A DNA stretch of 64,000 bases, taken from Novosphingobium sp. G106. GTDB taxonomy: Bacteria; Pseudomonadota; Alphaproteobacteria; Sphingomonadales; Sphingomonadaceae. Numbering within the stretch: position 1 is the stretch's first letter; each line of letters opens with the position of its first letter. The notes beneath the pieces were generated by a model, which did not search any database, was not told the DNA's origin, and saw nothing but the letters and a program-made list of their open reading frames with translations. Shown piece by piece: positions 1-64,000 of the stretch. Location of the stretch: the NCBI RefSeq assembly GCF_019075875.1, contig NZ_JAHOOZ010000001.1:2542001-2606000 (forward strand), given 5' to 3'. The position numbers were made by a program, and so were the translations under genes.

Positions 1-155
1 ATCGTCAGGAGGCGGCCATGGACGGCGGCGACGACCTCAGCCTTGCGGCGGACGGTCCAACGAGGCGTGGCCGGCTTTGGCAGCGAGTCCAGCGTAAGCA
101 GCTCGCCGAGCGGCCCTATGACCGTCGCGGGACGGATCGGTTGATTGTTGAGCAC
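1..155 (-). CDS. DUF1153 (SciP-like) protein, 3' part outside the window
   Basis: The minus strand encodes an open 51-residue N-terminus that runs off the left edge. It reads IGPLGELLTLDSLPKP followed by RWTVRRKAEVVAAVHGRLL, the recognisable start of the DUF1153/SciP family of small helix-turn-helix proteins. In Caulobacter the family member SciP binds CtrA and represses CtrA-dependent transcription. The start is the GTG at 155, preceded by a purine-rich GGGAGAGA. The overlapping ATG at 157 is in another frame and soon hits a stop. Sphingomonad genomes often carry several DUF1153 paralogs, so this need not be the cell-cycle copy itself. Confidence 0.72.
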   Translation of the reverse strand, partial: MLNNQPIRPATVIGPLGELLTLDSLPKPATPRWTVRRKAEVVAAVHGRLLT

Positions 156-277
156 ATCTCTCTCCCGCGACTGCCCACGTCTCTGCCGGAAGCGCGAGCG
201 GTTTGGCGCCAATAGAGCAAGGTGATTAAAGCGAGGTAAGCCCCAAACCGGTTGTGCGGTCCGAACTAGGAGAACGG

Positions 278-1624
278 TCATCCGAGGTCGCGGCGGATAA
301 GGCCCGGCAACAGATAGACCTGCCCCACGGAGCGAATGACGAAGAGCAAGCAGAACGCTAGCCACAGCCCGTCGTTGCCGAGGGGCGCGGCGAGATGAAG
401 GGCGGCTACATAGACAGCCATCGCACCCGCCATCGTGAGAACCATGGCGCGGGTCCAGCCGGCGCCCACGAAGACGCCATCGAAGACCGACACGAAAACA
501 CCCAATACAGCGAGTAGCGCCGTCCACCCGATGTACGAAGCAGCCGCCTGGGTCACCGCGGAATTGATGCTGAACGTCGCCGCGAGCGCTTCTCCGGCGA
601 CCAGATAGACGATCCCGATCACAAGACCTGTAAGGAAGGCCCAGGCCAACGAGCTGCGCAGCACCATGACGAAGCGGCGCCGGTCACGGCTGCCCTTGGC
701 CTCGCCGCACAGAACCTGCGCAGCGCTCTCGAATCCATCGACGATCAGCGACGAAAGCATGAATATCTGGAACAGTATGCCGTTCGCGGCGAGCACGACC
801 GGCCCTTGCTGGGCGCCGCTGCGCGCGAGAAGAAGCATGGCCGCTGTGAGCAACAGGGTGCGCAAGAACAGGTCGCGGTTGAGGCTGAACAAGTGGCGCA
901 GCGCCTTGCCGTTCCACGTCGCGCGTTGTCGGGCAGCAGCCAGCGCATGACCAGCGGCAGGTACGCGCGCCACGGCTACGGTCAGCAGTACCAATTTGAG
1001 CAGTTCCGACCCCGCGGTCGCGACCGCCACGCCCGCGATCCCCCAACCGACCCAGAGTACAAGTGCGAGATCGAGCGCGATATGAACGGCGTTGGCGACG
1101 ACTTCGGTGATAAGGATGATCCGCACCCGCCGCTGCCCGATCAGCCAGCCGCTGAGCACGCAGTTGAGCAGCCAGGCGGTCCCGACCCAGTAGCGGATCT
1201 CTATGTAGACCCTGGCGTTGACCGCGATTTCGCCTTTCGCTTCGAGCAAGGCGAGCCCTGCCCCCACAGCCCAGGGCCGGACGAGCAGCAGCAGCAAGCC
1301 GATTGCCAGCGCTGCGGCCAGGCTTCGGGTCAGGATCGCAGCCTGTTCCTCTCGATTGCCGCTGCCCGCTGCCTGCGCGGTGAGCGCTACCGTTCCAGTG
1401 CGCAGAAAGGCAAAGACGATCAGCAGCGCCATCATGAATTTCGCGCCAAGCTCGACCGCGCCTTGCGCCGCTGCGTCGCCGAGCCGGCCGATCACCCACA
1501 TGTCGGCGAGGCCGAACAGCGCTGTCGCAACATTGGTCAGCATCGCCGGCAAGGCGATGCTCCAGACGAGGCGCGAGGGTGACTGCATCGCCAAGCCGGT
1601 TGCAGGCCCGGCGGCGTCCGTCAA
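278..1624 (-). CDS. MATE family multidrug/cation antiporter (DinF/NorM-like)
   Basis: The product is a 448-residue polytopic inner-membrane protein with about 12 hydrophobic segments arranged as two MatE halves (roughly residues 20-210 and 240-440). Segments such as ALFGLADMWVIGRLGD in helix 1 and QRRVRIILITEVVANAVHIA are typical of the DinF branch. MATE carriers export cationic drugs or metabolites in exchange for H+ or Na+; the substrate cannot be told from sequence. The longest frame begins with TTG at 1624. An ATG at 1588 just before the first membrane helix is an equally reasonable start. The gene lies 65 bp downstream of the exonuclease-BRCT gene on the same strand, so the two may be co-transcribed. 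Confidence 0.85.
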   Translation of the reverse strand: MTDAAGPATGLAMQSPSRLVWSIALPAMLTNVATALFGLADMWVIGRLGDAAAQGAVELGAKFMMALLIVFAFLRTGTVALTAQAAGSGNREEQAAILTRSLAAALAIGLLLLLVRPWAVGAGLALLEAKGEIAVNARVYIEIRYWVGTAWLLNCVLSGWLIGQRRVRIILITEVVANAVHIALDLALVLWVGWGIAGVAVATAGSELLKLVLLTVAVARVPAAGHALAAARQRATWNGKALRHLFSLNRDLFLRTLLLTAAMLLLARSGAQQGPVVLAANGILFQIFMLSSLIVDGFESAAQVLCGEAKGSRDRRRFVMVLRSSLAWAFLTGLVIGIVYLVAGEALAATFSINSAVTQAAASYIGWTALLAVLGVFVSVFDGVFVGAGWTRAMVLTMAGAMAVYVAALHLAAPLGNDGLWLAFCLLFVIRSVGQVYLLPGLIRRDLG

Positions 1625-1689
1625 TCGGCGCCGAACTCATGGGGACGCGTCGGTTCGCCGGTTCTCGCGAGCCGGCTGGACGATGTTTC

Positions 1690-2578
1690 TCAGGAGAGAG
1701 TCCGGCCGATCCGGGCCTTGAGCTCGCTCTCGGTCACGATCTCGATAGTCTGCCCGGCCTGTTGCAGTTCGCTTGCACGCCGGTGGGCCGGGCTGGCATG
1801 GTAGAATCTGCCAAACGGCTGATCCGCGCTGATAACCAGCATGGTCGAAGTCGTACCGACCGAGGCCACAACCCGGGCTCCTGCTGCCGCGAGCCAATGG
1901 CCCAAGGCGCTGTCGCGAGTTGCACCCAGGATCGCGGCTTTCTGTCCTTTGAGGGGCCTTCGGCGGCCGCCTTCGGGGATTTGCCGCCTCGCGGATTCGC
2001 CGGCTTGAGCCATTCCGCCAGTTCGATGCCGGTGTGACCGATCGCTCTGACGATCACCATCCCAGCGGCGCGCGCATCGCTCAAAGCGTCGTGGTCTTTA
2101 TGCTGGACTCCGAGAAAGCGAGTGAGGGCATTCAGCCGGTGGCTGGGGAGCTCTGGCCATGCCCTCTTGGCGACCCGGACGCTGTCGAGCCAGGTGGTCT
2201 CTATCGGCTGCCTTTCATGCACGCGGCAAGCCGCAGCGAGTGCACCCTTGTCGAAGTAGGAGTGGGCAACCGTAACCCGTCCGGACAAATGTCCGTTCAC
2301 GATCGAATGGATATCGGCAAAGGTGGGCTGCCCCGCGACGTGGTCGCAGTTGATGCCGTGGATCCCCGTGTTGAACGGCGAGAAATCGTCGCACGGATCG
2401 AGCAGCGTTTCGTAAGCGAATGCCTCCGCCCCATTTCGGACCCAACAATGCCGATCTGGCAGATGCTACTAACGCGGGAGCAGGCTGTCTCGACGTCAAC
2501 AACTACGAAATCGACATCGAGGTCTTCGTTGCCGTATGCGTGCGGAGAAGCTGTTTTCAAGGGTGACGCGGGGCGCAT
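1690..2578 (-). pseudogene. DEDDh exonuclease with C-terminal BRCT domain, two frameshifts
   Basis: Three reading frames join into one protein. The first (from 2578) carries VVVDVETACSRVSSICQIG, a DnaQ-like ExoI motif (DxE). The second gives AFAYETLLDP, GQPTFADIHSI, VAHSYFDKGAL and HKDHDALSDARAAG, the ExoII and ExoIII (HxxxxxD) motifs. The third gives KGQKAAILGAT...LAAAGARVV, a BRCT fold, ending at 1690. The shifts fall at the GGG run near 2441 and the GGGG run near 1953 (plus-strand coordinates). The family removes 3' nucleotides in replication or repair, like the epsilon subunit of DNA polymerase III. It may be a decayed gene or an intact gene with sequencing errors. The true start is unclear because no good ribosome site precedes 2578. 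Confidence 0.75.
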
Positions 2579-2641
2579 GGTCGCACCCTATTATCCGACC
2601 GCTCCTGAACATCAACTCTGTCAGCCCGAACGCGATCACAT

Positions 2642-3935
2642 TCATGGCACAGTCCGGTCACTGCCAGATTCCGCCTGCGTGATGAGCCGCGCACCGCGCT
2701 GGTTGCGCGTGTAAATCCACAACCAGTTGAGTGCGACGCTGAGGCGGGAGCGGACGCCGACCAGGAAATAGATGTGAGCGATTCCCCATATCCACCAAGC
2801 AGCTGAGCCCCGCAGCCTGAGCCATCCGAAGTCGATCACCGCCTTGCGCTTGCCAATCTGGGCGAGGCTGCCTCCATGGTGATACCGGAACGGCGGCTGC
2901 TCGCCTTTGCCCGAGAGCCGCCGCCGGATCGTCTTGGCGACGTAGGCCCCCTCCTGCTTCGCGGCAGGGGCGATGCCCGGCACCGGCGCACCACCGGGCA
3001 CCTGGACGGTGATCGTGTCTCCCACCGCGAAGATGTCGGGATGACCCGGAACGCTGAGGTCCGGCTCGACAATGATCCGCCCGTTCCGGTCGGGCGCCAC
3101 GCCCAACCATAGTGCGGCCGGCGAGGCCCGCACGCCGGCCGCCCAGATAACGGTACGGGCTTGCACCCGCTGGTCGCCGAAAGTAACCGCCCCGCGCTCG
3201 ATCAGCGTAACCATGGCATCCAGCCTAACTTCCACGCCAAGCTTCTCCAGCGCGCGCTTCGCATAGTTGGAGAGGCTATCCGGATAGCCGTTGAGGACCT
3301 TCGGTCCGGCCTCGACGATCAGCACATTCGCCTTTCGGGTATCGATCGTGCGGAAATCCTGGGGGAAGCGTATCATGCGCGAGATCCGCGATAGTGCCGG
3401 CCAATTCGACTCCGGTGGGGCCTGCTCCGACGATGACGAAGGTAAGGAGTGCAGCCCTGCGCGCCGGGTCGGCTTCGCGCTCGGCTTCCTCGAATGCCAG
3501 CAGAATGCGGCTACGGATGGCAGTAGCGTCCTCGATCGTCTTCAGCCCCGGAGCGACAGCTTCCCATTCGTCATGCCCGAAATAGCCGTGCCGGGCACCG
3601 GTCGCGAGGATCAGCGTATCGTAGGGAACCAGGCTTCCATCTGCGAGGCGCACCGCGCGGCCGACCGTGTCCACGCCTGTCACGGTTTCAAGAATGGTGG
3701 TGACGTCCTTGCGGTCGTGGAGCATCGATCGGATCGGCCACGCAACCTCGGACGGCGCGAGCGACGCGGTCGCGACCTGATACAGGAGCGGCTGGAAGAG
3801 ATGGTGATTGCGCTGGTCGATGAGGACGATATCGACCTCAGCGCCCTTCAGACGCTTCACAGCCCACAGGCCGCCGAACCCGGCGCCCACGATGACCACG
3901 CGATGTCGTTTCGATAGATCTTTGCTTGCCGTCAT
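2642..3935 (-). pseudogene. ndh: type II NADH:quinone oxidoreductase, one frameshift
   Basis: The N-terminal half (from ATG 3935) has the FAD-binding VVIVGAGFGGLWAVKRL and QRNHHLFQPLLYQVATASL, and the NADH-binding FVIVGAGPTGVELAG. The C-terminal half, in a shifted frame, continues with FRTIDTRKANVLIVEAGP, TVIWAAGVRASP, DIFAVGDT and a hydrophobic tail around AWWIWGIAHIYFLVGVRSR, which anchors these enzymes to the membrane. NDH-2 passes electrons from NADH to quinone without pumping protons. The frames meet in the run of five G at 3361-3365 (plus strand), where a single-base change would restore one protein of about 430 residues. A sequencing error or a recent mutation are both possible. Confidence 0.85.
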
Positions 3936-4002
3936 CGGTGATATGATCACCTTTCGAGATGAGCGCTCTGCGGGAGTTTCCCAGTGTCGGCGGTCTTGTA
4001 GA

Positions 4003-4269
4003 CTAGTCCCGGGCAGGGTCACCTTCATAGTCGCCAAGAGCAGCTTCAACCATCGCGCGCCACATGTCCGGGTCGCCAGCGTTCGCCATGACGATATCAG
4101 GCTCGCGGAGCGTCTTCAGAACGGCCACAGCGTGCCCGATATAGAGATGCCACTCTGCATCCACCTCATCGCCAGCGGAAGGCTCGTATCCTTCGGCGTT
4201 CACGCTCAGTCGTTCCGCGGCGAGAACGCGTGCTATCCGTTCCACGGCACTCAGCTCAGAGATCGGCAT
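4003..4269 (-). CDS. hypothetical protein, 88 aa
   Basis: This is a compact acidic protein (MPISELSAVERIARVLAAER at the start, then DEVDAEWHLYIGHAVAVLKTLREP). A strong ribosome site AGGAGG lies 5 bases before the ATG at 4269, which fixes the start. I recognise no named domain. The composition (acidic, helical, no signal peptide or membrane segment) suggests a small cytoplasmic protein. It lies upstream of the NADH dehydrogenase on the same strand and may be transcribed with it. Confidence 0.7.
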   Translation of the reverse strand: MPISELSAVERIARVLAAERLSVNAEGYEPSAGDEVDAEWHLYIGHAVAVLKTLREPDIVMANAGDPDMWRAMVEAALGDYEGDPARD

Positions 4270-4339
4270 GTCATCCTCCTGACGGTATTACCCAGACCGG
4301 AACGCCGCCGCCTCTATACAGGTTGCACGTCCCGGTAGT

Positions 4340-4673
4340 CATGCCGCTCGGATCGCCCGATTAGCGCGATTTGGATTGTCGCTGCGCTGCGGCGATGCTA
4401 AATCGGCTTGGCGGATCGCACGGCTACCGCGCGTCAAAGGCGGCGCTGAACAATGCTGGTTCGCAATCGACGCGCGCCGTCGCAGTCCACGCTCCATCGT
4501 TGTCACGTTGCATCGCGGCATAGTCGGCACCGCCTTTTTTCTCGCCATTCCAAAGCAACGTCCAGCCTGGAAAGCTGTTCGATCCCGAGCGGGCGGCGCT
4601 GCAATTGCTCGGCGTGATCGAGGAACTGAAAGTGTCCGATAGTGATAAGCAGTTCGATTTCGAGGGCAAGTGA
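4340..4673 (+). pseudogene. relic of a short-chain dehydrogenase/reductase (SDR), C-terminal half
   Basis: Pieces of one SDR appear in order in three frames. GGSHGYRASKAALN holds the catalytic YxxxK. SIVVTLHRGIVGTA corresponds to the usual VVTLHPGWV(K/R)T segment. KLFDPERAALQLLGVIEEL with DSDKQFDFEGK corresponds to the C-terminal FFDYDGK region. Stops and frameshifts separate them, and the N-terminal Rossmann half is missing. No functional product is expected. The pattern is advanced decay rather than a single sequencing error. Confidence 0.65.
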
Positions 4674-4778
4674 AGTCGCGTTTTGACGGCCTAAATCGGC
4701 GCTTTGCTGAAGGCTGAGATGACCCGTCGAACGCTTCCGAAAGCAGAACAAAGTAACCGGACGTGTGGACATTCGATT

Positions 4779-4964
4779 TTAATGCCGCAACGTGGCGGTA
4801 GGCAACCTCGCTGCTTCCGTAGTCTCAAGGCGGTGCGCTTCGACCAGAGCCCGGCCGAACGCCTCCTCAATTGCTTCGAGCTGCCCCTCAGCCAGTACGT
4901 GCTCGTGATCACAGTACGATCACACGCATCGGCCGGTATGGGCACTGGCCGTTTCGAAAGGCAT
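4779..4964 (-). pseudogene. possible decayed small reading frame
   Basis: The frame opens with ATG at 4964, meets TGA after 14 codons (4920-4922) and then continues as a helix-rich stretch (HEHVLAEGQLEAIEEAFGRA, then LVEAHRLETTEAARLP) to TAA at 4779. The amphipathic composition looks coding, but the interruption and lack of a ribosome site argue for a remnant. I do not recognise the family. Confidence 0.22.
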
Positions 4965-5245
4965 GGTCGTTGGAACGACCGAGAGGCGAATTCCACATGA
5001 ATCCGGCCCTCGGGCCAGCTTTATCGGCGTGAGCACGCGATCGCCGCCGCCGTTGGGAAACCCGCCTCTTGCCCTTGGCCGACCACCGCCGGCCAACAAT
5101 TCAGGAAAGGTACGAAGAAGATCGAAAGCTGACGTGCGTCGCGCTTGTAGCGAATGACGAGCGTGCCCATATTGAGGTTATCGCCCTCAATGTGTGAGCA
5201 TAGCGCGACAGAGAGTTAGCGACTCCCGCTCGGGCGGAGGCGCGT
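4965..5245. other. intergenic stretch before the 5.2 kb gene pair
   Basis: I see no convincing gene here. The only clear signal is the GGAGG ribosome site just before the gene at 5246. Confidence 0.4.
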
Positions 5246-5638
5246 ATGCCAAACAAGCCACCCAAAACGTCGCGTTCTTTTTCGGCTTTTTCCTCGGCCT
5301 CCGAGGAAGCTCGCCTATACCCTGATGAGACGAGCTCACGTGGCGCCACGAATGCAGAGCCGGGCCGCGGCGGAGCGAATGCAACGCCGAATGAGGTGAC
5401 TGAGGTCGAGCGCCGGGTGCTCGCCCACGAACGGATCTTGCAGGCGCTGATCGGTCATCTCGCGGACGACGATCCTGAAATCCTCGTACAACTCAAAGCG
5501 CGCTTCGGTAGCGGCCACGACCTTGGGCAGCACGAGCAGAACTACGTCTCGACAGATGACTATTGCGATCACTTCATTCGCTCGATCGAGCTGGAGGTCG
5601 AGCGGCGCAAACGACGCGATACTGGCGGTCGAGGGTAA
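5246..5638 (+). CDS. hypothetical protein, 130 aa
   Basis: The ATG is preceded by GGAGG at a 6-base distance. The first 50 residues are Ser/Pro/Gly-rich and probably disordered (SRSFSAFSSASEEARLYP). The second half is helical and charged (EVERRVLAHERILQALIGHL, SIELEVERRKRRD). There is no signal peptide or membrane helix and no family I recognise. Its TAA overlaps the ATG of the next gene (TAATG), so translation of the two is probably coupled. Confidence 0.65.
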   Translation: MPNKPPKTSRSFSAFSSASEEARLYPDETSSRGATNAEPGRGGANATPNEVTEVERRVLAHERILQALIGHLADDDPEILVQLKARFGSGHDLGQHEQNYVSTDDYCDHFIRSIELEVERRKRRDTGGRG

Positions 5639-6003
5639 TGGAGAATGTTATGTCTGACATGGCCGAAAACATGCTCGCCCAGAGCAGAGCATATGGAACT
5701 TCGGAAGAGCGCGAGGTGCTCGCACTCGAATCGATCGCTGACCAGCTACGATTGCTCGTCGAGCTTGGAACCCGAGCAGCAAACTCTGAGGTAAGCCGCG
5801 GCACTGCAGAAGTGGCGAGAGCGGATGCCGCTGATAAGCGTGCCTGGGAGAATGAAGGTGGAAGTCTCGACAAAGGATTGGGCGCTTCCCTTGGCATCAA
5901 GCATAGCGCGACCGCCCAGTTCGAGACAGGTGGATATCGCTATACGAAATTGGAGGATGCAGTCGCGCAAGCCAAACGCGCCCGCCCTCGTTCGACCTCC
6001 TGA
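5638..6003 (+). CDS. hypothetical protein, 121 aa
   Basis: It starts at the ATG that overlaps the stop of the preceding gene. The N-terminus (MENVMSDMAENMLAQSRAY) and EREVLALESIADQLRLLVEL form predicted helices. The C-terminus is basic (AVAQAKRARPRSTS). There is no recognisable domain. A perfect 12-bp inverted repeat at 6119-6148 follows and likely ends this two-gene transcript. Confidence 0.6.
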   Translation: MENVMSDMAENMLAQSRAYGTSEEREVLALESIADQLRLLVELGTRAANSEVSRGTAEVARADAADKRAWENEGGSLDKGLGASLGIKHSATAQFETGGYRYTKLEDAVAQAKRARPRSTS

Positions 6004-6118
6004 TCGCGAGGGCCAGGCCTGCAACGAGGGTCTTTCGGGCCTCAGCCCGCGCATTCGCCTGGTTGCAACGACGCGCCGATTTGACCTTAAGATCTCGATG
6101 CAAAAGAGAAATTCAAAA

Positions 6119-6148
6119 TAGGGCGACCCTTGCTAGAGGGTCGCCCTA
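6119..6148 (+). terminator. stem-loop after the two-gene unit
   Basis: TAGGGCGACCCT (6119-6130) and AGGGTCGCCCTA (6137-6148) form a perfect 12-bp stem with a 6-base loop. There is no long U-run after it, so it could also act as a 3'-end stabiliser. Confidence 0.6.
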
Positions 6149-6421
6149 AAGTCGAGACGCAACGATTCGTTGAGTCTCCGGGTCGCATCTCCCGTATGCT
6201 CTAGAATTGATAAGAGTACGACGAAATTCGACTGATAATTCCTTGAGGATGATATTTTCGAAATAATACCGATTGTGAGGTGCGAATCTATTTATAGGGC
6301 GTATGACACTGACACATAGACTTCTTGCCTCCCCCACGATCAGGCAAAACTGAAAGCTAGTTTTGATGCCCCCCGCTTCCGCCGATTAATCCCCCCCAGA
6401 TCGGCTTTCGATAGCCATGTC
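6149..6421. other. AT-richer gene-free stretch left of the IS256 insertion
   Basis: Base composition is lower in GC than the neighbours, with runs such as ATATTTTCGAAATAAT. I find no gene and no clear promoter. Confidence 0.35.
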
Positions 6422-6538
6422 ATGTCAATGAAGGCATTTCACGTCCGAAAGACAGGCGCCGAGGAGCGGCTCGCCAAAATTGTGCTTCGTAATCATCGCA
6501 CAGCAACATTTGGTGAAATGCTTTCCGATCTCGGGTGA
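6422..6538 (+). CDS. small hypothetical protein, possibly cut by the IS
   Basis: A 38-residue frame starts at ATG 6422 (MSMKAFHVRKTGAEERLAK, then IVLRNHRTATFGEMLSDLG). The composition looks protein-like. It ends 12 bases before the left inverted repeat of the IS256 element, so it may be a gene truncated by the insertion. No ribosome site is obvious. Confidence 0.35.
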   Translation: MSMKAFHVRKTGAEERLAKIVLRNHRTATFGEMLSDLG

Positions 6539-6550
6539 GCACGGTTAGGC

Positions 6551-7996
6551 GATGCTCGCAGGTCGTGCCCCGGATGGTGGTGTAGCTCGAGGGTAGCGAA
6601 GCTGACCGGACGCGCGCTTTCCATATAGCGCTGTAGCGGCCGGTCAGGTTCGCGGGTGGTCATCGGAGATCTTCGGATAAGGTTGGGTTGCAACACTCAA
6701 CTTGAACGAGGACGTTCCGATGACCGAAGACATGATGGACCTGCAGGCGCTGGTGGGAAAGAGCCCGGATGCGGATTTTCTGCGCGATATGATCGGCTTT
6801 GCCGCGCGGCGACTAATGGAGATGGAGGTCGGCGGCCTGACCGGGGCCGCTTACGGCGAGAAGGACGTCGAGCGCCTGGCCCAGCGCAATGGCTACCGGG
6901 ATCGCGACTGGGAGACCCGGGCGGGCACGGTCGAGCTGCGCATCCCCAAGCTGCGCAAAGGCAGTTACTTCCCCGGATTTCTGGAACCCCGGCGGATGGC
7001 CGAGAAGGCGCTGACCGCTGTCATCCAGGAAGCGTACATCCAGGGAATCTCGACGCGATCGGTCGATGATCTTGTCAAGGCCATGGGCATGAGCGGCATC
7101 TCGAAGAGCCAGGTAAGCCGGCTCTGCGGAGAAATCGACGGGCGCGTGAAAGCCTTCCTCGAGCGGCCCATCGAGGGCGATTGGCCATACGTCTGGATGG
7201 ATGCGACTTACATCAAGGTCCGGCGAGCAGGCCGGATTGTGTCGGTCGCCGTCATCATCGCCGTCGGCGTCAACAGTGACGGTCGCCGCGAAGTGCTCGG
7301 CATGGCGATCGGCCATTCCGAAGCCGAGACCTTCTGGACCGACTTCCTGCGTAGCCTGGCTCGCCGAGGCCTGCGCGGCGTGAAGCTCGTGATCTCCGAT
7401 GCCCATGAGGGCATCAAGGCGTCCATTGCCAAGGTGTTCAGCGCAACCTGGCAGCGCTGCCGCGTCCACTTCATGCGCAATGCCCTGGCGCATGCCGGAA
7501 AGAGCGGGCGCCGGGTCGTATCGGCGTTCATCGCCACGGCCTTTGCGCAGGAGACACCTGAGGCCGCAAAGCTTCAATGGCGCTCAGTTGCAGACCAGCT
7601 TCGTCCCTCGGTCCCCAAGCTCTCTGCCTTGATGGACAGCGCCGAAGAGGACGTCCTGGCCTACATGACCTTCCCGCCGCAGCATCGCACCAAGCTTCAC
7701 AGCAACAACCCCATCGAACGCCTCAACGGTGAGATCAAGCGGCGGACCGATGTCGTCGGAATCTTCCCCAACGATGAAGCGATAACCCGCCTCGTCGGCG
7801 CTATCCTCCTGGAACAGAACGACGAATGGGCGGTCCAGCGCTGCCGCTACATGAGCCTTGAGAGCGTCGCGGGATTGAGCGACAATGCCATCATCACGTT
7901 GCCAAGCATGGCAGCCTGATCAATCCGGCTTAGCCGGAGATCGACGTGGCCACGCCCGCGATCCTACACCACGCCATGGGGCACGATCTGCTCGCT
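6551..7996 (+). mobile_element. IS256-family insertion sequence
   Basis: The transposase gene is flanked by imperfect terminal inverted repeats. The left arm (about 6551-6585) contains GGTCGTGCCCCGGATGGTGG. The right arm (about 7964-7996, read in reverse) contains GATCGTGCCCCATGGCGTGG, and both end in TGTAG. I could not identify a clear 8-9 bp target duplication, so the exact ends are uncertain by a few bases, or the flanks have rearranged. Confidence 0.8.
6720..7919 (+). CDS. IS256-family transposase
   Basis: The 399-residue protein has the DDE residues of Mutator/IS256 transposases: the first Asp in [12 protein letters not shown], the second in [14 protein letters not shown], and the Glu in [20 protein letters not shown]. 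The central [12 protein letters not shown] segment is also diagnostic. Length matches the family (about 400 residues), and no frameshift is visible, so it may be active. ATG 6720 is preceded by GAGG and is preferred over an upstream TTG. Confidence 0.93.
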
Positions 7997-8177
7997 GGCC
8001 CGGGCGAGGCTAGGCCGGCGGCATAAATTTCCTACGCAATTTGGAAGTGGGACCGAATTGTCGGCGGCTGAAACTCGGTCGAAGTCCGATGTGTGTCACC
8101 TAATTCGGTACTAGCTCAAATAACCTAAGTGACAAATCGCGGCCGCCTTTCAGGCATCCCCTCCCAAAACTTTTTCT

Positions 8178-8206
8178 GGCTCGGCCCAACATGCCGGGCC
8201 CTTTTG
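8178..8206 (+). terminator. possible rho-independent terminator
   Basis: GGCTCGGC and GCCGGGCC pair with one G-U, enclosing a short loop and followed by CTTTTG. No gene directly precedes it on the plus strand, so it may serve an untranslated RNA or be a remnant. Confidence 0.35.
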
Positions 8207-8385
8207 TGGCCATCCAGAGATCGGTGCGGCCTTGAAAGATACGTAGGTGGTCGGGCAACCTTTCCCGCTGCCGAACGCTTGGAACAAGGCTGCCGTCGCT
8301 GCCTTGCGTGAACTTAGTTCCGATCCCTCCCCCCAGAGTAGTGGCGACGGCAGTTACCCCTCGAGCAGCCCCCAAGGAATGCTTT

Positions 8386-8718
8386 ATGAGCGATCTTACC
8401 GCCATTGAACCGGCCCAGGCCGTCTCGCACGACGCTGCAGCCGCCAAAGCTCCCGATGCGCGTCGCCACTATTCGAGCCCAGAGGATCTAGCCGAGGACA
8501 TCGATCTGGATATCGCAACACGGCAGGACCTGCTGAGCCAGTGGAAGCGGGATCTTGATCAGCGACTTGAGGCAGAGTCTGAAGGCATGGGCGCTTCCGA
8601 TCCGATGGCTCACGAACAAGAAGCAAAGCTAGCGAATGAACATCGCAGGGTGAGCAACGCTCTCGAAGCCCTAGTCCCGAAGGATCCCGCTCCCTTGCGG
8701 TGCGCGGAAAGTGAATGA
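8386..8718 (+). CDS. hypothetical protein, 110 aa
   Basis: AAGGAA lies about 8 bases before ATG 8386, which is preferred over an upstream in-frame start. The protein is acidic and helical: HYSSPEDLAEDIDLDIATRQ, then LLSQWKRDLDQRLEAESEGM and EQEAKLANEHRRVSNALEAL. It has no signal peptide or membrane segment. Small proteins with this pattern are common near stress genes in sphingomonads, but I cannot name the family. Confidence 0.65.
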   Translation: MSDLTAIEPAQAVSHDAAAAKAPDARRHYSSPEDLAEDIDLDIATRQDLLSQWKRDLDQRLEAESEGMGASDPMAHEQEAKLANEHRRVSNALEALVPKDPAPLRCAESE

Positions 8719-8833
8719 AGGAATACGGGTTGGTAGATGGCCTGGCGCATGCGGAGCTACCTGTGGCGCTCACCTCAGATGATCCCGCGTGCGTTGTCAC
8801 TTTGAGCGCGCAGCGCACGGAGGATATTCCGCA

Positions 8834-9097
8834 ATGGCAAACTCTTTTCCCCGCATCGTGCGCTCCGACCTCTCGCGCTCGGTTACGCTCGACGATTTGA
8901 CTGTGAAAGTCGACATTTCGCGCTTCGTGCACCACCGCGAGTGGGTCCTGAAGGTCTTTACCGAAGACGGAATGGTGACGATCTGGGATGACTCTTTCGT
9001 CAGCGAGGTCGAAGCACTCGCCGTCTTTCAAAGCGCCGTCCAGGAAGAGGGCATTGCCAGCTTTTTCGGCCATAATGGTACCGAAACGGTCCATTGA
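8834..9097 (+). CDS. small conserved hypothetical protein (paralog of 62317-62580)
   Basis: The start at 8834 follows GGAGG. The 87-residue protein aligns along most of its length with the product at 62317-62580: SRSVTLDDLTVKVDISRF matches SRRVTLEGVTVDVQIYRF, and VSEVEALAVFQSAVQEEGIA matches PSDIEAMAAFQIVVAEEGLS. The two are therefore a diverged paralogous pair. The alternating beta/helix pattern suggests one small globular domain. Function is unknown. Confidence 0.7.
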   Translation: MANSFPRIVRSDLSRSVTLDDLTVKVDISRFVHHREWVLKVFTEDGMVTIWDDSFVSEVEALAVFQSAVQEEGIASFFGHNGTETVH

Positions 9098-9415
9098 GAC
9101 GCTAACAACAACGAAACGCGAGAAACCGTCGCCAATGAGATGCTATCGACCTTGACTGCGTGGCCGCTCCGCACCGAGATCTACCTCCGGTTAGAAGCCG
9201 ACAAATTACACTCGGGAATTAACGCAGGACTGCTGTTAGAAGGTGAAGCACTAGGCTCGAGCGTCAGCTATGAGGGCGTCTAGCGCCTGCGAACCGGGCG
9301 ACGGTGTTCAGGTGCTGACTTTCACTTTGCCATTGAAAGAGGGAGTTTATCGCGCTCAAAGCGAAGGCTTTGAAACCGACGCTATTACCGCCAGCGTCAA
9401 TGGAGTGACAGGGAA
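9098..9415. other. gene-free stretch
   Basis: A 47-codon frame begins near 9160 (MLSTLTAWPLRTEIYLRLEA) but lacks a ribosome site. I see no other signal. Confidence 0.3.
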
Positions 9416-9994
9416 GTGGCCCAGGCCAAATGGATCGCCCAGAGCGTCTGCACTATCTTTGGCTTCTTGACAGAGGCCGAATGCGCAGCCCTGATCAGTC
9501 GGAGCGAAGCTATGAGCTACGAGCCTGCCCTGGTATCGACCAGTTCCGGTGCTCGGAGTATTCCCGATCTTCGTAACAATGACCGCGTCATTGTCGATGA
9601 CCCGGAATATGCGGCCACGCTGTGGCAGCGCCTGGAACCCCTCATTCCACCCACATTCCAGGAAAGGTGGAGAGCATCGGGTTTGAACGAGCGCTTGCGG
9701 TACTATCGCTATGACGTTGGCCAGCGATTCGACTGGCACTGCGACGGGAATTTTTGGCGTTCAGATACCGAGGAGAGCCATTTCACCTTCATGATTTATC
9801 TCAACGACGATTATGAAAGCGGAGAAACTATATTTCGATCTCTCCCGGAATACACATCAGTCGACCTTAAAGTTCAACCTCAAACAGGAATGGCTCTTAT
9901 GTTTCACCATCCTGTCTGTCATCTGGGCGCGACCGTTCGTGGTGGCAGAAAGTACGTCCTTCGCACAGACGTCATGTATTGCCTGACCGAGTGA
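9416..9994 (+). CDS. 2OG-Fe(II) oxygenase (prolyl-4-hydroxylase-like)
   Basis: The 192-residue protein has the double-stranded beta-helix iron site. FDWHCDGNF supplies the HxD (about His108 and Asp110), CHLGATVRGG supplies the distal His169, and KYVLRTDVMY supplies a basic residue for 2-oxoglutarate. The N-terminal half (FLTEAECAALISRSEAMSYE) matches P4Hc-type enzymes. The family uses O2, Fe(II) and 2-oxoglutarate to hydroxylate a protein or small molecule. The target is unknown. The start is a GTG preceded by AGGGAA. The gene stands alone. Confidence 0.85.
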   Translation: MAQAKWIAQSVCTIFGFLTEAECAALISRSEAMSYEPALVSTSSGARSIPDLRNNDRVIVDDPEYAATLWQRLEPLIPPTFQERWRASGLNERLRYYRYDVGQRFDWHCDGNFWRSDTEESHFTFMIYLNDDYESGETIFRSLPEYTSVDLKVQPQTGMALMFHHPVCHLGATVRGGRKYVLRTDVMYCLTE

Positions 9995-10139
9995 CTTAAA
10001 CGGCGGAAGGTCGCACAAGCTATGGTTTCGCAAACCACAATATTTTCGCCATTTCGCCGCTTCGATTGGAGATGAACAGACGGCAGCTTCATGGCGCGCA
10101 CTAAAGGCGATCGAACGGCAGAAATGTCGGCGCTTGCGG

Positions 10140-11267
10140 TCAATCCGGAAGCGCACCGGTATATTGGGCGCGCGGCCTGATCAGCTTGTCTTCGCCAAAT
10201 TGTTCTACGGCATGGGCGACCCAGCCAATGCTGCGCCCTAGGGCAAAGAGCCGGAACGAGGCGTCCTCGGGCAACCGGCCCAGCCGGGTCAGAACCGCGA
10301 GCGCAAAATCAATGTTTGGGCGAAGACCGCAGACGTCCCCGACTTCGGCGCAGAGGTCGTCGGCCAAAGCATAACCCGGCAAGATCTCGAACAGGGCAGC
10401 AGCCCGCGGGTCGCCGATGGGATAGAGCGGGTGTCCGAAGCCCGGCAGGTGCCGGTGAGCCGCCAGCGCCTGGCGAACTGCGACGACAGGGCCGCGTCTC
10501 TGGGCCTCGTCCAGCAGGGCAAGGGCCGCAGCGCCCGCACCGCCATGCCGCGGCCCGGTCAAGGCGGAAAGGCCCGCGAGGAGACACGCCGCGATCGGGC
10601 CCCCCGTCGATGCCGCGACACGAACGGAAAAGGTCGAAGCGTTGAGCTCGTGGTCGGCAAGAAGCACCAGCACGCGCCGCAGCGCTTCGGCATAGTCCCC
10701 GTCCAGCGACCAGCCGCTGGCGAGCCTGCTATCCAGCGCTCCTTCCATCGGCGCCGCACCGAATGCTTCAGCCAGCCGTGATATCGCAGCCTCTCCATCG
10801 ACGAAGAGTCTGTCGCGGCTGCGCCCGAGGCCCGGGTAGCTTTCCGGAACAAGCGCTGCGAGCGCCAAAAACGGCTGGGCGGGTGTTCCGTTCGGGGAAC
10901 GGGAAAGCGAGACTGGCCGCCCGGTCTGCCAGAGGATCTCCGCAGCCTCCTCCCAGGAAGCCGATCGCGCCAATGTGGCCGCGTCGGTTCCCCGATAGAT
11001 CAGCCGCCCCTGATGGACAGTCGAGATCGCCGTCTCGAGCGACGGTTCGCCCCAGGACATCGTACTGCTCGCGACGGCAGCACGGCCGCGGCCGCGTGAC
11101 CGCCGGCTCCGCAAGTTTTCGATGTCGCCCGCACTGTACAGACTTCGGCGCGGGTCCTCTGGATCGGAGCGTACGCCAATCCGGCCACGGCTGACGTAGG
11201 CATAGAGCGTCTGTTGCCGCACGCCGAGGCGGGTGAGCGCTGCAGCGCTATCAATCCAATCTTCCAT
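10140..11267 (-). CDS. citrate synthase-family protein with N-terminal HTH domain
   Basis: Residues 1-60 (DWIDSAAALTRLGVRQQTLY, then YVSRGRIGVRSDPEDPRRSL) form a MerR/excisionase-like helix-turn-helix. The rest is a citrate synthase fold. The catalytic positions look intact: His in TGPRHGGAG, His in LPGFGHPLYPIGDPRA and Asp in RPNIDFALAVL. Such fusions occur beside ordinary citrate or 2-methylcitrate synthases and may act as enzyme, DNA-binding sensor or both. ATG 11267 (MEDWID) begins exactly at the HTH domain. It is divergent from the broken synthase at 11349, with an 81-bp spacer holding TTGAT repeats that could be its operator. Confidence 0.85.
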   Translation of the reverse strand: MEDWIDSAAALTRLGVRQQTLYAYVSRGRIGVRSDPEDPRRSLYSAGDIENLRSRRSRGRGRAAVASSTMSWGEPSLETAISTVHQGRLIYRGTDAATLARSASWEEAAEILWQTGRPVSLSRSPNGTPAQPFLALAALVPESYPGLGRSRDRLFVDGEAAISRLAEAFGAAPMEGALDSRLASGWSLDGDYAEALRRVLVLLADHELNASTFSVRVAASTGGPIAACLLAGLSALTGPRHGGAGAAALALLDEAQRRGPVVAVRQALAAHRHLPGFGHPLYPIGDPRAAALFEILPGYALADDLCAEVGDVCGLRPNIDFALAVLTRLGRLPEDASFRLFALGRSIGWVAHAVEQFGEDKLIRPRAQYTGALPD

Positions 11268-11348
11268 ACATTGATTTAATTGATCAAGATTGATGATTTT
11301 GCAAGAGAAGGTCATGTCTGTCGCACCGAAACCGATAGGAGCGATCGA
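11268..11348. promoter_or_regulatory. divergent promoter/operator between the two citrate-synthase genes
   Basis: The spacer begins with an AT-rich segment containing three TTGAT copies and the palindrome TTGATCAA (11279-11286). Because the minus-strand neighbour carries a HTH domain, autoregulation through these repeats is a reasonable inference. No binding data can be read from sequence. Confidence 0.45.
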
Positions 11349-12438
11349 ATGGCGAATGGTTTGGACAATGTCGTCGCGGCGGAAACCGTGCTGTCGGATG
11401 TAGACGGACTCGCGGGCCGGCTGATCATCAGGGGCAAGACGCTCGCTGAGATATCCGGCCGCTGGTCGTTCGAAGACGTTGTCGCGCTTCTCTTCGACGG
11501 ATTCTTCGCCGACCTGCCGGCGGGCGAGGATCTGGCCCGTGCAATCGGTGCAGCACGCTGCGAGGTTTTCGCACGGATCGGCTCCTCGCTGGACAGGCTC
11601 GCGCTGCTTCAGATCTACGATGGCGTGCGCGCTGGGCTAGCTATGATGCCCGACGGAAAAAGCCTGGACGACGCGTTGCGTCTGCTTGCGGCACCCGCCG
11701 TGCTCACGACAGCCCTGCTACGGCGCCAAGCCGGGAGTGCCCCGATTTCGCCCGACGAGACAGCAGGGCATGCCGCGGACATTTTGCGGATGACAGGGCA
11801 CAACGATACCGATGGAGTTATCGCACAAGCACTTGACGCCTATCTGGTGACCGTCAGCGACCACGGCCTCAACGCCTCTACTTTCGCGGCGAGGGTCGTC
11901 GCCTCGACCCATGCCGGACTGACATCCTCGGTTCTGGCCGGGATGAGTGCGCTCAAGGGCCCGTTGCACGGCGGTGCCCCCCGGCCCGGTCATCAAGATG
12001 CTCGACGACATCGCACGCGAGGGCGTGGCGCGGCCCTGGCTCGAACGCGAAGTACGCGCGGGCGGCCGACTCATGGGGTTCGGGCATCGCATCTACAAGA
12101 CGCGCGACCCTCGCGCCGATGCGCTGAAAGCGGCGGTCGAACGACTGCGCGAGATGCCGGCGATCGCCGAACGGCTGGCCTTTGCCGAACAGGTAGAAAC
12201 CGAGGCCCTTGCCGTACTTCGCCGCGAAAAGCCCGGCCGGACGCTCGATACCAATGTCGAATTCTTTACCGCGCTGCTACTTGAGGCCGCGGGCTTCCCG
12301 CCCGAAGCCTTCACCTGCCTATTCGCGACAGGCCGGGTAGTCGGCTGGATCGCCCATGCCCGCGAGCAACGCGAAGGCGGCAGGCTGATCCGGCCCCAGT
12401 CCCGCTACGTAGGCCCAATCGAGAGCATCGCCGCATAG
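11349..12438 (+). pseudogene. citrate synthase-family gene, one frameshift
   Basis: The first frame gives SDHGLNASTFAARVVASTHA and SALKGPLHGGA (first catalytic His). The second, shifted frame gives GPVIKMLDDIAREG, LMGFGHRIYKTRDPRADAL (second His) and LDTNVEFFTALLLE (catalytic Asp position), ending with LIRPQSRYVGP. Together they cover a normal short citrate/2-methylcitrate synthase of about 360 residues. The shift lies in a run of six C at 11977-11982; five C would restore the frame. ATG 11349 follows AGGAG. It may be a true mutation or a homopolymer error. It condenses acetyl- or propionyl-CoA with oxaloacetate if intact. Confidence 0.82.
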
Positions 12439-12482
12439 CGTTGCCGGACGGGCATCAAATCGATGGAGATCGCAGCAGGCTG

Positions 12483-12490
12483 CCTGAACC
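12483..12490 (+). repeat. left target duplication of the IS66 element
   Basis: CCTGAACC directly precedes the element and is repeated at 14948-14955. An 8-bp duplication is the family's normal length. Confidence 0.9.
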
Positions 12491-12576
12491 GTAAGCGGAG
12501 CTTGAGCCCCACCTTGCGGCCGTGATCCGGAGCGCAGAGTCTCGCCGCCCTTGGTCGGGCGGAGGTCGCTGGTGCT

Positions 12577-13032
12577 ATGACGATGTCATGTGATGATGCT
12601 GGCACTAGCGTTGTTCAGCGGTTCGAGGTCTTCACCGGCGCGGGCAAGCGCCGTGATTGGCCGCCAGAGGTAAAGGTCTCGATCGTAGCGGAGAGCTATT
12701 CGGGCCAAGAGACCATCAGCGCCGTTGCTCGCCGGCATGGCATCTGTCCCTCGCAGCTGTTCACCTGGCGCCGGGAGTTGCGCAAGGAGATAGAGGCGCG
12801 AGGGGTGCCGCTGCCAGCCTCATCAGCCCCGGCGCCTCTCTTCGTTCCCGCAGTGATCGAGCAACGGCCTTCGCCCGAAGCAACACCGGTCGCGAAGCGA
12901 CCACGCCGGCGACGGGCGGCGCCTCCAAGTGCGGTAGAGCTAGAGATCGACGGCGTGGCGGTGAGGATCGCGCGCGGTGCGGATAAGGGGCTAATCGCGG
13001 CGGTAATCGAAGCGCTCAAGGCAACGCGATGA
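12577..13032 (+). CDS. tnpA: IS66-family accessory protein TnpA
   Basis: The 151-residue protein has the helix-turn-helix of IS66 TnpA (SIVAESYSGQETISAVARRH, then GICPSQLFTWRRELRKE), followed by a basic linker and a conserved C-terminal module (VELEIDGVAVRIARGADKGL). It is thought to bind the element's ends. Its stop overlaps the tnpB start (ATGA), as is usual in the family. Confidence 0.92.
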   Translation: MTMSCDDAGTSVVQRFEVFTGAGKRRDWPPEVKVSIVAESYSGQETISAVARRHGICPSQLFTWRRELRKEIEARGVPLPASSAPAPLFVPAVIEQRPSPEATPVAKRPRRRRAAPPSAVELEIDGVAVRIARGADKGLIAAVIEALKATR

Positions 13033-13385
13033 TCGGACCCGGCGCCGGTGCGCGAGTAATGGTTGCGACGCGGCCCGTGGATTTTCGCAAAGGTCCAGAC
13101 GCCTTGGCGGCGCTGGTCGGTGCCGAGTACGGCGGCGATCCCTTTTCGGGCGTGATCTACGTCTTCCGGGCCAAGCGCGCAGACCGGATCAAGCTGATCT
13201 GGTGGGACGGTACCGGCCTGTGCTTGATGGCCAAGAAGCTCGAGCAGGGGGGCTTCAAGTGGCCCGGCATCCAGGACGGCGTGATGCGCCTGACGGCCGC
13301 GCAACTCGGAGCTTTGCTCGAGGGTCTCGACTGGCGCCGGGTCCATGGTGGACGCCGACCGATGGCCCCGCAGATCGCCGGTTGA
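13029..13385 (+). CDS. tnpB: IS66-family accessory protein TnpB
   Basis: This is the classical IS66 Orf2 family. VMVATRPVDFRKGPDALAAL is followed by GVIYVFRAKRADRIKLIWWD and LCLMAKKLEQGGFKWP, all signature segments. It has 118 residues, normal for TnpB. It is required with TnpA for transposition, but its biochemical role is unresolved. The start overlaps the end of tnpA by four bases, suggesting translational coupling. Confidence 0.94.
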   Translation: MIGPGAGARVMVATRPVDFRKGPDALAALVGAEYGGDPFSGVIYVFRAKRADRIKLIWWDGTGLCLMAKKLEQGGFKWPGIQDGVMRLTAAQLGALLEGLDWRRVHGGRRPMAPQIAG

Positions 13386-13416
13386 CGGGGCGTTCGCTGG
13401 CTGATTCACTGCTTCC

Positions 13417-14934
13417 ATGCTCACGGAAGCGGACCTCCCAGACGATGTCGATGCGCTGCGGGCGCTCGTCCTCGAACAGGCCCGCAAGCTTGAGAAGACC
13501 GACGCGGAAGTCGATCGCCTGAGGGCGATCATCGAGGCTTTCCAGCGCCATCGGTTCGGCCGTAGTTCCGAGCAGCTCGATGACGATCAGCTCCAGCTCG
13601 CGCTCGAGGACGTCGAGACAGCGCTGGGCTGCGCCGAAGCCGCCGTCGATGCCAGTGGCGGGCGTCAGCGCAATGAGCGTCCCCGCAAAACCAACCGTGG
13701 GTCGCTCCCGTCGCATCTCGAACGGATCGAACAGGTCGTCGATGTCGAGGACAAGGCTTGCCCCTGCTGCGGCGGCGCGCTCCATCAGATTGACGAGGAC
13801 GTATCCGAGCGGCTCGATGTCGTGCCGACCACATTCCGCGTGCTGGTCACCCGCCGGCCGCGCTACGGCTGCCGTTCGTGCGAGACTGCGGTCGTGCAGG
13901 CTCCGGCGCCAGCCAGGATCGTCGAAGGCGGCATTCCGACCGAGGCGCTGATCGCCCAGGTTCTAGTGTCCAAGTACGCCGATCACCTGCCTTTATATCG
14001 GCAGGCCCAGATCTACGCTCGGCAGGGCATTGAGCTTGACCGATCGACGCTGGCGGACTGGGTCGGGCGAGCGGCCTGGTACCTTCGCCCCTTGCGCGAT
14101 CATGTGCTCGAACGGCTCCGACGATCGGCAAGACTCTTCGCCGACGAGACGACGGCGCCGGTGCTTGATCCGGGGCGTGGTCGAACCAAAACTGGCCAGA
14201 TATGGGCTTATGCCCGCAACGACCGACCGTGCGGCGGCGAGGATCCGCCAATGGTCGCCTATGTCTATGCCGCGGATCGCAAGGCGGAGCGGCCCGAAGC
14301 TCATCTGGGCGATTTTGCCGGCATCCTGCAGGTCGATGGCTACGGCGGCTACGCCGCACTCGCCCGGCGTCGGGGCCAAGTGAGCCTGGCCTTCTGCTGG
14401 GCACACGCTCGCCGTAAGTTCTACGAACTGGCCGACAGCTCCCCGGTCGCCACCGAGGTCCTGCGTCGTGTCGCCGCGCTCTACACCATCGAAGATGAGA
14501 TACGGGGATCACCGGCCGAGGAGCGACGCGCCGTTCGTCACGATCGCAGCCGCGCCATCGTCGACGACCTACGCCAGTATCTCGAGGCCCGGAACCGCCA
14601 GGTCAGCGCCAAGAGCAAGCTCGGCGAGGCGATCCGCTACACGCTCACCCGCTGGGACGGCCTCGCGCGCTTCCTGGACGACGGCCGTATCGATCTGGAC
14701 AACAATACCGTTGAGCGATCGATCCGGCCGCTGGCGCTGGGCCGGAAGAATGCCCTTTTCGCAGGCTCCGACGAGGGCGGCGACAACTGGGCGGTGATCG
14801 CCACGCTCATCGAGAACTGCAAGCTTAGCGCCATCAATCCCCATGCCTGGCTGACCGAGACGCTTGCCAAGCTCGCCAACGGTCACCCCGCAAATGGCGT
14901 CGGCGATCTCATGCCCTGGACTGCCGTGGGCTGA
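13417..14934 (+). CDS. tnpC: IS66-family transposase TnpC
   Basis: The 505-residue protein has the full IS66 layout. It begins with a helical leader (ALVLEQARKLEKTDAEVDRL) and FGRSSEQLD, followed by a zinc-binding pair (ACPCCGGAL and GCRSCE). The DDE core includes LFADETTAPVL, LQVDGYGGYAAL, CWAHARRKF and IDLDNNTVERSIRPLALGRK, and a C-terminal LIENCKLSAINPHAW follows. All acidic residues appear present and the frame is uninterrupted, so the element may still move. Confidence 0.95.
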   Translation: MLTEADLPDDVDALRALVLEQARKLEKTDAEVDRLRAIIEAFQRHRFGRSSEQLDDDQLQLALEDVETALGCAEAAVDASGGRQRNERPRKTNRGSLPSHLERIEQVVDVEDKACPCCGGALHQIDEDVSERLDVVPTTFRVLVTRRPRYGCRSCETAVVQAPAPARIVEGGIPTEALIAQVLVSKYADHLPLYRQAQIYARQGIELDRSTLADWVGRAAWYLRPLRDHVLERLRRSARLFADETTAPVLDPGRGRTKTGQIWAYARNDRPCGGEDPPMVAYVYAADRKAERPEAHLGDFAGILQVDGYGGYAALARRRGQVSLAFCWAHARRKFYELADSSPVATEVLRRVAALYTIEDEIRGSPAEERRAVRHDRSRAIVDDLRQYLEARNRQVSAKSKLGEAIRYTLTRWDGLARFLDDGRIDLDNNTVERSIRPLALGRKNALFAGSDEGGDNWAVIATLIENCKLSAINPHAWLTETLAKLANGHPANGVGDLMPWTAVG

Positions 14935-14947
14935 GAACACCGCTTAC

Positions 14948-14955
14948 CCTGAACC
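14948..14955 (+). repeat. right target duplication of the IS66 element
   Basis: CCTGAACC directly follows the right terminal repeat and matches 12483-12490. Confidence 0.9.
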
Positions 14956-15016
14956 AACGGCAAATATCAGGGATCCAATCGAAACCGCGGAAGGGCAGCT
15001 TTGTCGGCGCTGGCAG

Positions 15017-16111
15017 TCACGGCCCGACCGTGGGATTCTCGGGCGCTGCATCGGCACGGTCGAAGTAGATCGTAACGCACATGCCGCCGCCCGGCGAAGA
15101 TCCAACCTGCATCCGTGCCTTGGCATTTTCACGCAGCGATCGAGCTATCACCGCGCTAAGCTTGCCAGGTGCGGGCCAGGTTGTGCCCGCCGGAAGTCCT
15201 ACACCGTCATCCGCGATAACGACGCGGCAGCCCGCTTCGTCGACCAGGCTGTGAATTGTTATGGTCCCGCCCTCGCGCCCAACGAAGGCGTATTTCAGGG
15301 AATTGGTCAGCAACTCGTTGACCACGAGTCCAGCGGGCATCGCCACGTTGGTAGAGACAGGCCAGCTATCGACTTTGAGATCGAGCCGAATTCCTTCGGT
15401 GGCGTGCGCCTGCATGACCGATGACGCGACCTGGCTGAGGTAGATGCCAAGATCGACACTGTCCTCCTGCTCATCGCCGGACAACGCCTGATAGAGCAAA
15501 GCGAGCGCGTTGATGCGCCCCGCCAACCTGTCGAAGCGCATTCCCGTGTCATCGTCGGCGACATTGCGCGCCTCCAGCCTGATCAGCGCAGTGATCATCT
15601 GCAGGTTGTTTTTGACGCGATGCTGCAGTTCGCGCAGCATCGCGTCCTTGTCCCTCAGACTCTGCCTCAGCCCATCCTCGTCGCGGAAATGCTGATCGAC
15701 GCGGGCCAGCGCGACGAGACGGAATATGGGCGTGCCGTCGTCGTTCTCGATGGTATTGGACCAGGCATCGACATCGGTGGCGCTGCTGTCCTTTTCGATC
15801 GTGAAGGTGCCGATATATTCTTCGTCTTCCTCGACCGCTTCGCTGAGCAGTCGGTCATCGTGATCGGCCGCGGCAACGCCTGGAAGTGCCTTCCAGCTCT
15901 TGCCTTCGACGCCCGCGACGGGGTGCCCGGTCAGGCGTTCGAATTCGAGATTGGCGTAGGTGATTATTTCGGACGGCAAGAGTTCGGACACGACGATCGC
16001 AATCGGAACATGGTCGAGAAACTGTTTGAAGCGCTCGCTCTCCAGCGCGTCGGCAAGCCCAGGCGTTTCAAGGAGCCTGTTGACCCGATCGGCATCTTCA
16101 TCTTCCATCAT
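15017..16111 (-). CDS. PAS-domain sensor histidine kinase, HisKA_2 type
   Basis: The 364-residue soluble protein starts with a PAS domain (residues about 25-145; FKQFLDHVPIAIVVSELLPS, ITYANLEFERLTGHPVAG). A dimerisation domain of the HisKA_2 type follows, with the phospho-acceptor His near 164 in LQHRVKNNLQMI. A HATPase has the N box VVNELLTNSLKYAF and the G1 motif VIADDGVGLPAG. Kinases of this class commonly feed the PhyR-NepR-EcfG general stress pathway in sphingomonads, and several EcfG-like promoters are in this window. Whether this one does so is inference. ATG 16111 follows GGAG. No receiver gene adjoins it. Confidence 0.88.
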   Translation of the reverse strand: MMEDEDADRVNRLLETPGLADALESERFKQFLDHVPIAIVVSELLPSEIITYANLEFERLTGHPVAGVEGKSWKALPGVAAADHDDRLLSEAVEEDEEYIGTFTIEKDSSATDVDAWSNTIENDDGTPIFRLVALARVDQHFRDEDGLRQSLRDKDAMLRELQHRVKNNLQMITALIRLEARNVADDDTGMRFDRLAGRINALALLYQALSGDEQEDSVDLGIYLSQVASSVMQAHATEGIRLDLKVDSWPVSTNVAMPAGLVVNELLTNSLKYAFVGREGGTITIHSLVDEAGCRVVIADDGVGLPAGTTWPAPGKLSAVIARSLRENAKARMQVGSSPGGGMCVTIYFDRADAAPENPTVGP

Positions 16112-16615
16112 GCAATGCTCCACCGAACGGTGTCGCCCGGCTAGCAGAACCCCTCGGCGAATAATACTCAAGTCCAATTGGATTGGCCTGCATTGCCGTT
16201 GAGAACCGCATAATGATCCTGAACGGCTAATTGCCGTCAGGTGCATTCATGCAGCCCGGGATCGATCAAAAGTCGGCGGATTTTCACGTCATCAATCGCG
16301 CTCTCATCCTTAGCTCGGTCATTGGTGATGGCACCGCCATGGATGCAATTGTGCGGGCGTTTCCCGCAACCTTGCGGGCTCAGCGACGTATGCATATTGG
16401 CTGCCGCTGCTTTATCGAGAGCCCCCCGCTAGCGCCTGGCGGCGGCAGTTTCCTTCCCGCCTACAAATCAATCATGCCGGATCGAACCATCGGGCACGTA
16501 ATGATCGGGCTCGGATGATGGCTCCTTTGCGAACGGCCGATTTCAACGGGCGGCATGGGGTCGTTGAACGGCAGATATGTCGGCGTCTGGGGATGAGACC
16601 TCTGCTGGCACGAAT

Positions 16616-17020
16616 TCAATTAGCGTCGATTGTCTTTTCGACATCAGCAATCGAATGGCCCGTCAGGTCTTTCGAAATCTCACCGACCAGAATGGCCAAG
16701 AGCGCCTTGTGATAATGTTTGCGGAGTTCGCCAAGGGTGCGAGGCGCCGCGACAATGATAAGAGCTTCAATCTCACCGTCCAGCACGCGCTTATTGAGCA
16801 TCGCAGCAGTTCCCGCAGCGAAACTATCTTCCTCTTGCTGGCTATCTGATGGATTTGCTGAACTGCTATGATGCCGCCCACCCGAACCCTTGTTCTCGGT
16901 CGAGATGGCGGCATCCTGCATCGCCGTCAGCTTTGGTGCCGTTTCCTCACCATTGTTGCGGTACAGGTTCAGGATCTCTCCATCGGCCACGGCGATTATG
17001 GCTCCTTTGGGGATCTTCAT
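16616..17020 (-). CDS. host attachment protein family
   Basis: The 134-residue protein matches the host-attachment family (Pfam Host_attach). It shows MKIPKGAIIAVADGEILNLY and RNNGEETAPKLTAM, then GGRHHSSSANPSDSQQEEDS and APRTLGELRKHYHK. The family name comes from plant-associated bacteria; in many alphaproteobacteria it behaves as a general stress-induced cytoplasmic protein, and the fold resembles peptide-release-factor-like domains. No signal peptide is present. GAAGGA lies 7 bases before the ATG, which fixes the start. It stands alone. Confidence 0.85.
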   Translation of the reverse strand: MKIPKGAIIAVADGEILNLYRNNGEETAPKLTAMQDAAISTENKGSGGRHHSSSANPSDSQQEEDSFAAGTAAMLNKRVLDGEIEALIIVAAPRTLGELRKHYHKALLAILVGEISKDLTGHSIADVEKTIDAN

Positions 17021-17286
17021 GCATATTCCTTCGTCACTGGTTCAGTGAGGCAACGCCCGAGCGGACGCTATGGCCCCATAATCAAGTGACCCTTTCTGCG
17101 GTCTGGGCGGGAGGTTCAGCCCCGGCCCGCGGACAGGCCTCATTCATTGTGGAGCCAATCCGGTGGCGATGAGTTTGCCCGAACGAAAGGCAACGTCAGA
17201 AGGCCGACTAAGAGTGTCTGAACGGCGGGAATCTCGGCCAGCGAATTGCTGGCAGCATCGGAGAGCCTCACGTGAAGCTACAGCAA
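17021..17286. other. gene-free spacer
   Basis: No gene is supported. It contains one copy (about 17217-17262) of a degenerate dispersed intergenic motif, with CTGAACGGCGGGAATCTCGG. Confidence 0.35.
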
Positions 17287-19386
17287 TTAAAATATGCCAA
17301 GAAATCTCTTTCGCCTTGTCTGGCCAGACTTGGCGCTCTTGCTGTTGCCCAAGTCGTCTCGAACATTGCCGGCTTTTGTGCGCTGTGCGGCTGCAGTCGC
17401 GCCGCCCAGGACCGGACCACACGCCGCACCCTTGGCATCACCGATATCGACGAATGCCAGTATCGCGGCTGGCGGCGCGACCAGCATCGCCAACCCAAGG
17501 CCGGCGCCAGCACGCCCCAGCAATGCGGGACTTATAACATTCAGCGACGGCTTCGAAAAATATCCTCCTACGCCGACCGGCGATTGGGCCGAGAACAAGC
17601 TGAACTTCTTGCCGTCGGCGCGAAAGGCGAGATCCATTCGCTCGCTTGCAAAGCTGAACCCGCCTCGCCCGACAATAACATTCTTGGCCGTGTCGATAAG
17701 GATTGGGTCAGCGGCCGCCGCACCGTTCCGCACGGAAAATGCAACCAATCCGCAGTTGATTCGGACGGGCTCCTTCAAACGATCCTCGAACATCTTTTGG
17801 GCGAAGGTCCCCAGGTCCAGTTCGGCGAGCTGGACGTTACGGGTCCAGAATGTGCCCTGCGGGATGACGAATGCGATGCGTCCGCGCGAGGTGGCGAGTG
17901 AACTGTGAAGCGTGTCGCCGTCGCCCACCAGCTCAATTCGGCCTGTGACGGTGCCACTCGTGCCAGCTTCAGAGACCCCAAATCCGCCAAGTAGCTGCGC
18001 CATCGGCGTCGAACCCAAACGGATATCATATCGGGTTCGAGCCGGCCGGCGGCGCCAGTCAACCGTGACCTCCGATGTCACCTTGCCGCGGGCCATGGTG
18101 AAGCCAAACGGCGACAGCTTTAATATGCCGTGATCCAAGTCCACCGTCGCGACGACGTTCGTGACGGGAACGCTGTGTGACCGCAGCCGCGTAACACGAT
18201 AGCGTACGTCTGCATCGAAGGCGCTCAACCCTTCCGCGCGCAGGCTTGTGTCGGGCAACAGCCGGGCCGGCGCGGCGCCGGCGGCGCCTGCGGCGGCCTC
18301 GAAGCCGCGCCTTGCCACCAAATCAGGATTGTAGCCGATGAAGGGAGCAACATCGACGATATCGAGCGTGTCGGTCGCGAGGTCCGCATCGATGTGGCTT
18401 CGCGGCATTCCAGTTTCCACCGTAAATGCTCCGGCGATATCGCTGTCCCCGAAACGACCGGACATCTTGGAGAAGCTGTAACGGGTTCCACTCTTCACAA
18501 GCTGCGCGTGCACCCGATAGGCCCGAGTGTTGGGCACGACGACGCCGATAATACCGAGCAATTCCGCTGCATTTCTTCCGTGCGCACTGGTCGTCAGCGG
18601 GACGTTCTCAATATCAGCGAGGCTAGGCAGGGTTCCCGAAATGTCGATACGATCCGTGCTCGTATTTGCGTGCAACACCAATTGGTTGGTGCCTCGTGCG
18701 ACGGTAGCGTCGGGGCTCAGCAATGAACCTAGCAGCGTAAATGGCGTCGACCGGACAAGGCCGTTACCCTTGAACTGGACCGCTTCTCCGATACGCGCTT
18801 CGTGGGAAGTGATGGTCGCGAAATCGAGATCGGTCAGCAACTGGAGCCGCGGGTCGCGATAGCGCACGGTGGTTTTCTGCAATTTAGCTCGGTCGATGAC
18901 GGGCAATTGGAGGGGTTCGGCGCTTCCATCGCTTGCAAATGTCCAGCTATTGGTAGTGTGGTTGACGTTCCACTCAAGCGAAAGGGCACCGCCCGTCAGG
19001 TCGAGCCAGCGCACGCGCCGCCTTCCGAACAAGAGGTTTAAGGGCGCGATCCGCATATCGACGCGATCTGCGCTGAACAGGTATGGCCGGCTAGCCCATG
19101 TGGGATTGGATATCTGCAAACCTTCGGCGAAAATCTTGATATCGAACGGTGCAAAATAGAGTTGGAAATCGCCATGAACCTCGGTCTTGCGGTTGGTCAT
19201 GGCAGCAATCGTGCGCTCGAAAGGGCCTTTGAGAAACCGCCCCTTGGTGACGAAGAGCACCGCCCAAACCAAGAATATGGCGCTGAAAATCCCGATGAAA
19301 ATGTTGCGCACCAGGCGAAGATGGCGGTTTCCTGAAACAGGAAGTTGAGGCTGGGAAGTTGAGGTGGAAAGACCCAGTTCGGGCAT
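17287..19386 (-). CDS. AsmA-family envelope protein
   Basis: The 699-residue protein has a short cytoplasmic N-terminus and one membrane helix (IFIGIFSAIFLVWAVLFV, about residues 27-45). A long periplasmic beta-rich region follows that is typical of AsmA/TamB-like proteins (DFQLYFAPFDIKIFAEGLQI, VRWLDLTGGALSLEWNV, GTSGTVTGRIELVGDG). Such proteins are thought to move lipids between membranes. Near the C-terminus a second hydrophobic stretch (GLGLAMLVAPPAAILAFV) occurs. ATG 19386 was chosen because it leaves a short leader before the helix; the ribosome site is weak. It appears monocistronic. Confidence 0.8.
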   Translation of the reverse strand: MPELGLSTSTSQPQLPVSGNRHLRLVRNIFIGIFSAIFLVWAVLFVTKGRFLKGPFERTIAAMTNRKTEVHGDFQLYFAPFDIKIFAEGLQISNPTWASRPYLFSADRVDMRIAPLNLLFGRRRVRWLDLTGGALSLEWNVNHTTNSWTFASDGSAEPLQLPVIDRAKLQKTTVRYRDPRLQLLTDLDFATITSHEARIGEAVQFKGNGLVRSTPFTLLGSLLSPDATVARGTNQLVLHANTSTDRIDISGTLPSLADIENVPLTTSAHGRNAAELLGIIGVVVPNTRAYRVHAQLVKSGTRYSFSKMSGRFGDSDIAGAFTVETGMPRSHIDADLATDTLDIVDVAPFIGYNPDLVARRGFEAAAGAAGAAPARLLPDTSLRAEGLSAFDADVRYRVTRLRSHSVPVTNVVATVDLDHGILKLSPFGFTMARGKVTSEVTVDWRRRPARTRYDIRLGSTPMAQLLGGFGVSEAGTSGTVTGRIELVGDGDTLHSSLATSRGRIAFVIPQGTFWTRNVQLAELDLGTFAQKMFEDRLKEPVRINCGLVAFSVRNGAAAADPILIDTAKNVIVGRGGFSFASERMDLAFRADGKKFSLFSAQSPVGVGGYFSKPSLNVISPALLGRAGAGLGLAMLVAPPAAILAFVDIGDAKGAACGPVLGGATAAAQRTKAGNVRDDLGNSKSAKSGQTRRKRFLGIF

Positions 19387-19464
19387 GATGCGCTTTCGTG
19401 ATCTCGGCCCGAATGGGCGATCGATCACGCCTGTAACGCATGGGAGGCGTATCTGACGTCCGCG

Positions 19465-19549
19465 GCGTCTGGACAATGCCGGCGCCCCGAGGCCGGCTGT
19501 CACTTTCGACGTGCCATGATCTTGCCCCCCGCTTCAGCGCGGTTTTTTT
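19465..19549 (+). repeat. terminator-bearing repeat module, copy 1
   Basis: This segment resembles 56565-56654 over about 85 bases. The best-conserved part is TCACTTTCGACGTGCC, and it ends in a GC hairpin followed by seven T. No coding gene precedes it on this strand, so a short untranslated RNA or a mobile terminator unit is possible. Confidence 0.5.
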
Positions 19550-19751
19550 AGCCTACACGCTAACATGCGTGATCGAACGGTTGGGCAAGCATGAGCAAAG
19601 CGGGTGATGGCTTCTTAATGAACATGGGGTAATCGCGGGAGCGAGTTACCTCTGACCTGGTGAATTATGGAGTGAGGTGGCTGTTCCCCAATATGATGGA
19701 AGTACGGGCTCACGACCGGAAGCCGGGCCCAAGCATCAATGGAGAACAGCC

Positions 19752-20248
19752 ATGGACGAGTATATCGGCTTAGACGTCTCGTTGAAAGAGACGGCGATCT
19801 CAGTGCGGCGTGCAGGCAAGCGGGTCTGGCGCGGCAAGTGCGTCTCGGATCCGCAGCTTCTCGCGGCAGCGATCTGCAAGCATGCGCCGTCCGCAAAGCT
19901 GGTGGTTTTTGAAACGGGACCGTTAGCGGTATGGTTCTTCCATGCGCTGACCGCGGAGGGGCTCCCGGCGATCTGCATCGATGCACGTCACGCCAAGGCA
20001 GCTCTCGACATAGCAGCGAACAAGACCGACGCCAACGATGCTGACGGGCTCGCGCACCTGGCCGAGGTCGGCTTCTTCCGTGAAGTGCGGGTGAAGGCGT
20101 TCGACAGCATGCTCTCACGAACCCTGGTCGCAGCTCGCATCAAGCTTGTTCGGGCATCACTCGATGTGGCCAACCAGATGCGCGGGTTTGAAGACGTTCG
20201 GCCTCATCATTCCGCGCAGCATGGGCGGTAAGTTCGAGGCCAACGTCG
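19752..20248 (+). pseudogene. IS110-family transposase, truncated and frameshifted
   Basis: The N-terminal DEDD (RuvC-like) domain is clear: MDEYIGLDVSLKETAISV, VVFETGPLAVWFF and ARHAKAALDIAANKTDANDA. After NQMRG the frame shifts by one base (near 20184-20190) and continues as LKTFGLIIPRSMGGKFEANV. It then stops being IS110 at about 20248. The C-terminal Transposase_20 part is missing. This is an inactive relic joined directly to a kinase fragment. Confidence 0.85.
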
Positions 20249-20487
20249 AAACCCGGTTCGTGCTTACCGTCGCAAATGGCGGAACTCCGATCCCGGACGC
20301 CGCTCGCGATAAATTGTTCGAACCATTTTATCGGGGCGACGGGCCAAGTGACACTCCGGGCCTCGGCCTGGGGCTGCACATCGCCGCCGAGATCGCGCGG
20401 GCTCATAACGGAACTCTCGAAGTCCATTCGGACGCGAACGAGACGTGCTTCACATTCGCCATGCCACTCGGTTCATCCGATGTTTGA
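20249..20487 (+). pseudogene. histidine kinase C-terminal fragment (HATPase)
   Basis: Immediately after the IS110 relic and in frame with it, the sequence encodes only the end of a HATPase domain: VANGGTPIPDAARDKLFEPF (G1/F boxes), GLGLGLHIAAEIARAHNGTL (G2 box) and a terminal strand. The sensor, dimerisation domain and N box are absent. The parent kinase was probably cut by the IS110 insertion and a later deletion. The receiver gene at 20572 may once have been its partner. Confidence 0.8.
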
Positions 20488-20571
20488 TAGTTGAACCTTG
20501 ATTTTGCGAACTTTCCTGCGCGCCCAAGCATTGCACTTAATCCAGGGGGTAAATCCTGGACGGAGCCGCGC

Positions 20572-20943
20572 ATGAACATCGAGAACACTGTCACCGTGCT
20601 GATCGTCGAAGACGAGACCCTGGTGCGCATGCACGGCGTGGATCTTCTCGAAGAGGCGGGGTTCCAGGTCATCGAAGCCGCCAACGCCGACGATGCGCTG
20701 GTGCTGCTACGCAGCCACAACGAGATCGGCCTGCTTTTCTCCGACATCGACATGCCGGGTTCGATGAATGGCCTCGAACTCGCCCGAGCTGTCCACGCGG
20801 AGTGGCCTAGCATGCGCCTGCTTCTAACCTCGGGACATCACAATCTGACGGAGTCCAGCATTCCCGACGACGGCAAGTTCGTCGGCAAGCCGTGGACCGA
20901 GGGAAAGCTCATCGCCAAGGTACAAGCGGTACTGGCCGCCTGA
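20572..20943 (+). CDS. single-domain response regulator
   Basis: The 123-residue protein is a bare receiver (CheY-like). VTVLIVEDETLVRMHGVDLL gives the acidic pocket, LLFSDIDMPGSMNGLELA gives the phospho-acceptor Asp, LLLTSGHH gives the Thr/Ser position, and KFVGKPWTEGKL gives the conserved Lys. There is no output domain, so it likely acts by protein contact or phosphotransfer. ATG 20572 follows CGGAG. The kinase fragment just upstream suggests a formerly paired system. Confidence 0.88.
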   Translation: MNIENTVTVLIVEDETLVRMHGVDLLEEAGFQVIEAANADDALVLLRSHNEIGLLFSDIDMPGSMNGLELARAVHAEWPSMRLLLTSGHHNLTESSIPDDGKFVGKPWTEGKLIAKVQAVLAA

Positions 20944-21088
20944 ACAGGCCTTCTCCGCTGATCTCAAGCTCATCCAATTCTACGATGGACGCCCTTGCCG
21001 CGGTGAGTCGTTCAAGATCCTTTTTGTCGCGAGACACTCGGCATTCGCGTTGCCGCTGTATCAAGACGCGCGCATGCCCGCCCGGCCG

Positions 21089-21196
21089 TCATCCTGTTCG
21101 GCCCGCGAGCTTCCGCCTCCCGCGGCGCGCCTGGATGAAGGCATAGCCTGCAAGGATGAGAAACGCCGCCGAGATGGCCAGCAAGACGTAGATCAT
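21089..21196 (-). CDS. small membrane protein, 35 aa
   Basis: The frame MIYVLLAISAAFLILAGYAF followed by IQARRGRRKLAGRTG has one hydrophobic helix and a basic cytoplasmic tail, a typical small inner-membrane peptide. It lies 85 bases downstream of the hemerythrin gene on the same strand and may share its transcript. No strong ribosome site is visible. Function is unknown. Confidence 0.5.
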   Translation of the reverse strand: MIYVLLAISAAFLILAGYAFIQARRGRRKLAGRTG

Positions 21197-21281
21197 GATG
21201 TGAAGCCATCGGCGCCTTGCTTTGTCTTTCGGGGGAAAATTGCGGGCGGGCACGTAAGATCGTCGCGCGGCGCTCTGGACC

Positions 21282-21875
21282 TCAGGGCGTTACGGTCGTT
21301 CGCCTGGCGCCGACTACTTGGGGGCCGACGCCAGGCGACGAGGGGCAGGCTACGGGTTCGCCGAGCTCGATCTCGACGGGCTTGAGCGTCCGTGCCGTGG
21401 GCGTCGGAATGCCGTTCGTCTTAAACTGGGCTTTAAGCTCTTCTTTTCGAGCTTCCATCGCCGCGCCCAGCGCGACCAAGTCGACGTCGCTGTCACGCGC
21501 CTGCGCAAACATGCCGTCCTTGGGCGCCTCTTCTTCCTCGACGTGATGCGCGATCTCCTCGGAGAGCACGGTCACCTTCGCTTCATAAAATTCCTCACCC
21601 GGCTCGCCGGCCATGATCTGTCCGATCAGGAGCTTGGCGCCGTCGTGCTCGACATAGGATTCGTTCAGGAGATCGTCCTCGATCTTGCCCTTGAGGGCCG
21701 GATAGAAGATTTCCTCCTCGATCGTGGTGTGGATGACGAGCTCGGTGCAGATCTGTGTGGCGAGCTCCTTTTGCTTCGACTTGGAATCGGTCGCGTCGAA
21801 TTTTTCGAACAGCTCTTTGACGGCGCGGTGGTCGGCTTTGAGAAGAGCGATCGCGTCGGTTTGCTTATCGGCCAT
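21282..21875 (-). CDS. hemerythrin HHE-domain protein
   Basis: The 197-residue protein has the His/Glu-rich four-helix pattern: AIALLKADHRAVKELFEKFD, ELVIHTTIEEEIFYPAL, YVEHDGAKLLIGQIM and EEIAHHVEEEEAPKDGMFAQ. Hemerythrins hold a di-iron centre that binds O2 or NO; bacterial HHE proteins are often stress-induced. The C-terminal 55 residues are Pro/Thr-rich and less conserved. ATG 21875 is preceded by AAAGG. A GGAAC-N17-TGTT sequence reads toward it from about 22117, although the 5' leader would be long. Confidence 0.85.
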   Translation of the reverse strand: MADKQTDAIALLKADHRAVKELFEKFDATDSKSKQKELATQICTELVIHTTIEEEIFYPALKGKIEDDLLNESYVEHDGAKLLIGQIMAGEPGEEFYEAKVTVLSEEIAHHVEEEEAPKDGMFAQARDSDVDLVALGAAMEARKEELKAQFKTNGIPTPTARTLKPVEIELGEPVACPSSPGVGPQVVGARRTTVTP

Positions 21876-22089
21876 GGGAGGTACCTTTGCTGATGGAAGC
21901 CAAGGCAGCTTGCCCTGTCCTGCCATCCAAACGCGCCAAATCGCCGGTCGGCACTGTTGCGGATCATTCTCACCGAATTCGTTGATACTGCCTTCGCTGC
22001 GTAGCGGATCTCAGTTTCCCCGCCTCCTCCTTATCGATGCCAGGCCCTCCTGCGCAACCTCGCCGCGTTCAGTCTCTTCGCCTTTTTGA

Positions 22090-22117
22090 GGAACAATGCT
22101 GCAGTGCAGCACGTTCC
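22090..22117. promoter_or_regulatory. EcfG-type (GGAAC-N17-CGTT) palindromic promoter
   Basis: GGAAC at 22090-22094 and CGTT at 22112-22115 are 17 bases apart on the plus strand, about 55 bases before the gene at 22170. The segment is nearly palindromic (GAGGAAC...GTTCCTC), so the minus strand also reads GGAAC-N17-TGTT toward the hemerythrin gene. It could drive both genes under the general-stress sigma factor. Confidence 0.55.
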
Positions 22118-22169
22118 TCTGCCAACCTGCAAATGGCCAATCCCACATTCACCGACCCGCGGAGGATTT

Positions 22170-22616
22170 ATGTCAGAGCAGCTCGAAGACCTGCACCCAC
22201 CCAGCTTTTCGCAGCACATGGCGCAAGGCCACAGCTTTCGCGTCGCGCGGTGGCCTGCGCCTCATGGGGCGCGGTCGCGGCCGCTCCTCTTCTTCAGCGG
22301 GATCGGCGCGAACATCGAGCTTCTCGCGCCGTTCCTGCAGGAGTTTGGCAGTCGAGACGTGATCACATTCGATATGCCGGGAGTGGGAGGCACTGCTCCC
22401 TTCCCGCGGCCCTACCGGCTTTCGACTATGGCGAAAGCGGCACGCGAAATCCTCTCCGGTCTCGGCGTGGAAGATGTCGACGTCATGGGTGTCAGCTGGG
22501 GCGGAATGCTCGCCCAGGAATTTGCCTATCGCAACAGGCAGACCGTCAAGAATCTTGTGCTTGCTGCGACCTCGGCCGGAATGCCCATGGTCCCCGGCGC
22601 CCCCCTCTATTCGTGA
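22170..22616 (+). pseudogene. alpha/beta hydrolase (PHA-depolymerase-like), C-terminus lost
   Basis: A strong GGAGG precedes ATG 22170. The protein shows LLFFSGIGANIELLAPFL, VITFDMPGVGGTAPFPRPY and the nucleophile elbow MGVSWGGMLAQEFAYRNR, as in intracellular poly(3-hydroxyalkanoate) depolymerases and lipases. It ends after 148 residues at a run of six C (22600-22605), whereas relatives have about 270 residues with the catalytic Asp and His in the missing half. Shifting frame does not recover the missing part, so a deletion or rearrangement is likely. Confidence 0.72.
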
Positions 22617-22720
22617 TGGCCGTTGGCGCGTTGGTCGCCGCCAGTGGCTGGCAACCATCAATTGGACGGAACGCAGCGGCGGCAGCGTGCAGCTCATGAC
22701 CGTCTCCAGCCCGATAACTC

Positions 22721-22748
22721 ACAAAGAAAACCCCCGCCGAAGCGAGGG
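22721..22748 (-). terminator. rho-independent terminator, minus strand
   Basis: Read on the minus strand, CCCTCGC-TTC-GGCGGGGG is followed by TTTTCTTTG. No minus-strand protein gene lies upstream, which is unexpected. Confidence 0.7.
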
Positions 22749-23005
22749 TAAGGTTCGAGGAAGAAAGATTGGCCAGCTTCTGAGGCCGGCTTTCTCTAGA
22801 CGCCGCCGTGGGACGTTCTCCTCAGCCATGCCCGTTGCCTAGATCCGAATCCCGGAGGTGCCGTTGCAAGACGCTGCCGAGATCGATGTGTCCTGCTCGA
22901 TGGTTCGCGCGACGGGGGGACTTGGCCCGGAATTGCCACTGAAATAATCATCGCTGTCGAGACAAAGCGCGGAACGAAAAGCGTCGGCCAAGCGTACAGC
23001 AAGTA

Positions 23006-23055
23006 TTGCCGTCATGTCCCAGGCCTCCCGATCCGCCGACCGGAGATGACGGCAA
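23006..23055. repeat. REP-like palindrome
   Basis: TTGCCGTCAT (23006-23015) and ATGACGGCAA (23046-23055) form a perfect 10-bp stem around a 30-base loop containing CTCCCGATCCGCCGACCGGA. Confidence 0.55.
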
Positions 23056-23237
23056 ACACCCCCGCAATTGTTGGCCAGGGTTCCCCGCCGCTGGCCACGC
23101 GCTCTGACTTGCCCATCGAACGCGTTGCACCTGTGACGACACGAAAAAGCAGACTCCTCACTTTGAGTTAGTTGGTCTCAGAAAAAATGTGGGAGTGCCC
23201 CACTAGCCTCAACGACGGTCTGGCGCTCAAGCCATCA

Positions 23238-23267
23238 CAAAGGCCCCCCGCGGCATGAGCGGGGGGC
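23238..23267 (-). terminator. hairpin terminator, minus strand
   Basis: GCCCCCCGC and GCGGGGGGC pair perfectly, followed on the minus strand by CTTTG. Confidence 0.5.
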
Positions 23268-23376
23268 AAGGTTCGGGGCGTGCCGCGTTAAGGGGGTAGC
23301 GGCACTTCTGGCGCCGCTATTGGGGGCAACGCGGCGCATATGTGGAACGCTCGCGGGCCGACAAGTATCCGTTGGC

Positions 23377-23400
23377 AAAGAAACCCCCGCCGGAGCGGGG
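23377..23400 (-). terminator. rho-independent terminator, minus strand
   Basis: CCCCGC-TCCG-GCGGGGG followed by TTTCTTTG on the minus strand. Confidence 0.7.
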
Positions 23401-23488
23401 TAGAGTGTGCGTTTGCCACAGGGGTATCAAACCGTGACGGGGCGGAGCTAGGCGAGGCTCGAAACGATCGGAAATTGGCTTTTCGTAA
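23377..23488 (-). repeat. terminator-associated repeat module, copy 1
   Basis: This segment aligns without net gaps to 24601-24711. It has the same terminator hairpin, then GTTTGCCA, GGGTATCAA, TGACGG and finally CGGAAATTGGCTTTTCGTAA. On the minus strand the module would end a transcript. It could be a small RNA or a short peptide gene. Confidence 0.5.
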
Positions 23489-23602
23489 CCGTTGGCGAAC
23501 GTCTCATATTGGACTGATAGCCCGCGGATCTGACGCCTATAATCTATGTTAAAGTCAGACCGTTGGAGGTCTGCAAGCACCTTGCAAAAGGGGGCGCAAC
23601 GA

Positions 23603-23728
23603 ATGCAGGTTTTTATCGTGCTGGCCGTGGGGGCGGCTCTGGCAGGCGCCGGGCTTTTGCCATTGCGCTGGGCTGGAATAGCAGAACGCCGGCATCAGCG
23701 CATTGCCGCGGAACGGAAACGGCAATAG
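23603..23728 (+). CDS. small membrane protein, 41 aa
   Basis: MQVFIVLAVGAALAGAGLLP is followed by LRWAGIAERRHQRIAAERKR: one hydrophobic helix with a strongly basic tail. AAGGGGG lies about 10 bases before the ATG. It is isolated among hairpins. The family is unknown. Confidence 0.45.
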   Translation: MQVFIVLAVGAALAGAGLLPLRWAGIAERRHQRIAAERKRQ

Positions 23729-23801
23729 CGACTTGCGGACGCCCGCCTAGACCGGCTCACGCGGCCGCAAACGCACACCGACATGGAATAGCTCGCTGGC
23801 G

Positions 23802-23829
23802 AAAAAGAAACCCCCGCCGGAGCGGGGGC
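23802..23829 (-). terminator. rho-independent terminator, minus strand
   Basis: CCCCCGC-TCCG-GCGGGGG followed by TTTCTTTTTC on the minus strand; the stem is perfect. Confidence 0.75.
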
Positions 23830-24059
23830 TAGGTGCCTTCAGGGCCCTAAACGCATCACACGCGGCTAAGGTCCACCAGCCGTAACACATTGATCTGCAG
23901 CGTAATCATTGGGAATGCGCAATCCCAAAACCAAAGAGGCCGCACGTAAGTACGCGCAGCCTCTAGGGTTAATCGAACTGCCGATCGAGCAAAGCGGCCA
24001 GTCAGCATCTAGAACGTCGCCTGACCCAACAAGTTTAGCCGTGGAGAGGCAAGTGGAAG

Positions 24060-24100
24060 GAGCGTCCTCGCTGCCGCTCGCCCAGGCAGCAAGGACGCTC
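24060..24100. other. long stem-loop
   Basis: GAGCGTCCTCGCTGCC (24060-24075) pairs with GGCAGCAAGGACGCTC (24085-24100) with a single mismatch over 16 bp and a 9-base loop. There is no U-run, so it is not an ordinary terminator. Confidence 0.5.
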
Positions 24101-24210
24101 GGGCGACGCCGATCCTTCGCGATCAGCGGGGCCAAGCCTGCGCATGTCCAGGAGATATCAGGCGCAATCCACGCATTAACGCCAGATCGGGCCAAGGTTT
24201 CCGCGACATG

Positions 24211-24263
24211 AAAAAGAAAACCCGCCAGTGCGCCGGGGGGGATGGGCGCGGGCGGGGTTAGGT
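24211..24263 (-). terminator. possible terminator/hairpin, minus strand
   Basis: AACCCGCC and GGCGGGGTT pair with one bulge around a G-rich loop, and the minus strand continues with TTTTCTTTTT. Confidence 0.45.
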
Positions 24264-24470
24264 CGGGCCGGTTTTCCGGCTCTGAGATTAGTAGGGGCTG
24301 ATTGGGCCTCGGGATTGATCTATGCCGTAGGTGGGCTTGATGGTGCGGCCATCTTCATCAGCTCCCCAAAGAACGATTCCGTGGAGCGCATAGGCGCAGC
24401 AGCCATCATCGCCGGCAACGCAACGATCTTCCTCGGGATGCCGCGGCATCGCTTGTCTCGCTCCCGCTAA

Positions 24471-24497
24471 CAAAGGCCCCCGCCTGTTGACGGGGGC
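24471..24497 (-). terminator. hairpin terminator, minus strand
   Basis: GCCCCCG and CGGGGGC form a perfect stem followed by CCTTTG on the minus strand; same style as 23238-23267. Confidence 0.5.
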
Positions 24498-24600
24498 AGG
24501 CGCCGACCTACGAAAGGTCGGTCTTCGGGGCGCCCGCGCCGGTCGATGCGCGGGACATCCGTTAAAACGAAGTGGGCACCTGTGACGTTCCACATCCCCA

Positions 24601-24625
24601 AGAAAAACCCCCGCCGAAGCGGGGG
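24601..24625 (-). terminator. rho-independent terminator, minus strand
   Basis: CCCCCGC-TTC-GGCGGGGG followed by TTTTTCTTG on the minus strand. Confidence 0.75.
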
Positions 24626-24711
24626 AAGTGTGGGCGTTTGCCAAGGGTATCAATCCATGACGGTCCGCTGCTAAACGATGGCGAAACGGGCCGGAAATTG
24701 GCTTTTCGTAA
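24601..24711 (-). repeat. terminator-associated repeat module, copy 2
   Basis: This is the partner of 23377-23488. The shared blocks (GTTTGCCA, GGGTATCAA, TGACGG, CGGAAATTGGCTTTTCGTAA) keep the same spacing, so the pair derives from one duplicated unit. Confidence 0.5.
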
Positions 24712-24816
24712 GGTAGTTAAACCTAATGTCTCCAATCGAGACCGAGGCGAAACCCAAAGCCGGCGCGCGCCGGTGTGGGTTGAAGCATCTGAGCTTGCGC
24801 CCTCTTTGGGAAAGGC

Positions 24817-24867
24817 GACTGCCGCCACGGTACGCAATCGGGAAACCGCGCGCCATGACGGCAGTCG
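24817..24867. repeat. REP-like palindrome with conserved core
   Basis: CGACTGCCG and CGGCAGTCG form a perfect 9-bp stem. The loop contains CGGTACGCAATCGGGAAACC, which is repeated in the element at 26006-26061 even though the stems differ. Confidence 0.6.
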
Positions 24868-25007
24868 AGAGTTTTACTGCTCAACGGCGTCGATGTTCCA
24901 GGGTGTTGGGAAATTACAATCTCCCGACCGAGTTGAGGAAGAGACCATCAGGATTGTGTTTTCCCAATGCCTTCAATCCGTTAACCTTTGCCAGACACAA
25001 GTACGGC

Positions 25008-25056
25008 GACTGCCGCTTCCCCGTGATTTCCCAATCAGTTTGCAGTGGCGGCAGTC
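25008..25056. repeat. REP-like palindrome
   Basis: GACTGCCGC and GCGGCAGTC form a perfect 9-bp stem. The loop includes TGATTTCCCAATCAG, resembling the reverse complement of the core seen at 24817-24867. Confidence 0.55.
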
Positions 25057-25099
25057 ACCTAGCTCGTCATCAACATCCAGACGAAGATCGCCATTCCAA

Positions 25100-25761
25100 T
25101 TATGCCATTTCACTTGTTATTGGTTTCGTTCGGTTCGCTACTGCTTGCTGCCTAGCCAGCTTGGTCTGAGGCCTACGCATCGCCGCGCCAGCAAAGCCGA
25201 TGCCCAGAATCATCAGGCCCCATGTAGCGGGCTCGGGAACATAGCCCGCGATTTGGGCATGGCCCTCAAGATTTAGGACGTTGAAATCGTACTTGAAGTC
25301 CTTCCCGCTAAGATCGTGATAGGTGAACTTCATGTTACCGCTAAGCGCAACAACGTAGTCATTGTAAATCGAGCCCAGAAGATCGAATTGATCGAAGGAA
25401 CCGTCCAATCCGCAACGTAGCCGAGGATGTGAATATTATTGTCAGAACCCCTGGTCACGAGATCGTCGTAGGTAAGCCCGCGGGTGTTGAATCCCTGAAG
25501 AAACGGGTTCGAAGCGTCGGGAATTGAAAAGCTAACGGTGACAAGACCGAGTTGAGGTTGGACATCCATGGTCGTGTTGATCCTGAACGTCACGTTCAGG
25601 CCGGCCAGGTCCAGGACTTCGGGCGACGTGTTAAAGTCAATCACCGACGCGGTTCCCGATGCGATGGTCCCGATGAAAACCCCCGATTTCAAGTCAAGTG
25701 CCGCCTGCGCCGGCATCGCCCATAGCGCGGCAATCGCCGCCATTAACCAACCGAATCGCAT
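25100..25761 (-). pseudogene. PEP-CTERM sorting-domain protein, one frameshift
   Basis: ATG 25761, preceded by GGAG, starts a signal peptide (RFGWLMAAIAALWAMPAQAA). The mature part is beta-rich (LDLAGLNVTFRINTTMDVQP). Near 25405 the frame shifts and continues to the anchor YVPEPATWGLMILGIGFAGA followed by AMRRPQ: the PEP motif, a membrane helix and an arginine cluster, as in sphingomonad PEP-CTERM proteins. Such proteins are exported, processed by an exosortase and linked to exopolysaccharide. No exosortase is in this window. One base change would give a protein of about 215 residues. Confidence 0.75.
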
Positions 25762-26577
25762 GATATTTCTCCGCAAAGCTACCTTGAGGCTGTGCCGGTT
25801 ACTGTGATGAGTCGAATCATTTGCGGGCATAGATCCGTATTGGACGAAGCTAATCAGTCACTTCCTTGATGCTTGGAAAGCCACACCGAGGAATCCCTGA
25901 GGTTTGATTTCGATAGGGGCGACGCACCGCGAGATTATCGCGCACCATCGATTGGAAGGGTCATCAGAGCGATAAAACCGCTTCGACGTGCGCTCCTAGG
26001 TTGGCTGCCGACACGGTACGCAATCGGGAAACCGCGCGCCACGCTGACGGTGATGTCGGCAACCACGAGGGCCGCTGAGAGCGCAGTTCGTTTAGAAACT
26101 CGACTCTCAGCTTTGGCGTGCGACCGCGCGGGCAAGCCTGCGCCCGATTTCAGCCCTTCGCAGCAAATTCAGGGTGTTCGTCCATGTGCATCGACCGGAC
26201 CAACGAGTGCTGCAGCGTGGTCCAATAGGCATCGTCACCAGTTGAAGCTTTCCGCGATCCGTCTTCGACTGCCGCTTGCGCACGGCTTAATTTGCCTTTG
26301 GCCAAGTCACCTCTCCCATTCAGCTCTGTTCACAATTATACGGTTCAGCCGGGCTATTGTTCCTGCGGTATTGAAGACAAGCGCACCTACCTTGAGAATG
26401 CCCCGGCGAGATCGCCGCACCTCGCCAGGGGCACCGTATGCCAGCGAGAATCGCCTTCAGACTGGCGCGACAAAATTAGCAGACATTATTCCGACTCGGA
26501 CATTGGGAAATCCGAATGCACGGACCGCTTCTCGCTGCCGTAGCGGATCGTCGGCGACGGAGCGGGGCGCTGGCCCA
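25762..26577. other. gene-free region
   Basis: A long plus-strand frame crosses it, but its composition (Ser/Arg/Pro-rich, no domain) looks non-coding. The only structured element is the palindrome at 26006-26061. Confidence 0.45.
26006..26061. repeat. REP-like palindrome with conserved core
   Basis: TGCCGACA and TGTCGGCA pair perfectly. The interior repeats CGGTACGCAATCGGGAAACC and CGCGCGCCA exactly as at 24817-24867, while the stem bases differ yet still pair. Confidence 0.6.
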
Positions 26578-26727
26578 TCATCTGAAGCGCCGCAGCTCCT
26601 GCTTCCACTCCCGCTCGTCCGGCATCGGCAGGATGGCAGTAGGCACTCCGCGCGAATACTCGGTCAATGCTGTCCGAGCGCCGCACTCGGCGCAATGAAG
26701 CCTCTTTCGCAGCTCGCAAAATCGCAT
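26578..26727 (-). pseudogene. C-terminal fragment of a small zinc-ribbon-like protein
   Basis: The frame MRFCELRKRLHCAECGARTA, then PTAILPMPDEREWKQELRRF, looks coding and has a CxxC pair typical of a small zinc-binding end. It lacks a proper start and ribosome site, and its upstream side abuts the SRAP relic in antisense. It is probably the remaining end of a disrupted gene. Confidence 0.35.
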
Positions 26728-26741
26728 GTCCAATCGCCGGC

Positions 26742-27165
26742 GCCGCCATGCTTCCCAAAGGCCAAGGTCAACAACGCGCGCGACGACAAGCTGCTGACCT
26801 CGTTCTGGAAAGACAGTTTCACCAAGCGCCGCTGCATTATCCCGGTCACTCAATGGGCCGAGGCAGAGGGTGAGAAGGGCAAGATGACCAAGACCTGGTA
26901 TTCGCTCCACGGTGTCGATCTCTTCGCCGATGCAGGCGTGTGGCGAAACACGGTCGAACGGGGCGACGCCTATTCCATGGTCGACGGCTGCGTACAGATG
27001 TCAGATGTGCATGACCGGATGCCGGTCATCCTTCGGCCTGAACATTACGATCAGTGAATGCGGGGCTCATTAGACGAAGCGATGTCGTTGGTGCAGACCT
27101 GCGACGACACGCTTGTCGTAGATCGGACACCTGAGCTTTGGTTCAAATCCAAGAAGGTCGAGACC
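26742..27165 (+). pseudogene. SOS response-associated (SRAP/YedK-HMCES) protein, truncated with an in-frame stop
   Basis: PKAKVNNARDDKLLTSFWKD, SFTKRRCIIPVTQWAEAEGE, VDLFADAGVWR and SDVHDRMPVILRPEHYD are characteristic SRAP segments. The catalytic N-terminal Cys region is missing. TGA at 27055-27057 falls exactly where relatives have Trp (DQW), and the frame then continues through SLDEAMSLVQTCDDTLVVDR. SRAP proteins form a DNA-protein crosslink at abasic sites. This copy cannot work as written. Confidence 0.75.
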
Positions 27166-27203
27166 GATGGGCGGATGCTCTCAGCATCCGTGCCGAATGA
27201 ATA

Positions 27204-27401
27204 TCAGTTCGGCGTGCAAACATGTTCCGCAGCGATGGTTACGCGGTAGTTGACCCCGCCCATCGTCACCACGCACTCGGCACTGGCTTTGTCGATCTCA
27301 AGATCGATCTCGGAGCCTGGATCGCAGAGCGGCACCAAAGCCACCGCGAACGCCTCGCCGTATTCGTCGGGATCGAACGGGTTTTCGAGTAGCGGTGGCA
27401 T
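27204..27401 (-). CDS. hypothetical protein, 65 aa
   Basis: MPPLLENPFDPDEYGEAFAV is followed by ALVPLCDPGSEIDLEIDKAS and CVVTMGGVNYRVTIA. The protein is acidic and beta-rich with no membrane segment. I place the start at ATG 27401, with GAGGTGA about 11 bases upstream; a GTG at 27416 is an alternative. It heads a set of small minus-strand genes up to 27.8 kb. The family is unknown. Confidence 0.55.
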   Translation of the reverse strand: MPPLLENPFDPDEYGEAFAVALVPLCDPGSEIDLEIDKASAECVVTMGGVNYRVTIAAEHVCTPN

Positions 27402-27460
27402 GTTATGCGCGCTCACCTCATCGGCTAGGCCGATTGCTGCCCTTCGTCCTGACCCTCCTG

Positions 27461-27544
27461 CTATTTGGGCACGTTGGGGTTTTTCGGTTCCGTATCGTGC
27501 TCGGCGGGCTTTGGCCTTGCGCCAGCTTCCTTATCGTCGACCAT
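27461..27544 (-). CDS. very small hypothetical protein, 27 aa
   Basis: The short frame (MVDDKEAGARPKPAEHDTEP, then KNPNVPK) is preceded by AAGGAG at a 7-base distance, a near-ideal ribosome site, so I consider it expressed. It is hydrophilic and Pro-rich, probably disordered. It lies between two other small minus-strand genes. Confidence 0.5.
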   Translation of the reverse strand: MVDDKEAGARPKPAEHDTEPKNPNVPK

Positions 27545-27599
27545 CGCCAGTCTCCTTGACGGTGAAAGCGCGCAGGAAGCGCTGTTGTTCCTGAGCCAG

Positions 27600-27782
27600 T
27601 TAGCCGGATTGCTCGCAAACGTCGCCGTCGGCATCCGGCACGCCCAGTACATCGAGCACGCGATTGAACGCTTCGAGCAGCTCAGCACGGTCGTTGATCG
27701 GCCAGTCTATGCAGGCCTGATCCATCGCCTGGTAGATCGTCTTTTCGTCGGCGCTCCGGAGTTTCTGTTCAAGAGTCGTCAT
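27600..27782 (-). CDS. hypothetical protein, 60 aa (paralog fragment at 29941)
   Basis: MTTLEQKLRSADEKTIYQAM, DQACIDWPINDRAELLEAFN and RVLDVLGVPDAD form a small helical protein. AAAGG lies 7 bases before ATG 27782. The N-terminal LRSADEKTIYQAMDQAC matches the truncated product at 29941-30009, showing a family of at least two in this window. No known domain. Confidence 0.6.
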   Translation of the reverse strand: MTTLEQKLRSADEKTIYQAMDQACIDWPINDRAELLEAFNRVLDVLGVPDADGDVCEQSG

Positions 27783-27915
27783 CTGGCGGCCTTTGCGCAA
27801 GCGGAACCAGGTGACTGCCACCGGCATCGCCAAGTTTGGATTTATGAGAGCCGGCGACAGTCGTTCATATTAAGCCTGGAAAGTCTTAAGGGTTTCGCGG
27901 CTTAGGTAAAATTCC

Positions 27916-28320
27916 TCATTCGTCGATGGGGCGCACCGGGTTCGCTGCGGCATCGTTCAACAGCGTCGAGATGGCGACGAGAAGCTGGCTATTGGCGAAG
28001 GGCTTCTGCAGCATAATGCTGTTTGGGACTCCCTGTATCGGCCAATCGGCAGCGCTGTCCGCTGTCGAGTACACGATCGGGAAGTAAGGGTTGAGCTCCC
28101 TGGCCCGGCGAGCCACCTCCCACCCGTCAAGCCCGGAACCGAGCCTGACGTCGGTTATCAAGCCGGCCAGATTATCGAGCTGATTCTCCAGCTCGCGTAT
28201 TGCATCTTCGCCCGTCGCGGCCGTGACGATGGTGAAGCCGCCGTCTGTAAGAGCGTCTTCAAGGCACAATCTGATGACGGCCTCGTCCTCAACGAGAAGC
28301 AGTTTGATGCTGGGCGTCAT
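27916..28320 (-). CDS. single-domain response regulator
   Basis: The 134-residue receiver shows KLLLVEDEAVIRLCLEDALT (acidic pocket), LITDVRLGSGLDGWEVARRA (phospho-acceptor Asp), PIVYSTADSAADWP and MLQKPFANSQLLVAI (Lys-Pro). It has no output domain. It resembles receivers that pair with HWE or HisKA_2 kinases in alphaproteobacteria, such as the one at 15017-16111, but no kinase adjoins it. ATG 28320 follows GGAG at 8 bases. It is distinct from the receiver at 20572. Confidence 0.87.
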   Translation of the reverse strand: MTPSIKLLLVEDEAVIRLCLEDALTDGGFTIVTAATGEDAIRELENQLDNLAGLITDVRLGSGLDGWEVARRARELNPYFPIVYSTADSAADWPIQGVPNSIMLQKPFANSQLLVAISTLLNDAAANPVRPIDE

Positions 28321-28508
28321 AGGACCGCTCCTAGCAGCAGAGGGGTGCGCGTCTTCCGCTGCTCGCCGCCTCAAACGTCAGGAAAGAAGAAGGGTTGCTG
28401 CAGAGGGATTGGTTCTTCCCAATGCGGACGCAGCGCGAGCCTCCAGCGACCTTTCCGTTGCATTGCCGGCCGACTTCCTGTCAACATCCCCAAAAACAAG
28501 GGAAGACC

Positions 28509-28772
28509 ATGCCCTGGGTCGATGAGTTGATAGGTTCATGCCGGCAAGAGCGCGCCAATTGCTTTGAACAGATTGCACGGTTTGAAGCAGGCGAGGACAA
28601 ATTGTATCACAAAGGATTGGATGAAAGTGTATTGGCGATAGAACGTTTACGAAAATCTCTCGTCGCGTTCGACCGGATCATTGCGTTGGTCGCCACTGCA
28701 TTACTCTCGAACCACTTACTTAAATCCGATATATTCTCGGATAATTCATTAGAAGGTGAATCGGAACTTTAA
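28509..28772 (+). CDS. hypothetical protein, 87 aa
   Basis: MPWVDELIGSCRQERANCFE, then QIARFEAGEDKLYHKGLDES and AIERLRKSLVAFDRIIALVA make a helical protein with a moderately hydrophobic C-terminal helix. GGGAAG precedes the ATG. Codon use becomes AT-richer toward the 3' end (CATTACTCTCGAACC), suggesting foreign origin or relaxed selection. A hairpin with a U-run follows at 28945-28978. Function is unknown. Confidence 0.6.
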   Translation: MPWVDELIGSCRQERANCFEQIARFEAGEDKLYHKGLDESVLAIERLRKSLVAFDRIIALVATALLSNHLLKSDIFSDNSLEGESEL

Positions 28773-28944
28773 TATGACGCAGCCGGGCCAATGATTTTCC
28801 GCAGCTCGGACGTTCGAATCTTTCCGCACCCTAGTACTGTCTCTCGATTTCGATCTCAATTCACCGCATGGGGACTTACAATCTTTCTATTGTGCGGCGA
28901 TATAAGCTCGTCGGCGGATTGATACCCCGGTTGGCTACGAGAAG

Positions 28945-28978
28945 GCGTCCCTGTGCACCCGCGGGGGGCGTCTTTTTC
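28945..28978 (+). terminator. probable rho-independent terminator
   Basis: GCGTCCC pairs with GGGGGCG through one G-U, and CTTTTT follows. It lies about 170 bases after the 87-residue gene. Confidence 0.45.
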
Positions 28979-28986
28979 CTCCACGC

Positions 28987-29205
28987 TCATTCAGAGTAGC
29001 TCGCGCGGGCACCGGACGATCCCTTCACGGGCCGCCGGCTCTCCGCGCAGGGTGTCGAGATAAAATATTCCTTGCGGCTTGGCAGGTCGTCGAACGGCGG
29101 CAGGATGTGTTTTGCCTCGTACTCACCCCGCGGCATCGGATAGGAGGCTCTGCCGTCGTAATCGACCTGCGCGAACCCTTCGTCCTGGAACGTGCCTCGC
29201 ACCAT
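28987..29205 (-). CDS. hypothetical protein, 72 aa
   Basis: MVRGTFQDEGFAQVDYDGRA, then SYPMPRGEYEAKHILPPFDD and LPSRKEYF form a short protein with an aromatic and acidic composition and no membrane helix. I have the impression of similar short proteins in sphingomonads but cannot name a family. The ribosome site is weak and another frame overlaps the start. Confidence 0.5.
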   Translation of the reverse strand: MVRGTFQDEGFAQVDYDGRASYPMPRGEYEAKHILPPFDDLPSRKEYFISTPCAESRRPVKGSSGARASYSE

Positions 29206-29422
29206 AAAGCCACCATGCTCTCGCTAGAGATTTTTAAGCTCCGGCGTGAGTGGCATCAAATTGGCTTTTCCCATTGACCATCGACGGGCACCCAGGAAGT
29301 GTGCAGATCAGAAGGAAATTGGGGTAGCTGCCGCCCGGTCCGGCTGTGAACGGAAGAGCGACAACCGGGGCGGATTTAGCACAAGACTAACGCTTGTCAC
29401 CTCCGAACTGGATCGCTGGTTC

Positions 29423-29629
29423 TCAGGGTTGTGCAGCTTCGCGCGCGATCGACACGACCTCGTCCGTAATGGTCTCCGCAACGTGGCGAATTGCGGCCGT
29501 CGCCTTGTCACCGAGATACAGGGCAGCACAGGCGAAGCAGCCGAATGTCAGCGCGAGGACGAGCGCGTATTCGGCCACCATTGCACCGCGGGTATCACTC
29601 AGAAAACGCAGGAACATCGCAGTCAGCAT
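29423..29629 (-). CDS. Flp/Fap-type pilin (type IVb)
   Basis: The 68-residue protein MLTAMFLRFLSDTRGAMVAE continues YALVLALTFGCFACAALYLG. The short basic leader, the Gly before the cleavage point, the Glu a few residues later and the hydrophobic helix are the class III pilin signature. Such pilins build tad pili for attachment. No tad assembly genes are in this window, so it is an orphan copy. GAGG lies 6 bases before ATG 29629. Confidence 0.75.
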   Translation of the reverse strand: MLTAMFLRFLSDTRGAMVAEYALVLALTFGCFACAALYLGDKATAAIRHVAETITDEVVSIAREAAQP

Positions 29630-29940
29630 TGCGACCTCGGTCCGATGCTATGAAAACGGTTAGGCGAGCCTACCGTTCCATCAGCAAAACGGCTGGCAAG
29701 CGCGATTGCGCCGAGCAGTGTCAGCACAAAGACCGCCATTACGGCGGCAATCGGCTACGGAAAAGTCCCCGCGGGGCGAGCGGGGTTAGGTGTGGGTGCG
29801 ATTATGGTTTTGGCCGACGATCCGTCCAGCAGCGGGATGCTTCCTCGAATTTGCGACCCGAGGGCTCACCAACGCATTGACGGCGACAGTAGCCACGCGC
29901 CGCAGTTCATTGGAAAAATGTAATCATTCGCCTGGCAGGC
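29630..29940. other. gene-free stretch
   Basis: No gene is supported. It includes short hairpins such as ACCGCC-ATTA-CGGCGG-type pairing near 29731 and CCCCGCGGGG near 29766. Confidence 0.35.
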
Positions 29941-30009
29941 CTAGTCCAGCGATTGGTAGATGGTCTCTTCGTCGGCACAGCACAGCTTCGCGACCAGATC
30001 GTCCGCCAT
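29941..30009 (-). pseudogene. truncated paralog of the 60-aa protein at 27600
   Basis: The frame reads MADDLVAKLCCADEETIYQS LD and then TAG at 29941-29943. It mirrors the start of the protein at 27600-27782, and similarity weakly resumes after the stop. It begins 9 bases after the stop of the small membrane gene at 30019, so it once formed a unit with it. Confidence 0.5.
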
Positions 30010-30018
30010 CATTCAGTC

Positions 30019-30156
30019 CTACCGTTTGTAAGGATGCAGAATACGAGCCCGCGCCTCGCGGAGCCGAAGCTGGCCGTCTGAGTGATACGAGCGGGCTGAA
30101 AAGAGAAGGCCGGAAAGCAGGATGAACACCGTGAGCAGGGCAAGGGTGACGTGCAT
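30019..30156 (-). CDS. small membrane protein, 45 aa
   Basis: MHVTLALLTVFILLSGLLFS is followed by ARSYHSDGQLRLREARARIL: one N-terminal hydrophobic helix with a basic tail. The palindrome at 30178-30218 lies directly upstream. The ribosome site is not strong. Function is unknown. Confidence 0.5.
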   Translation of the reverse strand: MHVTLALLTVFILLSGLLFSARSYHSDGQLRLREARARILHPYKR

Positions 30157-30177
30157 TTGATATTCCAAGTCCAAAAA

Positions 30178-30218
30178 CTGCCGCCGACCAAAAGGTGGCT
30201 CCGATCCGACGGCGGCAG
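30178..30218. repeat. REP-like palindrome
   Basis: CTGCCGCCG and CGGCGGCAG form a perfect 9-bp stem around GGTGGCTCCGATCCGA. Confidence 0.5.
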
Positions 30219-30259
30219 CCTGTCCCCCAAGCGAACGGCGACCCGAAAGGTTGCCGATC

Positions 30260-30435
30260 AATCAGCCAAATGGTCCGACCAGGATCGGGCGAGGCCGAAC
30301 CTCGGGTGGAATTGCGACTCCTCCGAGAAATTTTAGTCGCGGCACATCTTTGTCGCGTTTCTACAAGTCTGGTCGGTTAGCTAACGATAGCTATCCCGGC
30401 GCGACCCGATGGCTCTGAAAAGAGTCACCACTTGA
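30260..30435 (+). other. gene-free stretch leading into a strong terminator, possible small RNA
   Basis: There is no reading frame of note, yet the plus strand ends in an excellent terminator at 30436-30460. Short inverted segments (TAGCTAACGATAGCTA) are present. An untranslated RNA of 100-200 bases is possible. Confidence 0.35.
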
Positions 30436-30460
30436 GGCGGCCTTCGGGCCGCCCTTTTTT
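30436..30460 (+). terminator. rho-independent terminator
   Basis: GGCGGCC-TTCG-GGCCGCC is followed by CTTTTTT, a textbook structure with a UUCG loop. Confidence 0.85.
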
Positions 30461-30615
30461 GCGTGCCACGCCGGGCATCCTGCATCGAAAGACTGTCCAG
30501 AGTCCCGCCGAAGCAGTGACACAGCTTCATTCGTCGATGCGGGCCAGGCGCAGAACACGACTCGGCAACCAACTTCGGAAACCGGATTTCGACCTTTGGT
30601 TTCCAGAGTGCGTCC

Positions 30616-30984
30616 ATGGGACTGGATGCCGACAGTGATGTTGGTCGGAGGTTCGAAGAACGAGCCCGGAAGGTAATGACCGCGGACCTTGTCACGCTTG
30701 ACAGCGTGCAGCGGATCTATGTCGAAAGCCTTTCGACACTGGGCGCGGGATTGCTGGTCGAGGATCTTCCGGCAGTCGGAAGTGAAGTAGTGCTGGCTTG
30801 GCCAGCTTATGACATGGCTGGCACAGTCGCGTGGGCTGCGGACCACCGTTGCGGCGTCACTTTTTCTCGCATCATCCCGCTAACGATCGTTGAAGAGATT
30901 ATTCGCACGAGCGGTGGACGCAATTCGCAAAAGCTTGCGCACTTGCGCGCGCGTGGATCGTTCTCGAAGCTCGGCAAGATCTAG
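30616..30984 (+). CDS. PilZ-domain-like protein, 122 aa
   Basis: The N-terminal RRFEERARKVMTADLVTLDS, followed by LSTLGAGLLVEDLPAVGSEV and MAGTVAWAADHRCGVTFSRI, matches the beta-barrel of PilZ-type proteins. The basic N-terminal motif is only partly conserved (no clean RxxxR then NxSxxG), so binding of cyclic di-GMP is uncertain. The C-terminal 25 residues are basic. ATG 30616 lacks a strong ribosome site; a shorter start cannot be excluded. Confidence 0.6.
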   Translation: MGLDADSDVGRRFEERARKVMTADLVTLDSVQRIYVESLSTLGAGLLVEDLPAVGSEVVLAWPAYDMAGTVAWAADHRCGVTFSRIIPLTIVEEIIRTSGGRNSQKLAHLRARGSFSKLGKI

Positions 30985-31124
30985 TTGCCTCAGCTCAAGG
31001 GGCTTTTGTCTGAGCAGCAACCATTCCCGCTGCCGCGCGCTAATGCATCCGACTGCCGTCGTTGCTCCGTGACTGTCACGTTGCGATCCCTCTCCCCTGA
31101 GTGAGCAGCGGCGGCGGTCACTCC

Positions 31125-31343
31125 ATGAGCGTACCTGGCGGAAAGCATGGAGGTTCCAATATAGATCTACCAGTTTCAGACGAAGGCGTGCTTGCCGAGC
31201 TTTACGCCTGCCGGCGCGAGTACACCGAGAAGCTGCATACGGCTGAGTCTCGCGGCAATATGCAAGCGACGCACAAGCTCCACATTCGCTTGAGAGAGAT
31301 CAAATCCCTAATTCTGGAAAGGGGATGTAATCTGGATGGCTAA
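31125..31343 (+). CDS. hypothetical protein, 72 aa
   Basis: MSVPGGKHGGSNIDLPVSDE is followed by VLAELYACRREYTEKLHTAE and LHIRLREIKSLILERGCN. After a Gly-rich leader it is helical. A GTG at 31101 is an alternative start. A terminator lies downstream at 31528-31552. No recognised family. Confidence 0.5.
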   Translation: MSVPGGKHGGSNIDLPVSDEGVLAELYACRREYTEKLHTAESRGNMQATHKLHIRLREIKSLILERGCNLDG

Positions 31344-31527
31344 AGGTCTAGGCCGAGAGAAGCGCCCCGCCGACGCCATCATCCTTGCTGTACATAATAC
31401 CTAGGACGTCGGCCCGCAGAATATTTTCGGCAGGCGGGATATTTCCCAGGCTTCAGCAGTTTGACCAACGACGCGCCAACCCACACCCCCGCTGGCGCGG
31501 AAACCAAAAGCGCTTCATATTCCCTGA

Positions 31528-31552
31528 CCCTCGCCTCGGCGGGGGTTTTTTT
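31528..31552 (+). terminator. rho-independent terminator
   Basis: CCCTCGC-CTCG-GCGGGGG (one G-U) followed by seven T. The preceding CTTCATATTCCCTGACC loosely resembles the module copies at 19465 and 56565. Confidence 0.8.
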
Positions 31553-31590
31553 ATTGGGATTGCTATGGCAACGCGCCCGGGATTTTCAGT

Positions 31591-31773
31591 CTAACCGCTC
31601 TTTCTCTGGCCTATAAGGGCGACGAGTTGTTTGCGGATCGTTACGCCAGCCAAATGCTCTGTGATGTTGGCATAGCGCTCTCTTCTGAGCTGGGCGCGTA
31701 TCTCCTGCACGTCCACACACGTGCCATGTCGAGCAAGCTCAATTGCCCGTTCGATGGTGCTCTTTTCGGGCAG
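31591..31773 (-). CDS. hypothetical protein, 60 aa, probable CTG or TTG start
   Basis: PEKSTIERAIELARHGTCVD is followed by VQEIRAQLRRERYANITEHL and AGVTIRKQLVALIGQ: a compact helical protein with good coding composition. The expected start (before Pro-Glu-Lys) is CTG at 31773, with AAGGAA about 8 bases upstream. The nearest alternative is a TTG eight codons earlier. No ATG or GTG suits it, so either a rare start codon or a mutated start is implied. Confidence 0.5.
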   Translation of the reverse strand: MPEKSTIERAIELARHGTCVDVQEIRAQLRRERYANITEHLAGVTIRKQLVALIGQRKSG

Positions 31774-32057
31774 TCGGGATTTCCTTCGTCGCAACGACTG
31801 CCGCCGCCGACACGGAGCATCAGGGAAACCGTGGCAACGACCACAGCAAATTAGTAATCGCAGAAACGCCGGATTGGTTGCGCAGAGGTACGGGCCGAGC
31901 ACTGCCTGCCCCCTGGTCGCAGGCCCGGCCCTATCGTGCTCTGGGGTCCGACCGAGTGCACGACCCATCGTCCCTAGCAATTTTCGCTAAAGATTTCTGT
32001 GCAGAACCAAACACAGCCTGAGCGATATTAACGATCCGCCCAGCAAGGACGCCGCAC
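31774..32057. other. gene-free stretch
   Basis: It contains GCCGACACGG...AGGGAAACCG (31806-31833), which resembles the conserved core of the palindromes at 24817 and 26006 but lacks the flanking stem. Confidence 0.35.
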
Positions 32058-34097
32058 CTAGACTTCGCGACGGAGGTTGGCAGCCGGGTCCTGAAGCGCT
32101 TGTTGCAGCACTAAGAGATCGATAGGTTTTCGTATGACGGGAATGTCGCTGTCATTGTGCGGGACCAGCCGGTCGTCTGCGTACCCGGTCATCAGGATAG
32201 TTTGCAGCGATGGCCTGAGCGCCCGTGCGCGCAGGATCGTTTCAGACCCATTGATGCCCGGCATAGCAAAATCGGTCAGAAGAACATCAATGCAGCGACC
32301 AGGCTCCGCGAGAAGCTCGAGCGCGCGCAGCCCGCTCGCAGCGGAGACAACATCGAGGTTCAGCTCTTCGAGTTGCCCACCGAGGATTTCCCTTACCGCA
32401 TCATCGTCGTCTACGAGCAAAATGGACCGGCGCGCCATTTTTCCCATCGGAATAACGTTCCCTGTCTCGCGCATGGCCGCCGGCTTGGCATCGGCAGGCA
32501 AGATCAATTCGATTGCTGTTCCCTTGCCGACCTCGCTGCGGATGGCGAGTTTGCCGCCAGATTGCTGTGCAAAGCCAGCGACCATTGAGAGGCCAAGACC
32601 GGTGCCCTTTCCTATCTCCTTGGTCGTAAAAAACGGCTCGACTATGCGATCGATCAGATCCCCGGGGATGCCTTCGCCCTCGTCTTCTAAAAGGACTCGG
32701 ACATAGGATTTCCCAGAGAGCCCCTGGCTGGCCAATTCGGTTGGCTCCAATTCGTCGAAGCGAATAATGATCCTGCCGCCGTCCGGCATCGCGTCACGCG
32801 CATTGATGATGAGGTTGACCAGAGCCAGCTCGAGCTGCGACTCGTCCACGAACAGGTTGAGCGACGTGTCAGCATGATCCCATTCGATGTCGATCGTTCC
32901 GCCCAGGGTGTGCTCGACGAGACCCAATACCGACTGGCGCAGGCTGGCAGGCGCGACGCAGGTAGGGTGGAGATCCTGTTTGCGAGCAAATGCCATCATC
33001 CGGCGCACCAGAGCCGCACCATTCTCGGAGGCGTGGCGCATATGGTCGAGAACGGATTGTTCTTTCTCGGGAAAGGTCATTCGCCGCTGGAGGATGTTGA
33101 TGCCGCCCAAAATCGTGGCGAGAAGATTGTTGAAATCATGCGCGATCCCGCCGGTGAGTTGCCCGATCGCGTCGAGCTTGCCGGCCTGAAGCAGCTTCGC
33201 TTCCAGCTGCTTGCGTTCGCTGACGTCGATCAGCGTTCCTGCATATTCCGGCTGCCGGCCCTCTCCGCCAGGTAAGAGAACCGCCTGGTCGAGGAAGTGC
33301 TTGTATTCACCCTTGGCGCACTGCCAGCGATACTCGATCGACATCGCCCCCGTCAGCTTCCTCTCTTCGAGAGCAAGCAGTGCGCGTTCGCTGTCTTCGG
33401 GATGGAGCCGGTCGGCCCAGAGAGTTGGATTTGCCTCCACTTCGGCGAAGGGAAAGCCTGTTACGGCGTCGAAATTGCCTCCAACGAATTGCGGCACACG
33501 CGGAGTGCAGTTTTCGGGCTCGAGGTAAAGGATGATCGGCAGGGAGCTGATAATTGCCGCCTGACGAATGCGACTCTCGTCGAGTTCGCGCTGGATTTGC
33601 AGCTTTTCGAGCTGCGCCCGGTAGTGGGCGTCCCGCAGTTCCTGCTCATCGCGGCTCTTCTCCTCGATCTGGAGACGCATCTCATAAAGGTCGACGAAGA
33701 CGCCGACCTTCGATCGCAGGACGATGGGATCCACCGGCTTGAACACATAGTCGACCGCGCCCATGGCGTAGCCGCGCATGAGGTGCTCGGTCTCCTTGTT
33801 GACCGCGGACAGAAATATGATGGGAATGCGCGCGGTCTGCTGACGCTCCCGGATGAGGCTGGCCACCTCGTAGCCGTCCATCCCGGGCATGAAGACATCG
33901 AGCAGGATTACCGCGAAATCCTGCGTCAGGAGCAGGCGCAACGCATCCTTGCCGGACGCGGCGGTCACCACTTCCGCCGTGTCCTGCAGAACATGCGAAA
34001 GCGCGAGCAGGTTTCGCTCGTCATCGTCGACGAGCAAGATTCGCGCTCTCGTCTGGCCCAGAGCCTGCGACCGAGCGAGCGGCTCCTCCATCATCAC
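32058..34097 (-). CDS. hybrid histidine kinase: REC-PAS-HisKA-HATPase-REC
   Basis: The 679-residue soluble protein begins with a receiver (ARILLVDDDERNLLALSHVL, VILLDVFMPGMDGYEVASLI, YVFKPVDP). A coiled linker and a PAS domain follow (about 185-305; DAVTGFPFAEVEANPTLWAD). The kinase has its His in GGIAHDFNNLLATILGGI, N box VNLIINARDAMPDGG and G2 KGTGLGLSMVAGF. It ends in a second receiver (SILLVDDDDAVREILGGQLE, LLTDFAMPGINGSE). Its start overlaps the end of the upstream giant kinase (start GTG 34097, ATGs at 34094 and 34091, against a stop at 34099-34101), so the two are translationally coupled and probably act in one phosphorelay. Confidence 0.92.
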   Translation of the reverse strand: MMMEEPLARSQALGQTRARILLVDDDERNLLALSHVLQDTAEVVTAASGKDALRLLLTQDFAVILLDVFMPGMDGYEVASLIRERQQTARIPIIFLSAVNKETEHLMRGYAMGAVDYVFKPVDPIVLRSKVGVFVDLYEMRLQIEEKSRDEQELRDAHYRAQLEKLQIQRELDESRIRQAAIISSLPIILYLEPENCTPRVPQFVGGNFDAVTGFPFAEVEANPTLWADRLHPEDSERALLALEERKLTGAMSIEYRWQCAKGEYKHFLDQAVLLPGGEGRQPEYAGTLIDVSERKQLEAKLLQAGKLDAIGQLTGGIAHDFNNLLATILGGINILQRRMTFPEKEQSVLDHMRHASENGAALVRRMMAFARKQDLHPTCVAPASLRQSVLGLVEHTLGGTIDIEWDHADTSLNLFVDESQLELALVNLIINARDAMPDGGRIIIRFDELEPTELASQGLSGKSYVRVLLEDEGEGIPGDLIDRIVEPFFTTKEIGKGTGLGLSMVAGFAQQSGGKLAIRSEVGKGTAIELILPADAKPAAMRETGNVIPMGKMARRSILLVDDDDAVREILGGQLEELNLDVVSAASGLRALELLAEPGRCIDVLLTDFAMPGINGSETILRARALRPSLQTILMTGYADDRLVPHNDSDIPVIRKPIDLLVLQQALQDPAANLRREV

Positions 34098-34098
34098 C

Positions 34099-39477
<5,379 letters not shown>

Positions 39478-39489
39478 TGATGCCCCCAC

Positions 39490-39996
39490 TCTTGTCGAGC
39501 ATTGCAGACGCAGCGCTCCCCGCGCCTAAAACGCGTTTCGCACCCGCCGGTTCCCTTCGACGTCGCATATCAGGATGGCCGGGGATCCGAGGGCGACGAA
39601 CTGCGCCACTTTGCCATTCTCGCCTTGCCCGATGGCGCCAGGTAAGCCGAGAAACGACCGCCATCGCGAGCGCGAATAACCACGTGATCTCAAACTTGCT
39701 GGCGGGATGAACTTACCGGACCTGGAAACCGAACGAATGCTGCGCGGAACCGGTCCTCTATTTGCAGCGATCCTGAGTGGAGCGCCTTTACCTACGCCAA
39801 TCCGGGACTTGACCAGCACATGCGCCAGCTCGGCGCCGCCGGCATGCCGGAACGCGCGTGCCGACGAAGCGCTGCCCTGCCACGGCCATGAATACACAAG
39901 GTTCGGCAGCGGCGGAGGCCGCGCAGCCATATAGGAGGCCACGCGTTTGAACCTTAAGGCGAGAGCTTAATCTGCTCCAGCCACCTGGGAGTTTTC
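39490..39996. other. gene-free region between the kinase operon and the cell-wall genes
   Basis: Minus-strand frames here (one ending KVAQFVALGSPAILICDVEG, another with ITWLFALAMAVVSRLTW) lack starts and ribosome sites, so I do not call a gene. The promoters of the two flanking divergent units should lie here. Confidence 0.4.
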
Positions 39997-41148
39997 ATGC
40001 GCGCTGCACTCATTGCCCTGCCGCTTTGTCTGTCGCTCGTGGCCTGCAACATCGATCCGAGCGGCGGAGCCTCCCGGGAGGCCGAGAAGAAAAACGCACC
40101 ATCGGCCTCCCTTCCCGCGCGTGCGGTAGATCCGCTTGCAGCGCATGACCCCGCGTCAGGCGGTGCGCTGGAGCCCACGCTCGCCGACGACAAGCCGCGC
40201 CCTTTGATGCAATTGCAGGTCGTGCTGGACCGGCTCGGATTCACGCCGGGCGTCGTCGATGGGAAGGAAGGCCAATCGACGCGCAATGCCATCGCAGGTT
40301 TCCAGGAAGCGCGGTCGCTACCGATTTCCGGCGAGCTGGACGATGCTACCCGCCAGGCTTTGGCCGGCTGGAACAACATTCCAGCCACGCGCCTGGTTAC
40401 GATTCCGGCAGATTTCGCGGCAGGACCTTTCGTAACGCTTCCACACGATCCCGCAGCGCAGGCCAAGCTGCCCGCGCTCGGCTATCAGTCGCTCGATGAG
40501 AAGCTCGCCGAGCGCTTCCACACGACACCCGAAACGCTGCGTATGCTCAATCCCGCGCCGGCTAGCCCCGGAACATCGGGCGCTGCTGATACGAACGCAG
40601 CGGTATCGACGTTCCATTCTGGCCAACAGATCCGGTTGCCCAACGTTGGCGCTGACCGGATCGACGATGGCATGGTCCCAGACGCGCCTTGGCGCGACAC
40701 TCTAGCTTCTCTTGGCGTCGGAACGGCTCAGCCACAGGCCGCGAAGATTGTCGTAAGCAAGTCTGAAGGTACGCTTAAGGCCTACGACGCTGCCGGCAAG
40801 CTGGTCGGGATGTACACAGCGACGATGGGCTCGCAGCACGACCCCCTGCCGATTGGTAAGTGGAAAGTCGTGGGCGTCGCGCGCAACCCGGATTTCGCAT
40901 ACGATCCGGCGCTGTTCTGGGACGGCTCCGACAATGCGGCCAAGCAGAAGCTTCCGCCCGGACCCAACGGTCCGGTGGGAGTCGCCTGGATCGACATCGA
41001 CAAGAAGCACTACGGCATCCACGGCACGCCCGAACCCTCGACGATCGGGCAGGCCGAAAGCCATGGCTGCGTGCGGCTTACCAACTGGGATGTCGCGAGG
41101 CTGGCCCAGATGGTGAAGCCGGGTACCCAGGTCCTGTTCGAGACCTAG
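39997..41148 (+). CDS. L,D-transpeptidase lipoprotein (YkuD family)
   Basis: The 383-residue protein has a lipoprotein signal ending in LCLSLVAC. A peptidoglycan-binding domain follows (about 70-120; LMQLQVVLDRLGFTPGVVDG), then a LysM-like stretch (FHTTPETLRMLNPAPASPG). The catalytic domain has IHGTPEPSTIGQAESHGCVR, with the nucleophile near Cys358. L,D-transpeptidases crosslink peptidoglycan stems 3-3 or attach outer-membrane lipoproteins. GGGAG lies 6 bases before the ATG. One base separates its stop from the next start (TAGTATG), so the M23 peptidase is coupled to it, giving a cell-wall remodelling pair. Confidence 0.93.
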   Translation: MRAALIALPLCLSLVACNIDPSGGASREAEKKNAPSASLPARAVDPLAAHDPASGGALEPTLADDKPRPLMQLQVVLDRLGFTPGVVDGKEGQSTRNAIAGFQEARSLPISGELDDATRQALAGWNNIPATRLVTIPADFAAGPFVTLPHDPAAQAKLPALGYQSLDEKLAERFHTTPETLRMLNPAPASPGTSGAADTNAAVSTFHSGQQIRLPNVGADRIDDGMVPDAPWRDTLASLGVGTAQPQAAKIVVSKSEGTLKAYDAAGKLVGMYTATMGSQHDPLPIGKWKVVGVARNPDFAYDPALFWDGSDNAAKQKLPPGPNGPVGVAWIDIDKKHYGIHGTPEPSTIGQAESHGCVRLTNWDVARLAQMVKPGTQVLFET

Positions 41149-41149
41149 T

Positions 41150-41857
41150 ATGCGGCGGGCCTGGCGATCACGAGGCCGAGCGGCCGGCATCGGCGTAACA
41201 CTCGCCGCCGCGGCCGCCTTCGTTGTCGCGGCACACTGGTTTCAGCAGTCCAGCGTTCCTCCCGAAGCGCCGAGCCAGCAGCCTTCCGAGCTAATGCTCA
41301 AGGCCGCTCCGGGCCATCGCGCAACTGATCCCGCGCAGGAGGCAGAGGCAGGTCTGATCATTCCTGTGGCGGGAGTGCGGCCAGCAGATCTGGTCGACAC
41401 ATTCGCTCAGGCCCGGGCGGACGGAGGAAGACAACACGACGCGATCGATATCCTGGCGCCGCGTGGAACTCCCGTGATCGCGGCAGCGTCTGGCACGGTC
41501 GAGAAGCTGTTTCTTTCGAAAGACGGCGGAAACACGGTCTACATACGATCGCCCGATGGCCGTACGCTCTTCTATTACGCCCATCTCGAAAACTATGCGC
41601 CAGACCTAACCGAAGGATCCAGGATTGCCCAAGGTGCGCCGATCGGCACGGTGGGTTCCACCGGGAACGCGGATCCCACAGCACCTCATCTGCACTTTGC
41701 GATCTGGTCAACCGCGCCGGAACGCAAATGGTGGGAAGAGGCGCTAGCGCTTAATCCCTATCCCTTGCTTGCCCGGCCGCCGAAAAAAATCAGCGCCGCG
41801 CCCCCGCGGATCAACGTTATTGCGCGGGCGTCACACCCGGTGCGGGTGTCGCCGTGA
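41150..41857 (+). CDS. M23-family metallopeptidase (LytM domain)
   Basis: The 235-residue protein has an N-terminal membrane anchor or signal (GIGVTLAAAAAFVVAAHWF). The LytM domain has zinc ligands in RQHDAIDILAPRGTPV (HxxxD) and PTAPHLHFAIW (HxH), with VGSTGNADP in the usual place. Such enzymes cut peptidoglycan cross-bridges or activate amidases. It directly follows the L,D-transpeptidase. Its last 41 bases overlap the 3' end of the opposite lipoprotein gene. Confidence 0.92.
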   Translation: MRRAWRSRGRAAGIGVTLAAAAAFVVAAHWFQQSSVPPEAPSQQPSELMLKAAPGHRATDPAQEAEAGLIIPVAGVRPADLVDTFAQARADGGRQHDAIDILAPRGTPVIAAASGTVEKLFLSKDGGNTVYIRSPDGRTLFYYAHLENYAPDLTEGSRIAQGAPIGTVGSTGNADPTAPHLHFAIWSTAPERKWWEEALALNPYPLLARPPKKISAAPPRINVIARASHPVRVSP

Positions 41858-42077
41858 CGGTCGCGGTCGGACCGGGCACGACCACAGTTTGCGTAGGACC
41901 AGGCACAGGAACGACGACAGTTTGGGTTTGACCGGAAACGGGCACTGCAACAGGCACGACGGTGGTCGTAGTTGCTTCCGTCGCGGCGCCCGGAGGATAG
42001 GTGGTCTCCTGTTTGCACCCTGCGAGTGCGAGGAGTGATCCCAGTCCAACACCCGTAAGCTTCAAGATCATGCGCAT
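41817..42077 (-). CDS. small lipoprotein with Thr/Val/Pro repeats
   Basis: MRMILKLTGVGLGSLLALAG followed by Cys is a clear lipobox. The mature 66 residues are low complexity (TTTTVVPVAVPVSGQTQTVV, VVVPVPGPTQTVVVPGP). AAGG lies about 7 bases before the ATG. The gene is convergent with the M23 gene and overlaps it by 41 bases. Probably an outer-membrane peptide; the function is unknown. Confidence 0.7.
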   Translation of the reverse strand: MRMILKLTGVGLGSLLALAGCKQETTYPPGAATEATTTTVVPVAVPVSGQTQTVVVPVPGPTQTVVVPGPTATVTATPAPGVTPAQ

Positions 42078-42110
42078 TATCTTGCCTTTATTGGGCGAGT
42101 GAAGGTGGCA

Positions 42111-42260
42111 TCAGACGCCCCGCCGCCCGGTCACAAGCTGATAAACGATCACGACCACGGCTATCACCAGGAGAAGATGGGTCAGGCCGCCTCCCACATG
42201 GAATGCCACAAATCCCAGCGCCCATAGAATGAGGAGGATGACTGCAATCGTCCAAAGCAT
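42111..42260 (-). CDS. lmo0937-family small membrane protein, 49 aa
   Basis: MLWTIAVILLILWALGFVAF, HVGGGLTHLLLVIAVVVIVY and QLVTGRRGV match the lmo0937 family (two hydrophobic helices around a conserved Gly-rich turn). The family is widespread and stress-linked but has no known activity. AAAGG precedes the ATG at 6-7 bases, and an EcfG-like promoter lies 34 bases upstream. It sits just upstream of the small lipoprotein gene on the same strand. Confidence 0.85.
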   Translation of the reverse strand: MLWTIAVILLILWALGFVAFHVGGGLTHLLLVIAVVVIVYQLVTGRRGV

Positions 42261-42293
42261 CTGCTTGCCTTTCTCCAACCGCCACCGACTGCG

Positions 42294-42318
42294 AACCCTA
42301 TGCGAAGCGGTTGGTTCC
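42294..42318 (-). promoter_or_regulatory. EcfG-like promoter for the lmo0937-family gene
   Basis: On the minus strand, GGAAC (42318-42314) is followed after 16 bases by GGTT (42297-42294). The -35 is perfect, and the -10 is one base off CGTT. Confidence 0.5.
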
Positions 42319-42431
42319 AAGGACCCAACCGCATTGTGAAAAAGCAATGAAGCTGAACTGGCTACTTTCGGGTTTCGAAAATCGCCCACTGCTCGAAAAG
42401 CACGGCGGAAGCGGTCATTTGAGGAACGCCA

Positions 42432-42842
42432 ATGGATCGAATGTTTACGACTATCGCCAGCAGATGCGCGCACGCCATGGGGCAACCTGCGGCTTTCATC
42501 TTCTCTACTTTGCTGGTCGTCTTGTGGGCAGCGGCGGGTCCGGTCTTTCATTATTCAGACACTTGGCAATTGGTCGTGAACACGGCAACGACGGTCCTTA
42601 CATTCTTGGCGGTATTTCTCATTCAAAACAGCCAGAACCGCGATGGCGCCGCAATCCAGGCGAAGCTCGACGAGATCCTTCGTTCTCTCGACAAAGCTCG
42701 CGATCAGTTTGTGGGAATCGAGCATCTGACCGACGCGCAGATTTGCGAGATCAGGGATGCCCTGGAGACGGACATCAAGAACGCCAATGCAAACGGAGCC
42801 TCAGCGGACGCATCGGTCGAGCAATTGCTCGACCGCCACTGA
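42432..42842 (+). CDS. low affinity iron permease family protein
   Basis: The 136-residue protein has two membrane helices (AAFIFSTLLVVLWAAAGPVF; VVNTATTVLTFLAVFLIQNS) followed by NRDGAAIQAKLDEILRSLDK, the signature of this family. Despite the yeast-derived name, bacterial members are short and have no proven transport role. GAGG lies about 7 bases before ATG 42432. The gene is divergent from the lmo0937-family gene. Confidence 0.88.
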   Translation: MDRMFTTIASRCAHAMGQPAAFIFSTLLVVLWAAAGPVFHYSDTWQLVVNTATTVLTFLAVFLIQNSQNRDGAAIQAKLDEILRSLDKARDQFVGIEHLTDAQICEIRDALETDIKNANANGASADASVEQLLDRH

Positions 42843-42878
42843 GCGGCGTGTTCGAACGCTCGTCCAGGGAGTTGATCA

Positions 42879-43043
42879 ATGGGCTACAAGATGGGCCAAC
42901 CGGTACACGTCAAATCCTTGGGCACCGCCGCTCGCGTCATGCGGATCGATGGAAAACGCGTCCTTTGTAAAATTCTTAGCACGCGCGCGGAAGAATGGTT
43001 TCCCGCATCGGATATAAAGGCAGTTCCTAATCGGAAGCTGTAG
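42879..43043 (+). CDS. small conserved protein, 54 aa (paralog of 56795)
   Basis: MGYKMGQPVHVKSLGTAARV is followed by MRIDGKRVLCKILSTRAEEW and FPASDIKAV. It aligns throughout with the product at 56795-56965 (GQ-V, ARV-R-DG-R-LC, TR-E-WF--D), so both are real and related. AGGGAG lies 8 bases before the ATG. The strand-rich pattern suggests a small SH3-like barrel. It follows the iron permease-family gene by 36 bases and may share its transcript. Confidence 0.65.
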   Translation: MGYKMGQPVHVKSLGTAARVMRIDGKRVLCKILSTRAEEWFPASDIKAVPNRKL

Positions 43044-43216
43044 ATCGACCAATTATACCGAACGAGGGGGTTGCCGGGGTTTTCCGACTTCAGCGGCTCT
43101 GGGATCAAATACGTAATCCAGTCTCCATCCACTTCGGCCTGCCGCGCGAGCTGAACCTCCGCTTGTCTGAGGTCTGCGACGCGCCGGCGCTCTGGGCAAG
43201 GTTGATACCGTACCAT
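43044..43216 (-). pseudogene. possible truncated hypothetical gene
   Basis: From ATG 43216 the minus strand reads MVRYQPCPERRRVADLRQAE, then VDGDWITYLIPEPLKSENPG and a few more coding-like residues. It then runs on antisense to the 54-residue gene, where it no longer looks like protein. It may be the start of a gene whose end was replaced. Confidence 0.3.
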
Positions 43217-43332
43217 CTCACTCACTTGGCATGTTCGAACGCCAAGCTGAACGTATGGCCGGTTTGAAGGAGCTTGTCCGGGTTTGCCGAATGTCCGCAA
43301 AGTCGGCGGTCGTGACCCATCGAGCGACGGAC

Positions 43333-43659
43333 CTAGTACGAAATGTTGATCTCCACATCGGCTGGATTGACTCCAGCGAGAAATGCGATGCGCTCCTTCG
43401 AAACACGAATTTCTTGGTGAAGCCGGAGTGAGTTTACCTGGTCCCGTTCTTCAGCCTGCGCGTCGAGCGCCTGATCCATTCCGAACGGCCGCGCGATCAA
43501 CGTCTCGATATGTTCACGATAAGGTTTGTTCGCTTTGCGCTCGGTCCGTTCCCAATGCCAGATCGTTACTCTGCTCACGCCGAGCAAAGCTGCCACTTGC
43601 TCAGCGGTCAGGCGATTGGCTTTCCGCCACGCCCGGAGGCGTTCTCCTAACGAAAGCAT
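43333..43659 (-). CDS. XRE-family helix-turn-helix protein
   Basis: The N-terminus LSLGERLRAWRKANRLTAEQ, followed by VAALLGVSRVTIWHWERTER, is a Cro/C1-type DNA-binding domain. The remaining half (IETLIARPFGMDQALDAQAE, RLHQEIRVSKERIAFLAGVN) is helical and unfamiliar. It has 108 residues. ATG 43659 follows GAGG. It may regulate itself or the neighbouring small genes; nothing in the sequence identifies the target. No toxin partner is visible. Confidence 0.78.
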   Translation of the reverse strand: MLSLGERLRAWRKANRLTAEQVAALLGVSRVTIWHWERTERKANKPYREHIETLIARPFGMDQALDAQAEERDQVNSLRLHQEIRVSKERIAFLAGVNPADVEINISY

Positions 43660-44420
43660 TAACATCCTCGAGCACCCTTTCACCTCAACTTACGGAACAT
43701 TAATTTAGAAGTCGTGATGAATCTCCGTGGCGCGCAGCCAGCGGTCCGTTTGGCGGTGTAATGCGGAGGGGGTATCAATCAGGCATCAAAATGGGTCGCA
43801 CCCGCGTGGCTCTGCGTCTCGCATTGTGTACCGCTTACCGTCCAATCTGCCCTGTAAGAGCCTCGACTCGCTCGCTTGGCATTTATGCGCCAAGTGATTG
43901 GGGAATTTTGATGCTATTCAAACCGACGGACGACGGTTGGAGTGCCACGCTGCGCCCAATCGAACTCCTGACCCACTTTCCGAACGCATTCACCTAAGGT
44001 CCTAGTAGCCCACCGGAACCGGATAAATAGAATTGTCATCCCAGCCATCAGCTTGGACTGAAGGCCTCAACAAATGTGCTCCTAACTGTCTCGGTTCGGC
44101 ACAGTGCGACGAAGCGATTGAGTTAGGACTTGTTGGTCAAAATTAACTAAATTAACAATCGTTTAATCAGGGCGAGTCGCGGGGTGCGGGGGCGCTTAGG
44201 ATGCCAGGTTGTTAGCTAGCAGCGGCTTGAGCCCTGCTGGAGCCAATCGGTGCCCTTCGTTTCACGCGTCGGCTCGCACTCTGGCGAGAACAAAGTGGGT
44301 TTCAGAAAATTTGACGTTGGCTTGCCAACGGTCGGACCCTCTCTGCGTAGTTTCGCGGAGGGATCGGGCGTGGCTGGGGATTGCTGCCAAGGCACTTGGC
44401 GAGCGAAAGGGAAATGGCAG
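43660..44420. other. long leader region upstream of the adhesin gene
   Basis: About 760 bases without a convincing gene. It contains an AT-rich segment at 44136-44165 (AATTAACTAAATTAACAATC) within an otherwise GC-rich area, likely the adhesin promoter zone. Confidence 0.45.
44130..44159 (+). promoter_or_regulatory. possible promoter of the adhesin gene
   Basis: TTGTTG and TAACAA are 17 bases apart in the AT-rich patch, 260 bases before the start. The -10 match is poor. Confidence 0.3.
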
Positions 44421-47400
44421 ATGGCTACAGTTTCAACGGGCGGACCGGCCAAGGACGACACCTATACCTTTCTCGAAGATAGCTCGCTGTTTCTCAGCTA
44501 TTATAACACGCAGACATATGTTCTCACGCTCGACGTGATTGCTAACGACGGGGGCAACAGCAGCACCATCGTCTACTCGGTAGACGATGGTAACGGAAAC
44601 CTGACCAAGGCAGATCAAGATCTTGCGGTAAGCGATGTGGGCGGGACGTGGGAGGCGACCGCATCTGGGAATTCGATCCAAATCGTTGATAACAAGGTTC
44701 AGTTCAAACTCTCCGGAGGGCGTGACATCAACTCGCTCAGCGCCGGCGAAGTTTTGACTGACCAGTTCGTTTACGCAATCAGACAATCGAACGGAAATAT
44801 CAGCCAATCGAAGGTGATGATCACGCTCACCGGCACGAACGACGCACCAGTGGTGAAGGCGATCGCACAAACCAATTTGAGCGAGCAGACCAATAACGCG
44901 CCGCTGACATCCAACATCGCGATCTCCTTTACCGACGCTGATCTCAATGATGTTGGTCACACAGCAAGCATAACATCATTCTCCAAAAGCGGCGTAACAG
45001 CGGGGCTCGGCCTCACCGATGCTCAACTTCAGGCGCTTATCACGCTCAGCTCGGTCACGAAGGCCTCCGGTTCCTCGACGGGCTCACTCAACGCCGCCTT
45101 TTCAGCAGGTTCTAGTGCGTTCGATTATTTGGCTGCCGGACAAAAGCTGACGCTGAATTACACCGTGACGATAGACGATCACGATGGCGGTGTCGGCAGT
45201 AAGACATTCGCAATTGAGATCACGGGCACCAACGACGCGGCGACTGTGAATGCCATCGCGCAGACCAACTTTATCGAGCAAACTGATAGCACTGCCCTAA
45301 CCGCGAATATCGGCGTGACCTTCACCGACGTGGACCTCGCGGATGTTGGTCACACAGCAAGCATAACGGGGGTCACCAGGAGTGGCATCACCGGAGGTTT
45401 GTTGCTGTCCGACGCTCAGCTGCAAGCCCTCATTACGCCCGGGATCGTCACCAAGGCGGCCGGTTCGTCCGCCGGGTCCGTGAACCTTGCGGTCTCGGCC
45501 CCGTCAAATGCCTTCGACTATCTCGCGACCGGCGAAAAGCTCACCCTGACCTACAACGTGGCGATCGATGATCATGACGGTGGTATCGGCTCCAAGTCAT
45601 TTGTAGTCGAAATCACGGGCACGAACGACGCGCCGATTCTTAATTCGATTGCCCAAACAAACCTCAACGAACCGACCAATACCCTGCCCTTGACGGCGAA
45701 TATCGGTGTTACGTTCTCAGACGTCGACGTGAATGATGTCGGACACACTGCCAGCATCACCGGTTTCTCGAAGAGCGGCGTGACGACAGGTCTCGCCTTG
45801 AACGACGCTCAGTTGCAGTCGTTGATAACCTTGGGAACGGTTACCAAGAATGCAGGATCCACGACTGGGTCAGTGAATGCTGCGTTTTCAGCAGGATCGA
45901 GCGCTTTCGATTACTTGGCTGCAGGTCAGAAGCTCACGCTGGTCTACACCGTCACTGTAGACGATCATGATGGTGGAACGAACACCAAGAATTTCGTTAT
46001 CGAAATCAACGGCACCAACGATGTGCCGGTGATCGGCGGGGTTTCGACCGGCTCGGTCCAAGAGGATGTCGCGGTCTCAAGCGGCAACCTCACGACCGGC
46101 GGCATGCTTACCATCAGTGATGTCGACCAAGGCCAATCCTCTTTCGTCCCGCAGACCAACGCGGGCGGCGTTTATGGTCACTTCACTTTGGCATCTAATG
46201 GCGCTTGGACCTATGTCGCCAACAATAGCCAAACTGCGATACAGCGGCTTGGGGCGGCCCAGTCGATTACCGACAGTTTCACGGCTTTTTCCAGCGATGG
46301 CACCGCCAACCAGACCATCACTATCGTCATTCACGGCACCAACGACGCGGCGGTGATCACCGGCGATACCAGCGGCACGGCCGTCGAGGCCGGCGGGGTC
46401 GCCAACGGCACCGCGGGCAGCAACGCCACCGGCGATCTCAACTCGACCGACGTCGACAACCCCGCCGATGCCTGGACGGTGGTTTCGACCGCCACCGCCG
46501 GCACCAACGGCTATGGCTCCTACACCATCGACGCCACCGGCCACTGGACCTATGCGGTCGACAACGCCAACGCCGCGGTGCAGGCGCTCAACGCCGGCGA
46601 CACGCTGACCGATACCTTCTCGGTCACCACCGTCGACGGGACCGCGCAGCTCGTCACCGTGACCATCGATGGCACCAACGACGCGGCGGTGATCACCGGC
46701 GATACCAGCGGCACGGCCGTCGAGGCCGGCGGGGTCGCCAACGGCACCGCGGGCAGCAACGCCACCGGCGATCTCAACTCGACCGACGTCGACAACCCCG
46801 CCGATGCCTGGACGGTGGTTTCGACCGCCACCGCCGGCACCAACGGCTATGGCTCCTACACCATCGACGCCACCGGCCACTGGACCTATGCGGTCGACAA
46901 CGCCAACGCCGCGGTGCAGGCGCTCAACGCCGGCGACACGCTGACCGATACCTTCTCGGTCACCACCGTCGACGGGACCGCGCAGCTCGTCACCGTGACC
47001 ATCGATGGCACCAACGACGCGGCGGTGATCACCGGCGATACCAGCGGCACGGCCGTCGAGGCCGGCGGGGTCGCCAACGGCACCGCGGGCAGCAACGCCA
47101 CCGGCGATCTCAACTCGACCGACGTCGACAACCCCGCCGATGCCTGGACGGTGGTTTCGACCGCCACCGCCGGCACCAACGGCTATGGCTCCTACACCAT
47201 CGACGCCACCGGCCACTGGACCTATGCGGTCGACAACGCCAACGCCGCGGTGCAGGCGCTCAACGCCGGCGACACGCTGACCGATACCTTCTCGGTCACC
47301 ACCGTCGACGGGACCGCGCAGCTCGTCACCGTGACCATCGATGGCACCAACGACGCGGCGGTGATCACCGGCGATACCAGCGGCACGGCCGTCGAGGCCG

Positions 47401-50400
47401 GCGGGGTCGCCAACGGCACCGCGGGCAGCAACGCCACCGGCGATCTCAACTCGACCGACGTCGACAACCCCGCCGATGCCTGGACGGTGGTTTCGACCGC
47501 CACCGCCGGCACCAACGGCTATGGCTCCTACACCATCGACGCCACCGGCCACTGGACCTATGCGGTCGACAACGCCAACGCCGCGGTGCAGGCGCTCAAC
47601 GCCGGCGACACGCTGACCGATACCTTCTCGGTCACCACCGTCGACGGGACCGCGCAGCTCGTCACCGTGACCATCGATGGCACCAACGACGCGGCGGTGA
47701 TCACCGGCGATACCAGCGGCACGGCCGTCGAGGCCGGCGGGGTCGCCAACGGCACCGCGGGCAGCAACGCCACCGGCGATCTCAACTCGACCGACGTCGA
47801 CAACCCCGCCGATGCCTGGACGGTGGTTTCGACCGCCACCGCCGGCACCAACGGCTATGGCTCCTACACCATCGACGCCACCGGCCACTGGACCTATGCG
47901 GTCGACAACGCCAACGCCGCGGTGCAGGCGCTCAACGCCGGCGACACGCTGACCGATACCTTCTCGGTCACCACCGTCGACGGGACCGCGCAGCTCGTCA
48001 CCGTGACCATCGATGGCACCAACGACGCGGCGGTGATCACCGGCGATACCAGCGGCACGGCCGTCGAGGCCGGCGGGGTCGCCAACGGCACCGCGGGCAG
48101 CAACGCCACCGGCGATCTCAACTCGACCGACGTCGACAACCCCGCCGATGCCTGGACGGTGGTTTCGACCGCCACCGCCGGCACCAACGGCTATGGCTCC
48201 TACACCATCGACGCCACCGGCCACTGGACCTATGCGGTCGACAACGCCAACGCCGCGGTGCAGGCGCTCAACGCCGGCGACACGCTGACCGATACCTTCT
48301 CGGTCACCACCGTCGACGGGACCGCGCAGCTCGTCACCGTGACCATCGATGGCACCAACGACGCGGCGGTGATCACCGGCGATACCAGCGGCACGGCCGT
48401 CGAGGCCGGCGGGGTCGCCAACGGCACCGCGGGCAGCAACGCCACCGGCGATCTCAACTCGACCGACGTCGACAACCCCGCCGATGCCTGGACGGTGGTT
48501 TCGACCGCCACCGCCGGCACCAACGGCTATGGCTCCTACACCATCGACGCCACCGGCCACTGGACCTATGCGGTCGACAACGCCAACGCCGCGGTCCAGG
48601 CGCTCAACGCCGGCGACACGCTGACCGATACCTTCTCGGTCACCACCGTCGACGGGACCGCGCAGCTCGTCACCGTGACCATCGATGGCACCAACGACGC
48701 GGCGGTGATCACCGGCGATACCAGCGGCACGGCCGTCGAGGCCGGCGGGGTCGCCAACGGCACCGCGGGCAGCAACGCCACCGGCGATCTCAACTCGACC
48801 GACGTCGACAACCCCGCCGATGCCTGGACGGTGGTTTCGACCGCCACCGCCGGCACCAACGGCTATGGCTCCTACACCATCGACGCCACCGGCCACTGGA
48901 CCTATGCGGTCGACAACGCCAACGCCGCGGTGCAGGCGCTCAACGCCGGCGACACGCTGACCGATACCTTCTCGGTCACCACCGTCGACGGGACCGCGCA
49001 GCTCGTCACCGTGACCATCGATGGCACCAACGACGCGGCGGTGATCACCGGCGATACCAGCGGCACGGCCGTCGAGGCCGGCGGGGTCGCCAACGGCACC
49101 GCGGGCAGCAACGCCACCGGCGATCTCAACTCGACCGACGTCGACAACCCCGCCGATGCCTGGACGGTGGTTTCGACCGCCACCGCCGGCACCAACGGCT
49201 ATGGCTCCTACACCATCGACGCCACCGGCCACTGGACCTATGCGGTCGACAACGCCAACGCCGCGGTGCAGGCGCTCAACGCCGGCGACACGCTGACCGA
49301 TACCTTCTCGGTCACCACCGTCGACGGGACCGCGCAGCTCGTCACCGTGACCATCGATGGCACCAACGACGCGGCGGTGATCACCGGCGATACCAGCGGC
49401 ACGGCCGTCGAGGCCGGCGGGGTCGCCAACGGCACCGCGGGCAGCAACGCCACCGGCGATCTCAACTCGACCGACGTCGACAACCCCGCCGATGCCTGGA
49501 CGGTGGTTTCGACCGCCACCGCCGGCACCAACGGCTATGGCTCCTACACCATCGACGCCACCGGCCACTGGACCTATGCGGTCGACAACGCCAACGCCGC
49601 GGTGCAGGCGCTCAACGCCGGCGACACGCTGACCGATACCTTCTCGGTCACCACCGTCGACGGGACCGCGCAGCTCGTCACCGTGACCATCGATGGCACC
49701 AACGACGCGGCGGTGATCACCGGCGATACCAGCGGCACGGCCGTCGAGGCCGGCGGGGTCGCCAACGGCACCGCGGGCAGCAACGCCACCGGCGATCTCA
49801 ACTCGACCGACGTCGACAACCCCGCCGATGCCTGGACGGTGGTTTCGACCGCCACCGCCGGCACCAACGGCTATGGCTCCTACACCATCGACGCCACCGG
49901 CCACTGGACCTATGCGGTCGACAACGCCAACGCCGCGGTGCAGGCGCTCAACGCCGGCGACACGCTGACCGATACCTTCTCGGTCACCACCGTCGACGGG
50001 ACCGCGCAGCTCGTCACCGTGACCATCGATGGCACCAACGACGCGGCGGTGATCACCGGCGATACCAGCGGCACGGCCGTCGAGGCCGGCGGGGTCGCCA
50101 ACGGCACCGCGGGCAGCAACGCCACCGGCGATCTCAACTCGACCGACGTCGACAACCCCGCCGATGCCTGGACGGTGGTTTCGACCGCCACCGCCGGCAC
50201 CAACGGCTATGGCTCCTACACCATCGACGCCACCGGCCACTGGACCTATGCGGTCGACAACGCCAACGCCGCGGTGCAGGCGCTCAACGCCGGCGACACG
50301 CTGACCGATACCTTCTCGGTCACCACCGTCGACGGGACCGCGCAGCTCGTCACCGTGACCATCGATGGCACCAACGACGCGGCGGTGATCACCGGCGATA

Positions 50401-53400
50401 CCAGCGGCACGGCCGTCGAGGCCGGCGGGGTCGCCAACGGCACCGCGGGCAGCAACGCCACCGGCGATCTCAACTCGACCGACGTCGACAACCCCGCCGA
50501 TGCCTGGACGGTGGTTTCGACCGCCACCGCCGGCACCAACGGCTATGGCTCCTACACCATCGACGCCACCGGCCACTGGACCTATGCGGTCGACAACGCC
50601 AACGCCGCGGTGCAGGCGCTCAACGCCGGCGACACGCTGACCGATACCTTCTCGGTCACCACCGTCGACGGGACCGCGCAGCTCGTCACCGTGACCATCG
50701 ATGGCACCAACGACGCGGCGGTGATCACCGGCGATACCAGCGGCACGGCCGTCGAGGCCGGCGGGGTCGCCAACGGCACCGCGGGCAGCAACGCCACCGG
50801 CGATCTCAACTCGACCGACGTCGACAACCCCGCCGATGCCTGGACGGTGGTTTCGACCGCCACCGCCGGCACCAACGGCTATGGCTCCTACACCATCGAC
50901 GCCACCGGCCACTGGACCTATGCGGTCGACAACGCCAACGCCGCGGTGCAGGCGCTCAACGCCGGCGACACGCTGACCGATACCTTCTCGGTCACCACCG
51001 TCGACGGGACCGCGCAGCTCGTCACCGTGACCATCGATGGCACCAACGACGCGGCGGTGATCACCGGCGATACCAGCGGCACGGCCGTCGAGGCCGGCGG
51101 GGTCGCCAACGGCACCGCGGGCAGCAACGCCACCGGCGATCTCAACTCGACCGACGTCGACAACCCCGCCGATGCCTGGACGGTGGTTTCGACCGCCACC
51201 GCCGGCACCAACGGCTATGGCTCCTACACCATCGACGCCACCGGCCACTGGACCTATGCGGTCGACAACGCCAACGCCGCGGTCCAGGCGCTCAACTCAG
51301 GGCAGACGCTGACCGACACCTTCGCGGTCACGACCATCGACGGCACCAGCAAAACGGTTAGCGTCATTATTAACGGCGCAAATGATGCTGCCGTCATATC
51401 AGGTAGTTCCGCAGGCTCGGTGATCGAAGCGGGCGGCATCGGGAACGCCTCACCCGGCACGCCGACGGCCACCGGTACGCTGACAGACACCGACGTCGAC
51501 AACACGCCCAATACCTTCACTGCTGTCGCAGCTGGAGCTGCAACGCTAGGTGGATACGGCACCTACCAGATGAACGCCGGAGGGACCTGGACCTACACGC
51601 TCAACAACAACAATGGCACGGTCCAGGCGCTCAACTCAGGGCAGACGCTGACCGACACCTTCGCGGTCACGACCATCGACGGCACCAACAAAACGGTTAG
51701 CGTCATTATTAACGGCGCAAATGATGCTGCCGTCATATCAGGTAGTTCCGCAGGCTCGGTGATCGAAGCGGGCGGCATCGGGAACGCCTCACCCGGCACA
51801 CCGACGGCCACCGGTACGCTGACAGACACCGACGTCGACAACACGCCCAATACCTTCACTGCTGTCGCAGCTGGAGCTGCAACGCTAGGTGGATACGGCA
51901 CCTACCAGATGAACGCCGGAGGGACCTGGACCTACACGCTCAACAACAACAATGGCACGGTCCAGGCGCTCAACTCAGGGCAGACGCTGACCGACACCTT
52001 CGCGGTCACGACCATCGACGGCACCAACAAAACGGTTAGCGTCATTATCAACGGCGCAAATGATGCAGCCGTCATATCGGGTGCCGCTACAGCTAATCTC
52101 ACGGAGAGCAACGCGATCCAGTCCACCAGCGGCACACTTAACGTTACCGATGTAGACAGTTCGGCTACCTTCGTGCCTCAAACAAACGCGACAGGCAACA
52201 ACGGTTACGGCAAGTTCAGCATCAACTCTGCCGGCGCTTGGACTTATACGATGAATACAGCCCATGACGAGTTCGCGGGCGGCACCACCTACACAGACTC
52301 TATAACGGTCGCGACCGCAGACGGCACGACGAAGGTCCTAACCGTGAATATCTTGGGAACGATCGACGCTGTTGCGACGGTCACGTCGCTTAGCTCCGAT
52401 ACCGGGGCTTCCGCGAGCGATTTTGTAACGACCTCGACCTCGCAGACGGTCAGTGGGAATTACACAGGAGCTCTTCAAACGGGCGAGAAAATCCAGGTAA
52501 GCGCCAATGGCACCACGTGGATCGATGCGGTAGCAAATGGGGTAAGCTGGTCAGCCAGTGGCGTCACGTTGTCACCAGGAACGGGTACATTGTCGGTGCG
52601 CACGATCGATGCCGCCAACAATACCATCGCAGGCACGGGGCATAGTTACACTCTTGATAATTCCGCGCCGCAATTTCTCGACAATCTCAGTTCCAGCGGG
52701 GCCGCAGGCAACCAATTCGCATTTGTTATGACGAAGTCTGGCAACAACTTCACCTTCAGGGTGACTGGCTCTGATAATGTTGGCATCAGTTCCGTTAATA
52801 TTTTCAATCAAACCACCGGCACATCTCTGGGATCCGCTTCCTTAAGCGGAGGAGTATACTCCCTTACGGTCGGCAACATTGTCAACAATGGTCAGACCTT
52901 TATCGCGACAATCGTTGATGCCGCAGGAAACACCGCCACCAAGAGCGGAACAGTGTCCTCAAATTCCTTCGCCATTGCTCCGGCTGGCATCGCTGGCTCA
53001 CCAATCAACCTCGGGCTTCAGATCGACGAACATACTGGCCAGTCCGTCACGATAACGATCGCCAATCTTGCGGCGGATTGGATACTGAACGGCGGCATAC
53101 ACAACGCCGACAGCACCTGGACGATCGTCACCACGGATCCGTCCGCGGTGACAGTCACTACGCCAGCAACATTCGCAGGCGCCGAACTGCTGGAGGTCAC
53201 TATGACCTGGACCGACGCTCAGGGAGTCCTTCAAACAGCCTTTGTGGCGGACAATGTCGAGGCCTATGCCCCAGGGAACCCGATCTTCGCGCTGTCCGGA
53301 GACGACAATCTGACCGGCTCTGTCGGAGCAGACCTGTTCGTTATCGCACAGCCAATCGGAACCGATAGGCTCTTCACGTTCGATGCCGCCCAAGACAGGA

Positions 53401-54407
53401 TCGATCTCGTCGCCTTCGCGGGATTCGCCAGCTTCGCTGACGTTGCGGTCCACCTCGCCAATGACAGTGCCGGGAATGCCGTGCTCGAGCTCGGTAATGG
53501 TCAACGCATTGTATTTGAGGGTGTCGATGCGGCCGCACTCGGTGCGGAGAACTTCATCTTCAATGAACTGCCGGCAGTCACCAACGCAGGTACGATCGCT
53601 ATCGGCGACGGAGCAAGCCTACCTCTGAGTGGGTTGATCGAGAACAGCGGGACAATCGCCCTCCAATCCAGCGGCGCAGGAGCTCGGCTCGAGCTGATCC
53701 AGCACGGCATTACGCTGCTGGGCGGTGGCCACGTCACGCTTTCCGACCATTCTGGGAACGTCATTGCCGGGACACTCGACAGCGTGACCCTGAACAACGT
53801 CGACAATACAATCTCCGGCGCGGGCGAGATCGGTGTCCTCACCCTCAGCAATGCGGGTGCGATCGTCGCCGATGGATCGCATGCGCTGGTCATCGACACC
53901 GGTGCTCATACGATCGTCAACTCCGGCACCTTGAGTGCTATCGGTGCGGGCGGACTCGCCATAGGCAGCAGTGTCGAGAACAGCGGCGTTATCGCCATCG
54001 ACAACAGCAGTTTGGCACTGACCGGATCGTTGACTGGACACGGCACGCTATCGCTCGACGGCCATGCAGTAGCAAACATTACGGGTACCGTTACCAACGC
54101 CATCACGCTCGCCGCCGATGCCGAGGTTTTGCTCGGTTTCGGCGACGCGGGACACATAACCGGTTCGATCACAGGCTTCGACCATAACGACGAGATCGAC
54201 TTCCTTAATCTTGATTTCAATGAGGGAAGCTCGGTCACCTATCTTTCCAATGCAGAGGGTACCGGTGGCGAGCTGCATATCAGCAATGGAACCCAAACAG
54301 CCGACTTGGTCTTTTCCGGCAGTTACGACGCCAGCCTCTTCCATCTCGCGGCGGACACCGATGGTAGCCTGCTTCTGCTATATGGCAACCAAGTCGCGCT
54401 CGGCTGA
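44421..54407 (+). CDS. giant VCBS-repeat adhesin, 3328 aa
   Basis: Start MATVSTGGPAKDDTYTFLED at ATG 44421 follows AAGGG; there is no N-terminal signal peptide. In order: three 130-residue repeats (DVGHTASIT, AGSSAFDYLAAGQKLTL, DDHDGG); one VCBS unit; fifteen nearly identical 112-residue VCBS units (GTNDAAVITGDTSGTAVEAG, YGSYTIDATGHWTYAVDN); two 113-residue units; another VCBS unit; an Ig-like region; and an Asn/Gly/Asp-rich C-terminal part with FALSGDDNLTGSVGADLFVI and beta-helix-like repeats. The layout fits a type I-secreted surface adhesin with a C-terminal signal. No type I secretion genes are in the window. It likely serves biofilm or surface attachment. Confidence 0.9.
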   Translation: MATVSTGGPAKDDTYTFLEDSSLFLSYYNTQTYVLTLDVIANDGGNSSTIVYSVDDGNGNLTKADQDLAVSDVGGTWEATASGNSIQIVDNKVQFKLSGGRDINSLSAGEVLTDQFVYAIRQSNGNISQSKVMITLTGTNDAPVVKAIAQTNLSEQTNNAPLTSNIAISFTDADLNDVGHTASITSFSKSGVTAGLGLTDAQLQALITLSSVTKASGSSTGSLNAAFSAGSSAFDYLAAGQKLTLNYTVTIDDHDGGVGSKTFAIEITGTNDAATVNAIAQTNFIEQTDSTALTANIGVTFTDVDLADVGHTASITGVTRSGITGGLLLSDAQLQALITPGIVTKAAGSSAGSVNLAVSAPSNAFDYLATGEKLTLTYNVAIDDHDGGIGSKSFVVEITGTNDAPILNSIAQTNLNEPTNTLPLTANIGVTFSDVDVNDVGHTASITGFSKSGVTTGLALNDAQLQSLITLGTVTKNAGSTTGSVNAAFSAGSSAFDYLAAGQKLTLVYTVTVDDHDGGTNTKNFVIEINGTNDVPVIGGVSTGSVQEDVAVSSGNLTTGGMLTISDVDQGQSSFVPQTNAGGVYGHFTLASNGAWTYVANNSQTAIQRLGAAQSITDSFTAFSSDGTANQTITIVIHGTNDAAVITGDTSGTAVEAGGVANGTAGSNATGDLNSTDVDNPADAWTVVSTATAGTNGYGSYTIDATGHWTYAVDNANAAVQALNAGDTLTDTFSVTTVDGTAQLVTVTIDGTNDAAVITGDTSGTAVEAGGVANGTAGSNATGDLNSTDVDNPADAWTVVSTATAGTNGYGSYTIDATGHWTYAVDNANAAVQALNAGDTLTDTFSVTTVDGTAQLVTVTIDGTNDAAVITGDTSGTAVEAGGVANGTAGSNATGDLNSTDVDNPADAWTVVSTATAGTNGYGSYTIDATGHWTYAVDNANAAVQALNAGDTLTDTFSVTTVDGTAQLVTVTIDGTNDAAVITGDTSGTAVEAGGVANGTAGSNATGDLNSTDVDNPADAWTVVSTATAGTNGYGSYTIDATGHWTYAVDNANAAVQALNAGDTLTDTFSVTTVDGTAQLVTVTIDGTNDAAVITGDTSGTAVEAGGVANGTAGSNATGDLNSTDVDNPADAWTVVSTATAGTNGYGSYTIDATGHWTYAVDNANAAVQALNAGDTLTDTFSVTTVDGTAQLVTVTIDGTNDAAVITGDTSGTAVEAGGVANGTAGSNATGDLNSTDVDNPADAWTVVSTATAGTNGYGSYTIDATGHWTYAVDNANAAVQALNAGDTLTDTFSVTTVDGTAQLVTVTIDGTNDAAVITGDTSGTAVEAGGVANGTAGSNATGDLNSTDVDNPADAWTVVSTATAGTNGYGSYTIDATGHWTYAVDNANAAVQALNAGDTLTDTFSVTTVDGTAQLVTVTIDGTNDAAVITGDTSGTAVEAGGVANGTAGSNATGDLNSTDVDNPADAWTVVSTATAGTNGYGSYTIDATGHWTYAVDNANAAVQALNAGDTLTDTFSVTTVDGTAQLVTVTIDGTNDAAVITGDTSGTAVEAGGVANGTAGSNATGDLNSTDVDNPADAWTVVSTATAGTNGYGSYTIDATGHWTYAVDNANAAVQALNAGDTLTDTFSVTTVDGTAQLVTVTIDGTNDAAVITGDTSGTAVEAGGVANGTAGSNATGDLNSTDVDNPADAWTVVSTATAGTNGYGSYTIDATGHWTYAVDNANAAVQALNAGDTLTDTFSVTTVDGTAQLVTVTIDGTNDAAVITGDTSGTAVEAGGVANGTAGSNATGDLNSTDVDNPADAWTVVSTATAGTNGYGSYTIDATGHWTYAVDNANAAVQALNAGDTLTDTFSVTTVDGTAQLVTVTIDGTNDAAVITGDTSGTAVEAGGVANGTAGSNATGDLNSTDVDNPADAWTVVSTATAGTNGYGSYTIDATGHWTYAVDNANAAVQALNAGDTLTDTFSVTTVDGTAQLVTVTIDGTNDAAVITGDTSGTAVEAGGVANGTAGSNATGDLNSTDVDNPADAWTVVSTATAGTNGYGSYTIDATGHWTYAVDNANAAVQALNAGDTLTDTFSVTTVDGTAQLVTVTIDGTNDAAVITGDTSGTAVEAGGVANGTAGSNATGDLNSTDVDNPADAWTVVSTATAGTNGYGSYTIDATGHWTYAVDNANAAVQALNAGDTLTDTFSVTTVDGTAQLVTVTIDGTNDAAVITGDTSGTAVEAGGVANGTAGSNATGDLNSTDVDNPADAWTVVSTATAGTNGYGSYTIDATGHWTYAVDNANAAVQALNSGQTLTDTFAVTTIDGTSKTVSVIINGANDAAVISGSSAGSVIEAGGIGNASPGTPTATGTLTDTDVDNTPNTFTAVAAGAATLGGYGTYQMNAGGTWTYTLNNNNGTVQALNSGQTLTDTFAVTTIDGTNKTVSVIINGANDAAVISGSSAGSVIEAGGIGNASPGTPTATGTLTDTDVDNTPNTFTAVAAGAATLGGYGTYQMNAGGTWTYTLNNNNGTVQALNSGQTLTDTFAVTTIDGTNKTVSVIINGANDAAVISGAATANLTESNAIQSTSGTLNVTDVDSSATFVPQTNATGNNGYGKFSINSAGAWTYTMNTAHDEFAGGTTYTDSITVATADGTTKVLTVNILGTIDAVATVTSLSSDTGASASDFVTTSTSQTVSGNYTGALQTGEKIQVSANGTTWIDAVANGVSWSASGVTLSPGTGTLSVRTIDAANNTIAGTGHSYTLDNSAPQFLDNLSSSGAAGNQFAFVMTKSGNNFTFRVTGSDNVGISSVNIFNQTTGTSLGSASLSGGVYSLTVGNIVNNGQTFIATIVDAAGNTATKSGTVSSNSFAIAPAGIAGSPINLGLQIDEHTGQSVTITIANLAADWILNGGIHNADSTWTIVTTDPSAVTVTTPATFAGAELLEVTMTWTDAQGVLQTAFVADNVEAYAPGNPIFALSGDDNLTGSVGADLFVIAQPIGTDRLFTFDAAQDRIDLVAFAGFASFADVAVHLANDSAGNAVLELGNGQRIVFEGVDAAALGAENFIFNELPAVTNAGTIAIGDGASLPLSGLIENSGTIALQSSGAGARLELIQHGITLLGGGHVTLSDHSGNVIAGTLDSVTLNNVDNTISGAGEIGVLTLSNAGAIVADGSHALVIDTGAHTIVNSGTLSAIGAGGLAIGSSVENSGVIAIDNSSLALTGSLTGHGTLSLDGHAVANITGTVTNAITLAADAEVLLGFGDAGHITGSITGFDHNDEIDFLNLDFNEGSSVTYLSNAEGTGGELHISNGTQTADLVFSGSYDASLFHLAADTDGSLLLLYGNQVALG
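46336..51297 (+). repeat. tandem array of fifteen 336-bp coding repeats
   Basis: The unit starting GTGATCACCGGCGATACC recurs at 46353 and every 336 bp up to 51057 (15 copies). Copies are almost identical in DNA: the only difference I noticed is GGTCCAGG instead of GGTGCAGG near 48594 and again in the last copy, where the next repeat type takes over. Since 336 is divisible by three, copy number can change without breaking the frame. Confidence 0.95.
51283..52075 (+). repeat. second tandem repeat, 339 bp, two full copies plus a partial
   Basis: GTCCAGGCGCTCAACTCAGG occurs at 51283, 51622 and 51961. Copies one and two are nearly identical (AGCAAA versus AACAAA, CACGCC versus CACACC). The third diverges after CGGCGCAAATGATGCAGCC. 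Confidence 0.9.
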
Positions 54408-54420
54408 AGCAGCAGCCGCG

Positions 54421-54460
54421 TAGACGACCTCTCGTCATTTTGATGACGAGGGGTCGTCTA
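54421..54460 (+). terminator. 18-bp stem-loop directly after the adhesin gene
   Basis: TAGACGACCTCTCGTCAT pairs with ATGACGAGGGGTCGTCTA over 18 bp with one G-U and a 4-base loop. No U-run follows. It begins 13 bases after the stop codon and probably marks the transcript end. Confidence 0.65.
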
Positions 54461-54686
54461 GATTATCTCGGTCCGCCATCTAGCAAACTTCTGGGTGCCA
54501 TTAACGCCGGCACTTCGATGACTTTAATCTCGCACAGTGGGGATAAATTTCCGTTTGGTTTCAAGGATTGCAAAATCACCCTCGAACGGCGGCATCTCGG
54601 CGGCGGGTCCGACAGGCGAATGATGCCCTACTCGAAATCGATTGCAGCATTCTGTGATCGGCCATTCCGGCCATCGGAGATATGCC

Positions 54687-55319
54687 ATGGGACATTCAGA
54701 CCTTGACCCCGCCGTGCACGATCGGCGTCCTTGGAATGCTGGAAAGAATCTTGGGCCCAAGCGCCCACTGAAACCTAGAGATATCTGGGCAATCCGGTTC
54801 TATCTCGACGAACATCGTCGGCTTCGCGACCGGGCCCTGTTTGATTTGGCGATCGACAGCAAACTTCGTGGCTGCGACTTGGTCAAAATCAAGATCGGCG
54901 ATGTTGTGAGTGGCGGAAGCATTCGAACGCGCTCGACCATCATCCAGCAAAAGACTGGCAGACCTGTGCAGTTCGAAATCATGACGGAAGCTCGGAAGAG
55001 CCTTACCGCATGGCTCGCTCGGCGTCGCGGCACCATCTTTGCCTTACTATTCCCTAGCCGTGTGGATTACCTGGGTCATCTGAGCACAAGGCAATATGCC
55101 CGGTTCGTAGATGAGTGGGTTTCGACGGTTGGCTTGGATCGCTACGAGTACGGCACGCACTCGCTGCGCCGAACGAAAGCTTCCCTGATCTACAAAGCGA
55201 CCGGAAATCTGCGAGCCGTGCAAATACTACTCGGCCACACCAATATCGAAAACACGGTTAGATATCTTGGAGTGGATATCGACGACGCACTGACCTTGTC
55301 CGAGAGAACGGACATCTGA
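54687..55319 (+). CDS. tyrosine recombinase (phage integrase family), short form
   Basis: The 210-residue protein contains the catalytic domain only. The residues include Arg in DSKLRGCDLVKIKIGDV, Lys in IIQQKTGRPVQFEI, HxxR in YGTHSLRRTKASLIYKATGN, LLGHTNIENT, and the nucleophile in TVRYLGVD. The usual N-terminal SAM-like domain is missing, as in a group of orphan integrases common in sphingomonads. No attachment sites or element genes are adjacent. The ATG at 54687 was chosen over one 45 bases upstream because it begins the conserved part. Confidence 0.85.
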   Translation: MGHSDLDPAVHDRRPWNAGKNLGPKRPLKPRDIWAIRFYLDEHRRLRDRALFDLAIDSKLRGCDLVKIKIGDVVSGGSIRTRSTIIQQKTGRPVQFEIMTEARKSLTAWLARRRGTIFALLFPSRVDYLGHLSTRQYARFVDEWVSTVGLDRYEYGTHSLRRTKASLIYKATGNLRAVQILLGHTNIENTVRYLGVDIDDALTLSERTDI

Positions 55320-55458
55320 ACGATCGCCGGCTCTCCGTTCCAAACGGAGAGCCGGTACAGGCCCATGAACGATCGGCAGCTGTCAGGGATCCAATTTGGA
55401 CCGCAGAAGGACCGCTACGTCGGCGGCAGCTGCCAGAAGCCCCTAACAGAAGGCAAAT
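55320..55458. other. short spacer with a dispersed repeat motif
   Basis: It starts with a hairpin CTCTCCGTT-CCAA-AACGGAGAG (55331-55352) directly after the integrase, a plausible 3' end. It then has GGACCGCAGAAGGACC...TACGTCGGCGGCAG, a copy of the dispersed motif. Confidence 0.4.
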
Positions 55459-55623
55459 TCAATTCCTGAGCAGCGGATGCTTCAGAGAACGACAGCGCCA
55501 ACCGGCATTATCGACCGCGCGGAGGCGATCTGCCTCAGCCGCCAGCCTCTGCCCTCTCTCAAGACCAGTTGCCTCTGCAGCCATCTCATCAAGCCGCTTG
55601 GCGCGTGCCTCACGTTCGGTCAT
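55459..55623 (-). CDS. hypothetical protein, 54 aa
   Basis: MTEREARAKRLDEMAAEATG is followed by LERGQRLAAEADRLRAVDNA and GWRCRSLKHPLLRN. It is highly helical and charged. A GAGG directly touches the ATG, so the start is uncertain. No recognised family. It is one of several tiny minus-strand genes here. Confidence 0.45.
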   Translation of the reverse strand: MTEREARAKRLDEMAAEATGLERGQRLAAEADRLRAVDNAGWRCRSLKHPLLRN

Positions 55624-55753
55624 CCTCAGAGTAATGCACAAGTTTATCCACAAGTCGAGAACTTGCAGCGCGCCGTCACACAGTGATCGCTTGGCCTGAA
55701 TTCTCCGCAATTATCACGCGGTCGCAATGCGAGAGAATTCGCCGCCCCGCAGG

Positions 55754-55951
55754 CTAAGTTGATCGAGTACCCAGAATATCGTCGTTCGCGTTCGCGGGAT
55801 GACCCCGCAACCGTGCGATCGCGGCGTCGAGCGCGGGCGGATCCCAACCGAGAATTCCCGCGAGCGCATTGAGCTGATCGAGAGACAGGCCGCGCTGCCG
55901 GGCAAATCTCTTGAGCTTGCCTGGCGTCCCGTTGTTGGTTCTGCGAAGCAT
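55754..55951 (-). CDS. hypothetical protein, 65 aa
   Basis: MLRRTNNGTPGKLKRFARQR is followed by GLSLDQLNALAGILGWDPPA and LDAAIARLRGHPANANDD. GGGAGG lies 9 bases before the ATG, which supports expression. The basic N-terminus and helical body could bind nucleic acid, but no named domain is evident. Confidence 0.6.
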   Translation of the reverse strand: MLRRTNNGTPGKLKRFARQRGLSLDQLNALAGILGWDPPALDAAIARLRGHPANANDDILGTRST

Positions 55952-56043
55952 GGTGTGTTCCTCCCTCGCTGAGTCTCTAGAGTTTTTGAAGGCGGCCCGT
56001 ACCTTGCGGACAAGGCGGCCTTTGACCAGATCCCGCGTGAGCG

Positions 56044-56268
56044 TCAGCGCCCGAGCTTCGCCTTAAGCTCGTCAATCATCTTCGACGCTTCCGCCTTGCT
56101 GATGGCACTGGAAGGCGGCTCGACCTCTGCTTCCTCACACAGCGTGGTGAGGTAAGACGCCTGCGCACCGGTGATGGGATCGTCACCGGACACCCACTCG
56201 TCCGGGTCTTTCTCGGTATTGGAGCCGGGGTGCTCGTCCAGTTTCGGGTTGTGCAGTTGATCGGTCAC
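56044..56268 (-). CDS. DUF3072 family protein
   Basis: The 74-residue protein shows the family core DPITGAQASYLTTLCEEAEV followed by ISKAEASKMIDELKAKLG, with an acidic leader (DEHPGSNTEKDPDEWVSGDD). DUF3072 proteins are typical members of the alphaproteobacterial general stress regulon. The start is GTG at 56268, preceded by AAGGA at 7 bases. A perfect EcfG-type promoter lies 36 bases upstream. Confidence 0.88.
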   Translation of the reverse strand: MTDQLHNPKLDEHPGSNTEKDPDEWVSGDDPITGAQASYLTTLCEEAEVEPPSSAISKAEASKMIDELKAKLGR

Positions 56269-56303
56269 TGCGCTTTCCTTTCAAGTTCTCTGTTCGTTCT
56301 TAG

Positions 56304-56328
56304 AACGGCATAGTGTTAGAAGCGTTCC
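56304..56328 (-). promoter_or_regulatory. EcfG-type promoter for the DUF3072 gene
   Basis: On the minus strand GGAAC (56328-56324) and CGTT (56307-56304) are 16 bases apart, the consensus for the general-stress sigma factor. Confidence 0.75.
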
Positions 56329-56564
56329 CAGTGCTTGATTTTCAATGCCAGGCGCTACGTAGCGCGAAGGAGCGGCGGAATGTGATAATCGCTATACCAT
56401 TCCCGGTAACTCACCCTGGCGCGCTTGCGTCATGATTGGATGGATGGTTTCGAGGATCCGATCCGAGTCCTGGGACGGCGACTACGTCGGCGATTAACGC
56501 TGGAGGTCGCCGCCCGCGACCATGGCGCTCGGTTGAATATCTGCACAGATGAGGATTTTCAGCG
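56329..56564. other. gene-free stretch
   Basis: A plus-strand frame from about 56425 crosses a terminator at 56630, so I do not accept it as a gene. It contains GGGACGGCGACTACGTCGGC near 56472, a possible copy of the dispersed motif. Confidence 0.4.
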
Positions 56565-56654
56565 CTGGCGGCGTCATTTCAGAGCTGGCGCCCTGAAGCC
56601 GGCATCACTTTCGACATGCCTTGACCTTACCCCCGCTACGGCGGGGGTTTTCTT
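56565..56654 (+). repeat. terminator-bearing repeat module, copy 2
   Basis: It matches 19465-19549 (GCGCCCTGAAGCCGGC, TCACTTTCGACATGCC, TGACCTTACCCCC) and ends in a clean terminator. Confidence 0.5.
56630..56654 (+). terminator. rho-independent terminator
   Basis: CCCCCGC-TACG-GCGGGGG followed by TTTTCTT. Confidence 0.85.
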
Positions 56655-56794
56655 GGTTCGCCATCGTCCAGCACCGTTGGCAGTTCCAAGCGGGAGGAAC
56701 ATCCTGAACTTGGCCCCTCTTCGGCGATTTTCTCCGCGACCGGGATCCTCTCAATTCGTGTCGGCGTTATCAGTTGTGCGGCATAGGTGAGCTA

Positions 56795-56965
56795 ATGACT
56801 TTCATCACGGGTCAGACCGTCCGGATCATCGAACACAATCGGTTGGCGCGCATCGTTCGCGTGGATGGAGCTCGGGCGCTCTGCAGGTGTGTGGCAACAC
56901 GCTCGGAAGCGTGGTTTGCTACAACCGACCTCAGGCCAGAACAACCTGGTACAAACGAGCGATAG
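56795..56965 (+). CDS. small conserved protein, 56 aa (paralog of 42879)
   Basis: MTFITGQTVRIIEHNRLARI is followed by VRVDGARALCRCVATRSEAW and FATTDLRPEQPG. It is clearly related to the protein at 42879-43043 along its full length. AGGTGAG precedes ATG 56795. Probably a small beta-barrel; function unknown. Confidence 0.62.
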   Translation: MTFITGQTVRIIEHNRLARIVRVDGARALCRCVATRSEAWFATTDLRPEQPGTNER

Positions 56966-57033
56966 CTCGACAGCTGTCAGCGACACTATCGCGTAGCGTC
57001 GAAGCGTGTATGCCCGTCTTCACAGGAGAAAAC

Positions 57034-57180
57034 ATGAACCAGCGCAGGCGATTGAGCTTACAAGAACGGGACGAAGCTGCCGCCGAGGCGCTCACCCAGA
57101 ACCCAGGCCGGCGCGTTCACGTCCAAGAATGGACAGACCCCGACGGTAAAGCGATCATCGTCATGATCCAGGAGCAGTAG
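57034..57180 (+). CDS. hypothetical protein, 48 aa
   Basis: MNQRRRLSLQERDEAAAEAL is followed by TQNPGRRVHVQEWTDPDGKA and IIVMIQEQ. AGGAGA lies 6 bases before the ATG, a good site. It has a basic leader, a helix and a terminal beta hairpin. It follows the 56-residue gene by 68 bases. No known family. Confidence 0.6.
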   Translation: MNQRRRLSLQERDEAAAEALTQNPGRRVHVQEWTDPDGKAIIVMIQEQ

Positions 57181-57300
57181 CTTCAGCCGACGAATATCGA
57201 CGCTGGCGCCAATCCAACTGCAGGTCGTACGGGCTTCGATAGTTTGGGCAGCTTGTCAGCGGATGTCATCTTTGCCCACAACAATACGGCTCGGCAAAAT

Positions 57301-58704
57301 TTACGCTGCATTGAGAAGCGGGTGGCGCAAGTGAAACTCGGTCGCCTCCTGGAATGCCACTCCGGCGCGTATGAGGGTTGCCTCGGCAAGCCAGGGACCA
57401 GCGAGTTGTATGCCGAGTGGCAGGCCGGACGGACCGAAACCCGCCGGAAGGCTGATCGTCGGCGAGCCGGATAGGTTGAACGGCGTCGTGAAGCGCATGA
57501 GGTCCATGTCCATGGGCGCCCTGCCCTGTGCCATCGGCTCCATGGCTTCCCATGTCGGCAGCGGCTTGCCGAGGCCGGGGATCAACAGCACATCGAGCTC
57601 GCCGAATAGTGCGCGCAGCCTACCGCGATAACGCTCGCGCAGCATATGACCGCGCGCCACATCTACACCACGAACCTGCGCCACCGCCTCCAGTGTGCCA
57701 CGCAGCCACGCACCGTAGCGGTCAGCTTGCGCCGGAAAATACGCCTCGTGGGCCAGGGCCAGCTCCGCGCCGAATAGTGTCCGACTATCCGCCATCTCAT
57801 CGTCGTTCCACGGGAACGTCACTTCACGTACCTTCATGCCCCACCGTTCGAGCGTGGTGCGGGCATGCTCCAGCGAGGCGACAATCTCGGGCGCCATTCC
57901 GCGGGCGGCGAAATTCCAATCGATACCCAGTGTCAGACCATTCACACCGCCATCCATCTGCGCCAGATAGTCGGGCACGGGCTCGCGAAGTGTAGTCGTG
58001 TCCTTGGGATCCCAGCCTGCAATCGCCTGCAGTATTGCCGCGGCATCCGCTGCCGACCGTGCCATCGGACCCAAGTGATCGAGACTTTCGGCAATGTGGA
58101 TCAGCCCGTGCCGGCTGACCCTGCCCCAGGTCGGCTTGATGCCTGTGAGATTGTTGGCTGCGGAGGGCATGCGGATCGAGCCGCCCGTGTCGGAGCCGAT
58201 CGCGCCGAAGCAGAATCCCGCCGCCACCGCCACGCCCGAACCGCTAGACGATACGCCGGTCCAGTGCTCGGCGCTCCAGGGGTTCACCGGCCGCGCGAAA
58301 ACAGGGTGATGATTGAACGTGGCGCCTTCGGTCATGTGAAGCTTGGCGATGATCACCGCGCCCGCGTGCTTTAGCCGTGCAACGACCGTGGCATCTTCTT
58401 CGGGTCGGAAATCGCGCAGCAATTCCATCCCGCCCGTCGTTGGCAGGCCCTTGGTCCAGAGCAGGTCCTTGATGCCAATCGGAATGCCGTGCAGTGCCCC
58501 GCGCCAGTGACCACCGGCGATCTCAGCATCGGCCTGTCTGGCCTGCTCCATCGCTTCGTCCGCGAGGACCATCAGCGTGCTGTGCAAGATGGGGTCATAG
58601 CCATCGATGCGGCTCAGCAGCTCCGCTGTGACCGCTGCCGAACTCACTTCACCGCGGCGAATTCGATCGGACACCGAGAGCAGGCTTTCGTAGTGTATTT
58701 CCAT
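57301..58704 (-). CDS. amidase (amidase signature family)
   Basis: The 467-residue protein shows the Ser-cisSer-Lys triad: Lys79 in HGIPIGIKDLLWTKGLPTTG, cis-Ser near 154 in WTGVSSSGSGVAVAAG, and nucleophile Ser176 in GSDTGGSIRMPSAANNLTG. Length matches the family. It hydrolyses amide bonds of small substrates. The substrate is unclear, and the absence of neighbouring gatA/gatB features argues against the tRNA amidotransferase. GGGAGAG lies just before ATG 58704. It appears to be a single-gene unit. Confidence 0.92.
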   Translation of the reverse strand: MEIHYESLLSVSDRIRRGEVSSAAVTAELLSRIDGYDPILHSTLMVLADEAMEQARQADAEIAGGHWRGALHGIPIGIKDLLWTKGLPTTGGMELLRDFRPEEDATVVARLKHAGAVIIAKLHMTEGATFNHHPVFARPVNPWSAEHWTGVSSSGSGVAVAAGFCFGAIGSDTGGSIRMPSAANNLTGIKPTWGRVSRHGLIHIAESLDHLGPMARSAADAAAILQAIAGWDPKDTTTLREPVPDYLAQMDGGVNGLTLGIDWNFAARGMAPEIVASLEHARTTLERWGMKVREVTFPWNDDEMADSRTLFGAELALAHEAYFPAQADRYGAWLRGTLEAVAQVRGVDVARGHMLRERYRGRLRALFGELDVLLIPGLGKPLPTWEAMEPMAQGRAPMDMDLMRFTTPFNLSGSPTISLPAGFGPSGLPLGIQLAGPWLAEATLIRAGVAFQEATEFHLRHPLLNAA

Positions 58705-58884
58705 GATCTCTCCCGCGGGCCCGACAGATCCAACAATCTAGGTACGGAGATCGACAAAACACCATTTGAAATTTGACGGCAGCGACTGCGGATCTTGCGA
58801 GACTATCGTCGAATGCCAGTCACAGGCGGCAATCTAGGCGGGTTTTGTCGGAGAGCTTGTCGCTCACTCGCCCTTAAGTATGGG
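58705..58884. other. gene-free spacer
   Basis: It lies between the amidase start and the structured segment that follows. No gene is seen; promoters for both directions are likely. Confidence 0.35.
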
Positions 58885-59032
58885 TCGAACTGGCACATAA
58901 AATCGGTTTGGTGCCAAGTGCTTGAAGGCGCATAGTCTGAGCGCGGCGAGGAGTCGCCGCGCTGCGGGATCTCTCCCTCAGCCTGCAGCGAGCTGGAGAG
59001 GACTGGGCGGCAATGCCGCCCAGTCTTTCTAA
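58885..59032 (+). ncRNA. candidate structured small RNA
   Basis: About 150 bases without coding potential fold into consecutive hairpins: TGGCAC/GTGCCA (58891-58917), a 10-bp AGCGCGGCGA/TCGCCGCGCT with a 4-base loop (58940-58963), CTCTC/GAGAG with CAGC/GCTG (58971-59000), and a final GACTGGGCGGCA/TGCCGCCCAGTC followed by TTTCT (59001-59030). The last is a strong intrinsic terminator with no gene before it. It does not look like tmRNA, RNase P or SRP RNA to me. 6S RNA or a novel sRNA are the open options. Confidence 0.55.
59001..59030 (+). terminator. rho-independent terminator
   Basis: GACTGGGCGGCA and TGCCGCCCAGTC form a perfect 12-bp stem, followed by TTTCT. Confidence 0.75.
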
Positions 59033-59487
59033 GAGGCAGCGCTAACAGACAAGTGAAGCGCGCGCGCTCTTCAACGGTCGTTTTTTGACGAAACGATTGC
59101 CGGACACTGCTTCAATCTCGTAGGTTGCCAAGGACCGGGTAATCGACTTGACGCCAACAGCGGCTCAGCAGATCGGCATCGACAAGATAGATGGCGTAGG
59201 AACGGTGGTGGTCGCGCCGATATTGGCACCTAGCGGCTCATCTTCCTCGAATCAGTAGGACCTAGTCGGCGGTCGCCAGAAAGCTGTCAGCGGAATGACC
59301 CTCACAGCGCGCGAGCAAGTCAATTCAGCCAGTGACCGAGCTATCCAATGGCATCTTAGTAACGGTGTAACAGGGTAGAAGAGCTCCCGTAATAGGTGAA
59401 CGGGATCGATGCGGTTCACCAGGACGACCGTCCGGGAGCCAAGCCAGCTTTCGCGACTTGTGCCTATATCGTCGGAGGAAAACCGGT
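59033..59487. other. gene-free spacer with a palindrome
   Basis: No gene is supported. GGTGAAC (59395-59401) and GTTCACC (59414-59420) form an inverted repeat about 70 bases before the PEBP gene, a possible operator. A copy of the dispersed motif (CTAGTCGGCGGTCGCCAGAA) lies near 59261. Confidence 0.4.
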
Positions 59488-60126
59488 ATGCTCGAACATC
59501 TGCCCCGCTGGCTAGGCTCGCTACTGAAGTCGGTACGGGCCGGCCATGCCAAACTCACCATTGTTGAGGAAAACATTGCTCCGGGGGAGCTTACCCTTGA
59601 GCTGTCGAGCCCGGCCTTCGCGAGCGGTGCACGCCTTCCCGTGCGCTTCACGGCCGACGGCGAAGGCTTGTCGCCCCCTCTTGTCTGGCACGGCGCGCCT
59701 GAAGGCACGGCGGCTCTTGCGCTCCTGGTCGAAGATGCTGACGCGCCGCTGCCGAGCCCGCTGGTCCACGCCTTGGTCTGGAACCTGCCGGTGGACAGCA
59801 CAGGGCTTGCCGAGGGCGCGATTGTCGCCGATGGTCCCGAGGGCGAGGCGCGTGCCGACGGCAGCAACGTGGGACGCAACAGCTTCATGTTCGAAGGCTG
59901 GCTTCCGCCTGACCCGCCACCGGGGCACGGTGCCCATGACTACGTTTTCCAACTCTTCGCGCTGTCGGAACGGGTCGACGTCCTCAGCAATCCCGGCCGC
60001 TCTGAGTTTGCACGCGCCATCAAAGGCCGTGTGCTCGCCGCTGGCTTGCTCGTCGGCACTTATTCGCGCGGCGAGCCGTCCTCCGAAGGTAAGATCGGCG
60101 CAATGGTGCGACCCGCAAACGCTTGA
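59488..60126 (+). CDS. YbhB/YbcL-type PEBP family protein
   Basis: The 212-residue protein shows RLPVRFTADGEGLSPPLVWH, LALLVEDADAPLPSPLVHAL (DxDAP), VWNLPVDSTGL, GRNSFMFEGWLPPDPPPGHG (GYxxPxPPxGxG) and HDYVFQLFALSE. These are the signatures of phosphatidylethanolamine-binding/Raf-inhibitor-like proteins. The bacterial role is unclear; it may bind small anions. There is no signal peptide. GGAGG lies 9 bases before ATG 59488, preferred over an upstream TTG. Confidence 0.9.
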   Translation: MLEHLPRWLGSLLKSVRAGHAKLTIVEENIAPGELTLELSSPAFASGARLPVRFTADGEGLSPPLVWHGAPEGTAALALLVEDADAPLPSPLVHALVWNLPVDSTGLAEGAIVADGPEGEARADGSNVGRNSFMFEGWLPPDPPPGHGAHDYVFQLFALSERVDVLSNPGRSEFARAIKGRVLAAGLLVGTYSRGEPSSEGKIGAMVRPANA

Positions 60127-60276
60127 ACTGTGTAAATTCACTGGTCAATGGCCGCAAAGTCGTGGTCGCATGGCAACGGCATCCCCGAACCTTGGGAACC
60201 AGTCGTACAATCCAATGGAAACCAACGACCGTGAAGTCCGTTGTCCCTATCGCCGGGGGCAACCCTAGAGGTCAAA

Positions 60277-60702
60277 ATGACGAAGAGGATGTTATTGGCA
60301 GGCATCGCGCTCGCAGTTTCGGGCGTCGCCTTTCCCGCAATCGCTTCTGCTCAGGCCGCGCCTGAAGAAATCGTGGTCACGGGCAATTATGGAAGGGTGA
60401 GCGACAGTATCCGCACTCTTTCCCAGTCAGTCAGCTATGCAGATCTCGATCTCAGCACCAAGGCCGGCCGCGACGAGATGCAGCATCGGTTGAAGCTCAC
60501 CGCGCGGTTCCTCTGCGACAAGCTCGGCGAGAACTCTGCTGGAGACTCCCTCGCGCCATCTTGCCGGGATGCCGCCGTTCAGGATGCGAACAAGCGCCTC
60601 GGCACGATCGAAGCCTCGTTCGCGCCGCGCGGTACGACCTGGGTCGCGCCGCCGGCATGGCCGGCGCCTTACCCAGTCGATTGGCGCACGCGATATCCGT
60701 AA
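60277..60702 (+). CDS. UrcA family secreted protein
   Basis: The 141-residue protein has a signal peptide (MLLAGIALAVSGVAFPAIAS). The UrcA core follows: SQSVSYADLDLSTKAGRDEM, LKLTARFLCDKLGE, and Cys in LAPSCRDAAVQDANKRLG. Two conserved Cys probably form a disulfide. UrcA proteins are periplasmic, restricted mostly to sphingomonads and relatives, with unknown function. ATG 60277 follows AGAGG. A GCCGCCCC/GGGGCGGC hairpin at 60729-60758 follows. Confidence 0.88.
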   Translation: MTKRMLLAGIALAVSGVAFPAIASAQAAPEEIVVTGNYGRVSDSIRTLSQSVSYADLDLSTKAGRDEMQHRLKLTARFLCDKLGENSAGDSLAPSCRDAAVQDANKRLGTIEASFAPRGTTWVAPPAWPAPYPVDWRTRYP

Positions 60703-60728
60703 ACTAACCATTGCGGGATCGTCGTCAC

Positions 60729-60758
60729 GCCGCCCCACGCACGTAACTGCGGGGCGGC
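60729..60758 (+). terminator. stem-loop after the UrcA gene
   Basis: GCCGCCCC and GGGGCGGC pair perfectly with a 14-base loop. No U-run follows. Confidence 0.4.
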
Positions 60759-60845
60759 GGACTATCATAGCCGCAATCGATTTCTTGCGTCCTGACGGGG
60801 AATATCCGCTCCGCCCACGCTTCATTCCTCACCGACCGGATAGCG

Positions 60846-60870
60846 GGAACTCAGGAGATCATTTGCCGTT
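60846..60870 (+). promoter_or_regulatory. EcfG-type promoter for the LuxR-type gene
   Basis: GGAAC (60846-60850) and CGTT (60867-60870) are 16 bases apart, an exact consensus match, about 125 bases before the start codon. Confidence 0.65.
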
Positions 60871-60995
60871 AGGGCTTCGACCGCAGGCGCTATCCCTCAG
60901 CGAGGCGGTCTGCCGATGCATCCCGGTCTGTGCCAATGGCATGGTCGACCGTCATGCATCGGCACCGGGCAGTATCAAGTCAGGGAAAACGCAGC

Positions 60996-61238
60996 GTGAG
61001 AGCAACAGATTTCGGATCGCGATTAACCGACCGGGAGCTTCAGATTCTTGAAGCGATCGCAGATGGGTGGTCGGCCAAAGAGACCGCGCGGATTCTGGGG
61101 ATCACGCCGCGCACCGTCGAATGCCACATCGATGCCGTTCGTATGAAGCTTCGGGCGCGAAACCGAACGCATGCCATCGCAATCGCTTTGGCCCGCGAGT
61201 TGCTGCCATCTCGTATCCTGCATCGAGCGGCGGCATGA
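60996..61238 (+). CDS. stand-alone LuxR-type HTH protein
   Basis: The 80-residue protein is little more than a LuxR C-terminal domain: LTDRELQILEAIADGWSAKE, TARILGITPRTVECHIDAVR and MKLRARNRTHAIAIALARE. No receiver or ligand domain is present. Such short proteins may bind DNA alone or compete with full-length regulators. I chose GTG 60996, with AGGGAA 8 bases upstream; upstream ATGs would add an unconserved leader. An EcfG-type promoter upstream suggests stress control. Confidence 0.82.
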   Translation: MRATDFGSRLTDRELQILEAIADGWSAKETARILGITPRTVECHIDAVRMKLRARNRTHAIAIALARELLPSRILHRAAA

Positions 61239-61307
61239 CCTTGCGCGTCGGAGCCTGGTTGGCTCGCGATGTTAGAGATTCCGATCGACGCAAGCGTCCG
61301 CGGCGCG

Positions 61308-61871
61308 TTACGGATTTGTCCATCGCGACTCCGCACGGCCGTTGTCCCCAAGATCGATCGACGCAGTGAGATCGAATGTGAAGGTCTGCGACGCACGTTT
61401 CCCCGAACTAGCCGTGGCAAGACGAGATCTGACCTCGCTCGTCGGCGAAAATCCTACTTTCTCCAGGACATGAGCCGAGGACTTGTCGCCGGGAATATGG
61501 CTGGCAATTACGCGCTGGTGGCCCAGAGTGCGGGCCATGCTCAGCACGGCGCTTATTGCTTCGCTCGCGTACCCATGGCCGTGGTGCGCCTTGATGATCC
61601 AGTACCCCAGCCCGATTTCGTCGCCATCGCGGCCGAGGCCGATCCCGCCGATGAGCTCTCCGCCGTTTATCTTCGGCAAGGTGATGAAGAAGTGCGGGAG
61701 GCGCTTGTCGCTCGGCCTTTCGATGAAGCGCTGGGCATCTTCTGCCGTCAGCGGCCAAGGCAGACCGCTCGCATTGGCTGCAAGCGGAGCCTCGTTGATG
61801 AGGGTCAGCATTTCCTGCCGATCTTCAGGCCAGCAAGGTCTCAGGAACAAACGTGCGGTGCGAATGAACAT
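61308..61871 (-). CDS. GNAT-family N-acetyltransferase (RimJ/RimL-like)
   Basis: The 187-residue protein starts MFIRTARLFLRPCWPEDRQE, contains GELIGGIGLGRDGDEIGLGY and WIIKAHHGHGYASEAISAVL (acetyl-CoA binding motif, QxxGxG/A variant HHGHGYA), and VIASHIPGDKSSAHVLEKVG. The usual RimJ/RimL group acetylates protein N-termini or small amines. The substrate is not evident. A GGGAG lies 9 bases before the ATG. The C-terminal 40 residues are unconserved. Confidence 0.88.
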   Translation of the reverse strand: MFIRTARLFLRPCWPEDRQEMLTLINEAPLAANASGLPWPLTAEDAQRFIERPSDKRLPHFFITLPKINGGELIGGIGLGRDGDEIGLGYWIIKAHHGHGYASEAISAVLSMARTLGHQRVIASHIPGDKSSAHVLEKVGFSPTSEVRSRLATASSGKRASQTFTFDLTASIDLGDNGRAESRWTNP

Positions 61872-62316
61872 TGCGCAGGCTCCCCTCCCCGGCCCGACTC
61901 TGCAACGCGGGCCGTTTACACCTGCCTGAGTTCTCGAGCCATTCGCGACCCATCAATCAAGCGAGGCCAAGAGGAAAACAGGCACCTCGATAATGCCAGC
62001 AATCGGACGCCCGTAAAGCCTCTTATGCAGGGCATCTAGCAGACCGGGAACTCGCGGGCTGGGTCTACCGTATCGGTCAAATTTCGATCCGTATCAGGCC
62101 CCCCCATCGGCGAACGCCTTGCGCACGGATGTGCGCTGCATGAGACGATCATAGGAACGCCCCAACCGGTCGGACGCGTCGCGAACCCCAGTGAAACAAT
62201 CCCTCGCAGGTGAAAATATGTGGACCAATTCTCCGCGCTTCGATGGCCGCGCAGCTGGAACGCTGTCCCTTTCCGCCGAGATGAGGATGCAGCCTCCCAT
62301 CGAATGGAGACCTGCC
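61872..62316. other. gene-free stretch
   Basis: No gene is supported. In-frame upstream ATGs of the next gene reach back to 62191 but lack ribosome sites. Confidence 0.35.
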
Positions 62317-62580
62317 TTGACGGACGGTGAGACCAAGGTCGTGATTTCCCAGCTGTCACGCCGGGTTACACTCGAGGGCGTGACCGTCGACGTCCAGATT
62401 TATAGGTTCGAGGACGAGGATGAATGGGTGCTGGTCGTCGCCAACGAGAGCGGCAGTTCCAAGGTCTGGGACGAGGTATTTCCAAGCGACATAGAAGCCA
62501 TGGCGGCTTTCCAAATCGTCGTCGCAGAAGAAGGCCTGTCCGCCTTCCTCGAACAAGGAAACTCAGGAACGCTGCACTAG
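62317..62580 (+). CDS. small conserved hypothetical protein (paralog of 8834-9097)
   Basis: VVISQLSRRVTLEGVTVDVQ, DEDEWVLVVANESGSSKVWD and PSDIEAMAAFQIVVAEEGLS align with the protein at 8834-9097. I chose the TTG at 62317 because GGAG lies 8 bases upstream and the resulting length equals that of the paralog. ATG 62287 or 62281 are alternatives. It is acidic, with no membrane segment. Function unknown. Confidence 0.65.
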   Translation: MTDGETKVVISQLSRRVTLEGVTVDVQIYRFEDEDEWVLVVANESGSSKVWDEVFPSDIEAMAAFQIVVAEEGLSAFLEQGNSGTLH

Positions 62581-62625
62581 GCTCTCTTACCGCTCGCCGC
62601 TAGCCGGGCGAGCCCGGCGGCAGGT

Positions 62626-62871
62626 CTATTGAAAAGCGGCCACGGGCCCGCCGAGCTCCAGGGCAGACGCGCGCAGGACGAAAAGCGGCATGCCCGCCTT
62701 GCTCACACTGATCCTCCAGTCCCGTGCCGACCAGAACTCGTCGGTCCCATTGCTGATCATGTCGCCGAAAATGCGGGTCAGTTCCTTTTTGGCCGCCGCA
62801 ACGCTCGGCAGCTCCATTTCATACTTGTGAGGTGCCTTGCCGTCGTCGATCGTGATGCTGAAGATTTCCAT
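62626..62871 (-). CDS. DUF6894-like protein, 81 aa
   Basis: MEIFSITIDDGKAPHKYEME, VAAAKKELTRIFGDMISNG and DWRISVSKAGMPLFVLRASA fit the DUF6894 pattern: a short beta strand with a D-x-G, a helix with the A-x-x-E/K spacing, then a strand ending in L-F-V-L. These small cytoplasmic proteins are frequent in alphaproteobacteria and often stress-linked. It is convergent with the 62317 gene (45 bases apart). Confidence 0.7.
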   Translation of the reverse strand: MEIFSITIDDGKAPHKYEMELPSVAAAKKELTRIFGDMISNGTDEFWSARDWRISVSKAGMPLFVLRASALELGGPVAAFQ

Positions 62872-63142
62872 GGCCGGTCAATGCGGCACATGGGATTTGG
62901 TTTCCAGCAGCGGTCGCCCATCGCCGGGCCGCGACGTGGCAATTGAGCGCCAAAAGTCCGGAGCGCTGCAAGGGGCCATCATCGCCTATTCCAGCTCAAC
63001 GCGGTGGCAAACATGCTGAACGCGTAAGCGTGCCCAAGCGCTTCGCGTTCTCACGCGACGGTTGGAAGCTGCTGCCCACGCTTGCGCTCGGCCCAAGCGG
63101 CCCTGAAACGGCACCGATGAGCCCGCGAAACGTTCGACAATT
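62872..63142. other. gene-free spacer
   Basis: No gene is supported between the DUF6894-like and PHA-system genes. Confidence 0.35.
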
Positions 63143-63445
63143 ATGCCCGATCCAATTTCCATCGATATCCCACATAGTCTGGGCCGCGACGCGGCCCGCG
63201 CGAAGCTCGACCACGGCATCGGCCAGATCGCGGGGGTCATACCGGGGGGCTCGCTGACGTCTCATCGCTGGCAAGGCGATACGCTCTTTTTCGAAATCGA
63301 AGCCATGGGTCAACGCGTGGCCGCGCAGATCGAGGTTTTCGAAACGCGGATCCATGCCTTGGTGGACTTGCCGCCCCTTGCCGCCCTATTCGCCGAAAAG
63401 ATCAAAGGGAAGCTCGCCTCGGTCGGCACAAAACTGCTTCGCTAG
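63143..63445 (+). CDS. polyhydroxyalkanoic acid system family protein
   Basis: The 100-residue protein has ISIDIPHSLGRDAARAKLDH, HRWQGDTLFFEIEAMGQRVA and ALVDLPPLAALFAEKIKGKL, matching the PHA_gran_rgn family. Members are found near polyhydroxyalkanoate genes and are thought to associate with granules. The broken depolymerase-like gene at 22170 is the only other PHA-related gene here. The start has no strong ribosome site but fits the family. Confidence 0.8.
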   Translation: MPDPISIDIPHSLGRDAARAKLDHGIGQIAGVIPGGSLTSHRWQGDTLFFEIEAMGQRVAAQIEVFETRIHALVDLPPLAALFAEKIKGKLASVGTKLLR

Positions 63446-63466
63446 ACGCCCGGCGCGGCAACAGGA

Positions 63467-64000
63467 TCAGCGGCGCAGCGCCTGGGTCACGAAGTCACAG
63501 CCCAGTTTTATTCCCATGGGATCTACGCTGTGACCAAGGTTCGCAGATACATGCGTGGTTACCTCGATTCCGAGCTGCTTGAGCTCACGCTCGGCCGTGT
63601 GCAACGCGGCCACCGGCACCACAGGATCCTGCGAGCCGTGCACCAGAAGTACCGGGGGTTTCGAGACCAGTTCTGCTCGAAGTTCCGCCGCACCTGTCAG
63701 CATGCCCGAATAGCCAACGACCGCGGCGACCTGCGCCTGCCGGCGCAAGCCGACGTGGAGCGCCATCATCGTTCCCTGGCTGAAACCCACGATGGCCAGG
63801 TCTGCATCGGTCAGATCATATTGCGCGAGCTTTCGGTCGATGAAGCGGTCGATCGCGGGAGCCGCTTCACGCGCACCGCGGGCGAGCGCTTGCGGCGAGA
63901 GTTCGGAAAGGCCCCACCACTGATACCCCGCGCCAAAAGCGCATCGCTGGGGCGCATGGGGTGCGAGAAAAAGCACGTCGGGAACCGCCTGCTGCCAGGT
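63467..64000 (-). CDS. phospholipase/carboxylesterase family hydrolase, N-terminus outside the window
   Basis: The frame enters from the right edge (TWQQAVPD before VLFLAPHAP) and runs to a stop at 63467. It has the nucleophile Ser in ADLAIVGFSQGTMMALHVGL, the Asp in VLLVHGSQDPVVPVAALH and the His in HVSANLGHSVDPMG: a full catalytic triad of the alpha/beta-hydrolase fold. Relatives have about 215 residues, so roughly 35-40 N-terminal residues lie outside. It is convergent with the PHA-system gene (21 bases apart). Confidence 0.88.
   Translation of the reverse strand, partial: TWQQAVPDVLFLAPHAPQRCAFGAGYQWWGLSELSPQALARGAREAAPAIDRFIDRKLAQYDLTDADLAIVGFSQGTMMALHVGLRRQAQVAAVVGYSGMLTGAAELRAELVSKPPVLLVHGSQDPVVPVAALHTAERELKQLGIEVTTHVSANLGHSVDPMGIKLGCDFVTQALRR

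Follow-up and report, generated by a model that had tools for sequence, protein, structure and literature searches.

CcsR1-4, LhrC and Qrr are multicopy sibling sRNAs, with several related genes per genome, partly in tandem. GsrN, an sRNA of the general stress response in Caulobacter, is described in PMC5869019 as having an EcfG-type promoter and an exposed run of six C, proposed to read G-rich stretches of mRNAs. According to the same paper, gsrN homologues usually lie near ecfG-nepR-phyR, C. crescentus being an exception, and BLASTn matches of gsrN are confined to Caulobacteraceae. In the alpha-r14/NfeR1 and cuckoo RNAs (PMC10746234), stem-loops expose unpaired, C-rich stretches, through which the RNAs pair with the translation initiation regions of mRNAs, and alpha-r14 is defined by CCUCCUCCC in three hairpins.

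We analyzed positions 22617-26577 of a 64,000-nucleotide stretch of Novosphingobium sp. G106 (assembly GCF_019075875.1, contig NZ_JAHOOZ010000001.1, positions 2,542,001-2,606,000), hereafter the window, to which all coordinates refer. The original prediction described a gene-poor region with a chain of minus-strand terminators and no matching genes. The six hairpins that it named are all present, each followed by a T-rich tail on the minus strand (Table 1). Our scan found 11 terminator-like sites in 22600-24700, all on the minus strand, where dinucleotide shuffles gave a mean of 2.4 (sd 1.6) for both strands; as two are nested inside others, nine are distinct. The interval 24700-26600 holds four weak sites for 2.1 (sd 1.1) expected, an ordinary count, so that the chain is real in 22.7-24.65 kb but does not extend over 24.7-26.6 kb. 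The absence of matching genes does not hold for this right half either, because a minus-strand PEP-CTERM protein gene lies there. As for the gene-poor DNA of 22.7-24.65 kb, it looks like a cluster of sRNA genes rather than empty DNA.

Table 1. Features of the examined region (window coordinates)
Feature	Position	Strand	Remarks
Six originally named hairpins	22730-22749, 23243-23267, 23385-23400, 23809-23830, 24476-24497, 24608-24625	-	Terminator scan
Additional terminator	23935-23964	-	Terminator scan
Longer imperfect hairpin	~24217-24262		Read from the sequence; Rfam matches below threshold
W_B, type B	23235-23371	-	EcfG-like promoter; GC-rich stems with two C-runs between them; terminator 23267-23243
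W_B2, type B, diverged	24468-24591	-	Promoter, two stems, terminator 24497-24476
Type A, copy 1	23377-23488	-	Terminator 23400-23385; fold z -0.02
Type A, copy 2	24601-24711	-	Terminator 24625-24608; fold z -0.96
Possible unit	22724-22850	-	Terminator 22749-22730; fold z -0.63, ordinary
Possible unit	23808-23930	-	Terminator 23830-23809; fold z -2.2
Possible unit	23935-24005	-	Terminator 23964-23935
TM1, small membrane-protein ORF	22608-22750	+	5' end cut, frame-shifted; abuts truncated hydrolase gene
TM2, small membrane-protein ORF	23603-23728	+	41 aa, for 62 aa in contig C4
PEP-CTERM protein gene, two overlapping frames	25330-25830 and 25100-25408	-	The 25100-25408 frame matches Pfam PEP-CTERM (E 1.7e-7)

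Elsewhere in the G106 genome, on contigs C1 to C4, the units that the hairpins delimit are found again in other combinations and orders. This recurrence supports, for four of them (two of type A and two of type B), the proposal of short minus-strand units ending at hairpins. A type A copy lies directly upstream of W_B, and another upstream of W_B2, both on the minus strand like the type B units. Three further units are possible: 22608-23399, which includes the DNA flanking the first of them, matches C2 at 87%, and 23800-23929 and 23928-24005 match C3 at 76% and 79%.

Contigs C1, C2 and C3 together carry no fewer than nine type B copies, the nine units amounting to about six independent groups. 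W_B, which also has copies on C2 and C1, is matched over its whole length by our type B model R3, in which it served as a training sequence. W_B2 scored 14.5 bits (E 0.04) with the other type B model, R2, is itself a training sequence of R3, and was admitted to the type mainly on its position and promoter. R2 recovered three type B units outside its training set, C1:1720377 (E 1.9e-7), C1:1720236 (0.0019) and C1:4742207 (8.8e-8, over fetched loci). Strongly diverged homologues would escape these models as well as R1, built for type A. Rfam gave no match above family threshold in the window. At nine loci that hold a unit or a homologue it gave five, to four tRNAs and to one chrB-b, all outside the units.

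The putative promoters, GGATAC-N15-CGTT at 23370-23346 in W_B and GGAAC-N17-CGTT at 24591-24566 in W_B2, are called EcfG-like by reference to what we take to be the EcfG consensus. The pattern GGATAC/GGAAC/GGTTAC-N15-17-CGTT, spotted in type B units before being counted, occurs exactly at eight of the nine, and the remaining unit has a close variant, GGCAC-N16-CGTT; none of 24 control terminators has the exact pattern. CGTT lies 68-78 nucleotides upstream of the terminator in six of the eight, namely those whose terminator our script detected. The background is 34 matches in 620,400 strand-bases, type B units included. Ten exact matches fall on the transcribed strand (eight at type B units and two more in C3) and one on the other strand.

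Type B units are also predicted to fold well, with z below about -2.3 in eight of nine (-6.1 and -4.6 in two runs for W_B, -2.3 for W_B2); C1720_1 has -1.3. A CCCC run is predicted unpaired with a probability of at least 0.78 in seven of the nine, the units C4742 and C1720_1 having no well-exposed C-run. The fold cannot fix the strand of these units, because the opposite strand folds well too (plus-strand z -3.0 for W_B, -4.2 for C3 and -1.7 for C1b); the strand is set by the T tails. Covariation is slight in three tests (4/22, 1/10 and 0/22 pairs).

How far does type B resemble the systems above? With GsrN it shares an EcfG-type promoter motif and, in seven of nine units, a predicted exposed C-rich loop. 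Unlike GsrN, type B has many copies, arrayed with other units. Its location differs as well from that of GsrN homologues near ecfG-nepR-phyR: NepR is encoded in the genome, but no type B unit lies within 1.5 kb of nepR, and neither an R2 hit nor the promoter motif was found in the surrounding 3.1 kb. Stem-loops and C-rich unpaired stretches also recall alpha-r14/NfeR1 and the cuckoo RNAs; on reading the nine type B sequences, we found no alpha-r14 motif CCUCCUCCC. Unlike CcsR1-4, LhrC and Qrr, the type B units are distributed among three contigs, where they are interspersed with units of other kinds. The best reading is that type B represents a Novosphingobium sRNA family with an EcfG-like promoter, GC-rich stems and a terminator, which, by analogy, would work like GsrN.

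A B-like unit adjoins psd in G106, and the same place is occupied in two other Novosphingobium genomes, G063 and G163, found among 194 other genomes of the genus and nearest to G106 by psd. These two homologues, identical to entries in named Novosphingobium records, have fold z of -5.0 and -3.7; the exact EcfG-like pattern is absent from both, and by eye GGACAC-N16-CGTT stands instead. A terminator scan and R3 found no B-like unit at psd in 22 other loci of the genus. Across the 194 genomes R3 gave eight matches in seven genomes, all inspected: these two were accepted, and the other six, judged by eye to be either terminators or coding sequence that lacks the motif, were rejected. R2 gave a weak match in seven others; the one inspected, in G217, is a terminator behind a coding gene, and G217, also a 7.2-Mb genome of the genus, is without the region. 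The psd-type pattern occurs in 31 stretches of genome contigs, 15 of which were submitted to R3 (two matched) and 16 judged by eye. Type B is best read as ancestral at psd and amplified in G106, a direction of spread that we infer. Besides this same-place homologue in two genomes, promoter motif and fold lend further support to type B as short units.

We therefore regard the 22.7-24.65 kb interval as probably a cluster of short minus-strand sRNA genes whose type B members are GsrN-like and were amplified from psd. Each gene would end at an intrinsic terminator. Under general stress, sigma-EcfG would transcribe B RNAs of about 90 nucleotides, whose GC-rich stems would leave runs of four to six C unpaired; these runs may pair with G-rich mRNA stretches, such as ribosome-binding sites, and alter translation or stability in the manner of GsrN. 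Starting from the psd locus, the family would have grown to the nine or more copies now on C1, C2 and C3.

The interval could instead be decaying accessory DNA, duplicated between replicons, in which the terminators of lost genes are best preserved and the units are no longer genes. The cut TM1, the early end of TM2, the truncated hydrolase gene, the IS5-type element that interrupts the C3 array and the unremarkable folds of type A and several other units all point that way; yet all of the roughly six diverged type B groups still have their promoter, stems and terminator, and two other genomes retain a B unit at the same locus, which makes decay an unlikely account. The micro-peptide genes originally envisaged do exist as small ORFs, but on the plus strand and damaged in the window copy, the TM1 copies on C2, C4 and C1b matching window TM1 and being open. 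Could type A RNAs be type I antitoxins of these neighboring small membrane proteins? Type A (about 112 nucleotides) has five copies in the genome, all R1 training sequences, with z of -0.02 to -1.45 and no recognized promoter. Its core pattern occurs in no stretch of the viral and genome contigs searched, and all seven weak R1 matches in the 194 genomes lack it on inspection. A TM ORF follows three of the five copies, TM2 of C4 has one database homologue of the same length (70% over 62 aa), and the TM1 copies diverge under constraint (dN/dS 0.34, 0.25 and 0.24 over 42 codons). Against this, two copies have no TM ORF, a database search found no TM1 homologue, and pairing of type A with TM leaders is ordinary (z -0.38, -0.43 and -0.75 for three pairs, the window leader being one base off). 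Such a toxin-antitoxin system is thus highly improbable. Pairing of B RNAs with TM leaders is likewise ordinary (z -1.08 to +0.89).

The cassettes brought together by recombination that were originally suggested are partly supported by units that stand in other combinations on other contigs, in an order that differs between arrays. Were the hairpins themselves recombination sites, of integron type or through terminator homology, ends of shared segments should fall in them: left ends do (8 of 16, 1.85 expected, p 0.0003), but right ends stay at chance (3 of 20, 2.46 expected, p 0.45), with a script that overlooks some hairpins. A cruder first hairpin list placed 10 of 36 ends in hairpins (4.3 expected, p 0.008). 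The hairpins are similar to one another, so that alignments tend to extend to the far edge of a hairpin. Mobile cassettes of this kind seem quite improbable; movement at terminators is possible, with weak support. The 4-kb region matched no plasmid or phage record, nor did the C4 array match any plasmid record; the C3 array matched 275 plasmid records, and the 20 matches listed all cover the IS5-type part only. Three of 60 relatives match the region, over 26-42 bp each. The HTH_8 protein of the array has no relative among viral contigs.

A broader and rather doubtful extension of the sRNA cluster reading is that its genes are terminator-bounded modules moving between chromosome and accessory replicons, arrays adding siblings to the general stress regulon and retuning it when gained or lost. 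If the sRNA cluster reading is right, Novosphingobium would gain an EcfG-linked, C-rich sRNA family amplified in one genome, with its nearest relatives, each with a single detected locus, as a comparison. The effect of extra sibling sRNA copies on the general stress response would then become testable, as would the idea that accessory replicons carry sibling sRNAs as cargo.

The original prediction described a four-kilobase gene-poor region without matching genes, crossed by at least six minus-strand hairpins. All six hairpins named there are present and all are minus-oriented. Our scan found 11 terminator-like sites (9 distinct) at 22600-24700, all on the minus strand, against 2.4 in shuffled sequences, whereas the right half (24700-26600) holds only 4 against 2.1 expected and carries a PEP-CTERM gene. 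The unusual part is the left half only.

Features of the window
Feature	Position	Strand	Remarks
Mutator-type transposase element	6561-7988		Identity of 100% (1428 bp) with a copy adjoining the C1:2661k array
Truncated alpha/beta hydrolase	22086-22616	+	
Type B unit W_B	23235-23371	-	
Type B unit W_B2	24468-24591	-	
37-nt repeat	24819-24855 and 26005-26041		Copies 97% identical, in the decayed right half
PEP-CTERM gene, two overlapping frames	25100-25830	-	
Partial SRAP domain	25873-27057	+	
Possible further B-like unit	31436-31554	+	R3 29.2 bits, E 7.2e-5; C-rich loop in GC stem, terminator, fold z -1.8; no promoter pattern
Hybrid histidine kinase, 1796 aa	34099-39489	-	9-10 HAMP stretches, GAF, two receiver domains; gene built of repeats ~276 bp apart
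3385-aa ORF	44250-54407	+	19 Cadherin_4 stretches; 336-bp DNA repeats, 46335-52082
Eight other EcfG-like pattern matches	22090, 45975, 53358, 60846	+	Some shortly upstream of ORFs, others within coding DNA (both strands)
	29679, 39554, 55341, 56328	-	

The genome (7.23 Mb) is in five contigs. The window is bases 2542001-2606000 of C1, and C2, C3 and C4, of 271-383 kb, are at a guess plasmids. The start of C3 is repeated near its other end, with small differences and an offset of about 286.9 kb, and yields the same matches again; we read this as an unresolved circular end and left it out of the counts, though it could be a real duplicate.

Parts of the left half recur in this genome: window 22720-23399 matches C2:66756-67428 at 89%, window 23377-23834 matches C4:47070-47527 at 82%, and window 23236-23488 matches C1:2661052-2661301 at 80%, with shorter pieces matched on C1 and C3. 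At these sites the recurring units stand in other combinations than in the window. Within such clusters, or arrays, consecutive terminators of the same orientation are 128-145 bp apart in 8 of 14 cases, and further pairs 126-138 bp apart occur at C2, C3:263k and C1:1083.9k. Alignment of the copies shows 1-bp indels, and substitutions fall evenly on the three codon positions (33, 40 and 43, for example), a pattern like that of non-coding DNA. Two further terminator-ended types, C and D, also recur (L030 9440-9576, L034 8876-9013, L117 4083-4230; L031 9597-9790, L113 6880-7067), several lone terminators have in common a CCCTNGGACT-like stretch upstream, and an IS5-type element is inserted in the C3 array (L032 10380-11220).

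Type B has nine copies: W_B, W_B2, C1b (C1:2661k), C4742 and a tandem pair (C1:1720k) on C1, one on C2 and two on C3. The model R2, trained on five of them (W_B, C2, C1b, C3, C3p), recovered the tandem pair (E 1.9e-7 and 0.0019) and, among the fetched loci, C4742, which is absent from the stricter genus-wide search. W_B2 reaches only E 0.04 with R2 and was accepted as type B because it is placed after a type A copy and has GGAAC-N17-CGTT. W_B, C2 and C1b closely resemble one another, and so do C3 and C3p, which leaves about six independent groups.

On the strand that would be transcribed, eight of the nine units are preceded by GGAAC, GGATAC or GGTTAC and then, after 15-17 nt, CGTT, a pattern that resembles the EcfG promoter consensus; the ninth has GGCAC-N16-CGTT. 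The distance from CGTT to the terminator is 68-78 nt in six of the eight exact-pattern units; our terminator script missed the terminators of C2 and C3p. The pattern was spotted first and counted afterwards. In the 11 arrays it occurs ten times on this strand, of which 8 belong to B units and 2 lie elsewhere in C3, and once on the opposite strand. Its background, counted with the units themselves, amounts to 34 matches in 620,400 strand-bases, or roughly 0.0016 for each 30-nt window. Of 24 other terminators, among them lone ones and those of type A, none has the pattern in the 150 nt upstream.

Fold z-scores of the nine units are -4.6, -2.3, -2.5, -3.3, -3.4, -2.5, -2.9, -1.3 and -3.6, and in seven of them CCCC is predicted to be unpaired with a probability of 0.78 or more; covariation is slight. 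The plus strand folds too (W_B -3.0, C1b -1.7, C3 -4.2), so that the strand assignment rests on T tails and promoters.

The model R3, built from all nine units, was run on 194 other genomes of the genus and matched units in G063 (E 7.3e-6, 38.0 bits) and G163 (E 6.9e-5, 34.3 bits), found with the same sequence and score in two named Novosphingobium records, which makes Novosphingobium the most likely genus of the window. A GCCGCGC/GCGCGGC stem carrying a ACCCCACA-type loop is present in both, as are another stem and a terminator, and their fold z-scores are -5.0 and -3.7. The exact promoter pattern does not occur in them; by eye, we read GGACAC-N16-CGTT. In both genomes the unit sits upstream of a divergently oriented gene that matches, at 91.6%, the gene of the present genome that we read from its sequence as psd; the C1:1720k tandem pair holds the same place here. 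Neither R3 nor the terminator pattern shows a unit at 22 other psd loci of the genus, where psd is at most 82% identical to ours; in L148, one of these, the sequence extends only some 167 bp upstream, and L156 has a weak R3 match upstream of psd on the psd strand (15.7 bits, E 0.05). Seven same-order loci gave no R3 match.

Type A comprises five copies of about 112 nt (two in the window, two at C1:2661-2663k, one on C4), followed by a B unit on the same strand at three places (two in the window, one at C1:2661k). The model R1 was trained on these five, whose matches to it (E 1.2e-30 or lower) are therefore expected; the best match beyond them in the genome has E 0.012. The blocks CCAATTTC and TTGATA...TGGCAAACGC are invariant across the five in all or all but one letter, while the middle part varies. 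No promoter was recognised, folding is unremarkable (z -0.02 to -1.45), and searches of genus genomes and of viral and genome contigs revealed no copy outside this genome.

Could the units be cassettes brought together by recombination, as originally suggested? Among the shared segments, 8 of 16 left ends lie within a hairpin against 1.85 expected (p 0.0003), and 3 of 20 right ends against 2.46 expected (p 0.45). This fits units whose conservation extends through the terminator; it does not establish the hairpins as recombination sites. The arrays also hold small plus-strand ORFs for membrane proteins: for the C4 copy of TM2 the database search gave a single homologue (70% over 62 aa), while TM1 had none there and its copies show dN/dS of 0.34, 0.25 and 0.24. 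A 104-aa array protein (L029, L030, L032) has only six database matches and a further copy at C1:4600189-4600497 (79%), and an HTH_8 protein is found in the C2 and C3 arrays (Pfam) and the C4 array (similarity).

Among the open-access papers found on sRNAs in Sphingomonas, Sphingopyxis and Novosphingobium, none describes such a family in its title or the opening of its abstract. The genome encodes NepR, and the 3.1 kb around nepR contain neither a B unit nor the promoter motif. Erythrobacter litoralis is a member of the Sphingomonadales. The study on GsrN, the Caulobacter general stress sRNA, notes no apparent gsrN-like gene in that species and proposes pairing of GsrN, through six tandem C, with G-rich leaders (PMC5869019). 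Type B RNAs would be driven by sigma-EcfG, and their C-runs may likewise pair with G-rich leaders.
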